Origin: an uncultured Duodenibacillus sp.
Lineage (GTDB): Bacteria > Pseudomonadota > Gammaproteobacteria > Burkholderiales > Burkholderiaceae_F
Length of the DNA: 46,633 nt
Direction: 5' to 3'
Assembly: GCA_944388865.1 (NCBI GenBank)
Contig: CALXKM010000025.1
Coordinates: 1-46,633 of the forward strand
Made by a program: the position numbers and the translations under genes. The notes beneath the pieces were generated by a model, which did not search any database, had not been told where the DNA came from, and saw nothing but the letters and a program-made list of their open reading frames with translations. This document shows positions 1-46,633 of this stretch, one piece after another. The stretch's first letter is position 1. Each line of letters begins with the position of its first letter.

Positions 1-107
1 TCGTATTTGCTGAATCGTTCGTAGACGTACCAGCAATTGCCGATCTTTTTGATCTCTGTGTTTTTCTGTCTTGGAAAGTTCAAGACATATTCAGGTTTTT
101 CTGTCAT
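1..107 (-). CDS. Transposase-like protein, N-terminal part, runs off the window
   Basis: An open frame starts at ATG 107-105 on the minus strand and continues without a stop to the window edge (35 codons). Its residues 15-33 read KNTEIKKIGNCWYVYERFS, a pattern I associate from memory with the N-terminus of IS1634/IS4-like transposases common in gut bacteria. Only the start is present, so no catalytic DDE residue can be seen, and the ribosome binding site is weak. Terminal inverted repeats were not found in the 50 bases upstream. The family call is recognition by eye, so it is tentative; the reading frame itself is plausible. Confidence 0.45.
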   Translation of the reverse strand, partial: MTEKPEYVLNFPRQKNTEIKKIGNCWYVYERFSKY

Positions 108-156
108 ATTTTTCGTCTAGATGTAGCAGACCTATTAGGTAGGTAATTTTAAAAGA

Positions 157-184
157 AAACGAGGTCAAGTGCAACCTCGTTTTT
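157..184 (-). terminator. Rho-independent terminator downstream of the azoreductase gene
   Basis: Inverted repeat AAACGAGGT / ACCTCGTTT with an 8-base loop, flanked by A-rich and T-rich tracts on both sides, so it could act in both directions. It lies about 70 bases past the azoR stop codon on the minus strand. Confidence 0.7.
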
Positions 185-253
185 GATGAAAAAACAATCA
201 CTTAAAAGAAATCCGCAACCTTAACTTGCGTACTTAATCCCTAGCGATACGGA

Positions 254-940
254 TTAACCATCCAGGTGCTTGTCTCGCCAGCGGATTTTGATGCGCTCGG
301 CTACTTCGCCAATGCGCTCTTCGCAATTGTTCCAGCTGCGCTCAATTTCTTCGGGCGAGTCCTCGCATACGCCTTCAACCGCGAGACATTCAAAATTTCT
401 TACGCCGAGCTGCTCGAAGATGGCGCGAACGGCCTTGTCGGCATGGTTGAGCGCTTCTTTGCTGCCGCCGGGCTGATAGCCTGAGCTGCCGGTGCTCTCC
501 AAAATGACGACCAGCTTGTTGTGCAGCAGCCCATAGATCACGCGCGGCTTTCTCTGATCGTCCATCGTAAAGGTCTTGCCTAAGCGGACAATGTTGTCGA
601 TCCACGCCTTCAAAGGAGCAGGAACGCCGAAGTTGTAGAGAGGACAGCCCACGACGATGACGTCCGAGAGCAAAACCTCGGCGACAAGCTCATCGCTTTC
701 ACGCAGACGCTCGACTTGGGCAGGCGTGCGCTCAGACTCCTTGGTCATGGAAGCAGAAATGAAGGAGGAGTCGATGAGTCCCGGCGGTTTAGAGGCAACG
801 TCGCGCTCTACGAAGCGGACGCCGCGCCCCTTGAGACGGTCTTTGAGGAGTCTGGCCATCTTGCGGGTGTAGGAGCCCTGATTTTCCTTGCGGACTTCAC
901 CAGTTTGTGCGCTAGAGTGAATCAGGAGTACTTGAGGCAT
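254..940 (-). CDS. azoR: FMN-dependent NADH-azoreductase (AzoR family)
   Basis: Flavodoxin-fold quinone/azo reductase of 228 residues, slightly longer than typical AzoR (about 200). It would transfer two electrons from NAD(P)H through FMN to quinones or azo compounds in the cytosol. The N-terminus has the expected first strand and phosphate-binding segment (LLIHSSAQ, residues 5-12), a middle segment GCPLYNFGVPAPLKAWID (about 98-115) typical of the FMN site, and the ESTGSSGYQPGG loop (about 148-159). The gene stands alone, with a terminator downstream and no obvious partner. Such enzymes usually serve in quinone or electrophile stress; the natural substrate cannot be told from sequence. Confidence 0.88.
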   Translation of the reverse strand: MPQVLLIHSSAQTGEVRKENQGSYTRKMARLLKDRLKGRGVRFVERDVASKPPGLIDSSFISASMTKESERTPAQVERLRESDELVAEVLLSDVIVVGCPLYNFGVPAPLKAWIDNIVRLGKTFTMDDQRKPRVIYGLLHNKLVVILESTGSSGYQPGGSKEALNHADKAVRAIFEQLGVRNFECLAVEGVCEDSPEEIERSWNNCEERIGEVAERIKIRWRDKHLDG

Positions 941-1230
941 TTTTGTTATTCTTTCCTTTCAGCTGCGGCCGACAGCCGGCCGCATGCTTTTGACCGCTCT
1001 AGGATATCAGGGGTTCTCTTTGCAGATGGTGCGTAAGTGTGTGAACTCGTCAGCAAATGTGACCGAGTTGAGCGTGCATGAAAAAGAGAGCACGCCGAAG
1101 TCGTACGCACGAACGCCAGATAAAGCGGTTTGTTAAAAATGAAGCACGCATTATGCCTGCCTTTGCTCAAGATGTGGGATGAGCTTGAGATTAATTACAA
1201 AATTTTGTAGTTGCTCAAGCAAAAGCATCG

Positions 1231-2424
1231 CTATAGGCGTACGGCGGGCGCCATGGACGCGATTTCAAATTCGCTCAGCCCAGCTTCTTGAGACGTTTTG
1301 CGCCAGCCGCGCAAGACTGATTTGATTTCCAAGACAATCTCACGGGCACGTTCAACGCCTATGCCCCAGAAGGGGGCTGCACCGACAAATGCGTTGATGT
1401 CGAAGTTTCGGCACTGTTCATCCCAGGTCAAATATAGGTGCTCGATTGAACTCGAGGGATTGATGTCGAAGGCAGGGGCAAGATGCCAGCCTGATTCGGT
1501 CAGCAGAAAGCCGTGATTGCGCAAGTGATCATCGCCGTCTCCGATAGCCATTTTGAAGGCAACGCGTCTGAAGAGTTGTTCGGCTTGAGCGGCTTTGTCG
1601 CGGCAGACCTTCTCGATGATCATGAGAATTTCAAGGTAGCTTCTTGGTTCATGATTTTTATCTGCGCCCAGAAGCGACCGAGTCGAGAAATAGTGGCGCC
1701 GTCCAGCCTTTGTACGATCAAACCGTTTGGTCGCGAAGATGGTGCCGTTGATGAGCTCAAAGGGAGCGACTTCAATGCCTGCCTGCTGAGCGAGCTTTGT
1801 CATGACGTATTCCCAGGCTCCCATATTGCGCGTATCGTAAATTGAAGGGAATTTGGCTATCCACTGAGAGCCGTCGGTGTTTTGAAAGCCGATTTTGGGG
1901 CGAGACCCGCCAAGGGCTGAGGCTGCCCGCACAAGCGGCTCAAGCGTAGCGGCCGAAAGCAGTCTTTTTTCTTCGAACGCTTTGCATAGCTCCGCGTAGG
2001 CGGCCAATTCGCTTCTGCGCGGCAGCATGTCGGGCGAGGTGCCGACAAACGCTTTGGGCTCCGACTCTGGACTAAAGCGCATGGCTCCCATGCGCTCGCT
2101 GTCGGCAATGGCGGTGAGTACTTCAGTCTCAGTGAGTTCGTGCGGCATTCTTTCATCGCGTCGTGCGCATGCTTCTTCGTAGCGATCAAGAATGCTGCGT
2201 CCCCAGCTGTCGGGCAAAGAATCAGTGACGAGCTTGATTGCAGCGGGCGTTTCAGGAAGAGACTCAATAGGATTGAAGCGTTTGGATTGTGATGTGCCCG
2301 TCCAGAAAGGGCTGAATTCAAAGCGTCCGTCGCTCAGACGCATGCGGCCGATGGCAAGCGCATGCGCAGATTGTTCGTCTTGAGACCATGTGGTCAGAAA
2401 TTCGTGAGTTTTCAGATTGATCAT
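1231..2424 (-). CDS. HipA-family serine/threonine kinase, orphan (no HipB partner seen)
   Basis: Protein of 397 residues with the HipA kinase fold signatures: glycine-rich loop GGSRPK (172-177), candidate ATP-lysine in WIAKF (188-192), catalytic loop GDGDDHLRNHG (295-305; D298 and N303 fit the HipA Asp/Asn pair) and metal-binding Asp in APAFDINP (D320). HipA toxins phosphorylate translation factors such as glutamyl-tRNA synthetase and are usually neutralised by an adjacent HipB DNA-binding antitoxin. No HipB-like frame is present in the 280 bases upstream or the 290 bases downstream. It could be a free-standing toxin, a domesticated kinase, or be controlled by an antitoxin elsewhere. The start ATG has only a weak ribosome binding site. 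Confidence 0.82.
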   Translation of the reverse strand: MINLKTHEFLTTWSQDEQSAHALAIGRMRLSDGRFEFSPFWTGTSQSKRFNPIESLPETPAAIKLVTDSLPDSWGRSILDRYEEACARRDERMPHELTETEVLTAIADSERMGAMRFSPESEPKAFVGTSPDMLPRRSELAAYAELCKAFEEKRLLSAATLEPLVRAASALGGSRPKIGFQNTDGSQWIAKFPSIYDTRNMGAWEYVMTKLAQQAGIEVAPFELINGTIFATKRFDRTKAGRRHYFSTRSLLGADKNHEPRSYLEILMIIEKVCRDKAAQAEQLFRRVAFKMAIGDGDDHLRNHGFLLTESGWHLAPAFDINPSSSIEHLYLTWDEQCRNFDINAFVGAAPFWGIGVERAREIVLEIKSVLRGWRKTSQEAGLSEFEIASMAPAVRL

Positions 2425-2606
2425 TTTTTTGTTCTTTTTGTGGATTTTGTTGAGACTATTGATTTTCGGTGCGCATCATAGGCCCAATTTATGAATTGAG
2501 CGTGTCGAAAGTGTTTCCAAATAATGAATAGGCACCGATTCGAGCAGTCTCTGCAAGACGAGCGTCGTCAGAAAGAGCAGCGGGGACTATAGACAAGGAG
2601 CCGAAA

Positions 2607-2655
2607 ATACCTGCGGCCCGCCAGACACAAGCAGTGAGTGCTGACGGGCCGCCGG
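2607..2655 (-). terminator. Probable terminator after fhs
   Basis: Stem GCGGCCCG (2613-2620) pairs with CGGGCCGC (2645-2652). On the minus strand it is followed by a short T run. A second small palindrome, CTCCTTTAAAAGGAG, lies at 2658-2672 between this stem and the fhs stop codon. Confidence 0.5.
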
Positions 2656-2705
2656 GGCTCCTTTAAAAGGAGAGACGTTCAGAGAGATGAAGAATCAATT
2701 GAGGC

Positions 2706-4352
2706 TTAGGCAAGTCCCGTGATCTTTCCGTCCTTGACGTCGATGTTGTAGGCGGCAGGCTGCTTGGGCAGTCCGGGCATGCGCATGATTGCGCCCGTGG
2801 TGACGACCACAAAGCCGGCGCCGGCATTGAGGATCAGACGCTGCACCGGGAGATCGAATCCCTTGGGTGCGCCAAGGGCCTTGGGATCAGCCGTCAGCGA
2901 GAAGGGCGTCTTTGCAATGCATACGGGCAGCTTGTCAAAGCCCATGGATTCAAGCTGCTTGAGATCCTTGACGGCTGCAGCCGACATGCTCACAGAACCG
3001 GCGCCATAGACGCGGCGAGCAATCTTTTCGACCTTGACCATGACCGGGTCGCTCTCTTCGCAGGCGTAATTGAGCCCTGCGGCAGGAGCTTCGCAGGCCG
3101 CAAAAACTTCGCGGGCTACGCTCTCGGCACCCTTGCCGCCTTCTGCAAAGCCGTCGCTGATGGCAAAGCGAACGCCGAGCTCCTGGCAGCGGTTGCGAAG
3201 CACTTCGATTTCATCTTCAGGATCGTTGGCAAAGTGGTTCATGCTTACGACGATTTCGACGCCGAACGCCTTGAGGCTTGCCACATGGGCATCAAGGTTG
3301 CACATGCCGGCCTTGAGAGCCTGCATGTTGGGCTTGCCGATTTCCGGCAAAGCCACTCCGCCGTGCCACTTCAGGGCCTTGAGGCTTGTGACGAGCACAA
3401 CGGCACGGGGCTGCAGGCCGCATTCGCGGCACTTGATGTCAAAGAACTTCTCAGCGCCGAGATCAGAGCCGAAGCCTGCCTCGGTGATGGCGTATTCGCC
3501 CAAAGTCATTGCCGCACGGGTGGCGGCAACCGAATTGCAGCCGTGGGCGATGTTGGCAAAGGGGCCGCCGTGGATGAATGCGGGCGTGCCTTCAATGGTC
3601 TGCACGAGATTGGGCTTCATGGCGTCAAGAAGCAGAGCCATGACCGCGCCCGTAGCGCCGAGTTCCTTGCAGGTAAAGGGAGTGCCGTCGTACTTGATGC
3701 CGAGCACCAGTCGGTCAAGACGGCATCGCAGGTCATCTTCGCCGTCGGCCAGGCACAAAACGGCCATCAGCTCGCTGGCGGCTGTGATGTCAAAGCCGGT
3801 TTCCGTGGGAATGCCGTTGGCGGTGCCGCCCAAGCCGTCGACGATGAAGCGCAGCTGACGGTCGTTGACGTCAAGTACTCGCTTCCAGGTAACTTCCTTC
3901 AAGTCGATCTGGCGCTTGTGGCGTGCATTGTCAATGAGTGCGGCAATCAGGTTGTTGGCGGCAGTGATGGCGTGGAAGTCTCCCGTGAAGTGGAGGTTGA
4001 TCGACTCCATCGGCAGTACCTGAGAGTAGCCGCCGCCGGCCGCGCCCCCTTTCATGCCGAAAACGGGGCCAAGCGAGGGTTCGCGCAGCGCGAGCACAGC
4101 CTTTTTTCCAAGACGGTTCATGGCCTGCGCCAGCGCAATTGAAGTGGTGGTTTTGCCCGAGCCCGCGGGCATGCCCGAGGTGGCAGTGACCAGAATCAGC
4201 TTGCCGTTCTGAGGACGGTCGGCTTTGAGCGAGACCTTGGCCTTGTCCCAGCCGTAAGGTTCAAATTCGCTGTCATCGAGTCCCCATTCGTGGGCGAGGT
4301 CGTCAATGCGCTTGAGTTTGACTTGTTGAGCAATTTCGATATCAGAAAGCAT
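2706..4352 (-). CDS. fhs: Formate--tetrahydrofolate ligase
   Basis: Enzyme of 548 residues, normal for Fhs, making 10-formyl-tetrahydrofolate from formate, ATP and THF in the cytosol. The ATP loop TSGMPAGSGKTTT is at residues 58-70 and the strongly conserved REPSLGPVFGMKGGAAGGGY segment follows. The start at 4352 is chosen because AAGGAG lies 8 bases upstream; the frame stays open further upstream but that extension is unlike the family. The product feeds purine synthesis (purN lies 12 kb away) and formyl-Met-tRNA formation, and allows formate to be used as a one-carbon source under anaerobic conditions. Confidence 0.96.
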   Translation of the reverse strand: MLSDIEIAQQVKLKRIDDLAHEWGLDDSEFEPYGWDKAKVSLKADRPQNGKLILVTATSGMPAGSGKTTTSIALAQAMNRLGKKAVLALREPSLGPVFGMKGGAAGGGYSQVLPMESINLHFTGDFHAITAANNLIAALIDNARHKRQIDLKEVTWKRVLDVNDRQLRFIVDGLGGTANGIPTETGFDITAASELMAVLCLADGEDDLRCRLDRLVLGIKYDGTPFTCKELGATGAVMALLLDAMKPNLVQTIEGTPAFIHGGPFANIAHGCNSVAATRAAMTLGEYAITEAGFGSDLGAEKFFDIKCRECGLQPRAVVLVTSLKALKWHGGVALPEIGKPNMQALKAGMCNLDAHVASLKAFGVEIVVSMNHFANDPEDEIEVLRNRCQELGVRFAISDGFAEGGKGAESVAREVFAACEAPAAGLNYACEESDPVMVKVEKIARRVYGAGSVSMSAAAVKDLKQLESMGFDKLPVCIAKTPFSLTADPKALGAPKGFDLPVQRLILNAGAGFVVVTTGAIMRMPGLPKQPAAYNIDVKDGKITGLA

Positions 4353-4775
4353 GTCAAGTGCTCCTTGAAAATGGTTGAAATAACAAAAAACCTTGAAAAT
4401 CCGTACGAATCGCAGTGCTTGCGAAAAGCTCTTTTGCTCATGTGCATGGCGGCAACGCAAGCCTCGGCTCAACCTTGTCGGCGCAAAGACGATTGAGAAG
4501 ACTGGGGAGCATCAAAGGCACAAAACGCTTGCGGCTTGGTCGGTCTTGGATAGATAAGAGAAAGTTCAAGCAAAGCTGCATGCAACAAAAAAAGAGGGAA
4601 CAAGCTCTAATGGAAAGGCCGCCCATCCTAATCTCTTAAGAACAACTCAGGCGGCCTGATGACGAACTGCAGCACAGTCCGATGGTTCTGAAGCCGACAA
4701 CAACAACTGGTTGCGTAAATATGCCACAAAGTCGGCCTCAATAGTAAAACAAAGATGCAACAAGCCTTGTCAAAC
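4353..4775. other. Intergenic region between fhs and the small membrane protein gene
   Basis: About 420 bases with no convincing gene; frames on both strands here lack ribosome binding sites and family resemblance. It holds the fhs promoter region and one GC-rich hairpin near 4616-4658. Confidence 0.5.
4616..4658 (-). terminator. Possible terminator downstream of the 45-residue membrane protein gene
   Basis: Inverted repeat AGGCCGCC / GGCGGCCT with a loop of about 25 bases. On the minus strand the stem is followed by TTTCC, and a longer T run comes about 20 bases later, so it is imperfect as a terminator. Confidence 0.35.
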
Positions 4776-4913
4776 TCAGATCAACGTGCAGACCGTGCCT
4801 TCGCAAACCTCTCCAATGCCCCAGCCGAGCAGACGCAGACCGACGATGATGGCAAGCGCAAGGAGCACCCAAATCAGAATGGTTTTCCCGTGAGGAGTAA
4901 GACGCGTCAACAT
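4776..4913 (-). CDS. Small single-pass membrane protein, 45 residues
   Basis: Short frame with a near-perfect ribosome binding site: AAAGGAGG ends 5 bases before the ATG at 4913-4911. The product begins MLTRLTPHGKT, then has one hydrophobic segment (about residues 12-30, rich in Ile, Leu, Val, Ala) ending with RLLGWGIGE, and a short tail with two cysteines (C37 and C42). The positive N-terminus suggests the N-end is cytosolic. No family is recognised. It stands alone between fhs and etfB. The ribosome binding site and the sharp amphipathic layout are the reasons for calling it real; the function is unknown. Confidence 0.6.
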   Translation of the reverse strand: MLTRLTPHGKTILIWVLLALAIIVGLRLLGWGIGEVCEGTVCTLI

Positions 4914-5451
4914 AGCAACCTCCTTTGAGACTGCCGTCCGGCGTGCTCAAGCATATAACGCCGAACCCATGAACTCTCGAATCAATCAGCAACTCCAGAA
5001 CTGGTGCCGGGGATAAGCCAATGCATCTTTTTCTGGCAATTCAATTATCGCATTTTGAGGTGCATGCAAACGAAATTTTTCAAAATGTTTCTTTTCTTTG
5101 TGTCCAATGTGTAGACATCTGCAAGATTGTTAAAGCATTGATTTGTCAGTGAATTCTTGTTCAATAAGACTGAATGCCGGTTCAATTTTTCTGAACGATT
5201 ATTCAGGGCGAGAAACAAAATGAAACAGATGAATCTGTGCGGTAAAAGCGTCAGTTTTAATGCCTGTTGATGATCTTGCCAAGAATCCTCGAGCACTTGC
5301 TTAAGTCGCAAAAATACCTCGCTCAAAAACCTCGGGATGCCCCGTATAATCTCGACCATTGTCAAAGCGAGCCGGCTTTAGGCACCACGCGCCCATGGCG
5401 CTTATTTTCCATCGCCGGCAAGTGCGCACAAGCTTTCGGAGCAAAAAAATC
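4914..5451. other. Intergenic region upstream of etfB
   Basis: About 540 bases of lower GC content with no convincing gene. The minus-strand frame at 5045-5365 has no ribosome binding site and an irregular composition. The right part should hold the etfBA promoter. Confidence 0.5.
5345..5350 (+). promoter_or_regulatory. Candidate -10 box for etfBA
   Basis: Perfect TATAAT about 100 bases upstream of the etfB start codon. A good -35 hexamer at 17 bases is not evident (CTCAAA), so the promoter may rely on an activator. Confidence 0.4.
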
Positions 5452-6201
5452 ATGAAGATTCTTGTAGCGGTCAAGCGCGTCGTCGACTACAACGTCAAGG
5501 TTCATGCGCTGCCTGATCATTCCGACGTGGATATTGCATCGGCCAAGATGTCGATGAATCCTTTTGATGAAATTGCCGTTGAGCAGGCTCAGCGCCTTAA
5601 GGAGGCCGGCAAGGCCGACGAGGTGGTGGTCGTGAGCATCGGTCCGGCCAAGACCGTTGATACGCTGCGCGTGGCGATGGCCATGGGGGCAGACCGCGCT
5701 CTTCACATTACGACTGACGAGCGGCTCGAGCCCATTGCCGTGGCGCGACTTCTTGCTGCCGTCAGCCGTCGAGAAAATCCGGATTTGGTTCTGATGGGCA
5801 AGCAGGCCATCGATAACGACGCTGGCCAGGTTCCGCAGATGCTCTCGGCCATGCTCGACATGCCGGTGGCAATCAACGCCAGCGGTCTTGATCTGGAAGG
5901 ATCGCGCCTTACGGTGCTGCGAGAAACTGATGCCGGACTGCTTCGCGTTTCGGCCGACCTGCCTGCAGTTGTTTCGGCCGACCTTCGTCTTGCTGAACCC
6001 CGCTACGTTACCCTTCCCAACATGATGAAGGCTAAAAAGAAGCCTGTTGAAGCTATTGCGGCTTCTGAACTTGAACCCAATCTTGCGCAGTCTCTGCAGC
6101 TTGTCAACGTGGTTGATCCGCCTGCACGCACAGCCGGCGTCAAGCTTGCAAACGTTGACGAGTTGATTGATGTGCTCAAAAACAAGGCCAAGGTTCTTTA
6201 A
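5452..6201 (+). CDS. etfB: Electron transfer flavoprotein, beta subunit
   Basis: Protein of 249 residues matching the usual EtfB length. It starts MKILVAVKRVVDYNVK and has the conserved NPFDEIAVEQA segment (about 38-48) and the GKQAIDND signature (about 123-130). The start at 5452 fits the family and has GGAG upstream. EtfB binds AMP and forms the ETF heterodimer with EtfA, carrying electrons from acyl-CoA and other dehydrogenases to ETF:quinone oxidoreductase. etfA follows after 19 bases in the same operon. No acyl-CoA dehydrogenase is adjacent. The signature resembles the classical (group 1) beta subunit. Confidence 0.96.
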   Translation: MKILVAVKRVVDYNVKVHALPDHSDVDIASAKMSMNPFDEIAVEQAQRLKEAGKADEVVVVSIGPAKTVDTLRVAMAMGADRALHITTDERLEPIAVARLLAAVSRRENPDLVLMGKQAIDNDAGQVPQMLSAMLDMPVAINASGLDLEGSRLTVLRETDAGLLRVSADLPAVVSADLRLAEPRYVTLPNMMKAKKKPVEAIAASELEPNLAQSLQLVNVVDPPARTAGVKLANVDELIDVLKNKAKVL

Positions 6202-6220
6202 GGCGGGAGATGATTTAGAA

Positions 6221-7156
6221 ATGCCGATTCTTGTAATTGCAGAAAATGACAACGCCTCTCTTAAGGCGTCGACCTTAAATACGATCACTGCCGCCAAGGC
6301 AATTTCGTCGGACATTGACGTGCTCGTCTGCGGCAAGGGATGCGAGACGCCTGCCAAGGCTGCTGCCGCTGCTGCCGGCGTGCGCAAGGTCTACTGCGCC
6401 GATTGCGAAGAACTCGCGCACCGGCTGCCGGAAGCAATGGCCGAGGCCGTTCGCGCCGCCTTGCAAAAAGATGCCTACACGCATGTCTTTTTTACATCAA
6501 GCACCGCGGGCAAGGCTGCGATGCCGCGTCTTGCCGGTCTTCTCGGAGTCTCGGCTCTCACCGACGTTTGCGGCGTCGAGTCTGCCGACACTTTCAAGCG
6601 CTATATCTACGCGGGCGGCGTGTTGGCTACGGTAAGAACTACGGCTAACCCCGTCATCGCCACCATCCGTCCGACCGCTTTTGAGGCGGCGGCTGCCCAA
6701 GGAGGCAGTGCTGTTGTTGAGCCGCTTGCCGTTCAATTTAAGAGCCGCGGCTTTGCTTTTGTGAGCGAAGAGGCGCAGCTCTCGGACAAGCCCGACCTTC
6801 TCACCGCTCGCCGCGTGGTCGCTGGCGGCCGTGGTCTCATTGATGAAGCAGGCTTTGCCGCACTAGAGGCTTTTGCCGACAAAATCGGCGCAGCCGTCGG
6901 CTCTACGCGTGCTGTTGTTGACATGGGGCTTGCTCCGAACGAATCTCAGGTTGGACAGACGGGCAAGATCGTTGCTCCTGAGCTGTACTTTGCGTTCGGT
7001 ATTTCGGGCGCGATTCAGCATGTGGCCGGCATGAAGGACTCTAAGGTGATCGTTGCTGTTAACAAGGACAACGAAGCCGCCATGTTTGACTATGCCGACT
7101 ACTATCTTGAGGCCGATGCGGTTGAGGTGATCAAGGAGCTGACCTCCAAGCTTTAG
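6221..7156 (+). CDS. etfA: Electron transfer flavoprotein, alpha subunit
   Basis: Protein of 311 residues, the usual length for EtfA. The C-terminal FAD domain is clear: a QVGQTGKIVAPELYFAFG segment (about 244-261) followed by the GAIQHVAGM signature and VAVNKD. The start MPILVIAEN at 6221 fits the family; GGCGGGAGA lies upstream. It partners with EtfB just upstream and carries the redox-active FAD. A strong terminator follows at 7198-7237, so etfBA is a two-gene operon. Confidence 0.96.
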   Translation: MPILVIAENDNASLKASTLNTITAAKAISSDIDVLVCGKGCETPAKAAAAAAGVRKVYCADCEELAHRLPEAMAEAVRAALQKDAYTHVFFTSSTAGKAAMPRLAGLLGVSALTDVCGVESADTFKRYIYAGGVLATVRTTANPVIATIRPTAFEAAAAQGGSAVVEPLAVQFKSRGFAFVSEEAQLSDKPDLLTARRVVAGGRGLIDEAGFAALEAFADKIGAAVGSTRAVVDMGLAPNESQVGQTGKIVAPELYFAFGISGAIQHVAGMKDSKVIVAVNKDNEAAMFDYADYYLEADAVEVIKELTSKL

Positions 7157-7197
7157 TCGAGCACTCCGAAAGAAGTACATTTCGGAAAACAAAATAG

Positions 7198-7237
7198 GCA
7201 CCAGCGCTTCATTTCTCGGGCGACTGGTGCTTTTTTT
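7198..7237 (+). terminator. Rho-independent terminator of etfBA
   Basis: Stem GCACCAG (7198-7204) / CTGGTGC (7224-7230) followed directly by seven T. Confidence 0.85.
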
Positions 7238-7352
7238 GCGGCCGCAGCGAAGTGCTCTGCCAAAAAAAGACAGCTTGCTTTGCCTGCCGCAGCTGGCGGA
7301 AGCTGGTACCATGAGCTCTTTCGTTTGGGTCTTTGCGAGGCGGCGTGGTCAT

Positions 7353-8273
7353 ATGCTTGCCGCCATGAGTCCTTTTTTGGAAAATATTCAGAAAAAAATG
7401 AGATTTAGTCCAAATCTGCGCCGCATTGCGGCCATTCATGATCTCTCTGGGGTTGGCCGCACTTCGCTGATGGCGGTGATCCCAATTCTTTCCACAATGG
7501 GGTTCAATGTTTGTCCGTTGCCTACAGCGATTCTCTCGAATCACTCCCAGTATCCTGATTTTTCGTTTCTTGATCTCACCGATGAGATGCCTAAGATCAT
7601 CGGGCAGTGGGCTAAGCTCGGCGTTCATTTTGACGCCATCTACACGGGCTATATGGGTTCGCCTCGGCAAATTGAAATTGTGGGAGGGTTTGTTGACGAT
7701 TTCAGAGGTTCTGAAACACTCATCGTTGTGGATCCGGTGCTCGGAGACAATGGGCACCTCTACAGCAAAATGTCCGAAGAAATGGTTTGCAACATGCGGC
7801 TTTTAGCCAAGCGTGCAGATGTTCTTACTCCAAACCTCACAGAGGCTTTTGCGCTTCTTGATCGCGACTATCACCCGGAGTGCAGCACCGAGGAGCTCAA
7901 AGAGCTGATTGCCGAACTCTCAGAGCTCGGGCCCGATACAGTCATCATTACAGGCGTGCCCGTGCCAGGCCAGTCAGGGCTTACGTCAGTGCTTGCTCGC
8001 AGCAAATCGGACATGCGCACTTGGAAAGTGACCTGCCCCTATCTGCCGGCCCATTATCCGGGTACGGGCGATACGTTTACAAGCGTGATTACCGGAAGTC
8101 TGCTGCAAGGCGACAGCCTGCCGATTGCGCTTGATCGCGCCACGCAGTTCATCTTGCAGGGCATCCGTTCAACATTCGGCTATCAAATGGACAGTCGCGA
8201 TGGAATTTTGCTCGAACGCGTGCTTCCCATTCTGAATATGCCGATTCAGTCGGCATCCTACGAGCTTGTTTGA
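7353..8273 (+). CDS. Pyridoxal/pyridoxamine kinase (PdxY-like)
   Basis: Ribokinase-superfamily kinase that phosphorylates vitamin B6 vitamers for PLP salvage. Conserved blocks are AAIHDLSGVGRTSL near the N-terminus, CPLPTAILSNHSQYP, VVDPVLGDNG (catalytic metal site), TPNLTEA and the anion-hole motif PGTGDTF. The true start is uncertain: the conserved fold begins about 20 codons after 7353. ATG 7353 has GCGAGG 12 bases upstream and was chosen; ATG at 7311, 7365 and 7398 are alternatives. Sequence is closer to the pyridoxamine kinase branch seen in anaerobes than to classical E. coli PdxK. No PLP synthesis genes are adjacent. Confidence 0.85.
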   Translation: MLAAMSPFLENIQKKMRFSPNLRRIAAIHDLSGVGRTSLMAVIPILSTMGFNVCPLPTAILSNHSQYPDFSFLDLTDEMPKIIGQWAKLGVHFDAIYTGYMGSPRQIEIVGGFVDDFRGSETLIVVDPVLGDNGHLYSKMSEEMVCNMRLLAKRADVLTPNLTEAFALLDRDYHPECSTEELKELIAELSELGPDTVIITGVPVPGQSGLTSVLARSKSDMRTWKVTCPYLPAHYPGTGDTFTSVITGSLLQGDSLPIALDRATQFILQGIRSTFGYQMDSRDGILLERVLPILNMPIQSASYELV

Positions 8274-8340
8274 GGCTTATAAAGTTCAAAGCTTTGAGTA
8301 CTAAAAACTGAAGTCGAGCCAATGCGTCTAAACTTTGCAA

Positions 8341-8409
8341 AAGAGACAACGTGAGAGGCGGCTATTGGTTTTTGCTGCACCCCAAATCGTTGAGTTGTCT
8401 CTTCGACAA
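8341..8409 (+). promoter_or_regulatory. Structured leader upstream of the purine permease, possible RNA switch
   Basis: AAGAGACAAC (8341-8350) is a perfect 10-base inverted repeat of GTTGTCTCTT (8394-8403). The second arm can instead form a local hairpin TTGTC-TCTTC-GACAA (8395-8409). The two pairings are mutually exclusive and lie about 50 bases before the start codon. No known riboswitch family was matched by eye. Confidence 0.35.
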
Positions 8410-8459
8410 TCAACAGCAGAGCGTGCGGAGCAGTTCTTGCTGAGCGGAAGACTAGAGGC

Positions 8460-9767
8460 ATGTCACGATTTTCGCTTGATGGTTTTTTTGAGCTAAAGGC
8501 TTCAGGCACCACGGTCAAGCAGGAAATTCTTGGTGGTCTGACGACTTTTGTCGCCATGAGCTACCTCATCTTTGTTGTGCCGGCTATGCTTGCCGATGCC
8601 GGCATGAACCGTGAAGCAGCAACGGCTGCCACGATTCTTGTGACGGTCGTGGCAAGCGCTCTGATGGGAGTGTATGCAAATTTGCCGATTGCAGTCGGCC
8701 CCGGGTTGGGCATTAGTGCGTATTTTGCGTACTACATTTGCGGGCCGGCTGGCTTTTCCTGGCAGGCGGGGCTTGCCGCCGTATTTATTTCGGGCGTTGT
8801 CTTTTTTATTTTGACTGTGACGAGGATTCGTCAGCTTATCATTGACGCTATTCCGCCCGATTTGAAAATCGCTACCTCGGCAGGCATCGGATGCTTTATT
8901 GCTTTGATCGGCATGAAAAATTGCGGGCTTATCGTCAGCGATGCGTCCGGACTGTCTTTGGGCGACGTTTGTCAGCCATCGGTCGTGCTGGCCGTGTTGG
9001 GCTTTTTTGCCACGGCCGCAATGATGATTAGAAAGATCGCTGCGAGCATCATTTTGGGCATCGCGCTGACGGCGGCAGCAGGCTTTGTCTGCGGGCTGGG
9101 CAGTTTGCCTGAGGAAGGATTCTTTTCGGCGACAATTCCTGATTTTTCTCAGACCTTTCTGGTGCTTGACTTTGGACAGGCTCTTGAGCACGGATTGGTG
9201 ACGATTGTTTTTACCCTCACTGTGGTTGATCTGTTTGACAACATCGGCTCTTTGATCGGATTGTCGCGCAAGGCTAATCTCGTGCGTCCGGACGGCAGCA
9301 TTAAAAACCTTGACAAGGCGTTTGTCACAGACTCTTTTGGAACGATGTTTTCAGGCATTGTCGGTACGACGACGGCGGTTCAGTATCTCGAGAGCGCTAC
9401 CGGCATTGCCGCCGGTGCCAGAACTGGACTCAGCACAGTTGTGACGGCGCTGCTTTTTGCAGCATCGGTTTTCGTGATTCCGCTTGTCAGTTCCGTTCCC
9501 GTCGCTGCAACGGCTCCTGCGCTTGTCATGGTCGGCGTCTTGATGATGCAGGAAGTCGTTAATATCCGTTTTGCAGACTTGAGAATTGCTGTCAGCGCAT
9601 TTTTGATGATTCTTGGAATGCCCGTGACCTTCAATATTGCAACGGGCTTTGGGTTTGGTTTTATTGCCTATGTGCTGCTTTCCTTTGTCGATGGCCGCCG
9701 CAAGGAAGTCAAGCCTGCCATGGTCGTCATTGCGCTTGCGTTTGCGGTCAATTTTGCTTTGAGATAA
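8460..9767 (+). CDS. NCS2-family purine (hypoxanthine/guanine/adenine) permease, AzgA/GhxP-like
   Basis: Integral inner-membrane transporter of 435 residues, the usual size of the AzgA-type NCS2 branch, with many hydrophobic segments. Family signatures include TTFVAMSYLIFVVPAML (about 28-44), GPGLGISAYFAYY (about 80-92) and DLFDNIGSLIGLSRKA (transport domain). It likely imports a nucleobase by proton symport for purine salvage; the exact base cannot be told. The start at 8460 fits the family N-terminus (SRFSLDGFFELKASGTTVKQE). The leader contains overlapping hairpins (see 8341-8409), which hints at RNA-level control. Confidence 0.92.
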   Translation: MSRFSLDGFFELKASGTTVKQEILGGLTTFVAMSYLIFVVPAMLADAGMNREAATAATILVTVVASALMGVYANLPIAVGPGLGISAYFAYYICGPAGFSWQAGLAAVFISGVVFFILTVTRIRQLIIDAIPPDLKIATSAGIGCFIALIGMKNCGLIVSDASGLSLGDVCQPSVVLAVLGFFATAAMMIRKIAASIILGIALTAAAGFVCGLGSLPEEGFFSATIPDFSQTFLVLDFGQALEHGLVTIVFTLTVVDLFDNIGSLIGLSRKANLVRPDGSIKNLDKAFVTDSFGTMFSGIVGTTTAVQYLESATGIAAGARTGLSTVVTALLFAASVFVIPLVSSVPVAATAPALVMVGVLMMQEVVNIRFADLRIAVSAFLMILGMPVTFNIATGFGFGFIAYVLLSFVDGRRKEVKPAMVVIALAFAVNFALR

Positions 9768-9768
9768 G

Positions 9769-9795
9769 CAAAAAGAAACCGGCGCAGTGCGCCGG
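9769..9795 (-). terminator. Terminator of the coaBC-dut transcription unit
   Basis: Stem CCGGCGC (9779-9785) / GCGCCGG (9789-9795); on the minus strand it is followed by TTTCTTTTT. It sits between the convergent permease and dut genes. Confidence 0.75.
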
Positions 9796-9823
9796 CTCAG
9801 TCAGGAAAAACTTCGCAATGAAA

Positions 9824-10270
9824 CTATTTGGTTCCGGTGGAGCCAAAGCCTCCTGCGCCGCGCGAACTTTCTTCAAAAGAGTCGACGATGCTGAATTTTG
9901 CCTGCACGACGGGAACGATCAAAAGCTGCGCGAGGCGCTCGAAGGGCTCGAGAGTAAAAGGTTCGCTGCTGCGGTTCCAGGTAGAGATCATGAGTTCGCC
10001 CTGGTAGTCCGAGTCAATGAGACCTACCAGATTGCCGAGCACGATGCCTTTTTTGTGGCCTAGGCCGCTTCGCGGAAGAATGAGTGCGGCATATCCAGGG
10101 TCGGCCAGATGAATTGCCAGTCCGGTTTTGACCAATACGGTCTGCCCCGGTTCAATGACAAGCGGCTCGTCAAGAAGAGCCCGCAGGTCGAGACCTGCGC
10201 TGCCTGCAGTGGCGTATTGCGGAAGATAGGCGCGCATGCGCTCGTCAAGAATCTTAAGATCAACGTTCAT
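9824..10270 (-). CDS. dut: Deoxyuridine 5'-triphosphate nucleotidohydrolase
   Basis: Trimeric dUTPase of 148 residues that hydrolyses dUTP to dUMP and pyrophosphate. All five motifs are visible: AGLDLRA (25-31), PRSGLG (66-71), [14 protein letters not shown] (79-92), RLAQLLIVP, and the C-terminal arm [10 protein letters not shown]. The start [12 protein letters not shown] at 10270 matches the family N-terminus; the longer upstream frame does not. It is the last gene of the coaBC unit, 28 bases after the small membrane protein gene. Confidence 0.96.
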
Positions 10271-10298
10271 ATTTTTTATCAGGTTGTATTGAAGAGAG

Positions 10299-10700
10299 TC
10301 AGCGCATCTTTTTGCGGCGTTTCTTGCCTTCGGCCGTGAGAACGACGCTAAAGAAAATTGATGCCATCCCAATGGGGATAAGAAAATCAAAATTGCCAGG
10401 CATGGCAATGGCAAAAATGATGAGACCGACGCCGATCAAGGCAAGCGCAGGGCCTGAAAGCATCATTGCCGTTGCTGCAGAAGCTTTGACGGCTGCTTGT
10501 CTTTTTTCTTTTTCACGAAGCTTGCTGTCGGCAATTTCTCTTGTTGTCTGAACGACAACCATGCCCTCTTGAGCGCCTTCAGGAAGGCTCACATGCAATC
10601 CGCCGAGGCGATCGATCTTGCCTTCCTCAAGTTTTTTAAGATATGCAACGAAGTCGCCGTTTGCAGGTTCAAGTTCTTGTGCGGGATCCATATTTTTCAC
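10299..10700 (-). CDS. Small two-helix membrane protein of unknown function, coupled to coaBC
   Basis: Protein of 133 residues with a charged N-terminal half (about 1-80) and two hydrophobic segments near residues 85-125, ending in a basic tail KKRRKKMR. The start is a GTG at 10700: AAAGGAG lies 7 bases upstream and the GTGA overlaps the coaBC stop codon by 4 bases, the classic layout for translational coupling. The downstream ATG (10691) has no such support. No family is recognised. Its place between coaBC and dut suggests steady housekeeping expression, not necessarily a linked function. Confidence 0.75.
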
Positions 10701-11908
10701 GAAATTTCTCCTTTGCACAGTCCCAGATTGCAGGCAATGGCGTTCATCAGACGCTGCGCAACCTCAAGCTTGCTGATGCCTTCAAAAGCGATGGCGGCGC
10801 TTTTTGAGACAAAAACAACGGAATTTAGGTCGGCTCCGAGAGCGAGGCCAGCGTTGTTGCCCACAACTAAAGATACACCCTTGCGTTCGAGTTTTTCTCG
10901 GGCATAGCTTTCGATGTTTTGCGTTTCAGCTGCAAAGCCCACGCAATAAAGATGGGGATTGCACCTGGCGGTTTCCGCGAGGATGTCTGGATTTTCCTCA
11001 AGCATGATCATCGGCTGGGCTTCGCCGTAAGAGGATTTCTTGATCTTTTGAGTGCTGGGAGCAAGTACGTGCCAGTCGGCAACCGCCGCTACTGAAATGA
11101 AGATGTCGGCAGTCGAGGCAGCCTCATCAACAGCTGCCTTCATGTTGAGGGCCGTATCCGTTTTGATGAGCTTGACCCCGTAGGGGGCTTTGATCCCCGT
11201 GGGGCCCGAGATGAGCAAAACCTCGGCGCCGGCTTCAAATGCGGCTTGTGCAACGGCATAACCTTGCTTGCCGGAACTTAGATTGGTAATGCCGCGCACA
11301 GGGTCGATCGGTTCGTACGTAGGTCCTGCTGTGACGAGAACCTTTTTGCCGGCAAGAACCTGAGGCGTGAGAACTTTTCTCACGCAGGCGACGATTTGTT
11401 CGGGCTCAAGCATGCGGCCTGATCCAGAAACGCCGCAGGCAAGCTCACCGCAAGCCGGACCAAAAACGTGCACGCCGTCTTGCTTTAAAAGCGCGATGTT
11501 GCGCTGGTTCGGAGCATTGGTCCACATCATGTCGTTCATGGCAGGAGCAACTGCAAGAGGACACTTGCGGCCGGCAATGAGCGTGCTTGCTAGATCGTCT
11601 GCAATGCCGTTTGCAGCTTTGGCAAGAATGTTGGCAGTGGCAGGGGCTACCAGCAGAAGATCTGTGTTTTCGCGGGTTAGCGTCAAGTGCGGCATTGTGC
11701 CGGAAAACTGGTCGATTGCCACGGGACGCCCCGAGAGCGTTTCAAACGTAAGAGGTCCGACAAACCGCGCAGCCGCTTCGGACATGACCACCTGCACTGA
11801 GGCTCCTGCTTTGACGAGAAGCCGAACAAGCTCGCAGGATTTGTAGGCGGCAATGCCGCCGGTTACTGCAAGCGTGATGTGTTTGTTGGCAAGGGGATTT
11901 GCAGTCAT
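10697..11908 (-). CDS. coaBC: Bifunctional phosphopantothenoylcysteine decarboxylase / phosphopantothenate--cysteine ligase
   Basis: Two-domain coenzyme A enzyme of 403 residues. The N-terminal flavin decarboxylase (CoaC) has H74, the APAMNDMMW motif (121-129) and the flap cysteine in ELACGVSGSGR (155-165, C158). The C-terminal ligase (CoaB) begins near residue 190 with VLVTAGPTYEPIDPVRGITN and contains KIKK. It converts 4'-phosphopantothenate plus Cys to 4'-phosphopantetheine. It follows lspA by 135 bases on the same strand and overlaps the next gene by 4 bases. Confidence 0.96.
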   Translation of the reverse strand: MTANPLANKHITLAVTGGIAAYKSCELVRLLVKAGASVQVVMSEAAARFVGPLTFETLSGRPVAIDQFSGTMPHLTLTRENTDLLLVAPATANILAKAANGIADDLASTLIAGRKCPLAVAPAMNDMMWTNAPNQRNIALLKQDGVHVFGPACGELACGVSGSGRMLEPEQIVACVRKVLTPQVLAGKKVLVTAGPTYEPIDPVRGITNLSSGKQGYAVAQAAFEAGAEVLLISGPTGIKAPYGVKLIKTDTALNMKAAVDEAASTADIFISVAAVADWHVLAPSTQKIKKSSYGEAQPMIMLEENPDILAETARCNPHLYCVGFAAETQNIESYAREKLERKGVSLVVGNNAGLALGADLNSVVFVSKSAAIAFEGISKLEVAQRLMNAIACNLGLCKGEIS

Positions 11909-12043
11909 GAGAACTCAGGCAAAAATCAAAAAATAAGAAGTTTCAAGCACGCAGCCCTGTCGCAGAGATGCGTTGGCCTTTCCCTGCGGCAGAGGACTGT
12001 CCGGAGGCATTTGACTTGAGTATATCGCTGCACGGACAAGCGG

Positions 12044-12562
12044 CTAGTGGTGTTTTCCTTTGAAAAACTCAAGAAAGACTGCTCCGAAGGCTCCGATGCA
12101 GATGGCGATGTCGGCAACGTTGAAGGCCGGCCAATGCCAGCCGGCAAGATGAAAGTCCAGAAAATCAATGACGTGGCCGAGAAGCACGCGGTCAATGAGA
12201 TTGCCGAGGGCGCCGGCCAAAATGCAGGCCAGACACAGCGAGAGCAGTGTTTTGTCGTTGTGCTTGAAGAGCATCCAGACGACGACTGCGCTGACCACCA
12301 ATGCAAAGCCCGCAAAAAGAACAACCTGCCAGCCGCCGGCTTCGCCCAGAAAAGAGAAGGCTGCGCCAGTGTTGACGACGTGGCAGATGTTGAAAAAGGA
12401 TGTGACGTAAATTGCCGTCCCGTAGGCCAGGGCTTGCGTTATCCAGAGCTTCGTTGCCTGATCGAGCGCAATCAGTACCAATGCAAACAGAATAAAGAGC
12501 ACAAATCGCCCCGGGGTTGATCCCCGGGGCGAGCTGCTGTCTGTCAAACAGTTGTCTGCCAT
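12044..12562 (-). CDS. lspA: Lipoprotein signal peptidase (signal peptidase II)
   Basis: Inner-membrane aspartyl protease of 172 residues that cleaves prolipoprotein signal peptides. The catalytic aspartates are D124 in GNLIDR and D151 in FNVADIAI; the VVNTGAAFS motif (62-70) is also present. Four hydrophobic segments can be seen. Start is 15 bases after the ileS stop, with AAGGCGG overlapping that stop, so translation is linked to ileS. Unusually, codons 11-19 form a perfect 10-base-pair GC hairpin (12507-12531). Confidence 0.95.
   Translation of the reverse strand: MADNCLTDSSSPRGSTPGRFVLFILFALVLIALDQATKLWITQALAYGTAIYVTSFFNICHVVNTGAAFSFLGEAGGWQVVLFAGFALVVSAVVVWMLFKHNDKTLLSLCLACILAGALGNLIDRVLLGHVIDFLDFHLAGWHWPAFNVADIAICIGAFGAVFLEFFKGKHH
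12507..12531 (-). repeat. Perfect GC hairpin inside the 5' coding region of lspA
   Basis: CGCCCCGGGG / CCCCGGGGCG separated by five bases. It lies 31-55 bases inside the lspA coding sequence, where strong structure is usually avoided, so it may slow or limit translation or transcription. Confidence 0.6.
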
Positions 12563-12577
12563 GAGCCTGAGGCCGCC

Positions 12578-15445
12578 TTAGGCAAACTTTCGCACTTCGC
12601 CCAAACCGAAGAGGTTGGTGCGGCAGCGCGAGCAAAGTCCCGGATGCTGAGGATCTTCGCCCACCGAGCAGACATAGTGCCAGCAGCGCTCGCATTTTTT
12701 CTGCGTGCTCGGACGGGTTTCAACGACCAGATCCTCTCCAGCCGAGCCCATCGAGAGAGCGGCCGAGGAGGTCATCATCACAAATCGCAGCTCTTCGCCC
12801 AGGCTTTCGAGCTCGGCATAGAGCTTTCCGCTGGCCTTAATGCTGCACTCAGCCTGAAGGCTCGAGCCCACAAGCCCCTGAGAGCGCAGCTCTTCAATGG
12901 ACTTGAGCACTTGTGCGCGGGCTTGACGGATGTCAGCCCACTTCTGCAGCAGCGCTTCTGCGTTCTCAACTTCAGGGACGATGTGATTGATTTCGGTAAA
13001 GATCGTGCCCGATTCGTTGGGACTGAAGATGGCAAAAGCCTCTTCGGCAGTAAACGAAAGGATCGGCGCCATCAGGCGCAGGTAGGCTGCCGTGATGTGC
13101 CAGAGCGCGGTCTGAGCGCTACGGCGCGGCAGGCCATCGGTCTTTGTCGTGTAGAGACGATCTTTGAGAATGTCGAGGTAGAAGCTTCCAAGATCTTCGC
13201 TGGCAAAAGTCATCAGCAAGCTGGTGACCATGTGGAACTGGCAGCTTTGTTCAAACTCCAGAACCTGATCCTGCAGCTGATCGACGCGGGCTAGCGCCCA
13301 GCGGTCAAGTTCGAGCATGTCTTCGACTGGTACGGCGTCCTTGGTGATGTCGAAGTCGCTCGTGTTGGCAAGCAAAAAGCGCAGGGTGTTGCGGATGCGG
13401 CGGTAGCTGTCGACGACGCGCTTGACGATCGTCGGTCCGATGCGCAGCTCGCTGGTATAGTCGGTCGAAGCCACCCACAGACGGCAGATCTCAGCGCCGT
13501 ATTTCTGGCAGATTTCCTGCGGGCTGACGGTGTTGCCCTTGGATTTGCTCATTTTCTCGCCGTTTTCGTCGACAAGAAAGCCGTGCGTGAGCAGAGAATC
13601 GTAGGGAGGACGGCCGTCGAGCATCGTTCCTGTCAGCAGTGAGGAGTGAAACCATCCGCGGTGCTGGTCGCTGCCTTCCAGATAAAGGTCTGCAGGCCAG
13701 CGCTGATCATCAGCGTGGCTCACGCGCATGACGGTGTAGTGCGTGACGCCCGAGTCAAACCAAACGTCAAGAATGTCGCTTGATTTCTCATACTGGTTGA
13801 GCTCTTCAGAGGCGAGGAACTCTTCGGGCTTGGCGCGAACCCAGGCTTCAATGCCTTCTTTTTCCACACGCTTGGCCACTTCTTCCATGATCTCAAGCGT
13901 GCGCGGATGCAGCTGCTGCGTATCTTTGTGAATGAAGAAGGGCAGCGGCACGCCCCAGTTTCTCTGACGCGAAATGCACCAATCGGGGCGGTTTTCGATC
14001 ATGGCGTGCAGACGGTTGTAGCCCCATTCCGGGAAGAACTTCGTGTTGTCGACGCCGCGCAAAGCTGCCGAACGCAGGCTTTCGGGCTGCGCTTCAAGAC
14101 CAAGCACGCTCTTGGTGTCTTCATTGGGCTCGTCCATGCGGACAAACCACTGAGCAGTGGCGCGATAAATGAGCGGAGTCTTATGACGCCAGCAGTGCAT
14201 GTAGCTGTGGGTCATTTTGTCGCAGGTGTAGAGGCTGCCGGCTACACGCATGGCGTCGCAGATCTTAGGCTGCGCCTTCCAGATCATCATGCCGCCGAAA
14301 AGAGGCAGCCAATCGGCATAAACACCGTTGCCCTGCACAGGATTGAGGATGTCGTCATTGGTCATCCCGTTGGCCTTGCAGCTGTTGTAGTCGTCTACGC
14401 CATAGGCAGGTGCCGAGTGCACGATGCCAGTGCCGGCCGAGACGTCAACGTAGTCGGCAAGAAAGACCGGCGAGAAGCGCTTGTAGCCGGGATCGAGCTC
14501 TGCAAGAGGATGCCAGAAGCGGATGTGATCAAAATTCGCACCCTTGCTCGTGGCGACGATTTTGCCTTCGAAGTTGTAGCGCTTGAGGCAATCTTCAACC
14601 AAATTTTCAGCAAGAATCAAAAAGCGGTCGCCGCAATCGACGAGCGCATAATCGATTTCCGGGTGCATGTTGAGCGCCTGGTTGGCGGGAATCGTCCACG
14701 GAGTCGTCGTCCAAATGACGACAAAGCAAGGCTTGTTGATATTGATGGCCGTGAAGTTTTCCACTTTCGAACGGTCTTCGTCCGAGAGCTTGAATGCTAC
14801 GTCAATGGCGTAGCTTTGCGCATCCTTGTATTCGACCTCGGCTTCGGCCAGCGCCGAGCAGCAGTCAAAGCACCAGTTGACGGGCTTGAGGCCTCTGTAG
14901 ACGTAGCCCTTTTCAACGATTTTTGCGAGCGCACGGATTTCTGCGGCCTCGTTGGCAAAGTTCTTCGTGAGATAAGGATTGTCCCAGTCGGCAAGAACTC
15001 CCAGACGCTTGAAGCCTTCTTTTTGTCTGGCCACTTGTTCGTCGGCGTATGCACGAGCCTTGGCAATCACTTCTTCCTTAGGCAGCCCTTTGCCGTACTT
15101 CTTTTCAATTTGTATTTCAATGGGCATGCCGTGGCAGTCCCAGCCCGGAATGTAGGGGACGTCATAACCCGCAAGAAGTTTCGTCTTGTTGATGATGTCC
15201 TTGAGGATTTTGTTTAAAGCGTGGCCCATGTGGATGTCGCCGTTGGCATACGGCGGGCCGTCGTGCAGCACGAAGCGGCGCTGCCCCTTGCGGGCCTTGC
15301 GGATGACGTGATAGATGTCCTTTTCTTCCCATTGCTTGACCCACTCGGGTTCGCGACGCGGCAAATCTCCGCGCATGGGAAAGGGTGTTTCAGGAAGGTT
15401 TAAAGGATACTTTGCCGGCTGTGCGGCTCCGTCTTTTTTCGACAT
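12578..15445 (-). CDS. ileS: Isoleucyl-tRNA synthetase
   Basis: Class I tRNA synthetase of 955 residues, bacterial type. The HIGH-type motif is HMGH (72-75) in [17 protein letters not shown], the KMSKS motif lies near residues 631-635 and is followed by KGNTV, and the C-terminal zinc finger has four Cys (CERCWHY ... CSRC). The editing domain sits between. GGAG lies 9 bases before the start. It is in the classical ribF-ileS-lspA order, 200 bases after ribF. Confidence 0.98.
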
Positions 15446-15645
15446 AGAATGCGCTCCAGGCCCCCTCGGGCTCTTCTGAAGTTCAATGAATGGACAAATT
15501 TTTGTGCGTGCTTCGGCAAGGCGAAGACGCGAAAACTTTTGGAGTTTACAACGGCTTAAGGCGCGATGTCACGCCGCAAAGCAGAACTGCTTCGATTTCT
15601 AAGGTGTTTGGCCTAGAAAAAGAAGGACGCGCGTTCTCTTTATTC

Positions 15646-16599
15646 TTAAGCTTTCGGCAGGCCGAGAATGTCTCTGGCGTTTTGCGCATCGCGCTCAATG
15701 GCGTCTTTGAGTTCTTCGATCGAAGAAAACTTCTGCTCGTCGCGAAGCTTTTGAACAAACTCAACCTGCACGAGCTTCCCATAAGCATAGCCCGTCCAGT
15801 CAAAGACGTGCGTTTCCAAAAGCCAGCGTTTGAGCTCGGTCACCGTAGGCTTAAATCCCATGCTGGCAACTCCGCCGCAGATCGAGCCGTCGGAACTCAA
15901 TCCTCTGATGCGCACGGCAAAGGAGCCGTGCAGTCCGCATTGCGATTTGGAACCAGCGGGAGTAAAGGCCATATTGAGCGTAGGAAATCCTAGCTGCCGG
16001 CCAAGCGCTGCGCCGTGGATGACGCGGCCTGTTACGGCATATGGGCGTCCGAGCATGGCGGCAACTTCGTCAAGGTCGCCGGCTTGCATGGCCTGTCTGA
16101 TGCGCGTACTTGAGACGCGTTCGTTGTCGCGAAGAACAAGTGGTGTGGCATGCGCTTCAAATCCCAGATGAATGCCTAGTTTTTCAAGACAAGCAAAATC
16201 GCCCGCTCGGCGTGCACCGAATCGAAAATTTGAACCAACTGTAAGCCAACGGCACCCCAGACCTTCGACGAGAATTTCCTGTGCAAACTCCTCAGGGGAG
16301 AGTTCGCACAAGCGTGCATTGAAGGGCAGGATGTAGATCCGGTCAATGCCGCAGTTGAGGATTGCGTTGATTTTGTCTCTGAGAGTGCTGATGCGGATGA
16401 CTCCCTCAGAGCCAAAAAACTCTTTTGGGTGAGGCTCAAAAGTGAGTACGCCGCTGGCAAGCTCTCGGGCGTGCGCGGTCTCGACCACAGTTTTTAAAAG
16501 CTTTTGGTGGCCAAGATGCACGCCGTCGAAATTGCCGATGGCCAGTGCGCAGTCAACTTTATGCGATTTTGCGGGAAGTCCGCGAAAAATATGCCTCAT
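15646..16599 (-). CDS. ribF: Bifunctional riboflavin kinase / FAD synthetase
   Basis: Protein of 317 residues converting riboflavin to FMN and then FAD. The N-terminal adenylyltransferase domain has IGNFDGVHLGHQ (the HxGH nucleotide motif) and the SSTRIR motif; the C-terminal kinase domain begins near GRVIHGAALGRQLGFPTLNM. The ATG at 16599 is taken because it precedes the family start; a TTG four codons upstream is the alternative. FAD and FMN supply matters in this genome given the number of flavoproteins in the window. It opens the ribF-ileS-lspA run on the minus strand. Confidence 0.95.
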   Translation of the reverse strand: MRHIFRGLPAKSHKVDCALAIGNFDGVHLGHQKLLKTVVETAHARELASGVLTFEPHPKEFFGSEGVIRISTLRDKINAILNCGIDRIYILPFNARLCELSPEEFAQEILVEGLGCRWLTVGSNFRFGARRAGDFACLEKLGIHLGFEAHATPLVLRDNERVSSTRIRQAMQAGDLDEVAAMLGRPYAVTGRVIHGAALGRQLGFPTLNMAFTPAGSKSQCGLHGSFAVRIRGLSSDGSICGGVASMGFKPTVTELKRWLLETHVFDWTGYAYGKLVQVEFVQKLRDEQKFSSIEELKDAIERDAQNARDILGLPKA

Positions 16600-16944
16600 G
16601 CTTATAGACAATCAATTCTTATTGTGGTTTTGGTCTGAAAAACTCATGCGCAAAGCCTTTTCAAACGATGCAAGTTGGTTTTGCGACGGAGTGAATCGTT
16701 CAGACGAGGTTCTTGATTATAGGGATTTGGTCAGTAGCCTGCTTGTCTGATGTTTTGGGCAGAAATACCCGCAAAGCCGTTACAATTAGAGCCCCAAAAG
16801 CATAGCCGGAGGGCTGGTCACGGATTTTTGTCTTGACCGGCCTCTTGTTGTCTGCTGAGACTATGGGAAATGCTTACCAGACGTTTTTAAGGAGGCGGCG
16901 CTTTCTCCCCAGCGCGAATGCAGGGGTTAGCGTGCTGAATTTCT
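16600..16944. other. Divergent promoter region between ribF and purN
   Basis: About 345 bases without a gene. A TACAAT hexamer near 16780 is a possible -10 box toward purN. A strong AAGGAGG at about 16889 is followed by a GCGCT / AGCGC hairpin but by no convincing frame; purN itself has little Shine-Dalgarno sequence directly before its ATG. Confidence 0.4.
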
Positions 16945-17598
16945 ATGAAGAACATCGTTGTTTTAATTTCCGGGCGCGGCTCGAATTTTGTTTCTATTGC
17001 CGAGAGCGCCAAGCGCGAAAACTGGTTGGATGAAGGTATTCAAATCTCCTGCGTCATCAGCAATCGGCCAGGGGCAGCAGGGCTTGACCGTGCGCGCGAA
17101 ATGGGCATTCATGCAGAAGTTGTCGACCATAAGCTTTTCGATACGCGAGAGGCGTTTGAAGATGCCATGATGCAGATAATCGACCGCTATGATCCTGCTG
17201 TGATCGTTCTGGCGGGCTTCATGCGTGTGCTCACAAACCATTTCGTTGAGCGCTATCCTGGCAAGATTCTCAATATTCACCCGGCGCTGCTGCCGCTTTT
17301 CAAGGGGCTCGATACGCATGCTCGTGCAATCGCTGCCGGAGTGCGCGTGCATGGATGCACGGTGCATTTCGTCAGTCCTGAACTTGATGCCGGCGCCATC
17401 ATCGGACAGGCCGTTGTGCCTGTGCTTCCGTCCGACGATCCCGATAAGCTCGCACATCGCGGGCTTAAACTTGAGCATGTGCTCTATCCCCGAGCTGTTC
17501 ATGCTGTTGCAACGGGAAGCGTGAAGCTCGTCGACGGCCGCACGGAAATGGACGATGAAACGGCTTTGTCTTTGACCCTTTTTGATGCCGCAGCCTAA
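16945..17598 (+). CDS. purN: Phosphoribosylglycinamide formyltransferase 1
   Basis: Protein of 217 residues that transfers the formyl group of 10-formyl-THF to GAR in purine synthesis. The phosphate loop GRGSNF is at 10-15, catalytic residues are N110 and H112 in NIHPALLPLFKG and D148 in DAGAIIGQ. The start is fixed by an in-frame TGA nine bases upstream; no clear ribosome binding site precedes it. The methyltransferase gene follows after 90 bases. It uses the cofactor made by fhs. Confidence 0.97.
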   Translation: MKNIVVLISGRGSNFVSIAESAKRENWLDEGIQISCVISNRPGAAGLDRAREMGIHAEVVDHKLFDTREAFEDAMMQIIDRYDPAVIVLAGFMRVLTNHFVERYPGKILNIHPALLPLFKGLDTHARAIAAGVRVHGCTVHFVSPELDAGAIIGQAVVPVLPSDDPDKLAHRGLKLEHVLYPRAVHAVATGSVKLVDGRTEMDDETALSLTLFDAAA

Positions 17599-17688
17599 AA
17601 GCATTGTCTGTTGTGCCGTCAGCTTCCGCGGCGTTCCAGCCCGCTGTGCCCGGCATCTTTAACATCTTTTAAGAGATTGCTTGTTGCC

Positions 17689-19161
17689 ATGTCAGAAGCC
17701 CCAAAAAAACATACAATGCCGTTTCGTCCAGTGCGCACAAAGCGCGTCAAGGATGAACGCGAAAAGCACATGACCGAACGTCAGATTGCTGCGCGCCGCC
17801 GACAGCTTGAAGAAAACCGCAAGCAAACGGCCTCCAAAGGATCTTCGGGCGGTCAGCGCATGGCCAAGCTGCATCCCGGAAAGGTGCGCATCACCAATCT
17901 CATTGTCGACGAATTGGCTCGCGCATTTGCCGTCATTTTGAAGCTCGACGGTCCGGCCGATCGCCTGATGAAGGCCTTTTTCAAGTCCAACCCCAAGCTT
18001 GGAAGCAGGGATAGAACAATTTTGGCCGAGGCAATCTTTTACGGCCTGCGGCACCTTGCAGGCATCAAGCACCGCATGCACCCTGTGCGGCCCGAGCGAG
18101 CACCCCGCGCAGCTGCTCTCCTGACGCTTTCACTTCAATATGGCCCTGATGCCATCATTGATGCTGTTCTCGGTCAAGAAAAAGGGCCTGTGAAGAACAT
18201 GCTTGCCTGCGATATGAAGAAAGCGCCTGCGCATATTCAGGCTGAGATGCCGCAGTGGCTCTATGACCGCATTCTGGCGCAGTATGCAGAAGAAGCGCAG
18301 GAGATTTTTGATGCAAGCCTCAAAGGGGCTCCTTTGGATCTTCGCGTCAATACGCTTAAGGCCAAGCGCGAGGATGTGCTCGAGGAATTAAAGGAACATC
18401 GCGTTGAGGCGCAGCCCATGCGATTTTCTCCTGACGGCGTTCGCTTGCTTGATAAGCCGGGACTCATCCGCTGGCCGATGTATCAGGAAGGGCGCATTGA
18501 CGTGCAGGATGAAGGCAGTCAGCTGATTGCACGGCTCGTGGCTCCTCGCCGCGGCGAAATGGTTTGCGATTTTTGCGCAGGAGCAGGCGGCAAAACGCTA
18601 GCGCTCGGCGCTCTGATGCGCTCAACGGGGCGGCTTTATGCGTTTGACATCAATGAAAAGCGCCTTGCCGGCATCAAGCCGCGCATTCGTCGTGCAGGGT
18701 TGACCAATGTACATCCGATTGCCATTCGCGACGAGCATGACAATCACATCAAGCGCTTGCGCGGCAAATTCGACCGCGTTCTTGTCGACACTCCCTGCAC
18801 CGGCACCGGCACGCTGCGCCGTAATCCTGATTTGAAATGGCGTTTGTCTGTCGAAGAGCTTCATCGCATCAATTCTGTTCAGAAGTCAGTGCTTGAAGAG
18901 GCAAGCAAGCTCTTGAAAAAGGGAGGACGCATCGTTTATGCAACATGTTCGATGCTCAGAGTCGAAAATCAGGAAGTGGTGGAAGATTTCTTAAAGAGAC
19001 ATCCTGATTTTGAGCTTCTCAACGCCTCAGAGATCCTCTCCAAGCAAGGCGTTGAATTTTCGGTTGAACAAAAACAAAAGGCCGGAGATTATTTCGTCAT
19101 GCTCCCCAACCGGCATGACACTGACGGCTTTTTCGCAGCGGTGCTGGTGAAGACGAATTAA
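17689..19161 (+). CDS. rRNA cytosine-C5 methyltransferase, RsmB/NOP2/Sun family
   Basis: Protein of 490 residues. A basic N-terminal extension (1-65) precedes a NusB-like RNA-binding region (about 75-200) and the SAM-dependent methyltransferase domain. The SAM loop CDFCAGAGGKT is at 293-303; the catalytic cysteines are C370 in PCTGTG and C420 in YATCSM, the two-Cys arrangement of m5C methyltransferases. It most resembles RsmB-type enzymes (m5C967 of 16S rRNA), but the extra basic N-terminus and absence of fmt/rsmB neighbours leave the exact target open. Follows purN by 90 bases; a strong terminator comes after. Confidence 0.9.
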   Translation: MSEAPKKHTMPFRPVRTKRVKDEREKHMTERQIAARRRQLEENRKQTASKGSSGGQRMAKLHPGKVRITNLIVDELARAFAVILKLDGPADRLMKAFFKSNPKLGSRDRTILAEAIFYGLRHLAGIKHRMHPVRPERAPRAAALLTLSLQYGPDAIIDAVLGQEKGPVKNMLACDMKKAPAHIQAEMPQWLYDRILAQYAEEAQEIFDASLKGAPLDLRVNTLKAKREDVLEELKEHRVEAQPMRFSPDGVRLLDKPGLIRWPMYQEGRIDVQDEGSQLIARLVAPRRGEMVCDFCAGAGGKTLALGALMRSTGRLYAFDINEKRLAGIKPRIRRAGLTNVHPIAIRDEHDNHIKRLRGKFDRVLVDTPCTGTGTLRRNPDLKWRLSVEELHRINSVQKSVLEEASKLLKKGGRIVYATCSMLRVENQEVVEDFLKRHPDFELLNASEILSKQGVEFSVEQKQKAGDYFVMLPNRHDTDGFFAAVLVKTN

Positions 19162-19943
19162 AGTTCGTCAAAAAGACCTCAAAAAAATATTGCCCCGGTC
19201 GTTTGCGCCGAAAGACTTCGAATCTGTGCAAACGCTTCCGGGGTTTTGTGTTTTGATGTAATGGTTTATATGTGAGTCTTAAAAGGTTTTTATTTAATTT
19301 GCTTGACGATTTGCTTATGTAGCAATGAACGGATCTTCCGGCCCGGCGTCGGGTCTTCCCAAGACCGCTGCTGATAGATCTTCAAGCAAAAAGGTCTTTT
19401 AGCTTCATCGAATAAAGAGCTATAAATAAGCTCTTATCTCAAGGCTAACGGTGCTTTGCAGCGTCATAGGCCATACCCGAGTTTAGAAGTTTCAAGTGAA
19501 AGAAAACGCCGCCAGGCCTTATTTTGAGAACCCGCGCCCATAGGCTTGTCGAGTTGAAAAAAATAAGATGATTTTCTATAGGCCAAGTGTTCGGCAAAGG
19601 CATTGATCCTGCAGAAGGACGCTGGCGAGATCTTAATTTTTGAAAATATTGATCCTGTGCAGGCAAAAATCTTCAATAAAATCAAAGCTATTCCTGAGGT
19701 GGACCTTTGTTTCTACCGATCGTCAAGTCCTCTGTTCTAGTCATTGGATTCAAACGATAGCCCAGCGGTTAAGAGTTTTTTTGATGGCTCAAATTTCAGC
19801 GGATTTTTGCATAGTGGATCAATAAAATATCCTGAAATTGACTCTTATCAGTTGATGTTGAAATCTGCAAAAGGCATCTAAAAACAAAGAGTTGCTCTTC
19901 ATATAATGGGATCATGTGTTGATCCATATATGTGAGGAAGAAA
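19162..19943 (+). other. Long gap with hairpins and a decayed coding remnant
   Basis: Nearly 800 bases without an intact gene. Between 19352 and 19398, three segments GGTCTT, AAGACC and GGTCTTTT can form two mutually exclusive hairpins. AAGAGCT / AGCTCTT forms another at 19415-19435. From about 19580 to 19830 one plus-strand frame reads as protein-like (for example AKALILQKDAGEILIFENID) but is broken by stops at both ends, suggesting an old pseudogene; I do not recognise its family. Confidence 0.4.
19193..19254 (+). terminator. Terminator after the purN-methyltransferase unit
   Basis: Two-step stem CCCCGG..GTTTGC / GCAAAC..CCGGGG followed by TTTTGTGTTTT. Confidence 0.85.
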
Positions 19944-20330
19944 ATGTTGACGACCTGGGATTTCCGGCAGCTGATGCCTTCTCCGGCTGAGCGCATCCGA
20001 CAATGCTTCAGAACTTACAGTCGCATTTGTCTGCCGGTGACTCTCAATTTCCTGAGATCAAGCGGAGTGGATTTGGATTTGGTCGAGGAATTGCGCTCTA
20101 ATCTTCGCAATCCAGCTCAAGAGCGCAAGATGGCCGCATTGGTTTTGCTTGAGCTCTATGGATCAGCAGCGTTTGCTTGTCGCGGCGCTCTGAAAGATTG
20201 GCTGAAACGTAGAGCAGACAAGGAGGACGCGATGCTGCAAGAGGCTGCGCAGGTGTTTGCCAACAAACTGCGCCAACGTGAAGACATTGTCGCAGTTTGT
20301 TCCGAATCAGGTTCCTCGACTCTGCACTGA
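19944..20330 (+). CDS. Hypothetical protein, 128 residues
   Basis: Small mostly helical, basic protein with no recognised family. The ATG at 19944 is chosen because GAGGAAG lies just upstream; a GTG four codons earlier overlaps that site and is less likely. Residues 40-95 are rich in Leu, Glu and Arg (VEELRSNLRNPAQERKMAAL), compatible with a helical bundle. It is convergent with menE, the stops being only 5 bases apart. The preceding 800 bases are non-coding, so it is transcribed alone. Confidence 0.55.
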   Translation: MLTTWDFRQLMPSPAERIRQCFRTYSRICLPVTLNFLRSSGVDLDLVEELRSNLRNPAQERKMAALVLLELYGSAAFACRGALKDWLKRRADKEDAMLQEAAQVFANKLRQREDIVAVCSESGSSTLH

Positions 20331-20335
20331 AGAGC

Positions 20336-21703
20336 CTATTGCCGAGCGGCGTTGACGTAGTGCAGCGTCTGCAGCTTCAAGCCATCAAACGCAGCCGGCG
20401 TGCGGCTGTATTTTCCTTCACGAGTTTTTGGCAGCTCCTTGACCCAAGCAATCCGCCGCGGACACTTGTAGCGAGCTAGACGCGGCAAAAGACCCTCGAC
20501 GATTGCTTTGTCTTCAAGAGGATCGCGATCGGAATCGGCAACCAAAAGCGCAGCGACGATTACTCCCCATTTCTCGTCAGGAATTCCTGCAACGAGCGCC
20601 GAACGAATGCCCTCGATTTCCTCAAGCGCAAGCTCGACTTCGGCTGGGTAGACTTTTTCGCCGCCCGTGATGAGCACTTCAGATTGTCGAGCTCGAATGC
20701 GAAAGCCTCCATGAGCGTCCATATCGGCAATGTCTCCGGAGCGAAGCCATTGGCCTTTTTCAAGCTTGCTTCGGCCCCAGTAGCCGGACATCAGCATCTC
20801 GCCGCGTACTTCTATCTGATTGTTTTCAAGCCGAATTTCAGCGCCTTCAAGCGCTCTATCGGCAAGAAAGTTTTCAGTGAGCCGCTCTTCATAAGGCGAC
20901 ATGGCAACGCTGCTTGCGGTTTCAGTCATTGCATAGGTGGTGACAATCGGAATATGAGCTGCAAGCGCCTTGCGTCTAAGGTTGACGGGACAGGCAGCGC
21001 CTCCAACCAAAAGAAGCCTGAAGCTCTCGGGCGGCGTCCAGTCCGGATAGTGCTCGAGCACATCGGTGAGCATCGTAGGCACGAGCGAGGCAATCGTGAT
21101 GCGGTCGCGCTCGAGCTGTTCGACGAAATTTTTTGCCGTGTACTTGGGGCCAATGCAAACTGCTGAACGGATGCAAAGCGATCGAGTCAAAATGCCAAGG
21201 CCTCCGACGCGGGCAGCAGACAATGACAACAGCCAGATGTCCTCGGATGTCATTTCGATATGCCGGCCGACGGCCAGCGCATTGGCTGCAAGCGCGCGCC
21301 GCGACAGCACTGCGGGCTTGCTCGGACCAGTGGTGCCGGATGTGAAGATGACGACGGCAGCATCGTCAGGCAATGGCTCGTCGATGGCCTGCGCTGCGCG
21401 AATGTAGCTTTGCACTTCTGCTTCGGTGAGTTTGGGCGAGAGCAGAAGCATAGGAACATGCGCCGCCAGCAGAGCATAAAAGACGAGCATGGAGTGTACG
21501 TCGGTATCTGCTCTAAGCACATAGGGCCGCCCAGGGGAGGGCAGTTCGAGCGTGTCGAAAATATCGCGTGCTCTTTGAGCGGCTTGAGCAAATGTAATGT
21601 CGCCTTCAGGGGTTCTCAGGCAAAGCTTCTGAGGACATTCGCGAGCCGCTTCATAGATTGAAAGCGCGGCGTCGGGGTGAGAAATATCGATTGACAAAGA
21701 CAT
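20336..21703 (-). CDS. menE: O-succinylbenzoate--CoA ligase
   Basis: Acyl-CoA synthetase (ANL superfamily) of 455 residues. The ATP loop IFTSGTTGPSKP is at 119-130, YAMTET is the adenine-site motif, and the C-terminal hinge region contains GGEKVYPAEVE. It activates o-succinylbenzoate for MenB, and menB lies directly upstream (30 bases), which supports MenE over other ANL ligases. Together they form the naphthoquinone ring of menaquinone, the low-potential quinone that supports fumarate-type respiration. Confidence 0.9.
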   Translation of the reverse strand: MSLSIDISHPDAALSIYEAARECPQKLCLRTPEGDITFAQAAQRARDIFDTLELPSPGRPYVLRADTDVHSMLVFYALLAAHVPMLLLSPKLTEAEVQSYIRAAQAIDEPLPDDAAVVIFTSGTTGPSKPAVLSRRALAANALAVGRHIEMTSEDIWLLSLSAARVGGLGILTRSLCIRSAVCIGPKYTAKNFVEQLERDRITIASLVPTMLTDVLEHYPDWTPPESFRLLLVGGAACPVNLRRKALAAHIPIVTTYAMTETASSVAMSPYEERLTENFLADRALEGAEIRLENNQIEVRGEMLMSGYWGRSKLEKGQWLRSGDIADMDAHGGFRIRARQSEVLITGGEKVYPAEVELALEEIEGIRSALVAGIPDEKWGVIVAALLVADSDRDPLEDKAIVEGLLPRLARYKCPRRIAWVKELPKTREGKYSRTPAAFDGLKLQTLHYVNAARQ

Positions 21704-21733
21704 GGCTGTCTCGAGGTGTTCGCACGATTGGGC

Positions 21734-22588
21734 TTAGGGAAGGCGCTTGAATTTGCTGAAGTCCGGGCGGCGCTTTTCAAGGAAGGCTTCCTTGCCTTCA
21801 CGACCTTCTTCGGTCATGTAGTAAAGCAGCGTTGCGTTGCCGGCAAGTTCCTGAAGACCGGCCTGACCATCGCAGTCGGCGTTGAGCGCTGCTTTCAGGC
21901 AGCGAATGGCCAGCGGCGAGTTGGCCAGCATCTCTCGGCACCACTGCACCGTTTCGGCCTCAAGCTTCTCGTAAGGCACCACCGTATTGACCAAGCCCAT
22001 CTCAAGGGCTTCCTTGGCGTTGTAGAAGCGGCAAAGGAACCAAATTTCTCGCGCCTTCTTCTGACCAACGATGCGTGCCATGTAGGAAGCTCCCCAACCT
22101 CCGTCAAACGAACCCACGCGCGGCCCCGTCTGGCCGAACATGGCGTTGTCAGCGGCAATCGTGAGGTCGCACATCATGTGCAGCACGTGGCCCCCGCCAA
22201 CGCACCAGCCGGCAACCATGGCTACCACGGGCTTGGGGCAGGTGCGGATCTGACGCTGAAAGTCGAGAACATTTAGACGCGGCACGCCGTCGCCGCCGAC
22301 ATAGCCGCCGTTGCCGCGAACTTTTTGATCGCCCCCTGAGCAAAAGGCCTTTTCCCCCATGCCGGTCAGAATGACGACGCCGATGCCGTCGTCTTGTCGC
22401 GCATCGGCAAGCGCAAGACTCATTTCATGCACCGTCAGTGGTCGGAAGGCATTTCTTACTTCCGGGCGATTGATCGTGATCTTGGCAATGCCTTCATCGC
22501 ACTTTTCGTAAATGATGTCGGTGAAGTTTCCTGCGGATTTCCATTCAGGAACAGCTGGCAGGTGAGAGGTATCAAGCTGAGGCTGCAT
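21734..22588 (-). CDS. menB: 1,4-dihydroxy-2-naphthoyl-CoA synthase
   Basis: Crotonase-fold enzyme of 284 residues, very close to E. coli MenB over long stretches: [69 protein letters not shown] and the C-terminus [10 protein letters not shown]. It cyclises o-succinylbenzoyl-CoA. AAAGGAAT lies 8 bases before the start. The upstream tctC gene ends only 18 bases before, so all three probably share one transcript, an unusual link. Confidence 0.97.
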
Positions 22589-22606
22589 GTTGAAAAATTC
22601 CTTTAT

Positions 22607-23596
22607 TTAACGAGTTGATTCGGATGTGCTCGGCACAGCAAAGCTCTCTACGTAGCTTTCCCAGCGAGGACTTTCGGTTTTGATGAACTTAGCAAATTCT
22701 TCTTTGCTCATCGGCATCGGTTCTGCGCCCAGACGAGCCAGCCGAGCACGGACGTCGTCTCGGGTGAGAATGCGGCCGATGGCTGCATGCACGGCGTCAA
22801 TGAAGCTGGAATCAATGTTTTTAGAGGCAGCCAGTCCATCCCAGGCATAAAGGTCGTAGTCCTTAAGGCCCAATTCCTTCAAGCTGGGCACTTCGGGCAG
22901 CTGCGCCGAACGCTCGGCTGATGTGACTGCAAGGGCAATCAGTTTTCCGCTTGCTGCATGCGGCAAGACGTTGGGCATCACGTCAATGAAAAAAGGAATG
23001 CGTCCGGCCAAAACTTCGTTGGCTGCAGCCGCTCCGCCTGCGTGCGGGATATGGTTGATTTCCAAGCCCAGAGTTTGTGCAAAAAGTTCTCCGGCGATGT
23101 GGCTTGTCGTTCCAACTCCGGAAGAGGCAAAAGCAAGCTTTTTTGGGTTTGCTCGAGCAAAATCCGTCAGACTTTTGAAGTCGGTTATCGCTGGGTTGGC
23201 TTTGGGATTAAGAGCGAGCACAAGAGGCATCTTTGTGAAAGAGGCTACAGGCAGAAGATCCTTTGCCGGGTCAAAATTCTGGCTTTTGTAGAGATGCTTG
23301 TTGACGCACAAAATGCCGTTGGTGACATAGCCGAAAAGTCCTTCGCCTTTAGCTGCGCGTATGACGCTGCGCGTACCGACATTGCCGCCCGCTCCCGCAC
23401 GGTTGAGAATGACGATGGCGCGAGAGATTTCTTCGCTCAATGGCTGGAGCACAATGCGTGCGAGCACATCACCTCCGCCGCCTGGAGCAAAGGGGACGAC
23501 CACAGTCAGATTTTTCTTTTCCTGACAGCCCGACAGCCCAAAAGCGCCGACAAGTGCGGCACTCATTAGTGCGGTCATGAATTCTCTGCGCTGCAT
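22607..23596 (-). CDS. Tripartite tricarboxylate transporter substrate-binding protein (Bug/TctC family), lipoprotein
   Basis: Periplasmic binding protein of 329 residues. The N-terminus has a twin-Arg-like RREFM and a lipobox LSGC with C24 as the lipid-modified Cys. Family signatures follow: VVVPFAPGGGGDVLAR, NRAGAGGNVG and AGGAAAANEVLAGRI. Such proteins deliver carboxylates to TctAB permeases, but no TctAB is adjacent; orphan Bug proteins are abundant in Burkholderiales. The ligand is unknown. It is divergent from a TetR gene across two palindromic operators and is followed by menB after 18 bases. Confidence 0.9.
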   Translation of the reverse strand: MQRREFMTALMSAALVGAFGLSGCQEKKNLTVVVPFAPGGGGDVLARIVLQPLSEEISRAIVILNRAGAGGNVGTRSVIRAAKGEGLFGYVTNGILCVNKHLYKSQNFDPAKDLLPVASFTKMPLVLALNPKANPAITDFKSLTDFARANPKKLAFASSGVGTTSHIAGELFAQTLGLEINHIPHAGGAAAANEVLAGRIPFFIDVMPNVLPHAASGKLIALAVTSAERSAQLPEVPSLKELGLKDYDLYAWDGLAASKNIDSSFIDAVHAAIGRILTRDDVRARLARLGAEPMPMSKEEFAKFIKTESPRWESYVESFAVPSTSESTR

Positions 23597-23631
23597 GAAG
23601 ATTTTTTTAAGAAATAGTTGTAATCAAACAC

Positions 23632-23652
23632 TGTACTGTAACGTACGGTACA
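23632..23652. promoter_or_regulatory. Candidate TetR operator 1
   Basis: Imperfect palindrome with TGTAC and GTACA ends, between the divergent tctC and tetR genes. Confidence 0.55.
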
Positions 23653-23661
23653 GATGCGAAA

Positions 23662-23679
23662 TTGTACTATGCCGTACAA
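23662..23679. promoter_or_regulatory. Candidate TetR operator 2
   Basis: TTGTAC-N6-GTACAA, perfect arms, same half-site as the neighbouring operator, about 28 bases from it centre to centre. Confidence 0.6.
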
Positions 23680-23764
23680 AAAAGTAAAATCGTTTGAGAC
23701 TTGGATCGCGAAATTTCTTTGCTGAAGATTTATTCGTCTTTGGCAGTTGGAAAAAGGAAGCAAC

Positions 23765-24469
23765 GTGCAGATCAGGGAGCACATGCTGCGCAAGGCGGCA
23801 AAGACGCAAAAAGGGCAGGAGCGCGTGAGGGGACTTCTTGTTCACGCCATGGATGTTTTCATTGAGTGCGGCTATGAAGGCGCATCCCTTGACAAGATCA
23901 TTCAAAAGTCGGGAGGCTCTAAAGCAACGCTGTATCAAAATTTCGGCAGCAAGCAGGGGCTATTCATTGCAGCGCTTGAACTCATGGCCGATGACCTGTA
24001 TGAGGCATGCGTTGCTGATTACGTGCCTGGCCGTACGCTCGCCGAAGATCTGCGCTCATTTGGCGGCATCTTTCTGCGAGGCATTCTTGATCCGAGATCG
24101 GTGGCGGTCATGCGACTTGTATATGCACAGTCTGCACGTCTGGAACAGGTCGGGCAGTGGTTTTATCAATCGGGCATTGAAGCGAGCTATTTAGGTTTTG
24201 CCAAAGTGTTGGAAAATCACATCGATGCTCCGCTCAACGAGCTCCGAGCAACGGCAGCAATATTCCTTGAAGCTTTGAGGGGGCCCCTGTTTCAAAAAGC
24301 GCTCTGTTTGCCTGATACGGCGTTTAAGCAAGAAGACATTGACAAAGAGCTCGAGCGTTGTATTGACTTTGCCTTGGCTTATATTCAGAAAAATTACTCA
24401 GGTCGCCTGCTTGACGCCGCAGCAGGTCATCCGCAGCTTCTTTCCAATCAGCAGGAGTGCTTTGATTAG
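23765..24469 (+). CDS. TetR/AcrR-family transcriptional regulator
   Basis: Protein of 234 residues. The N-terminal helix-turn-helix reads GYEGASLDKIIQKSGGSKAT with LYQNFGSKQGLF (about 37-67), typical of TetR repressors; the C-terminal ligand domain matches the AefR-like type by feel only. A GTG start at 23765 is chosen because AAGGAAG lies 4-5 bases upstream; a TTG six codons earlier would overlap that site. It is divergent from tctC-menB-menE, with two TGTAC/GTACA palindromes between, so autoregulation and control of that operon are likely. Confidence 0.9.
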   Translation: MQIREHMLRKAAKTQKGQERVRGLLVHAMDVFIECGYEGASLDKIIQKSGGSKATLYQNFGSKQGLFIAALELMADDLYEACVADYVPGRTLAEDLRSFGGIFLRGILDPRSVAVMRLVYAQSARLEQVGQWFYQSGIEASYLGFAKVLENHIDAPLNELRATAAIFLEALRGPLFQKALCLPDTAFKQEDIDKELERCIDFALAYIQKNYSGRLLDAAAGHPQLLSNQQECFD

Positions 24470-24597
24470 TACTTTGTTGGCACTGTCTTAATACTGCGGG
24501 CGGGAAAACCCTGTTGTTTTGATCCGTAGACAGAGCTACTTTTTTCTTTGCGCCGAATGCCGGTTATGGCATGCGACACGCATGAGGAGAAATAGTT

Positions 24598-26757
24598 ATG
24601 CAGACGTTCAAAAAGATCGCACTGCCGCTGGCCATGGCCTTTTGCGCCATGAGTGCTTCAGCGGCAACTTTTACGCAAACTGTGCCTGGACACAATGGTC
24701 CGATGACGGTCAAGGTTGATATTGAAAACGGCAAGATTACGGCTGTCGAAATTGTCAAGCACAGCGAAACTCAGGGAGTCGGCACCAAGGCTATTGAAGC
24801 TTTGCCTGCTCAGATCGTCAAGTCCAATTCGACCAAAGTGGACGTTGTGACAGGTGCAAGCGTGACGAGCAAAGGCATCATCATGGCCGTTAATCAGGCG
24901 CTTGATGCCAGCAAAGGAAAGAAAGTTTCCGCTCCCAAATTCAAGCCGGGCACCTACAAGGCTCAGGTTTATGGCAACAACGGTTATCTCAATGTTGAAG
25001 TGACGGTGTCGGCCGATAAAATCACCGACATCAAGGTTCCAGGAAACACCGAAACGGCTTTGATGGGCGGCATGGCTATTCGCACCATGACCAAGGACAT
25101 GATTGATTACCAGACGGTCAATGTTGATGCCGTTTCCGGCGCAACGGTCACAAGCGGCGCATTCAAGCAGGCTGTGATTGAAGCTTTGCAAAAGAGCGGC
25201 GTTGATCTTGCTGCTTTGCAGACGCCTGTTCCCGTCAAAATCAAGAAGTTCAACGGGACCAAGTCCGAGACCTATGATCTCGTCATTGTTGGTTCAGGCG
25301 GTGCGGGTCTTTCTGCTGCCGTCACGGCCGCTGAAGCAGGCGACTACAAGGTCGTGGTGCTCGAAAAGATGCCCGTCATCGGCGGCAACACGCTTCGCTG
25401 CGCGAGCGCATTCAATGCCGCTGATCCTGAACGTCAAAAGCTTCTTCCTATGACCGATACGCTCAAAGATGCGGTGGTCAAGGCGATTAGCGAGAAACCT
25501 GCAAATGCCGACCATGCAAAGCTTATGGCCGATGTGAAGGCTAAGTACGAGGCTTATCTTAAGAGCGGCAGCAAGACGCTTTTTGACTGCCCGGAATGGC
25601 ATGCTTTGCAGACATACAATGGCGGCGACAAGGTCGGTCATATTCCTTTGATCCGCACTTATGCGGAAAATGTGCTCGATACGCTGCACTGGATGCAAAA
25701 GCACGGTACGCCCGTCATGGATCGCGTGAGTCAGGGGGCCGGTGCCTTGTGGCAGCGTACGCATCAGGTTGATGCACCTGCAGGAACAGGTCTCATTGAA
25801 CCGCTTCTGAAGGCGGCCAACAAGGAAGGCGTCAAGATCATCACAGGCATGCGCGCTCAGGAACTCATCTACCGCAATGGAGAAGTCGTGGGCGTCAAGG
25901 CTACTGACAAGGTGGGCAATTCCTATGCGTTCAACAGCAAGCACGGCGTGATCCTTGCTACCGGCGGCTATAGCCAAAACAAAGAAATGCGTCAGAAGTC
26001 ATCGCCTGTGCTCACTCCTGATATGGTTTCAACCAATCAGCCCGGCGCAACGGGCGACGGCATTGTCATGGCCACCAAGATCGGCGCAGATCTCACCGGC
26101 ATGAACTACGTGCAGGTCTATCCGTTGGCTACGCCTGGCTCCGGCGCTCTTCAGGGACGTGCGCGCAAGATGTCCGGTCTTGACGATGTGATTGACGTCA
26201 ACAAGAACGGACAGCGTTTCGTCAAGGAAGATGCTCGGCGTGACGAGTTCGTGGCAGCCATCAAGAAGCAGCCCGACGGCATGTGCTACGACATTAACGA
26301 TGCGAGCATCGTGCAGGAGTACAACTCCTTTGCTGAAAATGTGGAAACGCTCGTCAAGCTTGGCCGCATCTACAAGGACGACACGCTTGAAGGCCTTGCC
26401 AAGCAGCTTGGCATGCCGCCGGAAAATCTGAAGGCGACTGTTGAGGAATTCAACAAGATGGCCGAAGCCAAGAACGATCCGAAGTTTGGCCGCAAGCTCT
26501 TCGATCGCAAGATTGAAAAGGCTCCGTTTTACGCAACGCCTCGTGCTCCGTCGATTCACCACACCATGGGAGGTCTCTATATCAATCCCAAGGCTCAGGT
26601 GCTTGACAAGAAGGGCAACGTGATCAAAGGCTTGTATGCTGCTGGCGAAGTCACCGGCGGCGTGCACGGCAGCAATCGTTTGGGCGGCAACGCAACGGCT
26701 GATGTGCTCACTTTTGGACGCATCGCTGCCAAGAGTGCTTTGGGTCTGAACAAGTAG
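24598..26757 (+). CDS. Exported flavocytochrome-c-like reductase with two FMN-binding domains (fumarate/urocanate reductase family)
   Basis: Protein of 719 residues with a Sec signal peptide (1-22, cut near SASA-A). Two consecutive FMN_bind domains each carry a flavinylation motif: DVVTGASVT (82-90, acceptor T90) and DAVSGATVT (177-185, acceptor T185). The FAD_binding_2 domain starts at VIVGSGGAGLSAA (229-241). Catalytic features of fumarate reductases are kept: Arg in ARRDE (R548), SIHHTMGG (H654/H655) and HGSNRLGG (R694). It should reduce a small enoate in the periplasm with electrons from the quinol pool; the substrate is unknown. GAGGAGA precedes the start. No heme-binding CxxCH is present. 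It needs an ApbE flavin transferase, not in the window. Confidence 0.9.
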   Translation: MQTFKKIALPLAMAFCAMSASAATFTQTVPGHNGPMTVKVDIENGKITAVEIVKHSETQGVGTKAIEALPAQIVKSNSTKVDVVTGASVTSKGIIMAVNQALDASKGKKVSAPKFKPGTYKAQVYGNNGYLNVEVTVSADKITDIKVPGNTETALMGGMAIRTMTKDMIDYQTVNVDAVSGATVTSGAFKQAVIEALQKSGVDLAALQTPVPVKIKKFNGTKSETYDLVIVGSGGAGLSAAVTAAEAGDYKVVVLEKMPVIGGNTLRCASAFNAADPERQKLLPMTDTLKDAVVKAISEKPANADHAKLMADVKAKYEAYLKSGSKTLFDCPEWHALQTYNGGDKVGHIPLIRTYAENVLDTLHWMQKHGTPVMDRVSQGAGALWQRTHQVDAPAGTGLIEPLLKAANKEGVKIITGMRAQELIYRNGEVVGVKATDKVGNSYAFNSKHGVILATGGYSQNKEMRQKSSPVLTPDMVSTNQPGATGDGIVMATKIGADLTGMNYVQVYPLATPGSGALQGRARKMSGLDDVIDVNKNGQRFVKEDARRDEFVAAIKKQPDGMCYDINDASIVQEYNSFAENVETLVKLGRIYKDDTLEGLAKQLGMPPENLKATVEEFNKMAEAKNDPKFGRKLFDRKIEKAPFYATPRAPSIHHTMGGLYINPKAQVLDKKGNVIKGLYAAGEVTGGVHGSNRLGGNATADVLTFGRIAAKSALGLNK

Positions 26758-26773
26758 CCTGGCAAAGCGTTCG

Positions 26774-26860
26774 GAAAAACTGAAGCTGCTTCGGTTTTTC
26801 TTGATCAAAAACAACCGGTGCGTTGACTGAGTTTCGTGGGTCGGCGTACCGGTTTTCCTT
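26774..26860 (+). terminator. Tandem terminator hairpins after the double-FMN reductase
   Basis: First hairpin GAAAAACTGAAGC / GCTTCGGTTTTTC (26774-26800); second AACCGGTGCG / CGTACCGGTT (about 26812-26854) followed by TTCCTTTT. Confidence 0.65.
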
Positions 26861-27009
26861 TTGCTGCAGGTTCAGGATCATCTGAGTCTTGGGTTTTTGT
26901 ACGGGCAGCTCAATGAGGCGGATTATGGGAAAATGATGCCGGCAGGCTTTTTCCAACATTGGCTTGTCGTTGTATCCTTTCGCGTTGTTTTTCCAGCTGT
27001 CGTTTATTC

Positions 27010-28794
27010 ATGATCAAGCTTGCTGCTGCGCTTTTTCTTTTTTTGGCGTCCATCAACGGCAGCATTGCGTCGACTCAGGCCAAAATTGGCGTCATTGACG
27101 TTCAAGATCCTTGGTTTTATGTTGGAACAATAGGTCCGACGCTCGAGCATTTGCGAAAGACGCTTCCTCAGTATCGTTTTGTGTCTGAGGAAATGGGCTA
27201 TGAAAATCTGCGCTCGGCCATTGATGCCGGAGAACTCGATTTTTTTATAGCGCCTAGCGGCTTTTTTGCCGATGCTCAGGAAAAAAATGGGGCGCGCCAT
27301 CTTGCAACGCAGGAACGTCCGCAGTCTGTTGATCCTGCGCATACTGCTGCCGGCACCGTTGTGGTGAGACAAAATTCCAAGTTCCGCAAGCTCTCCGATC
27401 TCAAAGGCGCGCGCGTTGCCTCTGACTCGCCGCTTAATTTTCAAAGCTGGATTACAGTACTCGGAGAAATCCATCGTAAGGGAGAAGATCCTGACGAATT
27501 TTGGGGAGAGAAAATCTTCACCGGCCACCAGCTGCCGCATGCCGTCTCGATTGTTCTTGCCGGGGAGGCTGAGGCTGCGGTGCTTTCGGCCTGCGAGCTC
27601 GAAAGATTGGAGGAATCGGGCGTCGTGCCGGCGGGAAGCGTTCGGGTGCTCGATGAAAAAACAGGAGGCCTGACTTGACGGCATTCAACGACGAGCTATC
27701 CGGGTTTTGTCTTTGCCAGTTTGCCCGCTGCAAGCTCACAGATGGTGAAAGACGTTACGGTTGCGCTTTTGACAATGAAGGAGCTTCCGGATGGTTCGGG
27801 CTGGGGATTTGCCAGCAATTTCAATGCAGTCAAGGATCTCTACAAGGACTTGAGACTGGGACCGTACGAGTACTTGAGAACCTGGAGTGCCAGGGCGTTG
27901 TGGAATCAATGGAGCTGGGTGCTTTGGCTTGTTGTTGCCGCGGCTGCGGTGGCCTTTGTGCATATTGTGCGGACCAACCGGTTGGTGCAGGTTCGCACGA
28001 GAGAGCTGCAAGAGGCTATTGAAGAACGAGATCGAATGGAGCGCCAGGCAAGAGAAGATAGAGAAAAACTCTCGCAACTTGAGCGTTCAGGCGTTGTGTC
28101 CCAGCTTTCGGCCATGCTCGCTCATGAAGTGCGCCAGCCGGTGACGGCAATCGTCTACTACGCTGGAGGCCTGCTGCAGTACCTGCGGGGGCTGCGTCTG
28201 AATGATCCGGTCATTGAAGAGGCTGGAAGCAATATTGTCGAAGATGCAAAAAAGATCTCTGACATTGTCGAGCGGGTCCGTTCCTATGCTCGGGAGCGTA
28301 CGAGGAAAAAAGAAATCGTGCGGCTTGATTTGCTCCTTGTCCGTGCGCTGAGAACCTTTGGGCATTCTTCTCTGAGCACGGTCTGCAAGGTGCAGGCTTC
28401 CTCTTTTCCGGAATCGTGGATCGAGGCTGATGCACTGGAAATTGAACTGGTTGTAGTTAATTTGCTAAGAAATGCCGCAGCAGCCGTGGAGCACGTTCCA
28501 AACCCAGAAATCGCGATGCAGTTGAACCGGAAAACCGAAGGCAAGGGACAAGTCTGGCAGGTGATTGTTAAGGACAACGGACCGGCTTTGACTGAAGAGC
28601 AGTTCGCCAGACTTTTTCATCCTGCGGCGAGCAGCAAGCCGCAAGGCCTTGGTTTGGGATTGTCCTTATGCAGACTGATCGTTGAGAGACATTCCGGAAG
28701 ATTGAGCTTTCTTCGGCGCGCTGACGGCCACGGACTGATGGCTGTGCTTGAGCTTGATGCAGTGCCATGCCGACAAAGGAATTGTCATGATTGA
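27010..28794 (+). pseudogene. TtrS-like sensor histidine kinase with PhnD-type periplasmic domain, interrupted by one in-frame TGA
   Basis: Read through, this is a 594-residue kinase: signal/anchor (1-20), periplasmic PhnD-like binding domain (about 25-260), membrane helix (about 304-320), HisKA box AMLAHEVRQP (H372) and an ATPase domain with VVNLLRNAAAAVE, VKDNG and GLGLGLSLCRLIV. A TGA at 27676-27678 (codon 223) splits it; the frame is the same on both sides. It lies before RHSTTSYPGFVFASLP, where relatives have a conserved Cys (CxHST...YP). So Cys to TGA: a nonsense mutation, or selenocysteine. No good ribosome binding site exists for restart. The gene overlaps the regulator by 8 bases; TtrS senses tetrathionate, but this ligand is unknown and probably linked to the adjacent reductases. 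Confidence 0.75.
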
Positions 28795-29411
28795 AAAAGA
28801 ATCGAGTCAGTTTTCCGCTGTTGTTCGAGTTGTCGACGATGAAGAGGCGGTGCGCAAATCAGTTGCCTTTGTGCTCAGGTTGATCGGCTTGGATGTGCGC
28901 TTGTATGAAAGCGGAGTTTGATGACGCTGAGCGGCCCGGATGCATCGTATTGGATATTCGCATGCCGGGCATGAACGGCATGGAGCTGCACAAGCGCCTG
29001 CTCCAAGATGGCAATGATTTGCCTGTGCTCTTTCTGACAGGACACGGCGACATTGATATGGCTGTGACCGCACTTAAGCGAGGAGCTGGAGATTTTTTGC
29101 AAAAACCTTCCGACCCGGAAAGGCTTCAAGCGATCGTGAGGAGGCTTGTTGACGAAAACATCTGCGTGCGCAAGAAAAAGGCTGAGCTTGAACAGAAAAG
29201 ACGCAAATATGATCTTCTTACGCAAAGGGAAAAAGACGTCGTCGATCTTGTTTCGCAAGGAGAGCTCAATAAGGTTATTGCCGACAAGCTTGGCATCACG
29301 CTTTTCACAGTGAAGATTCATCGAGCCAACGCTTGCCGCAAGCTTGAGTGCCGCAGTGCTGTCGATATCAGTGACTTTCTTAGAGACATAGGCATAAAGG
29401 ATGGAAAATGA
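28787..29411 (+). pseudogene. FixJ/TtrR-like response regulator with a small frameshifting deletion
   Basis: The N-terminal frame from ATG 28787 has the receiver start with the acidic pair (VVDDEEAVRKSVAFVLRLIG) and stops at TGA after LYESGV (28918-28920). The next frame resumes at EFDDAERPGCIVLDIRMPGM, carrying the phospho-acceptor Asp in VLDIRMPGM and Lys in FLQKP, then a LuxR-type HTH (LLTQREKDVVDLVSQGE ... VKIHRANACRKL). Compared with FixJ proteins about five residues are missing at the junction, so a deletion of about 14 bases explains both the gap and the frame. The gene ends in ATGA overlap with the next reductase. As written it should not give a working receiver. Confidence 0.75.
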
Positions 29412-30874
29412 CGCAAAGTGAAGCCCGCATCGGACGTCGCCGCTTAATTGTCGCTTCCGGTCTTGCTGCCGCAGGGTTGTTGTGCCCAGCACAGACTTTT
29501 GGCGGACTTTTTGGCAAGTGGGCTGTGACGACCGATGTGATTGTCGTCGGAGCAGGAGCCGCAGGGCTTGCGGCGGCCGTTTCGGCCGCTCAGCACGGCG
29601 CTCAGGTTTTGCTTCTTGAAAAAATGCCCGACATTGGAGGCGATACGCTCATTTCCGGCGGCTTTTTCGGCGCAGTCGATCCAAAGAGGCAAAAAGCTCA
29701 AGGCATCGATGACAGCGAAGAGCTTTTCTTTGAACAAACGTTTAGAAACGGCGATGAAAAAGCAGATCCTCGTTTGGTTCAGGTTTTGGTAAAAGAAGCT
29801 GGGCGATCATTGGCCTGGCTCGAATCCATGGGCATGAGGTTTCAGCCGACTGTGATCGAGATTTACGGTGCTCATTGGCCGCGGTGTCATAAACCGATTT
29901 TGCCGGCTGGCTCTGGCTACATCCAAACTCTGTCGGCTGAGGCCATTCAAAAAGGCGTCGACATCAGGACATCGGTTAAGGTTGCAAACCTCGAACTGGA
30001 ACGTGACAGAGTGGTTGGCGTTGCTGCAGAGATCGAGGGTAAAACGTGCTTTTACCGAGCTCGAAAAGGCGTTGTGATTGCAACCGGCGGTTTTGGGCAG
30101 AATCGAGAGCTTGTTGAAGCATCTGATCCTTTGCTGCGAGGCTTGACGAGCACGAGCGCACCCGGGGCAACCGGCGAGGTCATGCTGGCTGCGGCTCAGG
30201 CAGGCGTCGTCTTGAGAGATATGCAATACATCCAGTGCATGCCCGGGTGTCCGGCAGGAAGGAGGCATCGTGTCAGACTGCACAACGATGTCGCCAGATT
30301 CATTCTTGTTGACGAACACGGAAACAGATTCGTCCGAGAAGACGAAAGGCGCGATGTGCTTTGCAGGAAGGTTTTGGCGCTGCCGAGAAAGTATGCTTAT
30401 TCCATTGTCGACAGCGATGGATTGGATAGCTACAACATTTTGGTTCAGAAAGAGGCCTGGCAGGGCATTGAAACAGGTGATGCCTGGAAGGCTGATACGC
30501 TCGAAGAGCTTGCAAGCAAGATCGAGGTTCCAGCAGAGGCTTTGATTGCGTCTGTAAAGACTTACAACCAGGCAGTTGAGGACAAAAATGATGTTCTTGG
30601 CAAAAGTCCGCGGGAGTTGAGGTTCAAAATACAAACGCCTCCTTTTTGGGCCTGTTACGCAGGAATGTCTGTTCACTACACGATGGGTGGTTTGACGATC
30701 AACGAGAAGGCTCAATGTCTGAACACCGAAAATCAGCCGATAGCAGGACTGTGGGCTGCGGGGGAGGTGACCGGAGGCGTTCATGGCGCCAATCGCTTGG
30801 GGGCAAATGGGTTGGCTGATGCCGTTTCATTTGGCCGCATCGCAGGACGAGAGGCTGCAGGTCAAAACACGTGA
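29408..30874 (+). CDS. Tat-exported FAD-dependent reductase, fumarate/urocanate reductase family
   Basis: Protein of 488 residues with a twin-Arg leader (GRRRLIVASG, 9-18), FAD site VIVVGAGAAGLAAAV (44-58), and catalytic features DERRD (R315), SVHYTMGG (H423) and HGANRLGANG (R463). There is no FMN or heme domain, so it needs an external electron donor. The start overlaps the response regulator stop (ATGA). It is a close relative of the next flavoprotein (31012-32487): both have PRCH and QC.PGCP.GR near the active site. Substrate unknown; the linked sensor genes imply induction by it. Confidence 0.9.
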   Translation: MTQSEARIGRRRLIVASGLAAAGLLCPAQTFGGLFGKWAVTTDVIVVGAGAAGLAAAVSAAQHGAQVLLLEKMPDIGGDTLISGGFFGAVDPKRQKAQGIDDSEELFFEQTFRNGDEKADPRLVQVLVKEAGRSLAWLESMGMRFQPTVIEIYGAHWPRCHKPILPAGSGYIQTLSAEAIQKGVDIRTSVKVANLELERDRVVGVAAEIEGKTCFYRARKGVVIATGGFGQNRELVEASDPLLRGLTSTSAPGATGEVMLAAAQAGVVLRDMQYIQCMPGCPAGRRHRVRLHNDVARFILVDEHGNRFVREDERRDVLCRKVLALPRKYAYSIVDSDGLDSYNILVQKEAWQGIETGDAWKADTLEELASKIEVPAEALIASVKTYNQAVEDKNDVLGKSPRELRFKIQTPPFWACYAGMSVHYTMGGLTINEKAQCLNTENQPIAGLWAAGEVTGGVHGANRLGANGLADAVSFGRIAGREAAGQNT

Positions 30875-31011
30875 ATTATCATCGTTGACGACGGCAAAAA
30901 TCAATTGCACCTTGGTGTAATGCGAAACTTGCTTGAGCTCTCCAAAATCAAGTTCAGAGAGCATGGCTCGAAAGCCTTTTCTCAGAATGAAATTTGAAAC
31001 TGGAGAGAGAT

Positions 31012-32487
31012 ATGACTTCAATGAATAGACGTCATTTTCTGGGCGCCGCTGCTGCAGGTGCACTGACAACTGCAGCATCGGCCTCTATGGCTGCTGCCAA
31101 TCCCTGCAAGCTGCCTGCCAAGTGGGATGAGACGTATGATATGGTTGTCGTCGGGTCCGGCGGCGCAGGACTGGCAAGTGCTGTTTCTGCTGGCCAGAAC
31201 GGCGTCAAGAAAATCATCGTTCTCGAGAAGATGCCCTTCATTGGCGGAAACACGATGATTTCCGGCGGCGGCTTCAACTCTTACGACCCTGTACGTCAGA
31301 AGGCGCAAAAGATCAAAGACAGCCCTGAAAATCATGCCGAAAACACGCTCAAGGGCGGCGATGGTCGTGCGAATCCTGAGCTTGTGCGAACCATGACGGC
31401 AAACAGCTACGACGCACTCTCATGGCTGGAAAAAATGGGCATGAAGTTCAAGCCCGAGGTCTATCAGATTTATGGCGGCTTGTATCCTCGCTGCCATGCT
31501 CCGTACGGCTCTTTGGGCAGCGACTACATCAAGGTACTCGAACCCCAGTGCAAGAAGCTTGGCATTGAAATCCGCACTCAGTCTCGCGTGGTGCGCGTTA
31601 TTCGCGAACAGCCGCTTTCGGGGCGTGTGCTCGGCGTCGAATACACTGATGCCGACGGCAAGTCGCATCTTATCCGTGCGACTAAGGCTGTGGTTTGCGC
31701 AACAGGCGGCTTTGGCGCCAATCCTGAAATGCGCGCCAAGTACGATCCGCGCATGCGCAATCTGACGACGACCAATCTGCCTTGCTCGACTGGCGATTTG
31801 ATTCGGATTCTGCAGGATATTGGCGCCGATACGGTCGGCATGGACTTCATTCAGTGCAACCCCGGCTGCCCTCCGGGACGCAAACAGCGCATCATTTTGC
31901 ACTTGTATGCAGCCAACTTCATCATGGTCGATCGCAAGGGTCAGCGTTTTGTGCCTGAAGACGAACGTCGCGATGTGATTCGCGACGCCGTGCTCAGCCT
32001 TCCTGACCAGACCGCCTTTGCCATCGTTGATCAGCGCGGTTTCGAAGCTCTTAACCCTGGCCATCAAGAGGCGGCGAAAAAGGGGTTGGAGACGGGCGAT
32101 GCTTGGACGGCCAACACAATCGAGGAACTCGCCAAGAAGATGGGAGTTGATCCGGCAGCCTTGAAGAAGACAATTGATGAGTTCAATGCCGGCGTTGATG
32201 CCAAGAAAGACAAGATCGGCAAGAATCCGCGCAATCTGACCAAGATCGAGCGCGCTCCGTTCTGGGCTGGCTACTCCGGCATGAGCGTTCACCACACCAT
32301 GGGCGGCATCGTCATCAACAAAGATACGCAGGTCATCGACCGCTATGGCAAGGTAATTCCCGGCCTGCATGCTGTGGGTGAACTCACGGGCGGCATCCAC
32401 GGAACAAACCGCCTCGGCGGCAATGCAATCTGCGATATCTTCACGTTTGGCAGACTGACCGGCATTGCTGTTGCCAACGGCAAGTAA
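31012..32487 (+). CDS. Tat-exported FAD-dependent reductase, fumarate/urocanate reductase family (paralogue of the preceding gene)
   Basis: Protein of 491 residues with Tat signal NRRHFLGAAAAG (5-16), FAD site MVVVGSGGAGLASAV (44-58), DERRD (R320), SVHHTMGG (H427/H428) and HGTNRLGGN (R467). The motif QCNPGCPPGR (281-290) is shared with the preceding reductase but not with the other two flavoproteins in the window. The start at 31012 has GGAGAG 6 bases upstream. It lies 137 bases after the preceding gene, probably with its own promoter, and ends at a strong terminator. It lacks its own FMN or heme domain. Confidence 0.9.
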   Translation: MTSMNRRHFLGAAAAGALTTAASASMAAANPCKLPAKWDETYDMVVVGSGGAGLASAVSAGQNGVKKIIVLEKMPFIGGNTMISGGGFNSYDPVRQKAQKIKDSPENHAENTLKGGDGRANPELVRTMTANSYDALSWLEKMGMKFKPEVYQIYGGLYPRCHAPYGSLGSDYIKVLEPQCKKLGIEIRTQSRVVRVIREQPLSGRVLGVEYTDADGKSHLIRATKAVVCATGGFGANPEMRAKYDPRMRNLTTTNLPCSTGDLIRILQDIGADTVGMDFIQCNPGCPPGRKQRIILHLYAANFIMVDRKGQRFVPEDERRDVIRDAVLSLPDQTAFAIVDQRGFEALNPGHQEAAKKGLETGDAWTANTIEELAKKMGVDPAALKKTIDEFNAGVDAKKDKIGKNPRNLTKIERAPFWAGYSGMSVHHTMGGIVINKDTQVIDRYGKVIPGLHAVGELTGGIHGTNRLGGNAICDIFTFGRLTGIAVANGK

Positions 32488-32872
32488 TTTGCCAGCACTC
32501 AGAAAGCGGCGCTTGTTTTCCTTGCGCCGCTTTCTTTTCGAGCCGGTCGAATTATGTGTTCCTCAATGATTCGATCGGCCTCCTATTTTTGCCGCTCTTG
32601 AGTTGAGCATCAATGATAGAAACGCTGCTGTTTGCAAATTTTGAACTCTGTTAGCCGACGTTTGCAGCGCATTCCTCACAGATTTCTGTAAATCCCGCCA
32701 TCCCTCCCTTGCAAGCAAAATTCGTCAGAACACAGGTAGTCAGCGTACAGGCGTAAGCGTATAGCGTATCCGTCGCAGCATTAAGCGTCATTGCGGTGGT
32801 CCGCTGTTGACCCTAGAGCATTATCTAGTGCCATAAGCTACGTTATGTGTGATCTCGCCCGAACTTTGTTTG
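32488..32872. other. Intergenic region between convergent reductase and DIP1984-family gene
   Basis: No gene seen. It holds the reductase terminator and, at 32743-32768, four loosely spaced copies of GCGTA of no known meaning. Confidence 0.5.
32501..32539 (+). terminator. Terminator of the flavoprotein gene at 31012-32487
   Basis: AGAAAGCGGCGC / GCGCCGCTTTCT, a perfect 12-base stem, followed by TTTC. Confidence 0.9.
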
Positions 32873-33325
32873 CTACAGCAAATCTGCTTCCCAGTTTTTG
32901 GCTTGAATTTTGGCGTCAAGTAGACGTGCTTCGTAGCACAGCCGATCAAGCACTTTCTCCTCTTCTTGAACGTTCAATGGTGTCAGCAGCAGGATCTCTT
33001 TTCGAGAATAGCGGTTCGGACGATCTGCTGCTTTTTTGAGAATTTCTCTCATGATGCCGATTCGCCGAAGGATTAAGTCGCGCTCAGTGACAGCATCAGA
33101 GAGAGGCCTGTCATCCAAAAAGGTGTGCGCATTGGTTTTGTTGATTCGATTAATGAGTGCGCCAAGCTCGGAAAAGCTTTTGTTGAGCCGTTCAACAAGC
33201 TCAATGGGATCTTCGCTGGGCTTATCGCCTTCCTGGACTAGGACGTTGGCAAAAAGGCGGTCACGCAGACGAGAAATGCGAGTCTGTAAATCCTTTCTCA
33301 AAACAAGTGCTTCAGCTAATTTCAT
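32873..33325 (-). CDS. DIP1984-family protein
   Basis: Small helical protein of 150 residues. MKLAEALVLRKDLQTRISRL at the start and LINRINKTN (about 57-65) match the DIP1984 family (once named septicolysin-like), whose role is unknown. Heptad-like spacing suggests a coiled coil dimer. It stands alone, convergent with the upstream flavoprotein gene and divergent from the lyase gene. No strong ribosome binding site. Confidence 0.75.
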   Translation of the reverse strand: MKLAEALVLRKDLQTRISRLRDRLFANVLVQEGDKPSEDPIELVERLNKSFSELGALINRINKTNAHTFLDDRPLSDAVTERDLILRRIGIMREILKKAADRPNRYSRKEILLLTPLNVQEEEKVLDRLCYEARLLDAKIQAKNWEADLL

Positions 33326-33857
33326 ACTTTTTTTCGGCGCAAAGTTTCAGCATTTATGCATGAAATTGCCCGCTCCTATAGGTAAGTTTGAGAACAAAAA
33401 CTCCAGGGTTTTAGAAACAATATTGTTGTTCAACGGCGATTTTCTTCGTCCAATGCCTAAATCGTTCCTCTGATTCGGGAACAGGATTTTCGGCAGAGCG
33501 CATCACCTTATGGGCTAGTTAAGCCTTGAGCTTGATTGCTGAGTGTTTTTGGAGTTTTTGTTTAACGTTTTGAGCATGATAGGAGAGGATGCGTCAAAAG
33601 CTGTCGTAACCAGCAAATAAGGAGTCATTCGTCATTGGATGAAAGAAATTTTTAGGGAGCGGGCGAATTTGGTTTGATGATCGTTTTCCCATCTGTTGAC
33701 TTTCTTCGACCTATTTGAGGATTTTGTGGAGCACAATGATCTTAAGACTGAATCTTTGTCGGACCATATTTATTGGTCATCAAGCAGGAAATTGACGTCC
33801 GGTGAAAAGACTGAATGCAGGACTTGCTGTGATGACCTTTTGCGACAGGAGGTTCGT
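33326..33857. other. Intergenic region upstream of the cytosolic lyase
   Basis: About 530 AT-richer bases without a convincing gene. A degenerate copy (CGTCAAAAGCTGTCG, 33592-33606) of the box found before the AAA+ gene lies about 250 bases before the lyase start. The lyase frame is open upstream to 33696 but the AGGAGG at about 33847 fixes the start downstream. Confidence 0.45.
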
Positions 33858-35234
33858 ATGACGACTATTATCGATTCAGGCTTTTTTCGCAAAAACTGGT
33901 CAGTACCAGCACTTGAAAAAGTTTTCTCAGATGAAGGCCGCATCCAGTCCTGGCTTGATGTGGAGGCTGCTCTTGCGAGAGTGCAGGGCCGGCTTGGCGT
34001 AATTCCTGCTGATGCTGCTCAAGAAATAGATGCACACTGCAAGGTTGAGAAGATTGATCTTCAATTGTTCAAGGAAACTTTGGCCAAGACTGGTCATATG
34101 ATTATGCCGGTTCTCAAGTGTGTACAAGCTGCTTGTCCTGGCAAGTTGGGTGAGTTCGTCCATTTTGGTGCGACTACACAGGACATCATGGATACAGGTG
34201 AGATTCTGCAGATACGTCAGGCTTCTCGATATATCCTCAAAGAAACGTTAAGGCTGGAAAAGGCAATTCTTGACAAGGCAAAGAAGTTTCAATACACCGT
34301 GATGGCTGGTCGCACGCACGGGCAACAAGGTCTTCCCATCACGATGGGATTCAAATTCGCGACTTGGGCTGCTGAACTGCGTCGTGATATCGAACGAATA
34401 AAGGCCTTCCCAGATCGCGTTTTTGTTCTGATGCTCTTTGGTGCTGTAGGTACAAAAGCGGGCTATGGTTCCCGAGCGGCTGAAACCGTCGAAGGCGTTG
34501 CAAGGGAGCTCGGTCTCAAGCAGCTTCCAATTTGTTGGGCAACGTCTCGAGATGTCCTAGCTGAGTACCTAACAACTTTGGGTATTTTGGCGGGAACAAT
34601 TGGCCGCATTGCTAACGAGGTCATTGCCTGTTCGACGAGCGAAGTGGGCGAGCTTCGGGAGCCTATGAGTAGTACAACGGTCGGTTCCTCCACGATGCCT
34701 CATAAACGCAATCCTGCAAGTTGCGAAACCATAGTTGCCCAGTGCCGCATTGTTCAGTCATATGCTTACCTCGGTATGCAGACACAGATTAGCGAGCACG
34801 AAAGGGACCCGCGCATGTGGCGCATTGACTTGGTGGATATTCCTAATGCCAGCATGCTTGCAGCTCGGGCCGTAACGGCGACTGCGGACGTTGTTGAAGG
34901 TCTCGAAATTGATGAAAGGAATATTGAACGCAATCTCAATTTGCTCGGTGGATTGCTATTGTCTGAGGCTGTTATGCTCGTTCTAGGGAAAAGAATAGGC
35001 AAAAACACAGCGCACCATTTGTTGCACGAACTTGCGCTAGACCAAAGCGACGACAAAACTTTTATTGAACGGCTCCATGACTGCAAGCAGGTCACCGATG
35101 TTTTGACGCATGAGGAAATTGATGCGATTTTTGACTACAGCAAGTATTTAGGAAGCGCCACGGAGGATGTTGATGCTGTGGTTGAGTATTGCACCAGATT
35201 GGCTCAGACGGATCCGGTTCCTGAGGAGTTCTAG
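33858..35234 (+). CDS. Aspartase/fumarase-superfamily lyase (adenylosuccinate lyase-like), cytosolic
   Basis: Protein of 458 residues without a signal peptide. Superfamily motifs: HFGATTQDIMDTG (102-114), GRTHGQQGLPITMGF (151-165, with the conserved TH) and the Ser loop GSSTMPHKRNP (276-286). These enzymes eliminate an amine or similar group from succinyl-type substrates, releasing fumarate or a related enoate. It resembles adenylosuccinate lyase and 3-carboxymuconate cycloisomerase but no pur or pca genes are near, so it may act on another amino-dicarboxylate. AGGAGG lies 5 bases before ATG 33858. The base composition is AT-richer than neighbours, hinting at acquisition. Confidence 0.85.
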   Translation: MTTIIDSGFFRKNWSVPALEKVFSDEGRIQSWLDVEAALARVQGRLGVIPADAAQEIDAHCKVEKIDLQLFKETLAKTGHMIMPVLKCVQAACPGKLGEFVHFGATTQDIMDTGEILQIRQASRYILKETLRLEKAILDKAKKFQYTVMAGRTHGQQGLPITMGFKFATWAAELRRDIERIKAFPDRVFVLMLFGAVGTKAGYGSRAAETVEGVARELGLKQLPICWATSRDVLAEYLTTLGILAGTIGRIANEVIACSTSEVGELREPMSSTTVGSSTMPHKRNPASCETIVAQCRIVQSYAYLGMQTQISEHERDPRMWRIDLVDIPNASMLAARAVTATADVVEGLEIDERNIERNLNLLGGLLLSEAVMLVLGKRIGKNTAHHLLHELALDQSDDKTFIERLHDCKQVTDVLTHEEIDAIFDYSKYLGSATEDVDAVVEYCTRLAQTDPVPEEF

Positions 35235-35333
35235 GCGTGCTTTTCAACAGAACAAAAGGCGAAATGGCAGAGTAAATGCGCTGATTGTTCTGATCTGAAG
35301 AGAAAATAAGCCAACAGTGCATTTGAGGGCTTA

Positions 35334-35747
35334 CTACTGCCCATATTTCCTTCCCGGGCAATGAGAAAAGATTCTTTGCCCGGGATCCTTTGCCCTCATC
35401 AACAGATTGCTTGCTCCGTTCTGATCGGCATGCGCCGTGTAGCCGCAATGCTGACACTGAAATTGATCGCCCTTGCGGTTGTCTCTTGACGTATACCCGC
35501 ACTCCGGACAGTGCTGCGAGGAGTACGCCGCCGGCACGAACACTACCTGCACGCCCGCGCAGGCCGTCTTAAAGAGTAGCCGCTCCTTGATCGTCCCGCG
35601 CACTCATTTGCTCAGCATATTGCGCACTTGCTTGCTGTAATTGCCGTCCATCACAAAGCGATGCGGCAAGTCTACAAGTACGTACGCCTGCGTCGAAATT
35701 TTCCTGAGCATTTGGTCGAATTCTATTGTCATTATTTTTTGTAGGAA
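35334..35747 (-). pseudogene. tnpB: TnpB remnant (IS200/IS605-type), C-terminal part
   Basis: The C-terminal zinc ribbon and final RuvC part of TnpB remain: AAYSSQHCPECGYTSRDNR, CQHCGYTAHADQNGASNLL, with the last catalytic Asp in ADQNGA. Read upstream in the same frame, ISTQAYVLVDL (RuvC) is followed by RNMLSK, a TGA (35604-35606), then VRGTIKERLLFK; relatives have Trp at the TGA, so TGG to TGA is likely. The N-terminal two thirds and any TnpA are missing. It is a dead transposon fragment just before the AAA+ gene. Confidence 0.75.
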
Positions 35748-35748
35748 G

Positions 35749-35763
35749 CGTCAAAATTTGACG
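35749..35763. promoter_or_regulatory. CGTCA-N5-TGACG box A1 upstream of the AAA+ gene
   Basis: CGTCAAAATTTGACG, perfect inverted repeat. Its centre is 33 bases (about three helical turns) from box A2. Confidence 0.55.
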
Positions 35764-35781
35764 TTTTAAAAATTGATGATG

Positions 35782-35796
35782 CGACAAAAAATGACG
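35782..35796. promoter_or_regulatory. CGTCA-N5-TGACG box A2 upstream of the AAA+ gene
   Basis: CGACAAAAAATGACG, one mismatch from the palindrome; ends 54 bases before the AAA+ start codon. An almost identical box lies at the same distance from the gene at 45399. Confidence 0.6.
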
Positions 35797-35850
35797 TAAT
35801 GGGTCATAAGATTTCCTCCGGTAGAACCAGATCGCGAGGGAAGACGAACG

Positions 35851-38289
35851 ATGTTTCCGCATCTTTTAAGAAATCGTGAAAAAGCACGCAGAGGGACGCT
35901 TAATAAGACTGCATTGCCAACCCATTCAGCCGTAGATCTCTGGATGCTGAGGCTCTTGTGCGACGCTGAGCTATGGAAGGACCTCAGAGCAAACGATATG
36001 TCAGATTTAGACGATATCGCCAGGCAATTTTGGTTTTCTGAGTTTCGGTTTGAACTTAATTGTTCAGCGTTTCTGAGCGTCAATTCGAAGTTTCTCGAAA
36101 GCGGTCGGCCGGCAGACATCAATTATGAGGATTTGCCTGGAGTAAGAAGGTGCCGCAGAAAAGAAGCTGGGGACAATGAAGATAAGGCCGGCGAAGATGA
36201 AGTCGTTGCCTATTCCGATAGAGCTTCTTATTTGATCAAGTCTGCCGAGCACCATCTCAAAGGTGCGGATTCGCTTCTGTCCGTCGGTGACTCAAGTTGG
36301 AGCACTGTCGGCAATTTTTGGCGGGCCATTACAAGAAATGGCATCGTTCGGCGCTGGCTTGGCCTCAAGGAGCCGTCAACGCTTGTCAGTGTCAAAAAAG
36401 AGCTCGAAGGCAGCATTCGCGACGAGATTAACTCTCTGGGAAGTTCCTGCGCTCAGAATTTTGCAGAGATTCAAGCTACGTTTGGTCTGAGTGAGCTGGA
36501 GGTCCGTATATTTGCTTTTATTCTAGCTGTGACAATGCGAAGCAACGGTTTTGCTGAAATCTTGCGTTGTCTGGACTTTTCCAATTGCGCCATGCAGCTC
36601 ATTGTCGAGATAACAGCCAAGGCGCTCAAAGCTCGACAGGATGATGTTTCAAAATGCTTCGAATCCGATGCCGTTTTGCAGCGGTCTGGACTGCTGAGTT
36701 TGAGTAATGACAGTTCTGACGATATCCGTTGTTCTTTTCAGTTTCCAGACGAAGATCTGTACCATAGTTTGCTCACCAAACGCGTTCCAATCGACAAGCT
36801 CATGGAGACCACGTTTTCCAAGGTCCCTGTCTCGGAACTGAAGCTTGAGGATTTCAGTTATCTTGCAGTTGTTCAACGGGTGTTGCTGCCTTATCTGCGT
36901 ACGGCGCTTCAAAAGCGCAGCAAAGGGGTCAATGTTCTTTTGTATGGGCTCCCCGGCACCGGCAAGACGCAGCTGACGCGCGTGCTGGCCAATGAGGTTG
37001 GTGCAAGGCTTTATGAAGTTGCGGCAAAGGCAAAGCAGTCCTCAAGTCTTCGCAGGGACGATAGCATCTCAAGGCTGCAGTGCTGGAAAATGACAGGTGC
37101 ATTTCTGGCCAATGCTGAGAGCTCGCTGATTGCCATTGATGAGGCTGAGGATGTGTTCAACGATGGTGGGACTATGGCTTTCATCAGTTTGTTCGGATTG
37201 AATTTGAATCGGACCAACAAAGGCGAAATCAATAAGCTCCTTGAAGAGAATCCAGTTCCCACGTTTTGGATTACCAATACAATTCGCGCAATAGATCCTT
37301 CAATGATTAGGCGCTTTGATCTGGTTGTCGAAGTTCCTGTGCCTGATATCGCCAGCCGCTGCAAGATAGCTCGAAATGCGTTTGAGGGAAAGCTCTCTGA
37401 GTCGGCCGTAGAGCGGCTCGGTCAACCCGAAAGACTCGCCCCGGCTGTTCTAAGCCGTACAGCTAAGGTTGCCTCAATGGCTGGCTTTGAGCAAGGCCTT
37501 GTGTCTGAGGCAGATGTGATTGAGCTTGTTAATGAGACTCTTCGGGCTCAGCGCTTCGGTCGTGTGCCTGGAATCGAATCTGTTTTGCCGAACTATTACG
37601 ATCCAAATTTCATCAATGCGGATGTGGATCTCGAAAAGCTTGCAAAAGGCCTTGCACAAGCGGGAAGCGGTCGCTTGTGTCTTTACGGACCTCCTGGAAC
37701 AGGAAAAACGGCGTATGTGCATTGGCTGGCAAAAAAGTTAAATCGTTCGCTGATTCGCAAGACTGCTGCCGAATTGCTGAGCTGTTGGGTGGGGGAGACC
37801 GAAAAACTTATCGCAGAAGCATTCCGGGAGGCGCAGCGAAGTCATGCTTTGCTCTTGATCGATGAGGCAGATTCCTTTTTGCGTGACCGCACGCTCTCGA
37901 GAGCATCGTGGGAGACGACGCAGGTCAATGAAATGCTCTCACAGATCGAGAGTTTTGAAGGTTACTTCGTGGCAACGACGAATCTTTTGGACATGCTTGA
38001 CCCGGCATCGCTTCGTCGGTTTGATTTGAAGGCAAAGTTTGATTTTCTTAACTCTAAGCAGGCGCTTCGGTTGACGAAAAAAGTACTAGATGCTCATGGT
38101 TTGGACTTTGATGAAGTAACGGCTCAAAGGATTGCCTCGTTAAAAGGGCTTACGCCCGGCGACTTCGCAGCCGTCAACAGGCAGGGCCGCTTCAAGCCGA
38201 TCGCTTCGTCACTGGATTTGCTTGATCGGCTTGCCGCGGAGATTAAGGCAAAGGGCGCAAGCGTAGCTGCACCTATGGGATTTGCTTGA
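35851..38289 (+). CDS. Tandem AAA+ ATPase, 812 residues
   Basis: Large cytosolic ATPase with an N-terminal helical region (about 1-340, no family recognised) and two AAA domains. Domain 1: Walker A GLPGTGKT (366-373), Walker B LIAIDEAED (426-434), sensor TFWITNT and a RRFD arginine. Domain 2: Walker A GPPGTGKT (613-620), GETEK (648-652), Walker B LLLIDEADS (667-675), VATTN and LRRFD. The order resembles Cdc48/FtsH-class remodelling ATPases. GAGGGAAG lies about 6 bases before ATG 35851. Two CGTCA-N5-TGACG boxes precede it and a WYL regulator gene follows, so it is probably induced by a stress or phage signal. No target protein is known. Confidence 0.88.
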   Translation: MFPHLLRNREKARRGTLNKTALPTHSAVDLWMLRLLCDAELWKDLRANDMSDLDDIARQFWFSEFRFELNCSAFLSVNSKFLESGRPADINYEDLPGVRRCRRKEAGDNEDKAGEDEVVAYSDRASYLIKSAEHHLKGADSLLSVGDSSWSTVGNFWRAITRNGIVRRWLGLKEPSTLVSVKKELEGSIRDEINSLGSSCAQNFAEIQATFGLSELEVRIFAFILAVTMRSNGFAEILRCLDFSNCAMQLIVEITAKALKARQDDVSKCFESDAVLQRSGLLSLSNDSSDDIRCSFQFPDEDLYHSLLTKRVPIDKLMETTFSKVPVSELKLEDFSYLAVVQRVLLPYLRTALQKRSKGVNVLLYGLPGTGKTQLTRVLANEVGARLYEVAAKAKQSSSLRRDDSISRLQCWKMTGAFLANAESSLIAIDEAEDVFNDGGTMAFISLFGLNLNRTNKGEINKLLEENPVPTFWITNTIRAIDPSMIRRFDLVVEVPVPDIASRCKIARNAFEGKLSESAVERLGQPERLAPAVLSRTAKVASMAGFEQGLVSEADVIELVNETLRAQRFGRVPGIESVLPNYYDPNFINADVDLEKLAKGLAQAGSGRLCLYGPPGTGKTAYVHWLAKKLNRSLIRKTAAELLSCWVGETEKLIAEAFREAQRSHALLLIDEADSFLRDRTLSRASWETTQVNEMLSQIESFEGYFVATTNLLDMLDPASLRRFDLKAKFDFLNSKQALRLTKKVLDAHGLDFDEVTAQRIASLKGLTPGDFAAVNRQGRFKPIASSLDLLDRLAAEIKAKGASVAAPMGFA

Positions 38290-38307
38290 TCTTTTGAGAA
38301 AACAGCA

Positions 38308-38478
38308 ATGCTCAGCCCGAGTTTTCAGGTTTCGCTTTTGACAGAGATACGAAATTTGTCCAAAAAGGCTTTTGCATTTTGTAATCCTGAAATGGATCGC
38401 AAAATGCGGACGAAGTGGGATGAGTTGTCCAGCTCAATCAAGAGGACTAACGACAATGTCGACCAAAAAAGCCATTGA
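38308..38478 (+). CDS. Possible small protein, 56 residues, overlapping the WYL gene start
   Basis: Frame starting MLSPSFQVSLLTEIRNLSKK and ending TNDNVDQKSH, overlapping the next gene by 23 bases. Composition is ordinary for a soluble helical peptide, but the ribosome binding site is weak and no family is known. It may instead be leader sequence. Confidence 0.25.
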   Translation: MLSPSFQVSLLTEIRNLSKKAFAFCNPEMDRKMRTKWDELSSSIKRTNDNVDQKSH

Positions 38479-39436
38479 TCAGCTTCTGTTGTTTCTAGAA
38501 ATTTTGAAGGTTCTCTCGCACCGCCGCTGGATGACTCAAACACAGTTGCGGCAAGTTCTTGCCTTGCGCGGCTATGAGATCTCAGAACTCAAGCTGCAGC
38601 GCATGCTGAAGGCTCTGCGCGAAAACGATGCATTTGCCGTCGAATGCAACAAGAGCTCTCGTCCGTTTGCTTACAGACTAGGATTAATCAACGATTTTCA
38701 GAGTCTGAATCTGACGCTTGGTGAGTGTCTTTTGCTCAAACTTATCCAAAGGCACCTCCGATATCTGCTGCCCGGAAATTTGCTTGGAGCAATGGAGCCT
38801 CTTTTTTCTCGAGCACAAGAGAAGCTTCAAGACTCGAAGCAATACCGAAAAACGGCTGAATGGCTGAGAAAAACGGCAGTTTTGCCAGCAGGCCTCAATT
38901 TTTTGCCGCCCGTGATAAAGCCTCGGATTTTTAAAACGACAAGTGAGGCGCTCTATAACTCTGTCAAGCTTGAAATCTTGTATAACAGTCCGCATAAAGG
39001 CTTTAGCAAAAGGATCATCAGTCCTTTGGGGCTCGTGCAGCAGGGCGTGCGAATCTATCTTGTTGCCGCGTCTGAAGAAATCTGCGAGATTCGCCATTTT
39101 GCATTGCATCGCATGATGGATGCCTGCACTTTGAATGCGCCTGCAAAGGAACCACCCGGGTTCGATCTCAAGCATTATCTAGAACACACTGCCTTCAATT
39201 ACACGTTCGATCCTGATGGAGGCCGACTTATTGAAGTTGAATTCGAACTATCAAACTCTGATACTGTCGAGAATCTCAAGGAAACTCCTTTGAGCAGGCA
39301 GCAGAAATTGACGAATCTCGGAGATGGGTTTTGGCGTGTTCAGGCCGTTGTCCGCGACAGCTGTCTGTTGGATGGCTGGATTGCGGCGTGGAGATCAATT
39401 GCCGGTATCCGTTGTGCGAGAAAAAGAGTTATTTAA
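38456..39436 (+). CDS. WYL-domain transcriptional regulator
   Basis: Protein of 326 residues: an N-terminal winged-helix region (about 5-75, RRWMTQTQLRQVLALRGYEI), and a WYL domain near 170-235 in which the name-giving triad reads IYL (200-202) after ISPLGLVQQG. WYL proteins often bind nucleic acids or ligands and repress phage-defence and DNA-damage operons (for example CapW and BrxR). GAGG lies 10 bases before ATG 38456. It follows the AAA+ gene by 166 bases and abuts a convergent nuclease-like gene. A candidate for binding the CGTCA-N5-TGACG boxes. Confidence 0.88.
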   Translation: MSTKKAIDQLLLFLEILKVLSHRRWMTQTQLRQVLALRGYEISELKLQRMLKALRENDAFAVECNKSSRPFAYRLGLINDFQSLNLTLGECLLLKLIQRHLRYLLPGNLLGAMEPLFSRAQEKLQDSKQYRKTAEWLRKTAVLPAGLNFLPPVIKPRIFKTTSEALYNSVKLEILYNSPHKGFSKRIISPLGLVQQGVRIYLVAASEEICEIRHFALHRMMDACTLNAPAKEPPGFDLKHYLEHTAFNYTFDPDGGRLIEVEFELSNSDTVENLKETPLSRQQKLTNLGDGFWRVQAVVRDSCLLDGWIAAWRSIAGIRCARKRVI

Positions 39437-40021
39437 CTAAACGCTGCGAAAACTTGAACGATATGGATAAGCCGAAGGCCAAAAATCTTTGTTTTCGGTA
39501 AACGTGTTTCCGGTTTGAAGCTTGCCTGGCCAAACGAAGCCGGATCCACGAAGCGCCATGTGCCACAAAATTTCCAAAATGCTTGCCTTGCATTCGTGGG
39601 ATCTCGCGGGACGCCGAAAGACAATATTGTCAAGCAGCATTGGACTGCCCGTTTCCCTGACTTCAATAATGCCGATGCCTTTGTCGGCATCTGTGCAAAG
39701 AGCGTTTTCTATATATTGAGCAGTCTTTGGGTCGGCTGCAAAGTAAAACTTGTGGCAATGCGGCAGATACTTTCTCCATTTTTGGTCTGATGAGAAATCG
39801 TTCACACATGATTTGGTTTCAATGATGACGACCTCGAATTTGTGGTTGACGGCTACAAGATCAAGACGAAGCTTTTTGTTGGGATCGGGATAGCAAATGC
39901 CGGTTTTATAGGTCTTCAAATCCGGAACTGTGCATTCGCGCACAATGGCGTAATTGTTAGCCGCATAGTATGTAGCAACGTAGCGGCTCATGGTGAGGCC
40001 CCATTGTTTTTTCGAATACAT
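39437..40021 (-). CDS. MmcB-like PD-(D/E)XK nuclease-family protein
   Basis: Protein of 194 residues. The core LRLDLVAVNHKFEVVIIETK (51-70) gives the PD-(D/E)XK signature D54...E68-x-K70, and the following VNDFSSDQKWRKYLPHC and KFYFAADP match the MmcB/DUF family of DNA-repair nucleases as I know it. The ATG at 40021 is chosen over an upstream TTG. Its stop abuts the WYL gene stop (convergent). MmcB-type proteins are tied to mutagenic repair in alphaproteobacteria; here the AAA+ and WYL neighbours point to defence or damage response. Confidence 0.75.
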   Translation of the reverse strand: MYSKKQWGLTMSRYVATYYAANNYAIVRECTVPDLKTYKTGICYPDPNKKLRLDLVAVNHKFEVVIIETKSCVNDFSSDQKWRKYLPHCHKFYFAADPKTAQYIENALCTDADKGIGIIEVRETGSPMLLDNIVFRRPARSHECKASILEILWHMALRGSGFVWPGKLQTGNTFTENKDFWPSAYPYRSSFRSV

Positions 40022-40415
40022 GGCAACAAAGTTTCTCTTATTGCAAGATGTTGAGACGAACAAGCTTATGCCGGCAGACTTCTATTTTTGACGCATTGAT
40101 TGTCCGCAATGAGCGGTTCATCTTTCGCAAGATGATGAACAACTTTGTAGTCGCCGTTAGGAAAAGATTTTTCGCGGCATGGAGCTCTTGCGCGCAGCGC
40201 TCGTTTTGAGGAAACCTTGCGCTAATTTGTTGATCGGTGCATGCCTGATGGATTCTTTGCGTGTGCCGTATTTTGCGTTAGGTGCAAATTCGCTTTGCGC
40301 CATGGGCATTGAAAAAATTCCTTGCTGAGCGCAAATTGCTGCATGGTGTCTGCGCGATTTTCTTGTCTGGATTGCCGTGCAGACAGAGACCACCATTTTG
40401 GAGAGAGTACGAATT
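40022..40415. other. Divergent intergenic region before the exported lyase
   Basis: Nearly 400 bases without a gene. It holds a LysR-type box (40273-40287) and two copies of GCAAATT 47 bases apart (40284 and 40331). Confidence 0.5.
40273..40287. promoter_or_regulatory. LysR-type box TTGC-N7-GCAA upstream of the exported lyase
   Basis: TTGCGTTAGGTGCAA fits the T-N11-A rule of LysR sites and matches the half-sites of the palindrome before the flavoprotein gene at 43659-43677. Confidence 0.45.
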
Positions 40416-41903
40416 ATGCAGAAATTTGCCCTTGGTCTTTTGGCCGCCGCATGTGCGTCCGCTCTGTGGGCTTCGGATACGGTTCGCGATGAGTTTTTCT
40501 GGCTCGGAGAAATGAACAAAGCCACGACCGTCATCAATACGGATGAGAAGCTGCTTGACAAAGCTGTCGTGAAAAAAGTTGCTCATGGTTTGCAGACCGT
40601 GATTGCAAACGGCAATAAAAAGGGAGGCGCCCGTCCATCGGAAGTCATTAAGTTTGAGCCGTATCTGATTAAGGAAGCAGGCATGGATGTCACAATGCTT
40701 CATATTGGTCGCTCAAGCCAAGACATGCATGCAACGTACCGTTCGGCAATCATGCGCGACAACGTGCTCGCTCTTTCTGAAAAGCTGGCTGAGGTGATGG
40801 CGGTCATCAACGACATTGCTCGCAAAAATCAGTCCACGATTGTGCCCAACTACACCAATGGCGTTGCGGCTCAGCCCAACAGCTATGCGCACTACCTCAT
40901 GGGTTATCAGGCATCGTTTGAGCGCACGCAGCAGCAGCTTAGAGATTTTTACGAAAGGCTAAATTGGTGCTCTATGGGGACAACGGTTCTCAATGGCACG
41001 AGCTGGCCTCTTAATCGCGAACGCATGGCCAAGTATCTGGGCTTTAATGGACCGGTGCCCAATGCCTACGACGCAAGTCAAATGAAGTCCGTCGACGAAC
41101 CTATTGAATTTGCGGGCATCATCACCGGCATGGCTGTTCGTGTGGGTACATTTATCGAAGACGTGTTCGTACAGTACGCTCAGCCTCGTCCTTGGATTCT
41201 TCTCATAGAAGGCGGCGAAAACACTTATGTTTCGTCAGCCATGCCTCAAAAGCGCAATCCCGGCATTATGGTCAACACGCGCAAGGCCGCAAGCAAGGCG
41301 ATTGCTCAAGCTCAGTCAACGGTGTGGCTTGCGCACAATATTCCGCCAGGAATGTCTGACAACAAGAGCGTTGCAGACAACAACAAGATGGCCAAGGCGG
41401 CCATTGAGATGCTCGACAAATTCGAGCGCGTTCTCAAGGCGCTCAAAATCAATCCAGAGCGTGCGCTTGAAGAACTCAACAACGACTGGACGGCAAGTCA
41501 GGAAGTGGCCGATGTGCTGATGCGAGAATACAAACTGCCGTTTCGCGTTGGACATCACGTAGCCAGCGGCATGGTTTCCTATGCTCGAGCCAACAACATC
41601 AAGCCTCTGGATTTCCCGTACGCTCAAATGCAGCGCATTTACGCCGAAGTGATCGCCAAGGAATATCCTCAGGGACCGGCACAGTGCCCGATGAGCGAAG
41701 AGCTCTTCAAGAAGACTCTTGATCCTCGAGCCATTGTTGCAAACCGAAAGACCGAAGGCGGTCCGCAGCCTAAAGAGCTTGCAAAAGCGGTGAAGGCCAT
41801 GGATAAGTCAATTGCCGGCCAGCGTGAGTGGGTGCAAGATAAGCGAGAGCATATCGAAAACTCTCTCAAGAAGCTTGATCGAGATTTCCAAAAGTTGCTC
41901 TAA
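40416..41903 (+). CDS. Exported argininosuccinate-lyase-like protein
   Basis: Protein of 495 residues with a clear Sec signal peptide (1-19, cut near LWA-SD), which is unusual for this normally cytosolic superfamily. Motifs: HIGRSSQDMHATYR (96-109, like HTGRSRND of argininosuccinate lyase), AAQPNSYAHYLMGY (151-164) and the Ser loop SSAMPQKRNPG (273-283). The conserved TH before that Gln is T-N here (N148), so the substrate probably differs. GGAGAGA lies about 9 bases before ATG 40416. It faces an exported FAD reductase gene; it may release an enoate in the periplasm as an electron acceptor. Confidence 0.85.
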   Translation: MQKFALGLLAAACASALWASDTVRDEFFWLGEMNKATTVINTDEKLLDKAVVKKVAHGLQTVIANGNKKGGARPSEVIKFEPYLIKEAGMDVTMLHIGRSSQDMHATYRSAIMRDNVLALSEKLAEVMAVINDIARKNQSTIVPNYTNGVAAQPNSYAHYLMGYQASFERTQQQLRDFYERLNWCSMGTTVLNGTSWPLNRERMAKYLGFNGPVPNAYDASQMKSVDEPIEFAGIITGMAVRVGTFIEDVFVQYAQPRPWILLIEGGENTYVSSAMPQKRNPGIMVNTRKAASKAIAQAQSTVWLAHNIPPGMSDNKSVADNNKMAKAAIEMLDKFERVLKALKINPERALEELNNDWTASQEVADVLMREYKLPFRVGHHVASGMVSYARANNIKPLDFPYAQMQRIYAEVIAKEYPQGPAQCPMSEELFKKTLDPRAIVANRKTEGGPQPKELAKAVKAMDKSIAGQREWVQDKREHIENSLKKLDRDFQKLL

Positions 41904-41951
41904 AAGAACTTATGGCGGCAGAAAGCCAGCATCAGCTTCTTAGCTGCCGAT

Positions 41952-41991
41952 CATAAAAATTGCCCGCAGGCATGTCTTTGCTTGCGGGCAA
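41952..41991 (-). terminator. Terminator of the LysR-linked flavoprotein gene
   Basis: TTGCCCGCA (41960-41968) / TGCGGGCAA (41983-41991); on the minus strand a run of five T follows. Confidence 0.75.
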
Positions 41992-42043
41992 AATCATCAA
42001 GTCTGAAAGGCTGTTTAGATCAGCCGTTCAAGTCCTTTTTGCT

Positions 42044-43573
42044 TTACATCCATGGTTTTTGGGCCGCTGCCTGCTGGCCGGCAATGCGTCCGTTGATCAA
42101 AGCATCGGCCGTTCCGCAGGAACCCAAACGGACGGCGCCGTGTACGCCGCCAGTAGCTTCGCCGGCAGCATACAGGCTCGGAATCAGACGCCCTTCAACA
42201 TGGTAAACCTGAGCTTTGTCGTTGGTGTAGAGCCCGCCCATGCAGTGATGGATCTTGGGCGACATGCGTGCGACATACCAGGGGCCTTTTTCGAGCTTCT
42301 TAGCCTTGGCATTGACCGGACGGCCAATCGGATCCTTTTTGGTGTCAACCGACTTGTTCATTTCGGCAATCGTCTGCTTTAAGACATCGGCCGGAACATT
42401 GAACTTCTTGGCAAGATCGTCCAAAGTCTTGAATTCGAATACGACGCCGCGTTCGAGCTGACGCTTGAGCATGCCGGGGCGGATTTCTTCAAACGAAGCG
42501 GCCGTGCCGGCGTCGCCGATGGCCAGACATTCGTGCCCTTTGTTGAGGCGGTCAAGAATAGCAAGCGAGCGAACTTTGCGATTGGCAAGTTCGTTGACAA
42601 AGCGTTTGCCTGTTGTGCCGTCTACCCAGACGCCAAACATCGAAACATGTCCTGACCAGGCAAAGCCGATGCCAAAGCCTTTCTCGTCAGGAGAAGTTTG
42701 CGGCAGGATTTGAATTTGGTCGGCCTGAATGACGTGAGCGCCGATTGCCATGGCCGCACGCCAGCCTTCAGAAGTTGCACCGGGCTGGTTGGTGGTGTCG
42801 AACTTCGAGGTGAGCTTCGGGTCATAGATCTGACGGAACTGGGCGTCGGCCGAAAAGCCTCCGTAGCAAAGAACTACACCGCGCTTGGCAGCCAGATATT
42901 TGACCTTGCCAGAATTTTTGTCGGGGAAGCGGTAGCCTTCGCGGATCTTGACGCCGACAACACGTCCTTCGTCATTGACGATAATTTCTTCCATTAAGGT
43001 GCGAAGGCGAGGCTTGACGCCGATCTTGGCAAGCGCCGCGAGTTCTTTGTTGACAATCTCTGAGCCTGAGCCGTTGATCGTAAAGAGGCTGCGCGGAACC
43101 GTATGCCCGCCTTCCTGCTTGATGTTTTTATCCTGGTATTGGACACCGAGCTCTTTGACGGTCCATTCGTAGGTGGCAACGGCGGCCTCGCACAGCGCCT
43201 TTACCTTGTCGGGATGGTTCATGGCGTCTCCGGCCTTGAGCATGTCCTGCATCATCAGTTCGGGCGAGTCCTTGATGCCGAGCTTTTTCTGCAGCGGTGA
43301 ACCGGGGACGGCCAGAATGCCGCCGTTGATTGCAGAGTTGCCGCCGGCAACGCGCATTTTTTCCAGAATGGCAACCGTTGCTCCGGCTTTTTTGGCTTCG
43401 TAGGCTGCGGCCAAACCAGCAAAGCCGGAACCGACAACAACGACGTCAACAGCTTCGTCCCATTTGGCAGGAATTTTGCTGGAGGCTGCTGCCCAGCTCG
43501 GAATCGTAGAAGCTGCAGCGGCAGCTGTCAGAATCTGCACGAAGCCTCTGCGGCTTAGTTTTTTGATCAGCAT
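42044..43573 (-). CDS. Tat-exported FAD-dependent reductase, fumarate/urocanate reductase family
   Basis: Protein of 509 residues. Tat signal LSRRGFVQIL (6-15) with cleavage near WAAAS; FAD site VVVVGSGFAGLAAAYEA (44-60). Active-site features: FVNELANRK (R332), KIHHCMGG (H442/H443) and HGAVRLGSCG (R482; relatives often have NRLGG). No FMN or heme domain, so an external donor is needed. AAAGGAG lies 7 bases before the start. The LysR gene is 119 bases upstream on the same strand and a 19-base palindrome sits between. The exported lyase gene is convergent, 140 bases away. Confidence 0.9.
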   Translation of the reverse strand: MLIKKLSRRGFVQILTAAAAASTIPSWAAASSKIPAKWDEAVDVVVVGSGFAGLAAAYEAKKAGATVAILEKMRVAGGNSAINGGILAVPGSPLQKKLGIKDSPELMMQDMLKAGDAMNHPDKVKALCEAAVATYEWTVKELGVQYQDKNIKQEGGHTVPRSLFTINGSGSEIVNKELAALAKIGVKPRLRTLMEEIIVNDEGRVVGVKIREGYRFPDKNSGKVKYLAAKRGVVLCYGGFSADAQFRQIYDPKLTSKFDTTNQPGATSEGWRAAMAIGAHVIQADQIQILPQTSPDEKGFGIGFAWSGHVSMFGVWVDGTTGKRFVNELANRKVRSLAILDRLNKGHECLAIGDAGTAASFEEIRPGMLKRQLERGVVFEFKTLDDLAKKFNVPADVLKQTIAEMNKSVDTKKDPIGRPVNAKAKKLEKGPWYVARMSPKIHHCMGGLYTNDKAQVYHVEGRLIPSLYAAGEATGGVHGAVRLGSCGTADALINGRIAGQQAAAQKPWM

Positions 43574-43658
43574 TGTTTTTCTCCTTTGCGGTGATGGTCA
43601 AATACAGCGAGATTCTAAAAAAATCGCTTTTTTGCGACTGCGCGAAAATAAGCAAACG

Positions 43659-43677
43659 TTTTGCAGAATCTGCAAAA
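43659..43677. promoter_or_regulatory. Perfect palindrome, candidate LysR operator
   Basis: TTTTGCAGA-A-TCTGCAAAA between the LysR gene and the flavoprotein start. It contains TTGC-N7-GCAA, the same half-sites as 40273-40287. Confidence 0.6.
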
Positions 43678-43692
43678 GAGAAAAAAAGTCCG

Positions 43693-44649
43693 CTAGAGGC
43701 TCTCAGGATCTATACCAAGAATGCGAAAGCCCTCTTCTCGTCGGCTGTCGATTTCTTGGGTAGCACGTCTGGCGTACCAAGCAGCAAATCGTCCGACCGG
43801 CGTCTGAGGCCCGTCTTCAATGCGCGTTGCGATCGAATAATCCCAGTAGTCGCGGTGCCAGCCGTTGAGCACGGGCACAAGCGTTTTGTTGCGCAGTTCG
43901 TCAAGCACCATGCCAAGCGGTACGTCAAGCGCGATGCCAAAGCCTCGCAGGGCTGCGTCCTTGATGTTGAGCATGTCGTGGTGAAACACGCTGTGTTTCC
44001 AGCGCACAGGATGCTTCTTGTGTCTGAGCACAAGATACCGCGCGGTTGGAAAATTTTCGCCAGTCTTCAAAATCAAAGTATGCCTGCATAACTCCGAAGG
44101 GTTTAGCGGCGCACCGTGAAGACGAAGGTAGGACGGCGAGGCCAGAGGAATTGTGAAGGCATGCATCGCCGGATATATTTTTAGTCCCGGAACTTTAGGC
44201 AAAAAAGGTAGAAAAGCTACGTCAATTTCTCGTTTCAAAAGCGCATCTACGCCTTGCTCAATGGAGGCTTCGATGACGACATGCGGTTCGATTTCGTGGT
44301 ATTCGGCGAGCTGTTTGTTGAGATAGAAGCGGCCAATGCCAACAGGAGTGGAGAGTCGCACGACATGGCGCAAAGATTCTTCGGTGAGCAGAAAATCTTC
44401 GAACTCAATCCACGGCGGCAGAATCGTTTGGAGTTTTTCCAGTATCCGCACTCCTTCATGAGTTGGCCGCAAAGGCCGAACAGATCGGTCAATGAGCGCA
44501 GTGCCGATATCTGATTCGAGTTGAGACAAAAGGCGGCTGGCTTTGCTCACCGGTAGGTCGCTTTCAATAGCCGCGCGCGACAAGCTGCCCGTTCTGGCTA
44601 CGGCATCGAGCACTTTCCAGGCAGTCAGATTGGACAAAGACGCGCGCAT
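43693..44649 (-). CDS. LysR-family transcriptional regulator
   Basis: Protein of 318 residues. The N-terminal HTH starts LTAWKVLDAVARTGSLSRAA and continues SKASRLLSQLESDIGTALIDR; the rest is the LysR effector domain. The ATG at 44649 is chosen because the HTH begins right after it; an upstream ATG (44706) adds an atypical extension. It lies just upstream of the flavoprotein gene on the same strand and likely governs it, and perhaps the exported lyase, through TTGC-N7-GCAA boxes. Inducer unknown. Confidence 0.9.
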   Translation of the reverse strand: MRASLSNLTAWKVLDAVARTGSLSRAAIESDLPVSKASRLLSQLESDIGTALIDRSVRPLRPTHEGVRILEKLQTILPPWIEFEDFLLTEESLRHVVRLSTPVGIGRFYLNKQLAEYHEIEPHVVIEASIEQGVDALLKREIDVAFLPFLPKVPGLKIYPAMHAFTIPLASPSYLRLHGAPLNPSELCRHTLILKTGENFPTARYLVLRHKKHPVRWKHSVFHHDMLNIKDAALRGFGIALDVPLGMVLDELRNKTLVPVLNGWHRDYWDYSIATRIEDGPQTPVGRFAAWYARRATQEIDSRREEGFRILGIDPESL

Positions 44650-44912
44650 ACAACTAAGAGCAGAGATCGAAAGACAGTGAGGTGCAGGATATCGACAAAA
44701 TTCCATCGAATCAAGGATAGGTGCGCATGCGATGACATTTGTCTGCGAATTGACGCACAGTTGAGGTTTCGTCAGACGTTAAACGCCGAAATCAGAAACT
44801 GCAGGGCGAAAAGATTCAAAAGACAGGGCGGTGAAGAAACAACCGCGGTTTGCTCTGTAAACTAATTGCCGCACGTCACAAGCTTGTGCAGACTATCACA
44901 CTGAACACAACA

Positions 44913-45215
44913 ATGGCTTCCAAACGCACTATTCGCGGGCAAGGCGAAAATCTGCTGATTTCCGCTATCTGCGCCGCTCCCGGTCTTCTGCTTGCTGCCG
45001 CAGGCGCAATGTGGGCTTCTTTTCGCATCTGTCTTTATTTTGGCCTTCATGGCCAGAGTCTGCGCATGCTCATCGCCATTGGTGTGTTTCTCTTTTCGGC
45101 AGGACTCTGGTGCAGAGGATTTTCTAATTTCAGAAACCGAAAGACTCTCGGCTGGGCGATGGCCTTGATCGGCATCGGTTTTGCAGCGGCCGCAGTGATT
45201 TTGCATCTGGCCTAG
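44913..45215 (+). CDS. Small membrane protein, 100 residues
   Basis: Two or three hydrophobic segments (about 16-35, 47-65 and 79-98) separated by short basic loops (FSNFRNRKTLG). No family recognised. The start ATG has no clear ribosome binding site; the frame is open upstream to 44850. The opposite-strand frame is polar and irregular and was not preferred. Confidence 0.5.
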   Translation: MASKRTIRGQGENLLISAICAAPGLLLAAAGAMWASFRICLYFGLHGQSLRMLIAIGVFLFSAGLWCRGFSNFRNRKTLGWAMALIGIGFAAAAVILHLA

Positions 45216-45329
45216 GTCTGATTTTGCTTGTTTCGAAGAACTGTTTTTCTCGTTGTTTTGAGCCTTGGAAGTGCTGACGAAGCTAGGCGTTTGCTCGCTT
45301 TGGATATGCGGCGGATATTTGTTTTTTTG

Positions 45330-45344
45330 CGTCAAAAAATGACG
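45330..45344. promoter_or_regulatory. CGTCA-N5-TGACG box B upstream of the HEAT-repeat gene
   Basis: CGTCAAAAAATGACG, perfect inverted repeat, ending 54 bases before the start codon at 45399, the same distance as box A2 before the AAA+ gene. With flanks, 19 of 20 bases are shared with A2. Confidence 0.65.
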
Positions 45345-45398
45345 TAAGCGGCGCGAAAATTCCTATACCGAAAAGCTACGGTCTGATAGGAGTTTCTG

Positions 45399-46550
45399 AT
45401 GTTGCTCGAAGATGGTTTAAGGCGCGAACGCGACGAATGGGACGAAGAAAATCTTGTTGGGGACTTTCCGCCGCTTTGCGTAGTCAATCTGTTTAGAGAA
45501 ATTGAGCCGGATGCCGTTCTTCGCTACGGTTCTGTGTCTGTTGACATTGACGCTGATTTGCTCGAGTCTCTTCTCGACGATGAGTTTAAGTTTTCCCGCG
45601 AGGATGATGACGGGCTTGATCCGGTGCAGGTTCTCGACTATGACATCGTAAATTTTCTGAGCAAATCAAGCTGCGCGCGTGAACCCAGACGAGAGCTTTG
45701 GGAAAAATTTGCAAAACATCCTCATCATGGCATGCGTGCTATTGCCGCACAGCACGCGATTTCGGCATCAACTTTTCGCCGACTGCTCGCAGATCGCTCT
45801 TATAAGGTCAGAAAAACCATCCTCGGCAATACTTGTGCTTTGGAATCGCTTGTGCGAAGCAAAAAAGGCCGAGCAGCGCTCTCAAAGGCCGTGGCCGACT
45901 ACGAATTGAGAAATGAAGCGCTCAGAACGGCTGATTCATTGAGTGAAGAAGCTGCCCGAGTGCTCTCGTCAATCGCATTCCGAGCCGCAGATGATGTCTC
46001 TGAAGCGGCACCGGTCGTTGAAATTGCCTTTGGCGTTGACGAAGATCGGACTGTTGTCGCTCTGACAACGAATAGAGCGCTGACAGATGCTGCCTTTTGG
46101 CTGATTGATAAATATCAGGATAAAAAAGGCGTTCATGGAGATGTTCATTCGGCGAGCTTGGATCGGGATGAACGCAGCGACTACATTTGCGGGCTTCTTG
46201 CCGAGGATCCAAGAGTGGTTGTGCGCATGGCAGCGGCTCAGAGTGCTCGGGCCGAGAGCAAGGCAGCCAGAATGTTGGCAGTAGACGGCAGCGCGTCTGT
46301 GCGTCGTCAGCTCTACGAGATGCCTTTGGGTTTGGATGCTCAAGAGCTCGAGATTTTTCTTAGTGATGATCCCGAACGCTTTGTGGAGTTCATGGAGGAG
46401 ATTCTCAAACGTCCAGACGGCGGCAAATGGGCTGAGCGTTTCGAAAAAGATCCAGATCCTGCGGTTCAGCGCGAACTGATCAGAGCTGTCATTGCAGACC
46501 TCAACAGACACGGCGAACGCAGCCTGTTTCAAAATGTAACAGCCCGGTAA
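45399..46550 (+). CDS. HEAT/LRV-repeat-like protein, 383 residues
   Basis: Acidic N-terminus (1-90), then helical repeats of the type D....VR......A......L, for example YKVRKTILGNTCALESLV, DPRVVVRMAAAQSARAESKA and GSASVRRQLYEMPLGL, as in HEAT or leucine-rich-variant repeats that serve as protein-binding scaffolds. AGGAG lies 6 bases before the ATG. The promoter box is shared with the AAA+ ATPase gene 10 kb away, so the two may act in one response, perhaps as adaptor and remodeller. The stop codon lies in the loop of the terminator. Confidence 0.8.
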   Translation: MLLEDGLRRERDEWDEENLVGDFPPLCVVNLFREIEPDAVLRYGSVSVDIDADLLESLLDDEFKFSREDDDGLDPVQVLDYDIVNFLSKSSCAREPRRELWEKFAKHPHHGMRAIAAQHAISASTFRRLLADRSYKVRKTILGNTCALESLVRSKKGRAALSKAVADYELRNEALRTADSLSEEAARVLSSIAFRAADDVSEAAPVVEIAFGVDEDRTVVALTTNRALTDAAFWLIDKYQDKKGVHGDVHSASLDRDERSDYICGLLAEDPRVVVRMAAAQSARAESKAARMLAVDGSASVRRQLYEMPLGLDAQELEIFLSDDPERFVEFMEEILKRPDGGKWAERFEKDPDPAVQRELIRAVIADLNRHGERSLFQNVTAR

Positions 46551-46569
46551 ATCCGGGCTGTTCTATTTT
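46538..46569. terminator. Bidirectional terminator between convergent genes
   Basis: AACAGCCCGG / CCGGGCTGTT with a five-base loop, followed by CTATTTT on the plus strand. Confidence 0.8.
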
Positions 46570-46575
46570 GAGGGG

Positions 46576-46633
46576 TCAGTCAACGTTGGCCCACTCTCCG
46601 CCAAGCCCCTCACAGTTCTTTACACCGATCGCC
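46576..46633 (-). CDS. 3' end of an unidentified gene, cut by the window edge
   Basis: One minus-strand frame is open from the window end to TGA at 46578-46576 and reads AIGVKNCEGLGGEWANVD at its C-terminus. Its position just before a bidirectional terminator supports a real gene end. Too short to name. Confidence 0.4.
   Translation of the reverse strand, partial: AIGVKNCEGLGGEWANVD

Follow-up and report, generated by a model that had tools for sequence, protein, structure and literature searches.

The window, a stretch of 46,633 nucleotides from an uncultured Duodenibacillus sp., encodes a lyase that, judged by its sequence, is a member of a new subfamily of the argininosuccinate lyase (ASL) superfamily nearest to EDDS lyase. 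We favour, with slightly better than even confidence, a reading in which this enzyme is a periplasmic C–N/C–S lyase releasing fumarate, for which periplasmic reduction by an enzyme encoded elsewhere, or uptake, would be the sink, and in which the adjacent reductase is separate. The features are as follows.

40416..41903, + strand: argininosuccinate-lyase-superfamily enzyme, predicted exported, 495 aa (PF00206, PF14698; EDDS lyase nearest)
40416..40472, + strand: probable Sec signal peptide, 19 codons (hydrophobic N-terminus; cleavage probably after ALWA or ASA)
40707..40724, + strand: active-site motif GRSSQD, residues 98–103 (alignment A1, comparison with ArgH)
40851..40865, + strand: YTNGV, residues 146–150, with Asn at the conserved ArgH His (FTH) position; family-conserved
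41232..41261, + strand: superfamily signature SSAMPQKRNP, residues 273–282 (sequence alignment)
42044..43573, − strand: Tat-signal FAD_binding_2/flavocytochrome c-type reductase, 509 aa, lacking haem and FMN domains (TIGR01813)
43538..43555, − strand: twin-arginine motif SRRGFV, residues 7–12 (sequence)
43693..44706, − strand: LysR-family regulator that keeps company with the reductase, but not with the lyase, in other genomes (profile matches and neighbours in four genomes)

The lyase ORF (ATG at 40416, stop at 41903) is preceded by GGAGAGAG. Its N-terminus, MQKFALGLLAAACASALWA-SD, has the composition of a Sec-type signal peptide, and the core, RDEFFWL, follows directly; signal-less relatives start at RDEFFWL. 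A hydrophobic extension occupies the same place in 13 other examined relatives, mostly with dissimilar sequences. In the AlphaFold model, residues 1–20 have pLDDT values < 50 and the remainder is mostly well predicted. Composition and conservation across relatives thus predict a periplasmic location by a Sec signal peptide. The sequence-only reading had described a lyase with a signal peptide beside a Tat-signal reductase and a LysR gene, and the ORFs, the Pfam/NCBIfam scores and the N-termini agree with it.

Lyase_1 (PF00206) scores 98.9 bits against a cut-off of 27, ASL_C2 (PF14698) is above its cut-off at 36.5 bits, and the SSxMPxKxN loop reads SSAMPQKRNP; the Lyase_1 score and the loop place the enzyme in the ASL/fumarase superfamily. 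We rejected an assignment as ArgH, since the argH model (TIGR00838) gives 182.1 bits, under its cut-off of 279.5, and the conserved His of the T-H motif, which we take to be catalytic in argininosuccinate lyase, is replaced by Asn148. This Asn is kept in the family; His stands there in the genome's own ArgH and in L092. The genome's own ArgH also reads GRSRND where the window lyase reads GRSSQD; the genome carries an ArgH-like gene (L003) separate from that of the window lyase. The subfamily motifs are GRSxQD, YTNGV and SxAMPQKRNP, and G98, R99, S100, Q102 and D103 are invariant in alignment A1 (10 sequences). In public records, several relatives are named ArgH (argininosuccinate lyase). The nearest solved protein by sequence is EDDS lyase (E 7e-30), which also accounts for the top four Foldseek matches of the lyase model (TM 0.82). 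A literature search returned no reported activity for any member of the subfamily and, among the matches listed, no study of a periplasmic ASL-like lyase.

Export had been called unusual for this lyase family. This was wrong: among the relatives listed from named records, mostly from Burkholderiales and Alphaproteobacteria, 86 of 88 carry a hydrophobic extension at the N-terminus, and we rejected the idea of the exported lyase as an oddity. Exported relatives are present in Turicimonas muris YL45 and Sutterella wadsworthensis DSM 14016 (loci L208 and L204). Export was called by a hydropathy heuristic and by-eye reading; the count was 75 of 88 with a threshold of 1.75 over a fixed stretch and 86 with 1.5 ahead of the DEFFW core, the threshold used. 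Of the 72 family ORFs in the survey, 14 have a signal peptide, the window lyase among them. For this survey 71 of 103 lyase matches were examined with their flanks, some of which stop at contig ends, and 32 were left out; the 72nd ORF (L076) comes from outside the family. Two incomplete ORFs (L053, L057) stand outside both the exported and the non-exported counts, and a duplicate of L041 (L120) was dropped. A few of the non-exported calls could be disputed: in L151 and L158, both with DcuC beside them, hydrophobic sequence lies 5′ of the ATG at the core; L088 lies in frame after a porin; and L112 is a long ORF called without its N-terminus. We also examined 80 loci of non-gut origin, 73 in genomes and 7 on plasmids; they are the best 80 of 439 relatives when ranked by likeness to the window lyase and hence not a random sample. 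Their most recurrent neighbours within 3.5 kb are LysR-like and Bug-type binding proteins (by eye), at 17 of the 80 listed loci each, and no conserved neighbour among these loci hints at the lyase substrate.

In Sutterellaceae-type genomes DcuC, a C4-dicarboxylate carrier, lies within 0.5 kb of none of the 14 exported lyases versus 39 of the 56 non-exported ones (Fisher p 1.4e-6, kinship ignored); recounting L151 and L158 as exported gives 2/16 versus 37/54. One carrier reached 351 bits with the DcuC model (cut-off 100), and an HMM built from it found the others. On a tree there are only five independent pairs, DcuC being opposite in about two and the same in none (not significant), so the contrast rests on few independent events. 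The window genome's own lyase paralogs, on C28 and C53, have no signal peptide and DcuC next door. Because family members are either exported without DcuC or unexported beside it, fumarate is the likely product as far as gene context can indicate. The genome holds one match to a NapC/NrfH-type quinol dehydrogenase and reductases that resemble canonical periplasmic fumarate reductases in residues and N-terminus; one of its about 45 flavin reductases (L162 at C16) has the full Fcc3 fumarate residue set. Fumarate made in the periplasm could therefore be respired. Excerpts of a study of chicken caecum describe Sutterella metabolism as centred on aspartate–fumarate–succinate/malate (PMC11204068).

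The reductase gene, preceded by AAGGAG, is convergent with that of the lyase, 141 bp separating the stop codons. Its TIGR01813 score of 440.5 bits (cut-off 285.45) makes it a flavocytochrome c-type protein; the best solved relative is urocanate reductase (6t85; UrdA match 277 bits). The catalytic Arg/His/Arg core is kept (Fcc3/UrdA positions Arg402/411, His504/520 and Arg544/560), but four of the seven Fcc3 fumarate residues are missing, with Leu, Ser, Gly and Ser at H365, T377, E378 and R381. Across the seven positions (these four, R402, H504 and R544) the window reductase reads LSGSRHR and L162 HTERRHR; by residues, the former is thus not of the fumarate type. A Leu also occupies the position aligned with UrdA Tyr373, and no FMN-binding domain is among the Pfam matches. 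The pocket, QILPQTSPDEKGFGIGFAWSGHVSMFG, is kept in four of five orthologs, from a survey in which at most 22 first-look candidates were scored per genome. The LysR–reductase order is likewise kept in four of the five further genomes that have an ortholog (G008, G010, G077 and G079), the LysR genes there being 70, 53, 52 and 42% identical. The reductase and LysR genes would form a respiratory module of their own, and the enzyme probably acts on a different enoate, one without a distal carboxylate bound in the manner of fumarate reductase.

A conserved lyase–reductase pair was rejected, because adjacency is not kept across genomes and LysR accompanies the reductase. Wherever else the reductase has an ortholog (five genomes, at least 60% identity), the nearest lyase of the window family, among the matches listed, is 13–32 kb away on the same contig, and in G079 and G082 it has no signal peptide. 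Two sister genomes have lyases 96% identical to the window lyase and no window-type reductase; of the 13 family genomes in which an exported lyase was found, nine lack an ortholog at 60% identity (three of the nine are < 90% complete). As 12.9% of window-genome positions fall within 3 kb of any of 44 reductase matches, the adjacency is only mildly unlikely, and with about 45 flavin reductases in the genome a reductase beside an enzyme is weak pathway evidence. The co-occurrence survey that had been proposed gave a weak signal: a reductase of some kind is encoded no more than 3 kb from 5/14 exported versus 5/56 non-exported lyases. Since 1.8 of 14 were expected at 12.9% (P 0.026), exported lyases may be loosely linked with respiration. 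The reductases near other exported lyases are of more than one subfamily; the fumarate residue set is absent from all those read. A reductase match lies within 5 kb of 5 of the 88 lyases listed from named records; none was found within that distance at 78 of the 80 non-gut loci listed. A superfamily lyase lies within 5 kb of 10 of 40 reductase ORFs of the window reductase's group (from 42 matches), but this enrichment is not specific, as the ten are of mixed types: four of the window family (two exported), two FumC-like, one AspA-like, two PurB/XcbD-like and L144. The reductase thus looks like a neighbour of the lyase and not its working partner, contrary to the original proposal: its pocket is not of the fumarate type, its stable partner is LysR, and elsewhere the lyase is distant.

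That the adjacent reductase at once reduces the lyase product is improbable. The two proteins adjoin, and their export signals would place both in the periplasm; the five orthologs share contigs with family lyases; and in G080 (Parasutterella muris by L205) an exported lyase and a reductase of the same broad group are convergent and 1.6 kb apart, with other genes between. However, the seven pocket positions read GAGARHR in the G080 reductase and LSGSRHR in that of the window, and the lost adjacency, the window pocket, the attachment of LysR to the reductase alone and the signal-less linked lyases of G079 and G082 all count against it. Of the proposed make-and-reduce respiration, the two export signals, fumarate as the likely product and its possible periplasmic respiration survive; the adjacent reductase as partner is not supported. 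We consider it highly improbable that the exported protein has abandoned the ASL reaction for a binding or structural role. Delta-crystallin is an ASL-type protein with a structural role that has lost the lyase reaction, and the aligned family has Asn for the ASL His; but ten sequences with 36–78% identity to the window enzyme share S273, MPQKRNP, G98-R99-S100 and further columns without change, and EDDS lyase is active though it, too, lacks the His in the alignment.

Other chemistry deserves weighing, since Asn in place of the ASL His means that the family could differ from ASL. XcbC-type members of the superfamily presumably release sulfo- or substituted acrylate, and the XcbC model scores 177 bits on the window lyase, close to the 182 of argH. 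A non-fumarate enoate of this kind would match the unusual reductase pocket, which lacks the residues that bind a second carboxylate, and would suit the changes His to Asn and, in GRSRND, Asn to Gln. It is nevertheless distinctly improbable, as the presence of DcuC next to most non-exported relatives points to a C4 product and the nearest fold is that of EDDS lyase, whose reaction involves fumarate (excerpts of PMC12363623). An unlikely alternative is a succination-repair or scavenging lyase that cleaves S-(2-succino) or mercaptosuccinate-type thio compounds with fumarate as a mere by-product. S-(2-succino) lyase (2SL), of the same lyase class, forms fumarate from N-acetyl-2-succinocysteine (PMC9706529, in part), and excerpts of an Advenella study list a ‘putative argininosuccinate lyase’, which may or may not be of this family, with ratios of 6.4, 3.5 and 1.9 among proteins apparently raised in cells grown on organic sulfur compounds (PMC5373536). 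Against this, the most recurrent neighbours at the 80 non-gut loci listed include none recognised as belonging to sulfur metabolism.

In the favoured reading of a periplasmic, fumarate-releasing lyase, the substrate would be an N- or S-succinyl (aspartate-type) compound, from which the enzyme would eliminate an amine or thiol, releasing fumarate outside the inner membrane. The equilibria of adenylosuccinate and argininosuccinate lyases lie strongly to the substrate side (excerpts of PMC9706529), and as known lyases of the class favour the adduct, a fumarate sink is needed. For cytosolic versions this would probably be DcuC export; for the exported lyase, periplasmic reduction by a canonical reductase encoded elsewhere in the genome, or uptake. 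More tentatively, we speculate that a widespread periplasmic branch of the superfamily releases fumarate outside the cytoplasmic membrane and that gut Sutterellaceae, whose metabolism appears centred on aspartate and fumarate, respire it without dicarboxylate transport, while their paralogs inside pair with DcuC. If true, these bacteria would gain an electron acceptor that costs them no transport. The existence of both exported and DcuC-paired versions makes the idea directly testable. Several members are publicly annotated as argininosuccinate lyase, yet the window enzyme lies under the argH cut-off, lacks the His and has a signal peptide.

Like ArgH, the window lyase has Lyase_1 and ASL_C2 domains and the SSxMPxK signature; it differs in the His to Asn change, in GMxD for the ArgH stretch YNKD and in its export signal. 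EDDS lyase (Chelativorans sp. BNC1; PDB 6g3d, 6g3e, 6g3i, 6rx8) likewise lacks the ASL His (YTQ), but is 22% identical in the fold alignment, has GRSRND and YTQ where the window family has GRSxQD and YTNGV, and differs from the window lyase in the latter's signal peptide. It catalyses the addition of amines to fumarate, yielding N-substituted aspartates, which is the lyase reaction reversed (excerpts of PMC12363623). 2SL, compared by description only, is of the same class and releases fumarate but, unlike the window lyase, is located in yxe sulfur loci; the main text of the 2SL paper has no word starting ‘periplasm’ and no ‘signal peptide’ (PMC9706529). UrdA and Fcc3 share the family of the window reductase, which reads GAVRLGS for their GANRLGG and has no haem or FMN domain. 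The DcuC–lyase pairs of Sutterellaceae-type genomes involve the same lyase family, usually with LysR near; their lyases have no signal peptide, whereas the window lyase has one and no adjoining DcuC.

The genome that holds the window as contig C25 is 2.49 Mb in size and 98.8% complete. The window genes concerned are as follows.

29408-30874 and 30994-32487, + strand: two reductases ahead of the PurB/XcbD-like lyase
33696-35234, + strand: PurB/XcbD-like lyase, downstream of these two reductases and on their strand
40416 (ATG)-41903, + strand: lyase ORF, GGAGAGAG upstream of the start
43573 (ATG)-42044, - strand: reductase ORF, AAGGAG upstream of the start
43693-44706, - strand (as the reductase): LysR, 120 bp upstream of the reductase

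Lyase and reductase are convergent and 141 bp apart. Pfam, NCBIfam and PDB searches are concordant on the family assignments, and the lyase carries a Sec-like signal peptide, the reductase a twin-arginine signal; the genes are as the sequence-only reading described them. A sensor kinase at 26959-27678 and 27721-28794 is split over two ORFs, possibly a broken gene or a sequence error; it is a single 596-aa ORF in the related genome G004 (L120 9286-11076).

The main interest lies in the exported lyase subfamily, above the proposed module of lyase and adjacent reductase. Matches to the lyase family at E 1e-90 or better number 103, in 42 of the 67 genomes searched; 71 of these were examined with their flanks, together with L076 from another family (72 ORFs). 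A hydrophobic N-terminal extension before the lyase core, here taken as export, is found in 14 of the 72 and is missing from 56, the other two ORFs being incomplete. DcuC, a C4-dicarboxylate carrier, lies within 0.5 kb of 0/14 exported versus 39/56 non-exported lyases (Fisher p 1.4e-6, kinship ignored); two export calls (L151, L158) are debatable, and with both counted as exported the figures are 2/16 versus 37/54. Twelve of the 14 exported lyases fall within one starred 16-row clade of the tree, with a matching clade in a second tree; its non-exported members are L039 and L048 (DcuC adjoining) and L105 (without DcuC). Starred branches yield just five independent pairs that contrast in export, with DcuC opposite in ∼ 2 and the same in none; the direction of the tree-corrected contrast fits, short of proof.

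Clusters of a DcuC-like carrier, amidohydrolase, porin and lyase occur at three loci (L084, L087 and L088), with an MFS transporter also in L087; amidohydrolase and MFS transporter were scored in L087 only and the remainder mostly by eye. These clusters may hint at ring-opened or N-acyl aspartate as substrate. In L088 (7058-9685, genome G027) a single 875-aa open frame comprises a porin domain and then a family lyase, either a fusion or a lost stop codon.

Exported lyases are also found beyond the gut genomes. The Sutterella, Parasutterella, Mesosutterella and Turicimonas relatives are gut anaerobes; most other relatives of the window lyase are aerobes. A plasmid collection holds 281 records with a lyase match, 80 of which span most of the query; among the matches listed are Caballeronia, Agrobacterium, Paracoccus, Cupriavidus and others (55-63% identity), several annotated as argininosuccinate lyase. 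From a genome scan the best 80 of at least 439 relatives were kept, and these are mostly from Achromobacter, Bordetella, Caballeronia, Paraburkholderia, Paracoccus, Phyllobacterium and their kin. The hydrophobic extension is present in 86 of 88 lyase ORFs at 87 loci from both collections (the best 80 of at least 439 genome relatives, plus plasmids), and in 75 of the same 88 under a stricter hydropathy threshold. The two lacking it are L209 (Parasutterella muris) and the second tandem copy in L256 (Rhodospirillum UBA1311, 6908-9906), where an exported lyase is followed immediately by a copy that starts at the core, with no signal peptide. A reductase match lies within 5 kb of 5/88 lyases, three from gut genomes (L205, L206, L207) and two non-gut (L229, L225), the latter without the Fcc3 core and without the fumarate set (Fcc3 residues H365, T377, E378, R381, R402, H504 and R544); DcuC lies within 3 kb of 0/88. 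Outside the gut genomes the exported lyase thus mostly stands alone.

The sequence-only reading had joined lyase and reductase into a periplasmic make-and-reduce respiration module. As a pair this is unsupported: the pairing is not conserved, and the kept unit is LysR with reductase. In four other genomes (G008, G077, G010 and G079) the reductase ortholog has a LysR gene immediately upstream on its own strand, 70, 53, 52 and 42% identical to that of the window, so gene order marks LysR plus reductase as the conserved unit; near the ortholog in G082 no LysR was found. The nearest listed family lyase on the same contig is ∼ 19 kb from the ortholog in G008, 25 kb in G077 and 32 kb in G010, and the nearest in G079 and G082, ∼ 13 kb away, are both without signal peptide. 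In G004 the exported lyase (96% identical to the window's) is added to two reductases and a PurB/XcbD-like lyase that precede it in the order of window 29.4-35.2 kb, and its other flank has a response-regulator-like ORF instead of the window-type reductase; G007, with a lyase as close, has no reductase within ∼ 8 kb of it. For the window reductase, G004 and G007 have no match above 57% and 55% identity, respectively.

Co-occurrence elsewhere, the check proposed for the module, gave a mild excess among the family lyases. A reductase lies within 3 kb of 5/14 exported (window, G004, G080, G010, G077) versus 5/56 non-exported lyases (p 0.022, kinship ignored; P 0.026 for 5/14 against a 12.9% background). 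A sixth exported lyase, with a reductase 231 bp off that is cut by the contig end, is on L207, a 3.2 kb contig labelled Lachnospiraceae but probably misbinned; in the tree it clusters with exported lyases of Sutterellaceae type. The six neighbouring reductases differ in their pockets, and none has the fumarate set as far as readable. We see a mild excess and no conserved pair.

The window's own genome holds ∼ 45 FAD_binding_2 reductases (46 ORFs aligned, one duplicate, 45 distinct genes; one SdhA/FrdA-like by eye), with many and diverse pocket motifs. An excerpt of PMC10882135 gives Arg401/402 as the acid of Fcc3 and Glu377/378 with Arg380/381 as its relay, and places Arg411 of UrdA at the Fcc3 acid position, with carboxylate bound via Arg560 and His520. 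In the order of the fumarate set, L162 (C16, own genome) reads HTERRHR and the window reductase, aligned against it, LSGSRHR; pairwise alignments by eye give Leu, Gly, Phe and Ser at the first four positions, the residues at T377/E378 being alignment-dependent, and the fumarate set is absent under both readings. Fcc3 H365 and T377 are assigned to the other carboxylate of fumarate. The orthologs of G008, G077, G010 and G079 repeat the window's pocket nearly letter for letter, which, as far as residues tell, makes this a settled specificity; a fifth, in G082 (62% identity), has a divergent pocket (LSGQRHR). No CxxCH haem motif occurs in window frames > 80 codons, so the electron donor would come from elsewhere; the genome has one match to a NapC/NrfH-type quinol dehydrogenase, at C35. 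In G080 a small ORF with a signal-like N-terminus and CxxCH (L102 2817-3161) directly follows the reductase near the exported lyase, and its product is a possible electron donor.

The PurB/XcbD-like lyase at 33696-35234 scores 332.5 bits with the purB model (cut-off 326.2) and 437.6 with XcbD, below the XcbD cut-off. In G000 (C37, L115 7017-11147) and G004 (C7, L116 8427-12553) such a lyase occurs with LysR and a window-related reductase. As a lyase-reductase unit this arrangement, the same in two species (lyase-to-reductase 1150 and 1152 bp), is a stronger candidate than the pair in the window.

The sequences show an intact superfamily active site, the export signal and the DcuC contrast. The lyase would act on a substrate with an N- or S-succinyl group and release fumarate. 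For adenylosuccinate and argininosuccinate lyases the equilibrium lies strongly on the substrate side (PMC9706529, in excerpt), so a fumarate sink matters; for the cytosolic form this would be DcuC, and for the exported form periplasmic reduction or uptake. It is still plausible, in general terms, that fumarate set free in the periplasm feeds respiration. For Sutterella massiliensis in chicken caecum, an excerpt of PMC11204068 describes aspartate to fumarate to succinate or malate as central, and a product labelled 'argininosuccinate lyase' as expressed.

Against the argH model the window lyase scores 182 bits (cut-off 279.5), and 177 bits against XcbC. In sequence it is closest, among solved proteins, to 6rx8 and 6g3d, EDDS lyase by their titles, and a fold search with its predicted structure (mean pLDDT 84.7) places EDDS lyase at ranks 1-4 (TM 0.82), with argininosuccinate lyases below. 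GRSxQD, YTNGV, SxAMPQKRNP and GMxD are common to the family lyases, whereas the genome's own ArgH has GRSRND, FTH and YNKD.
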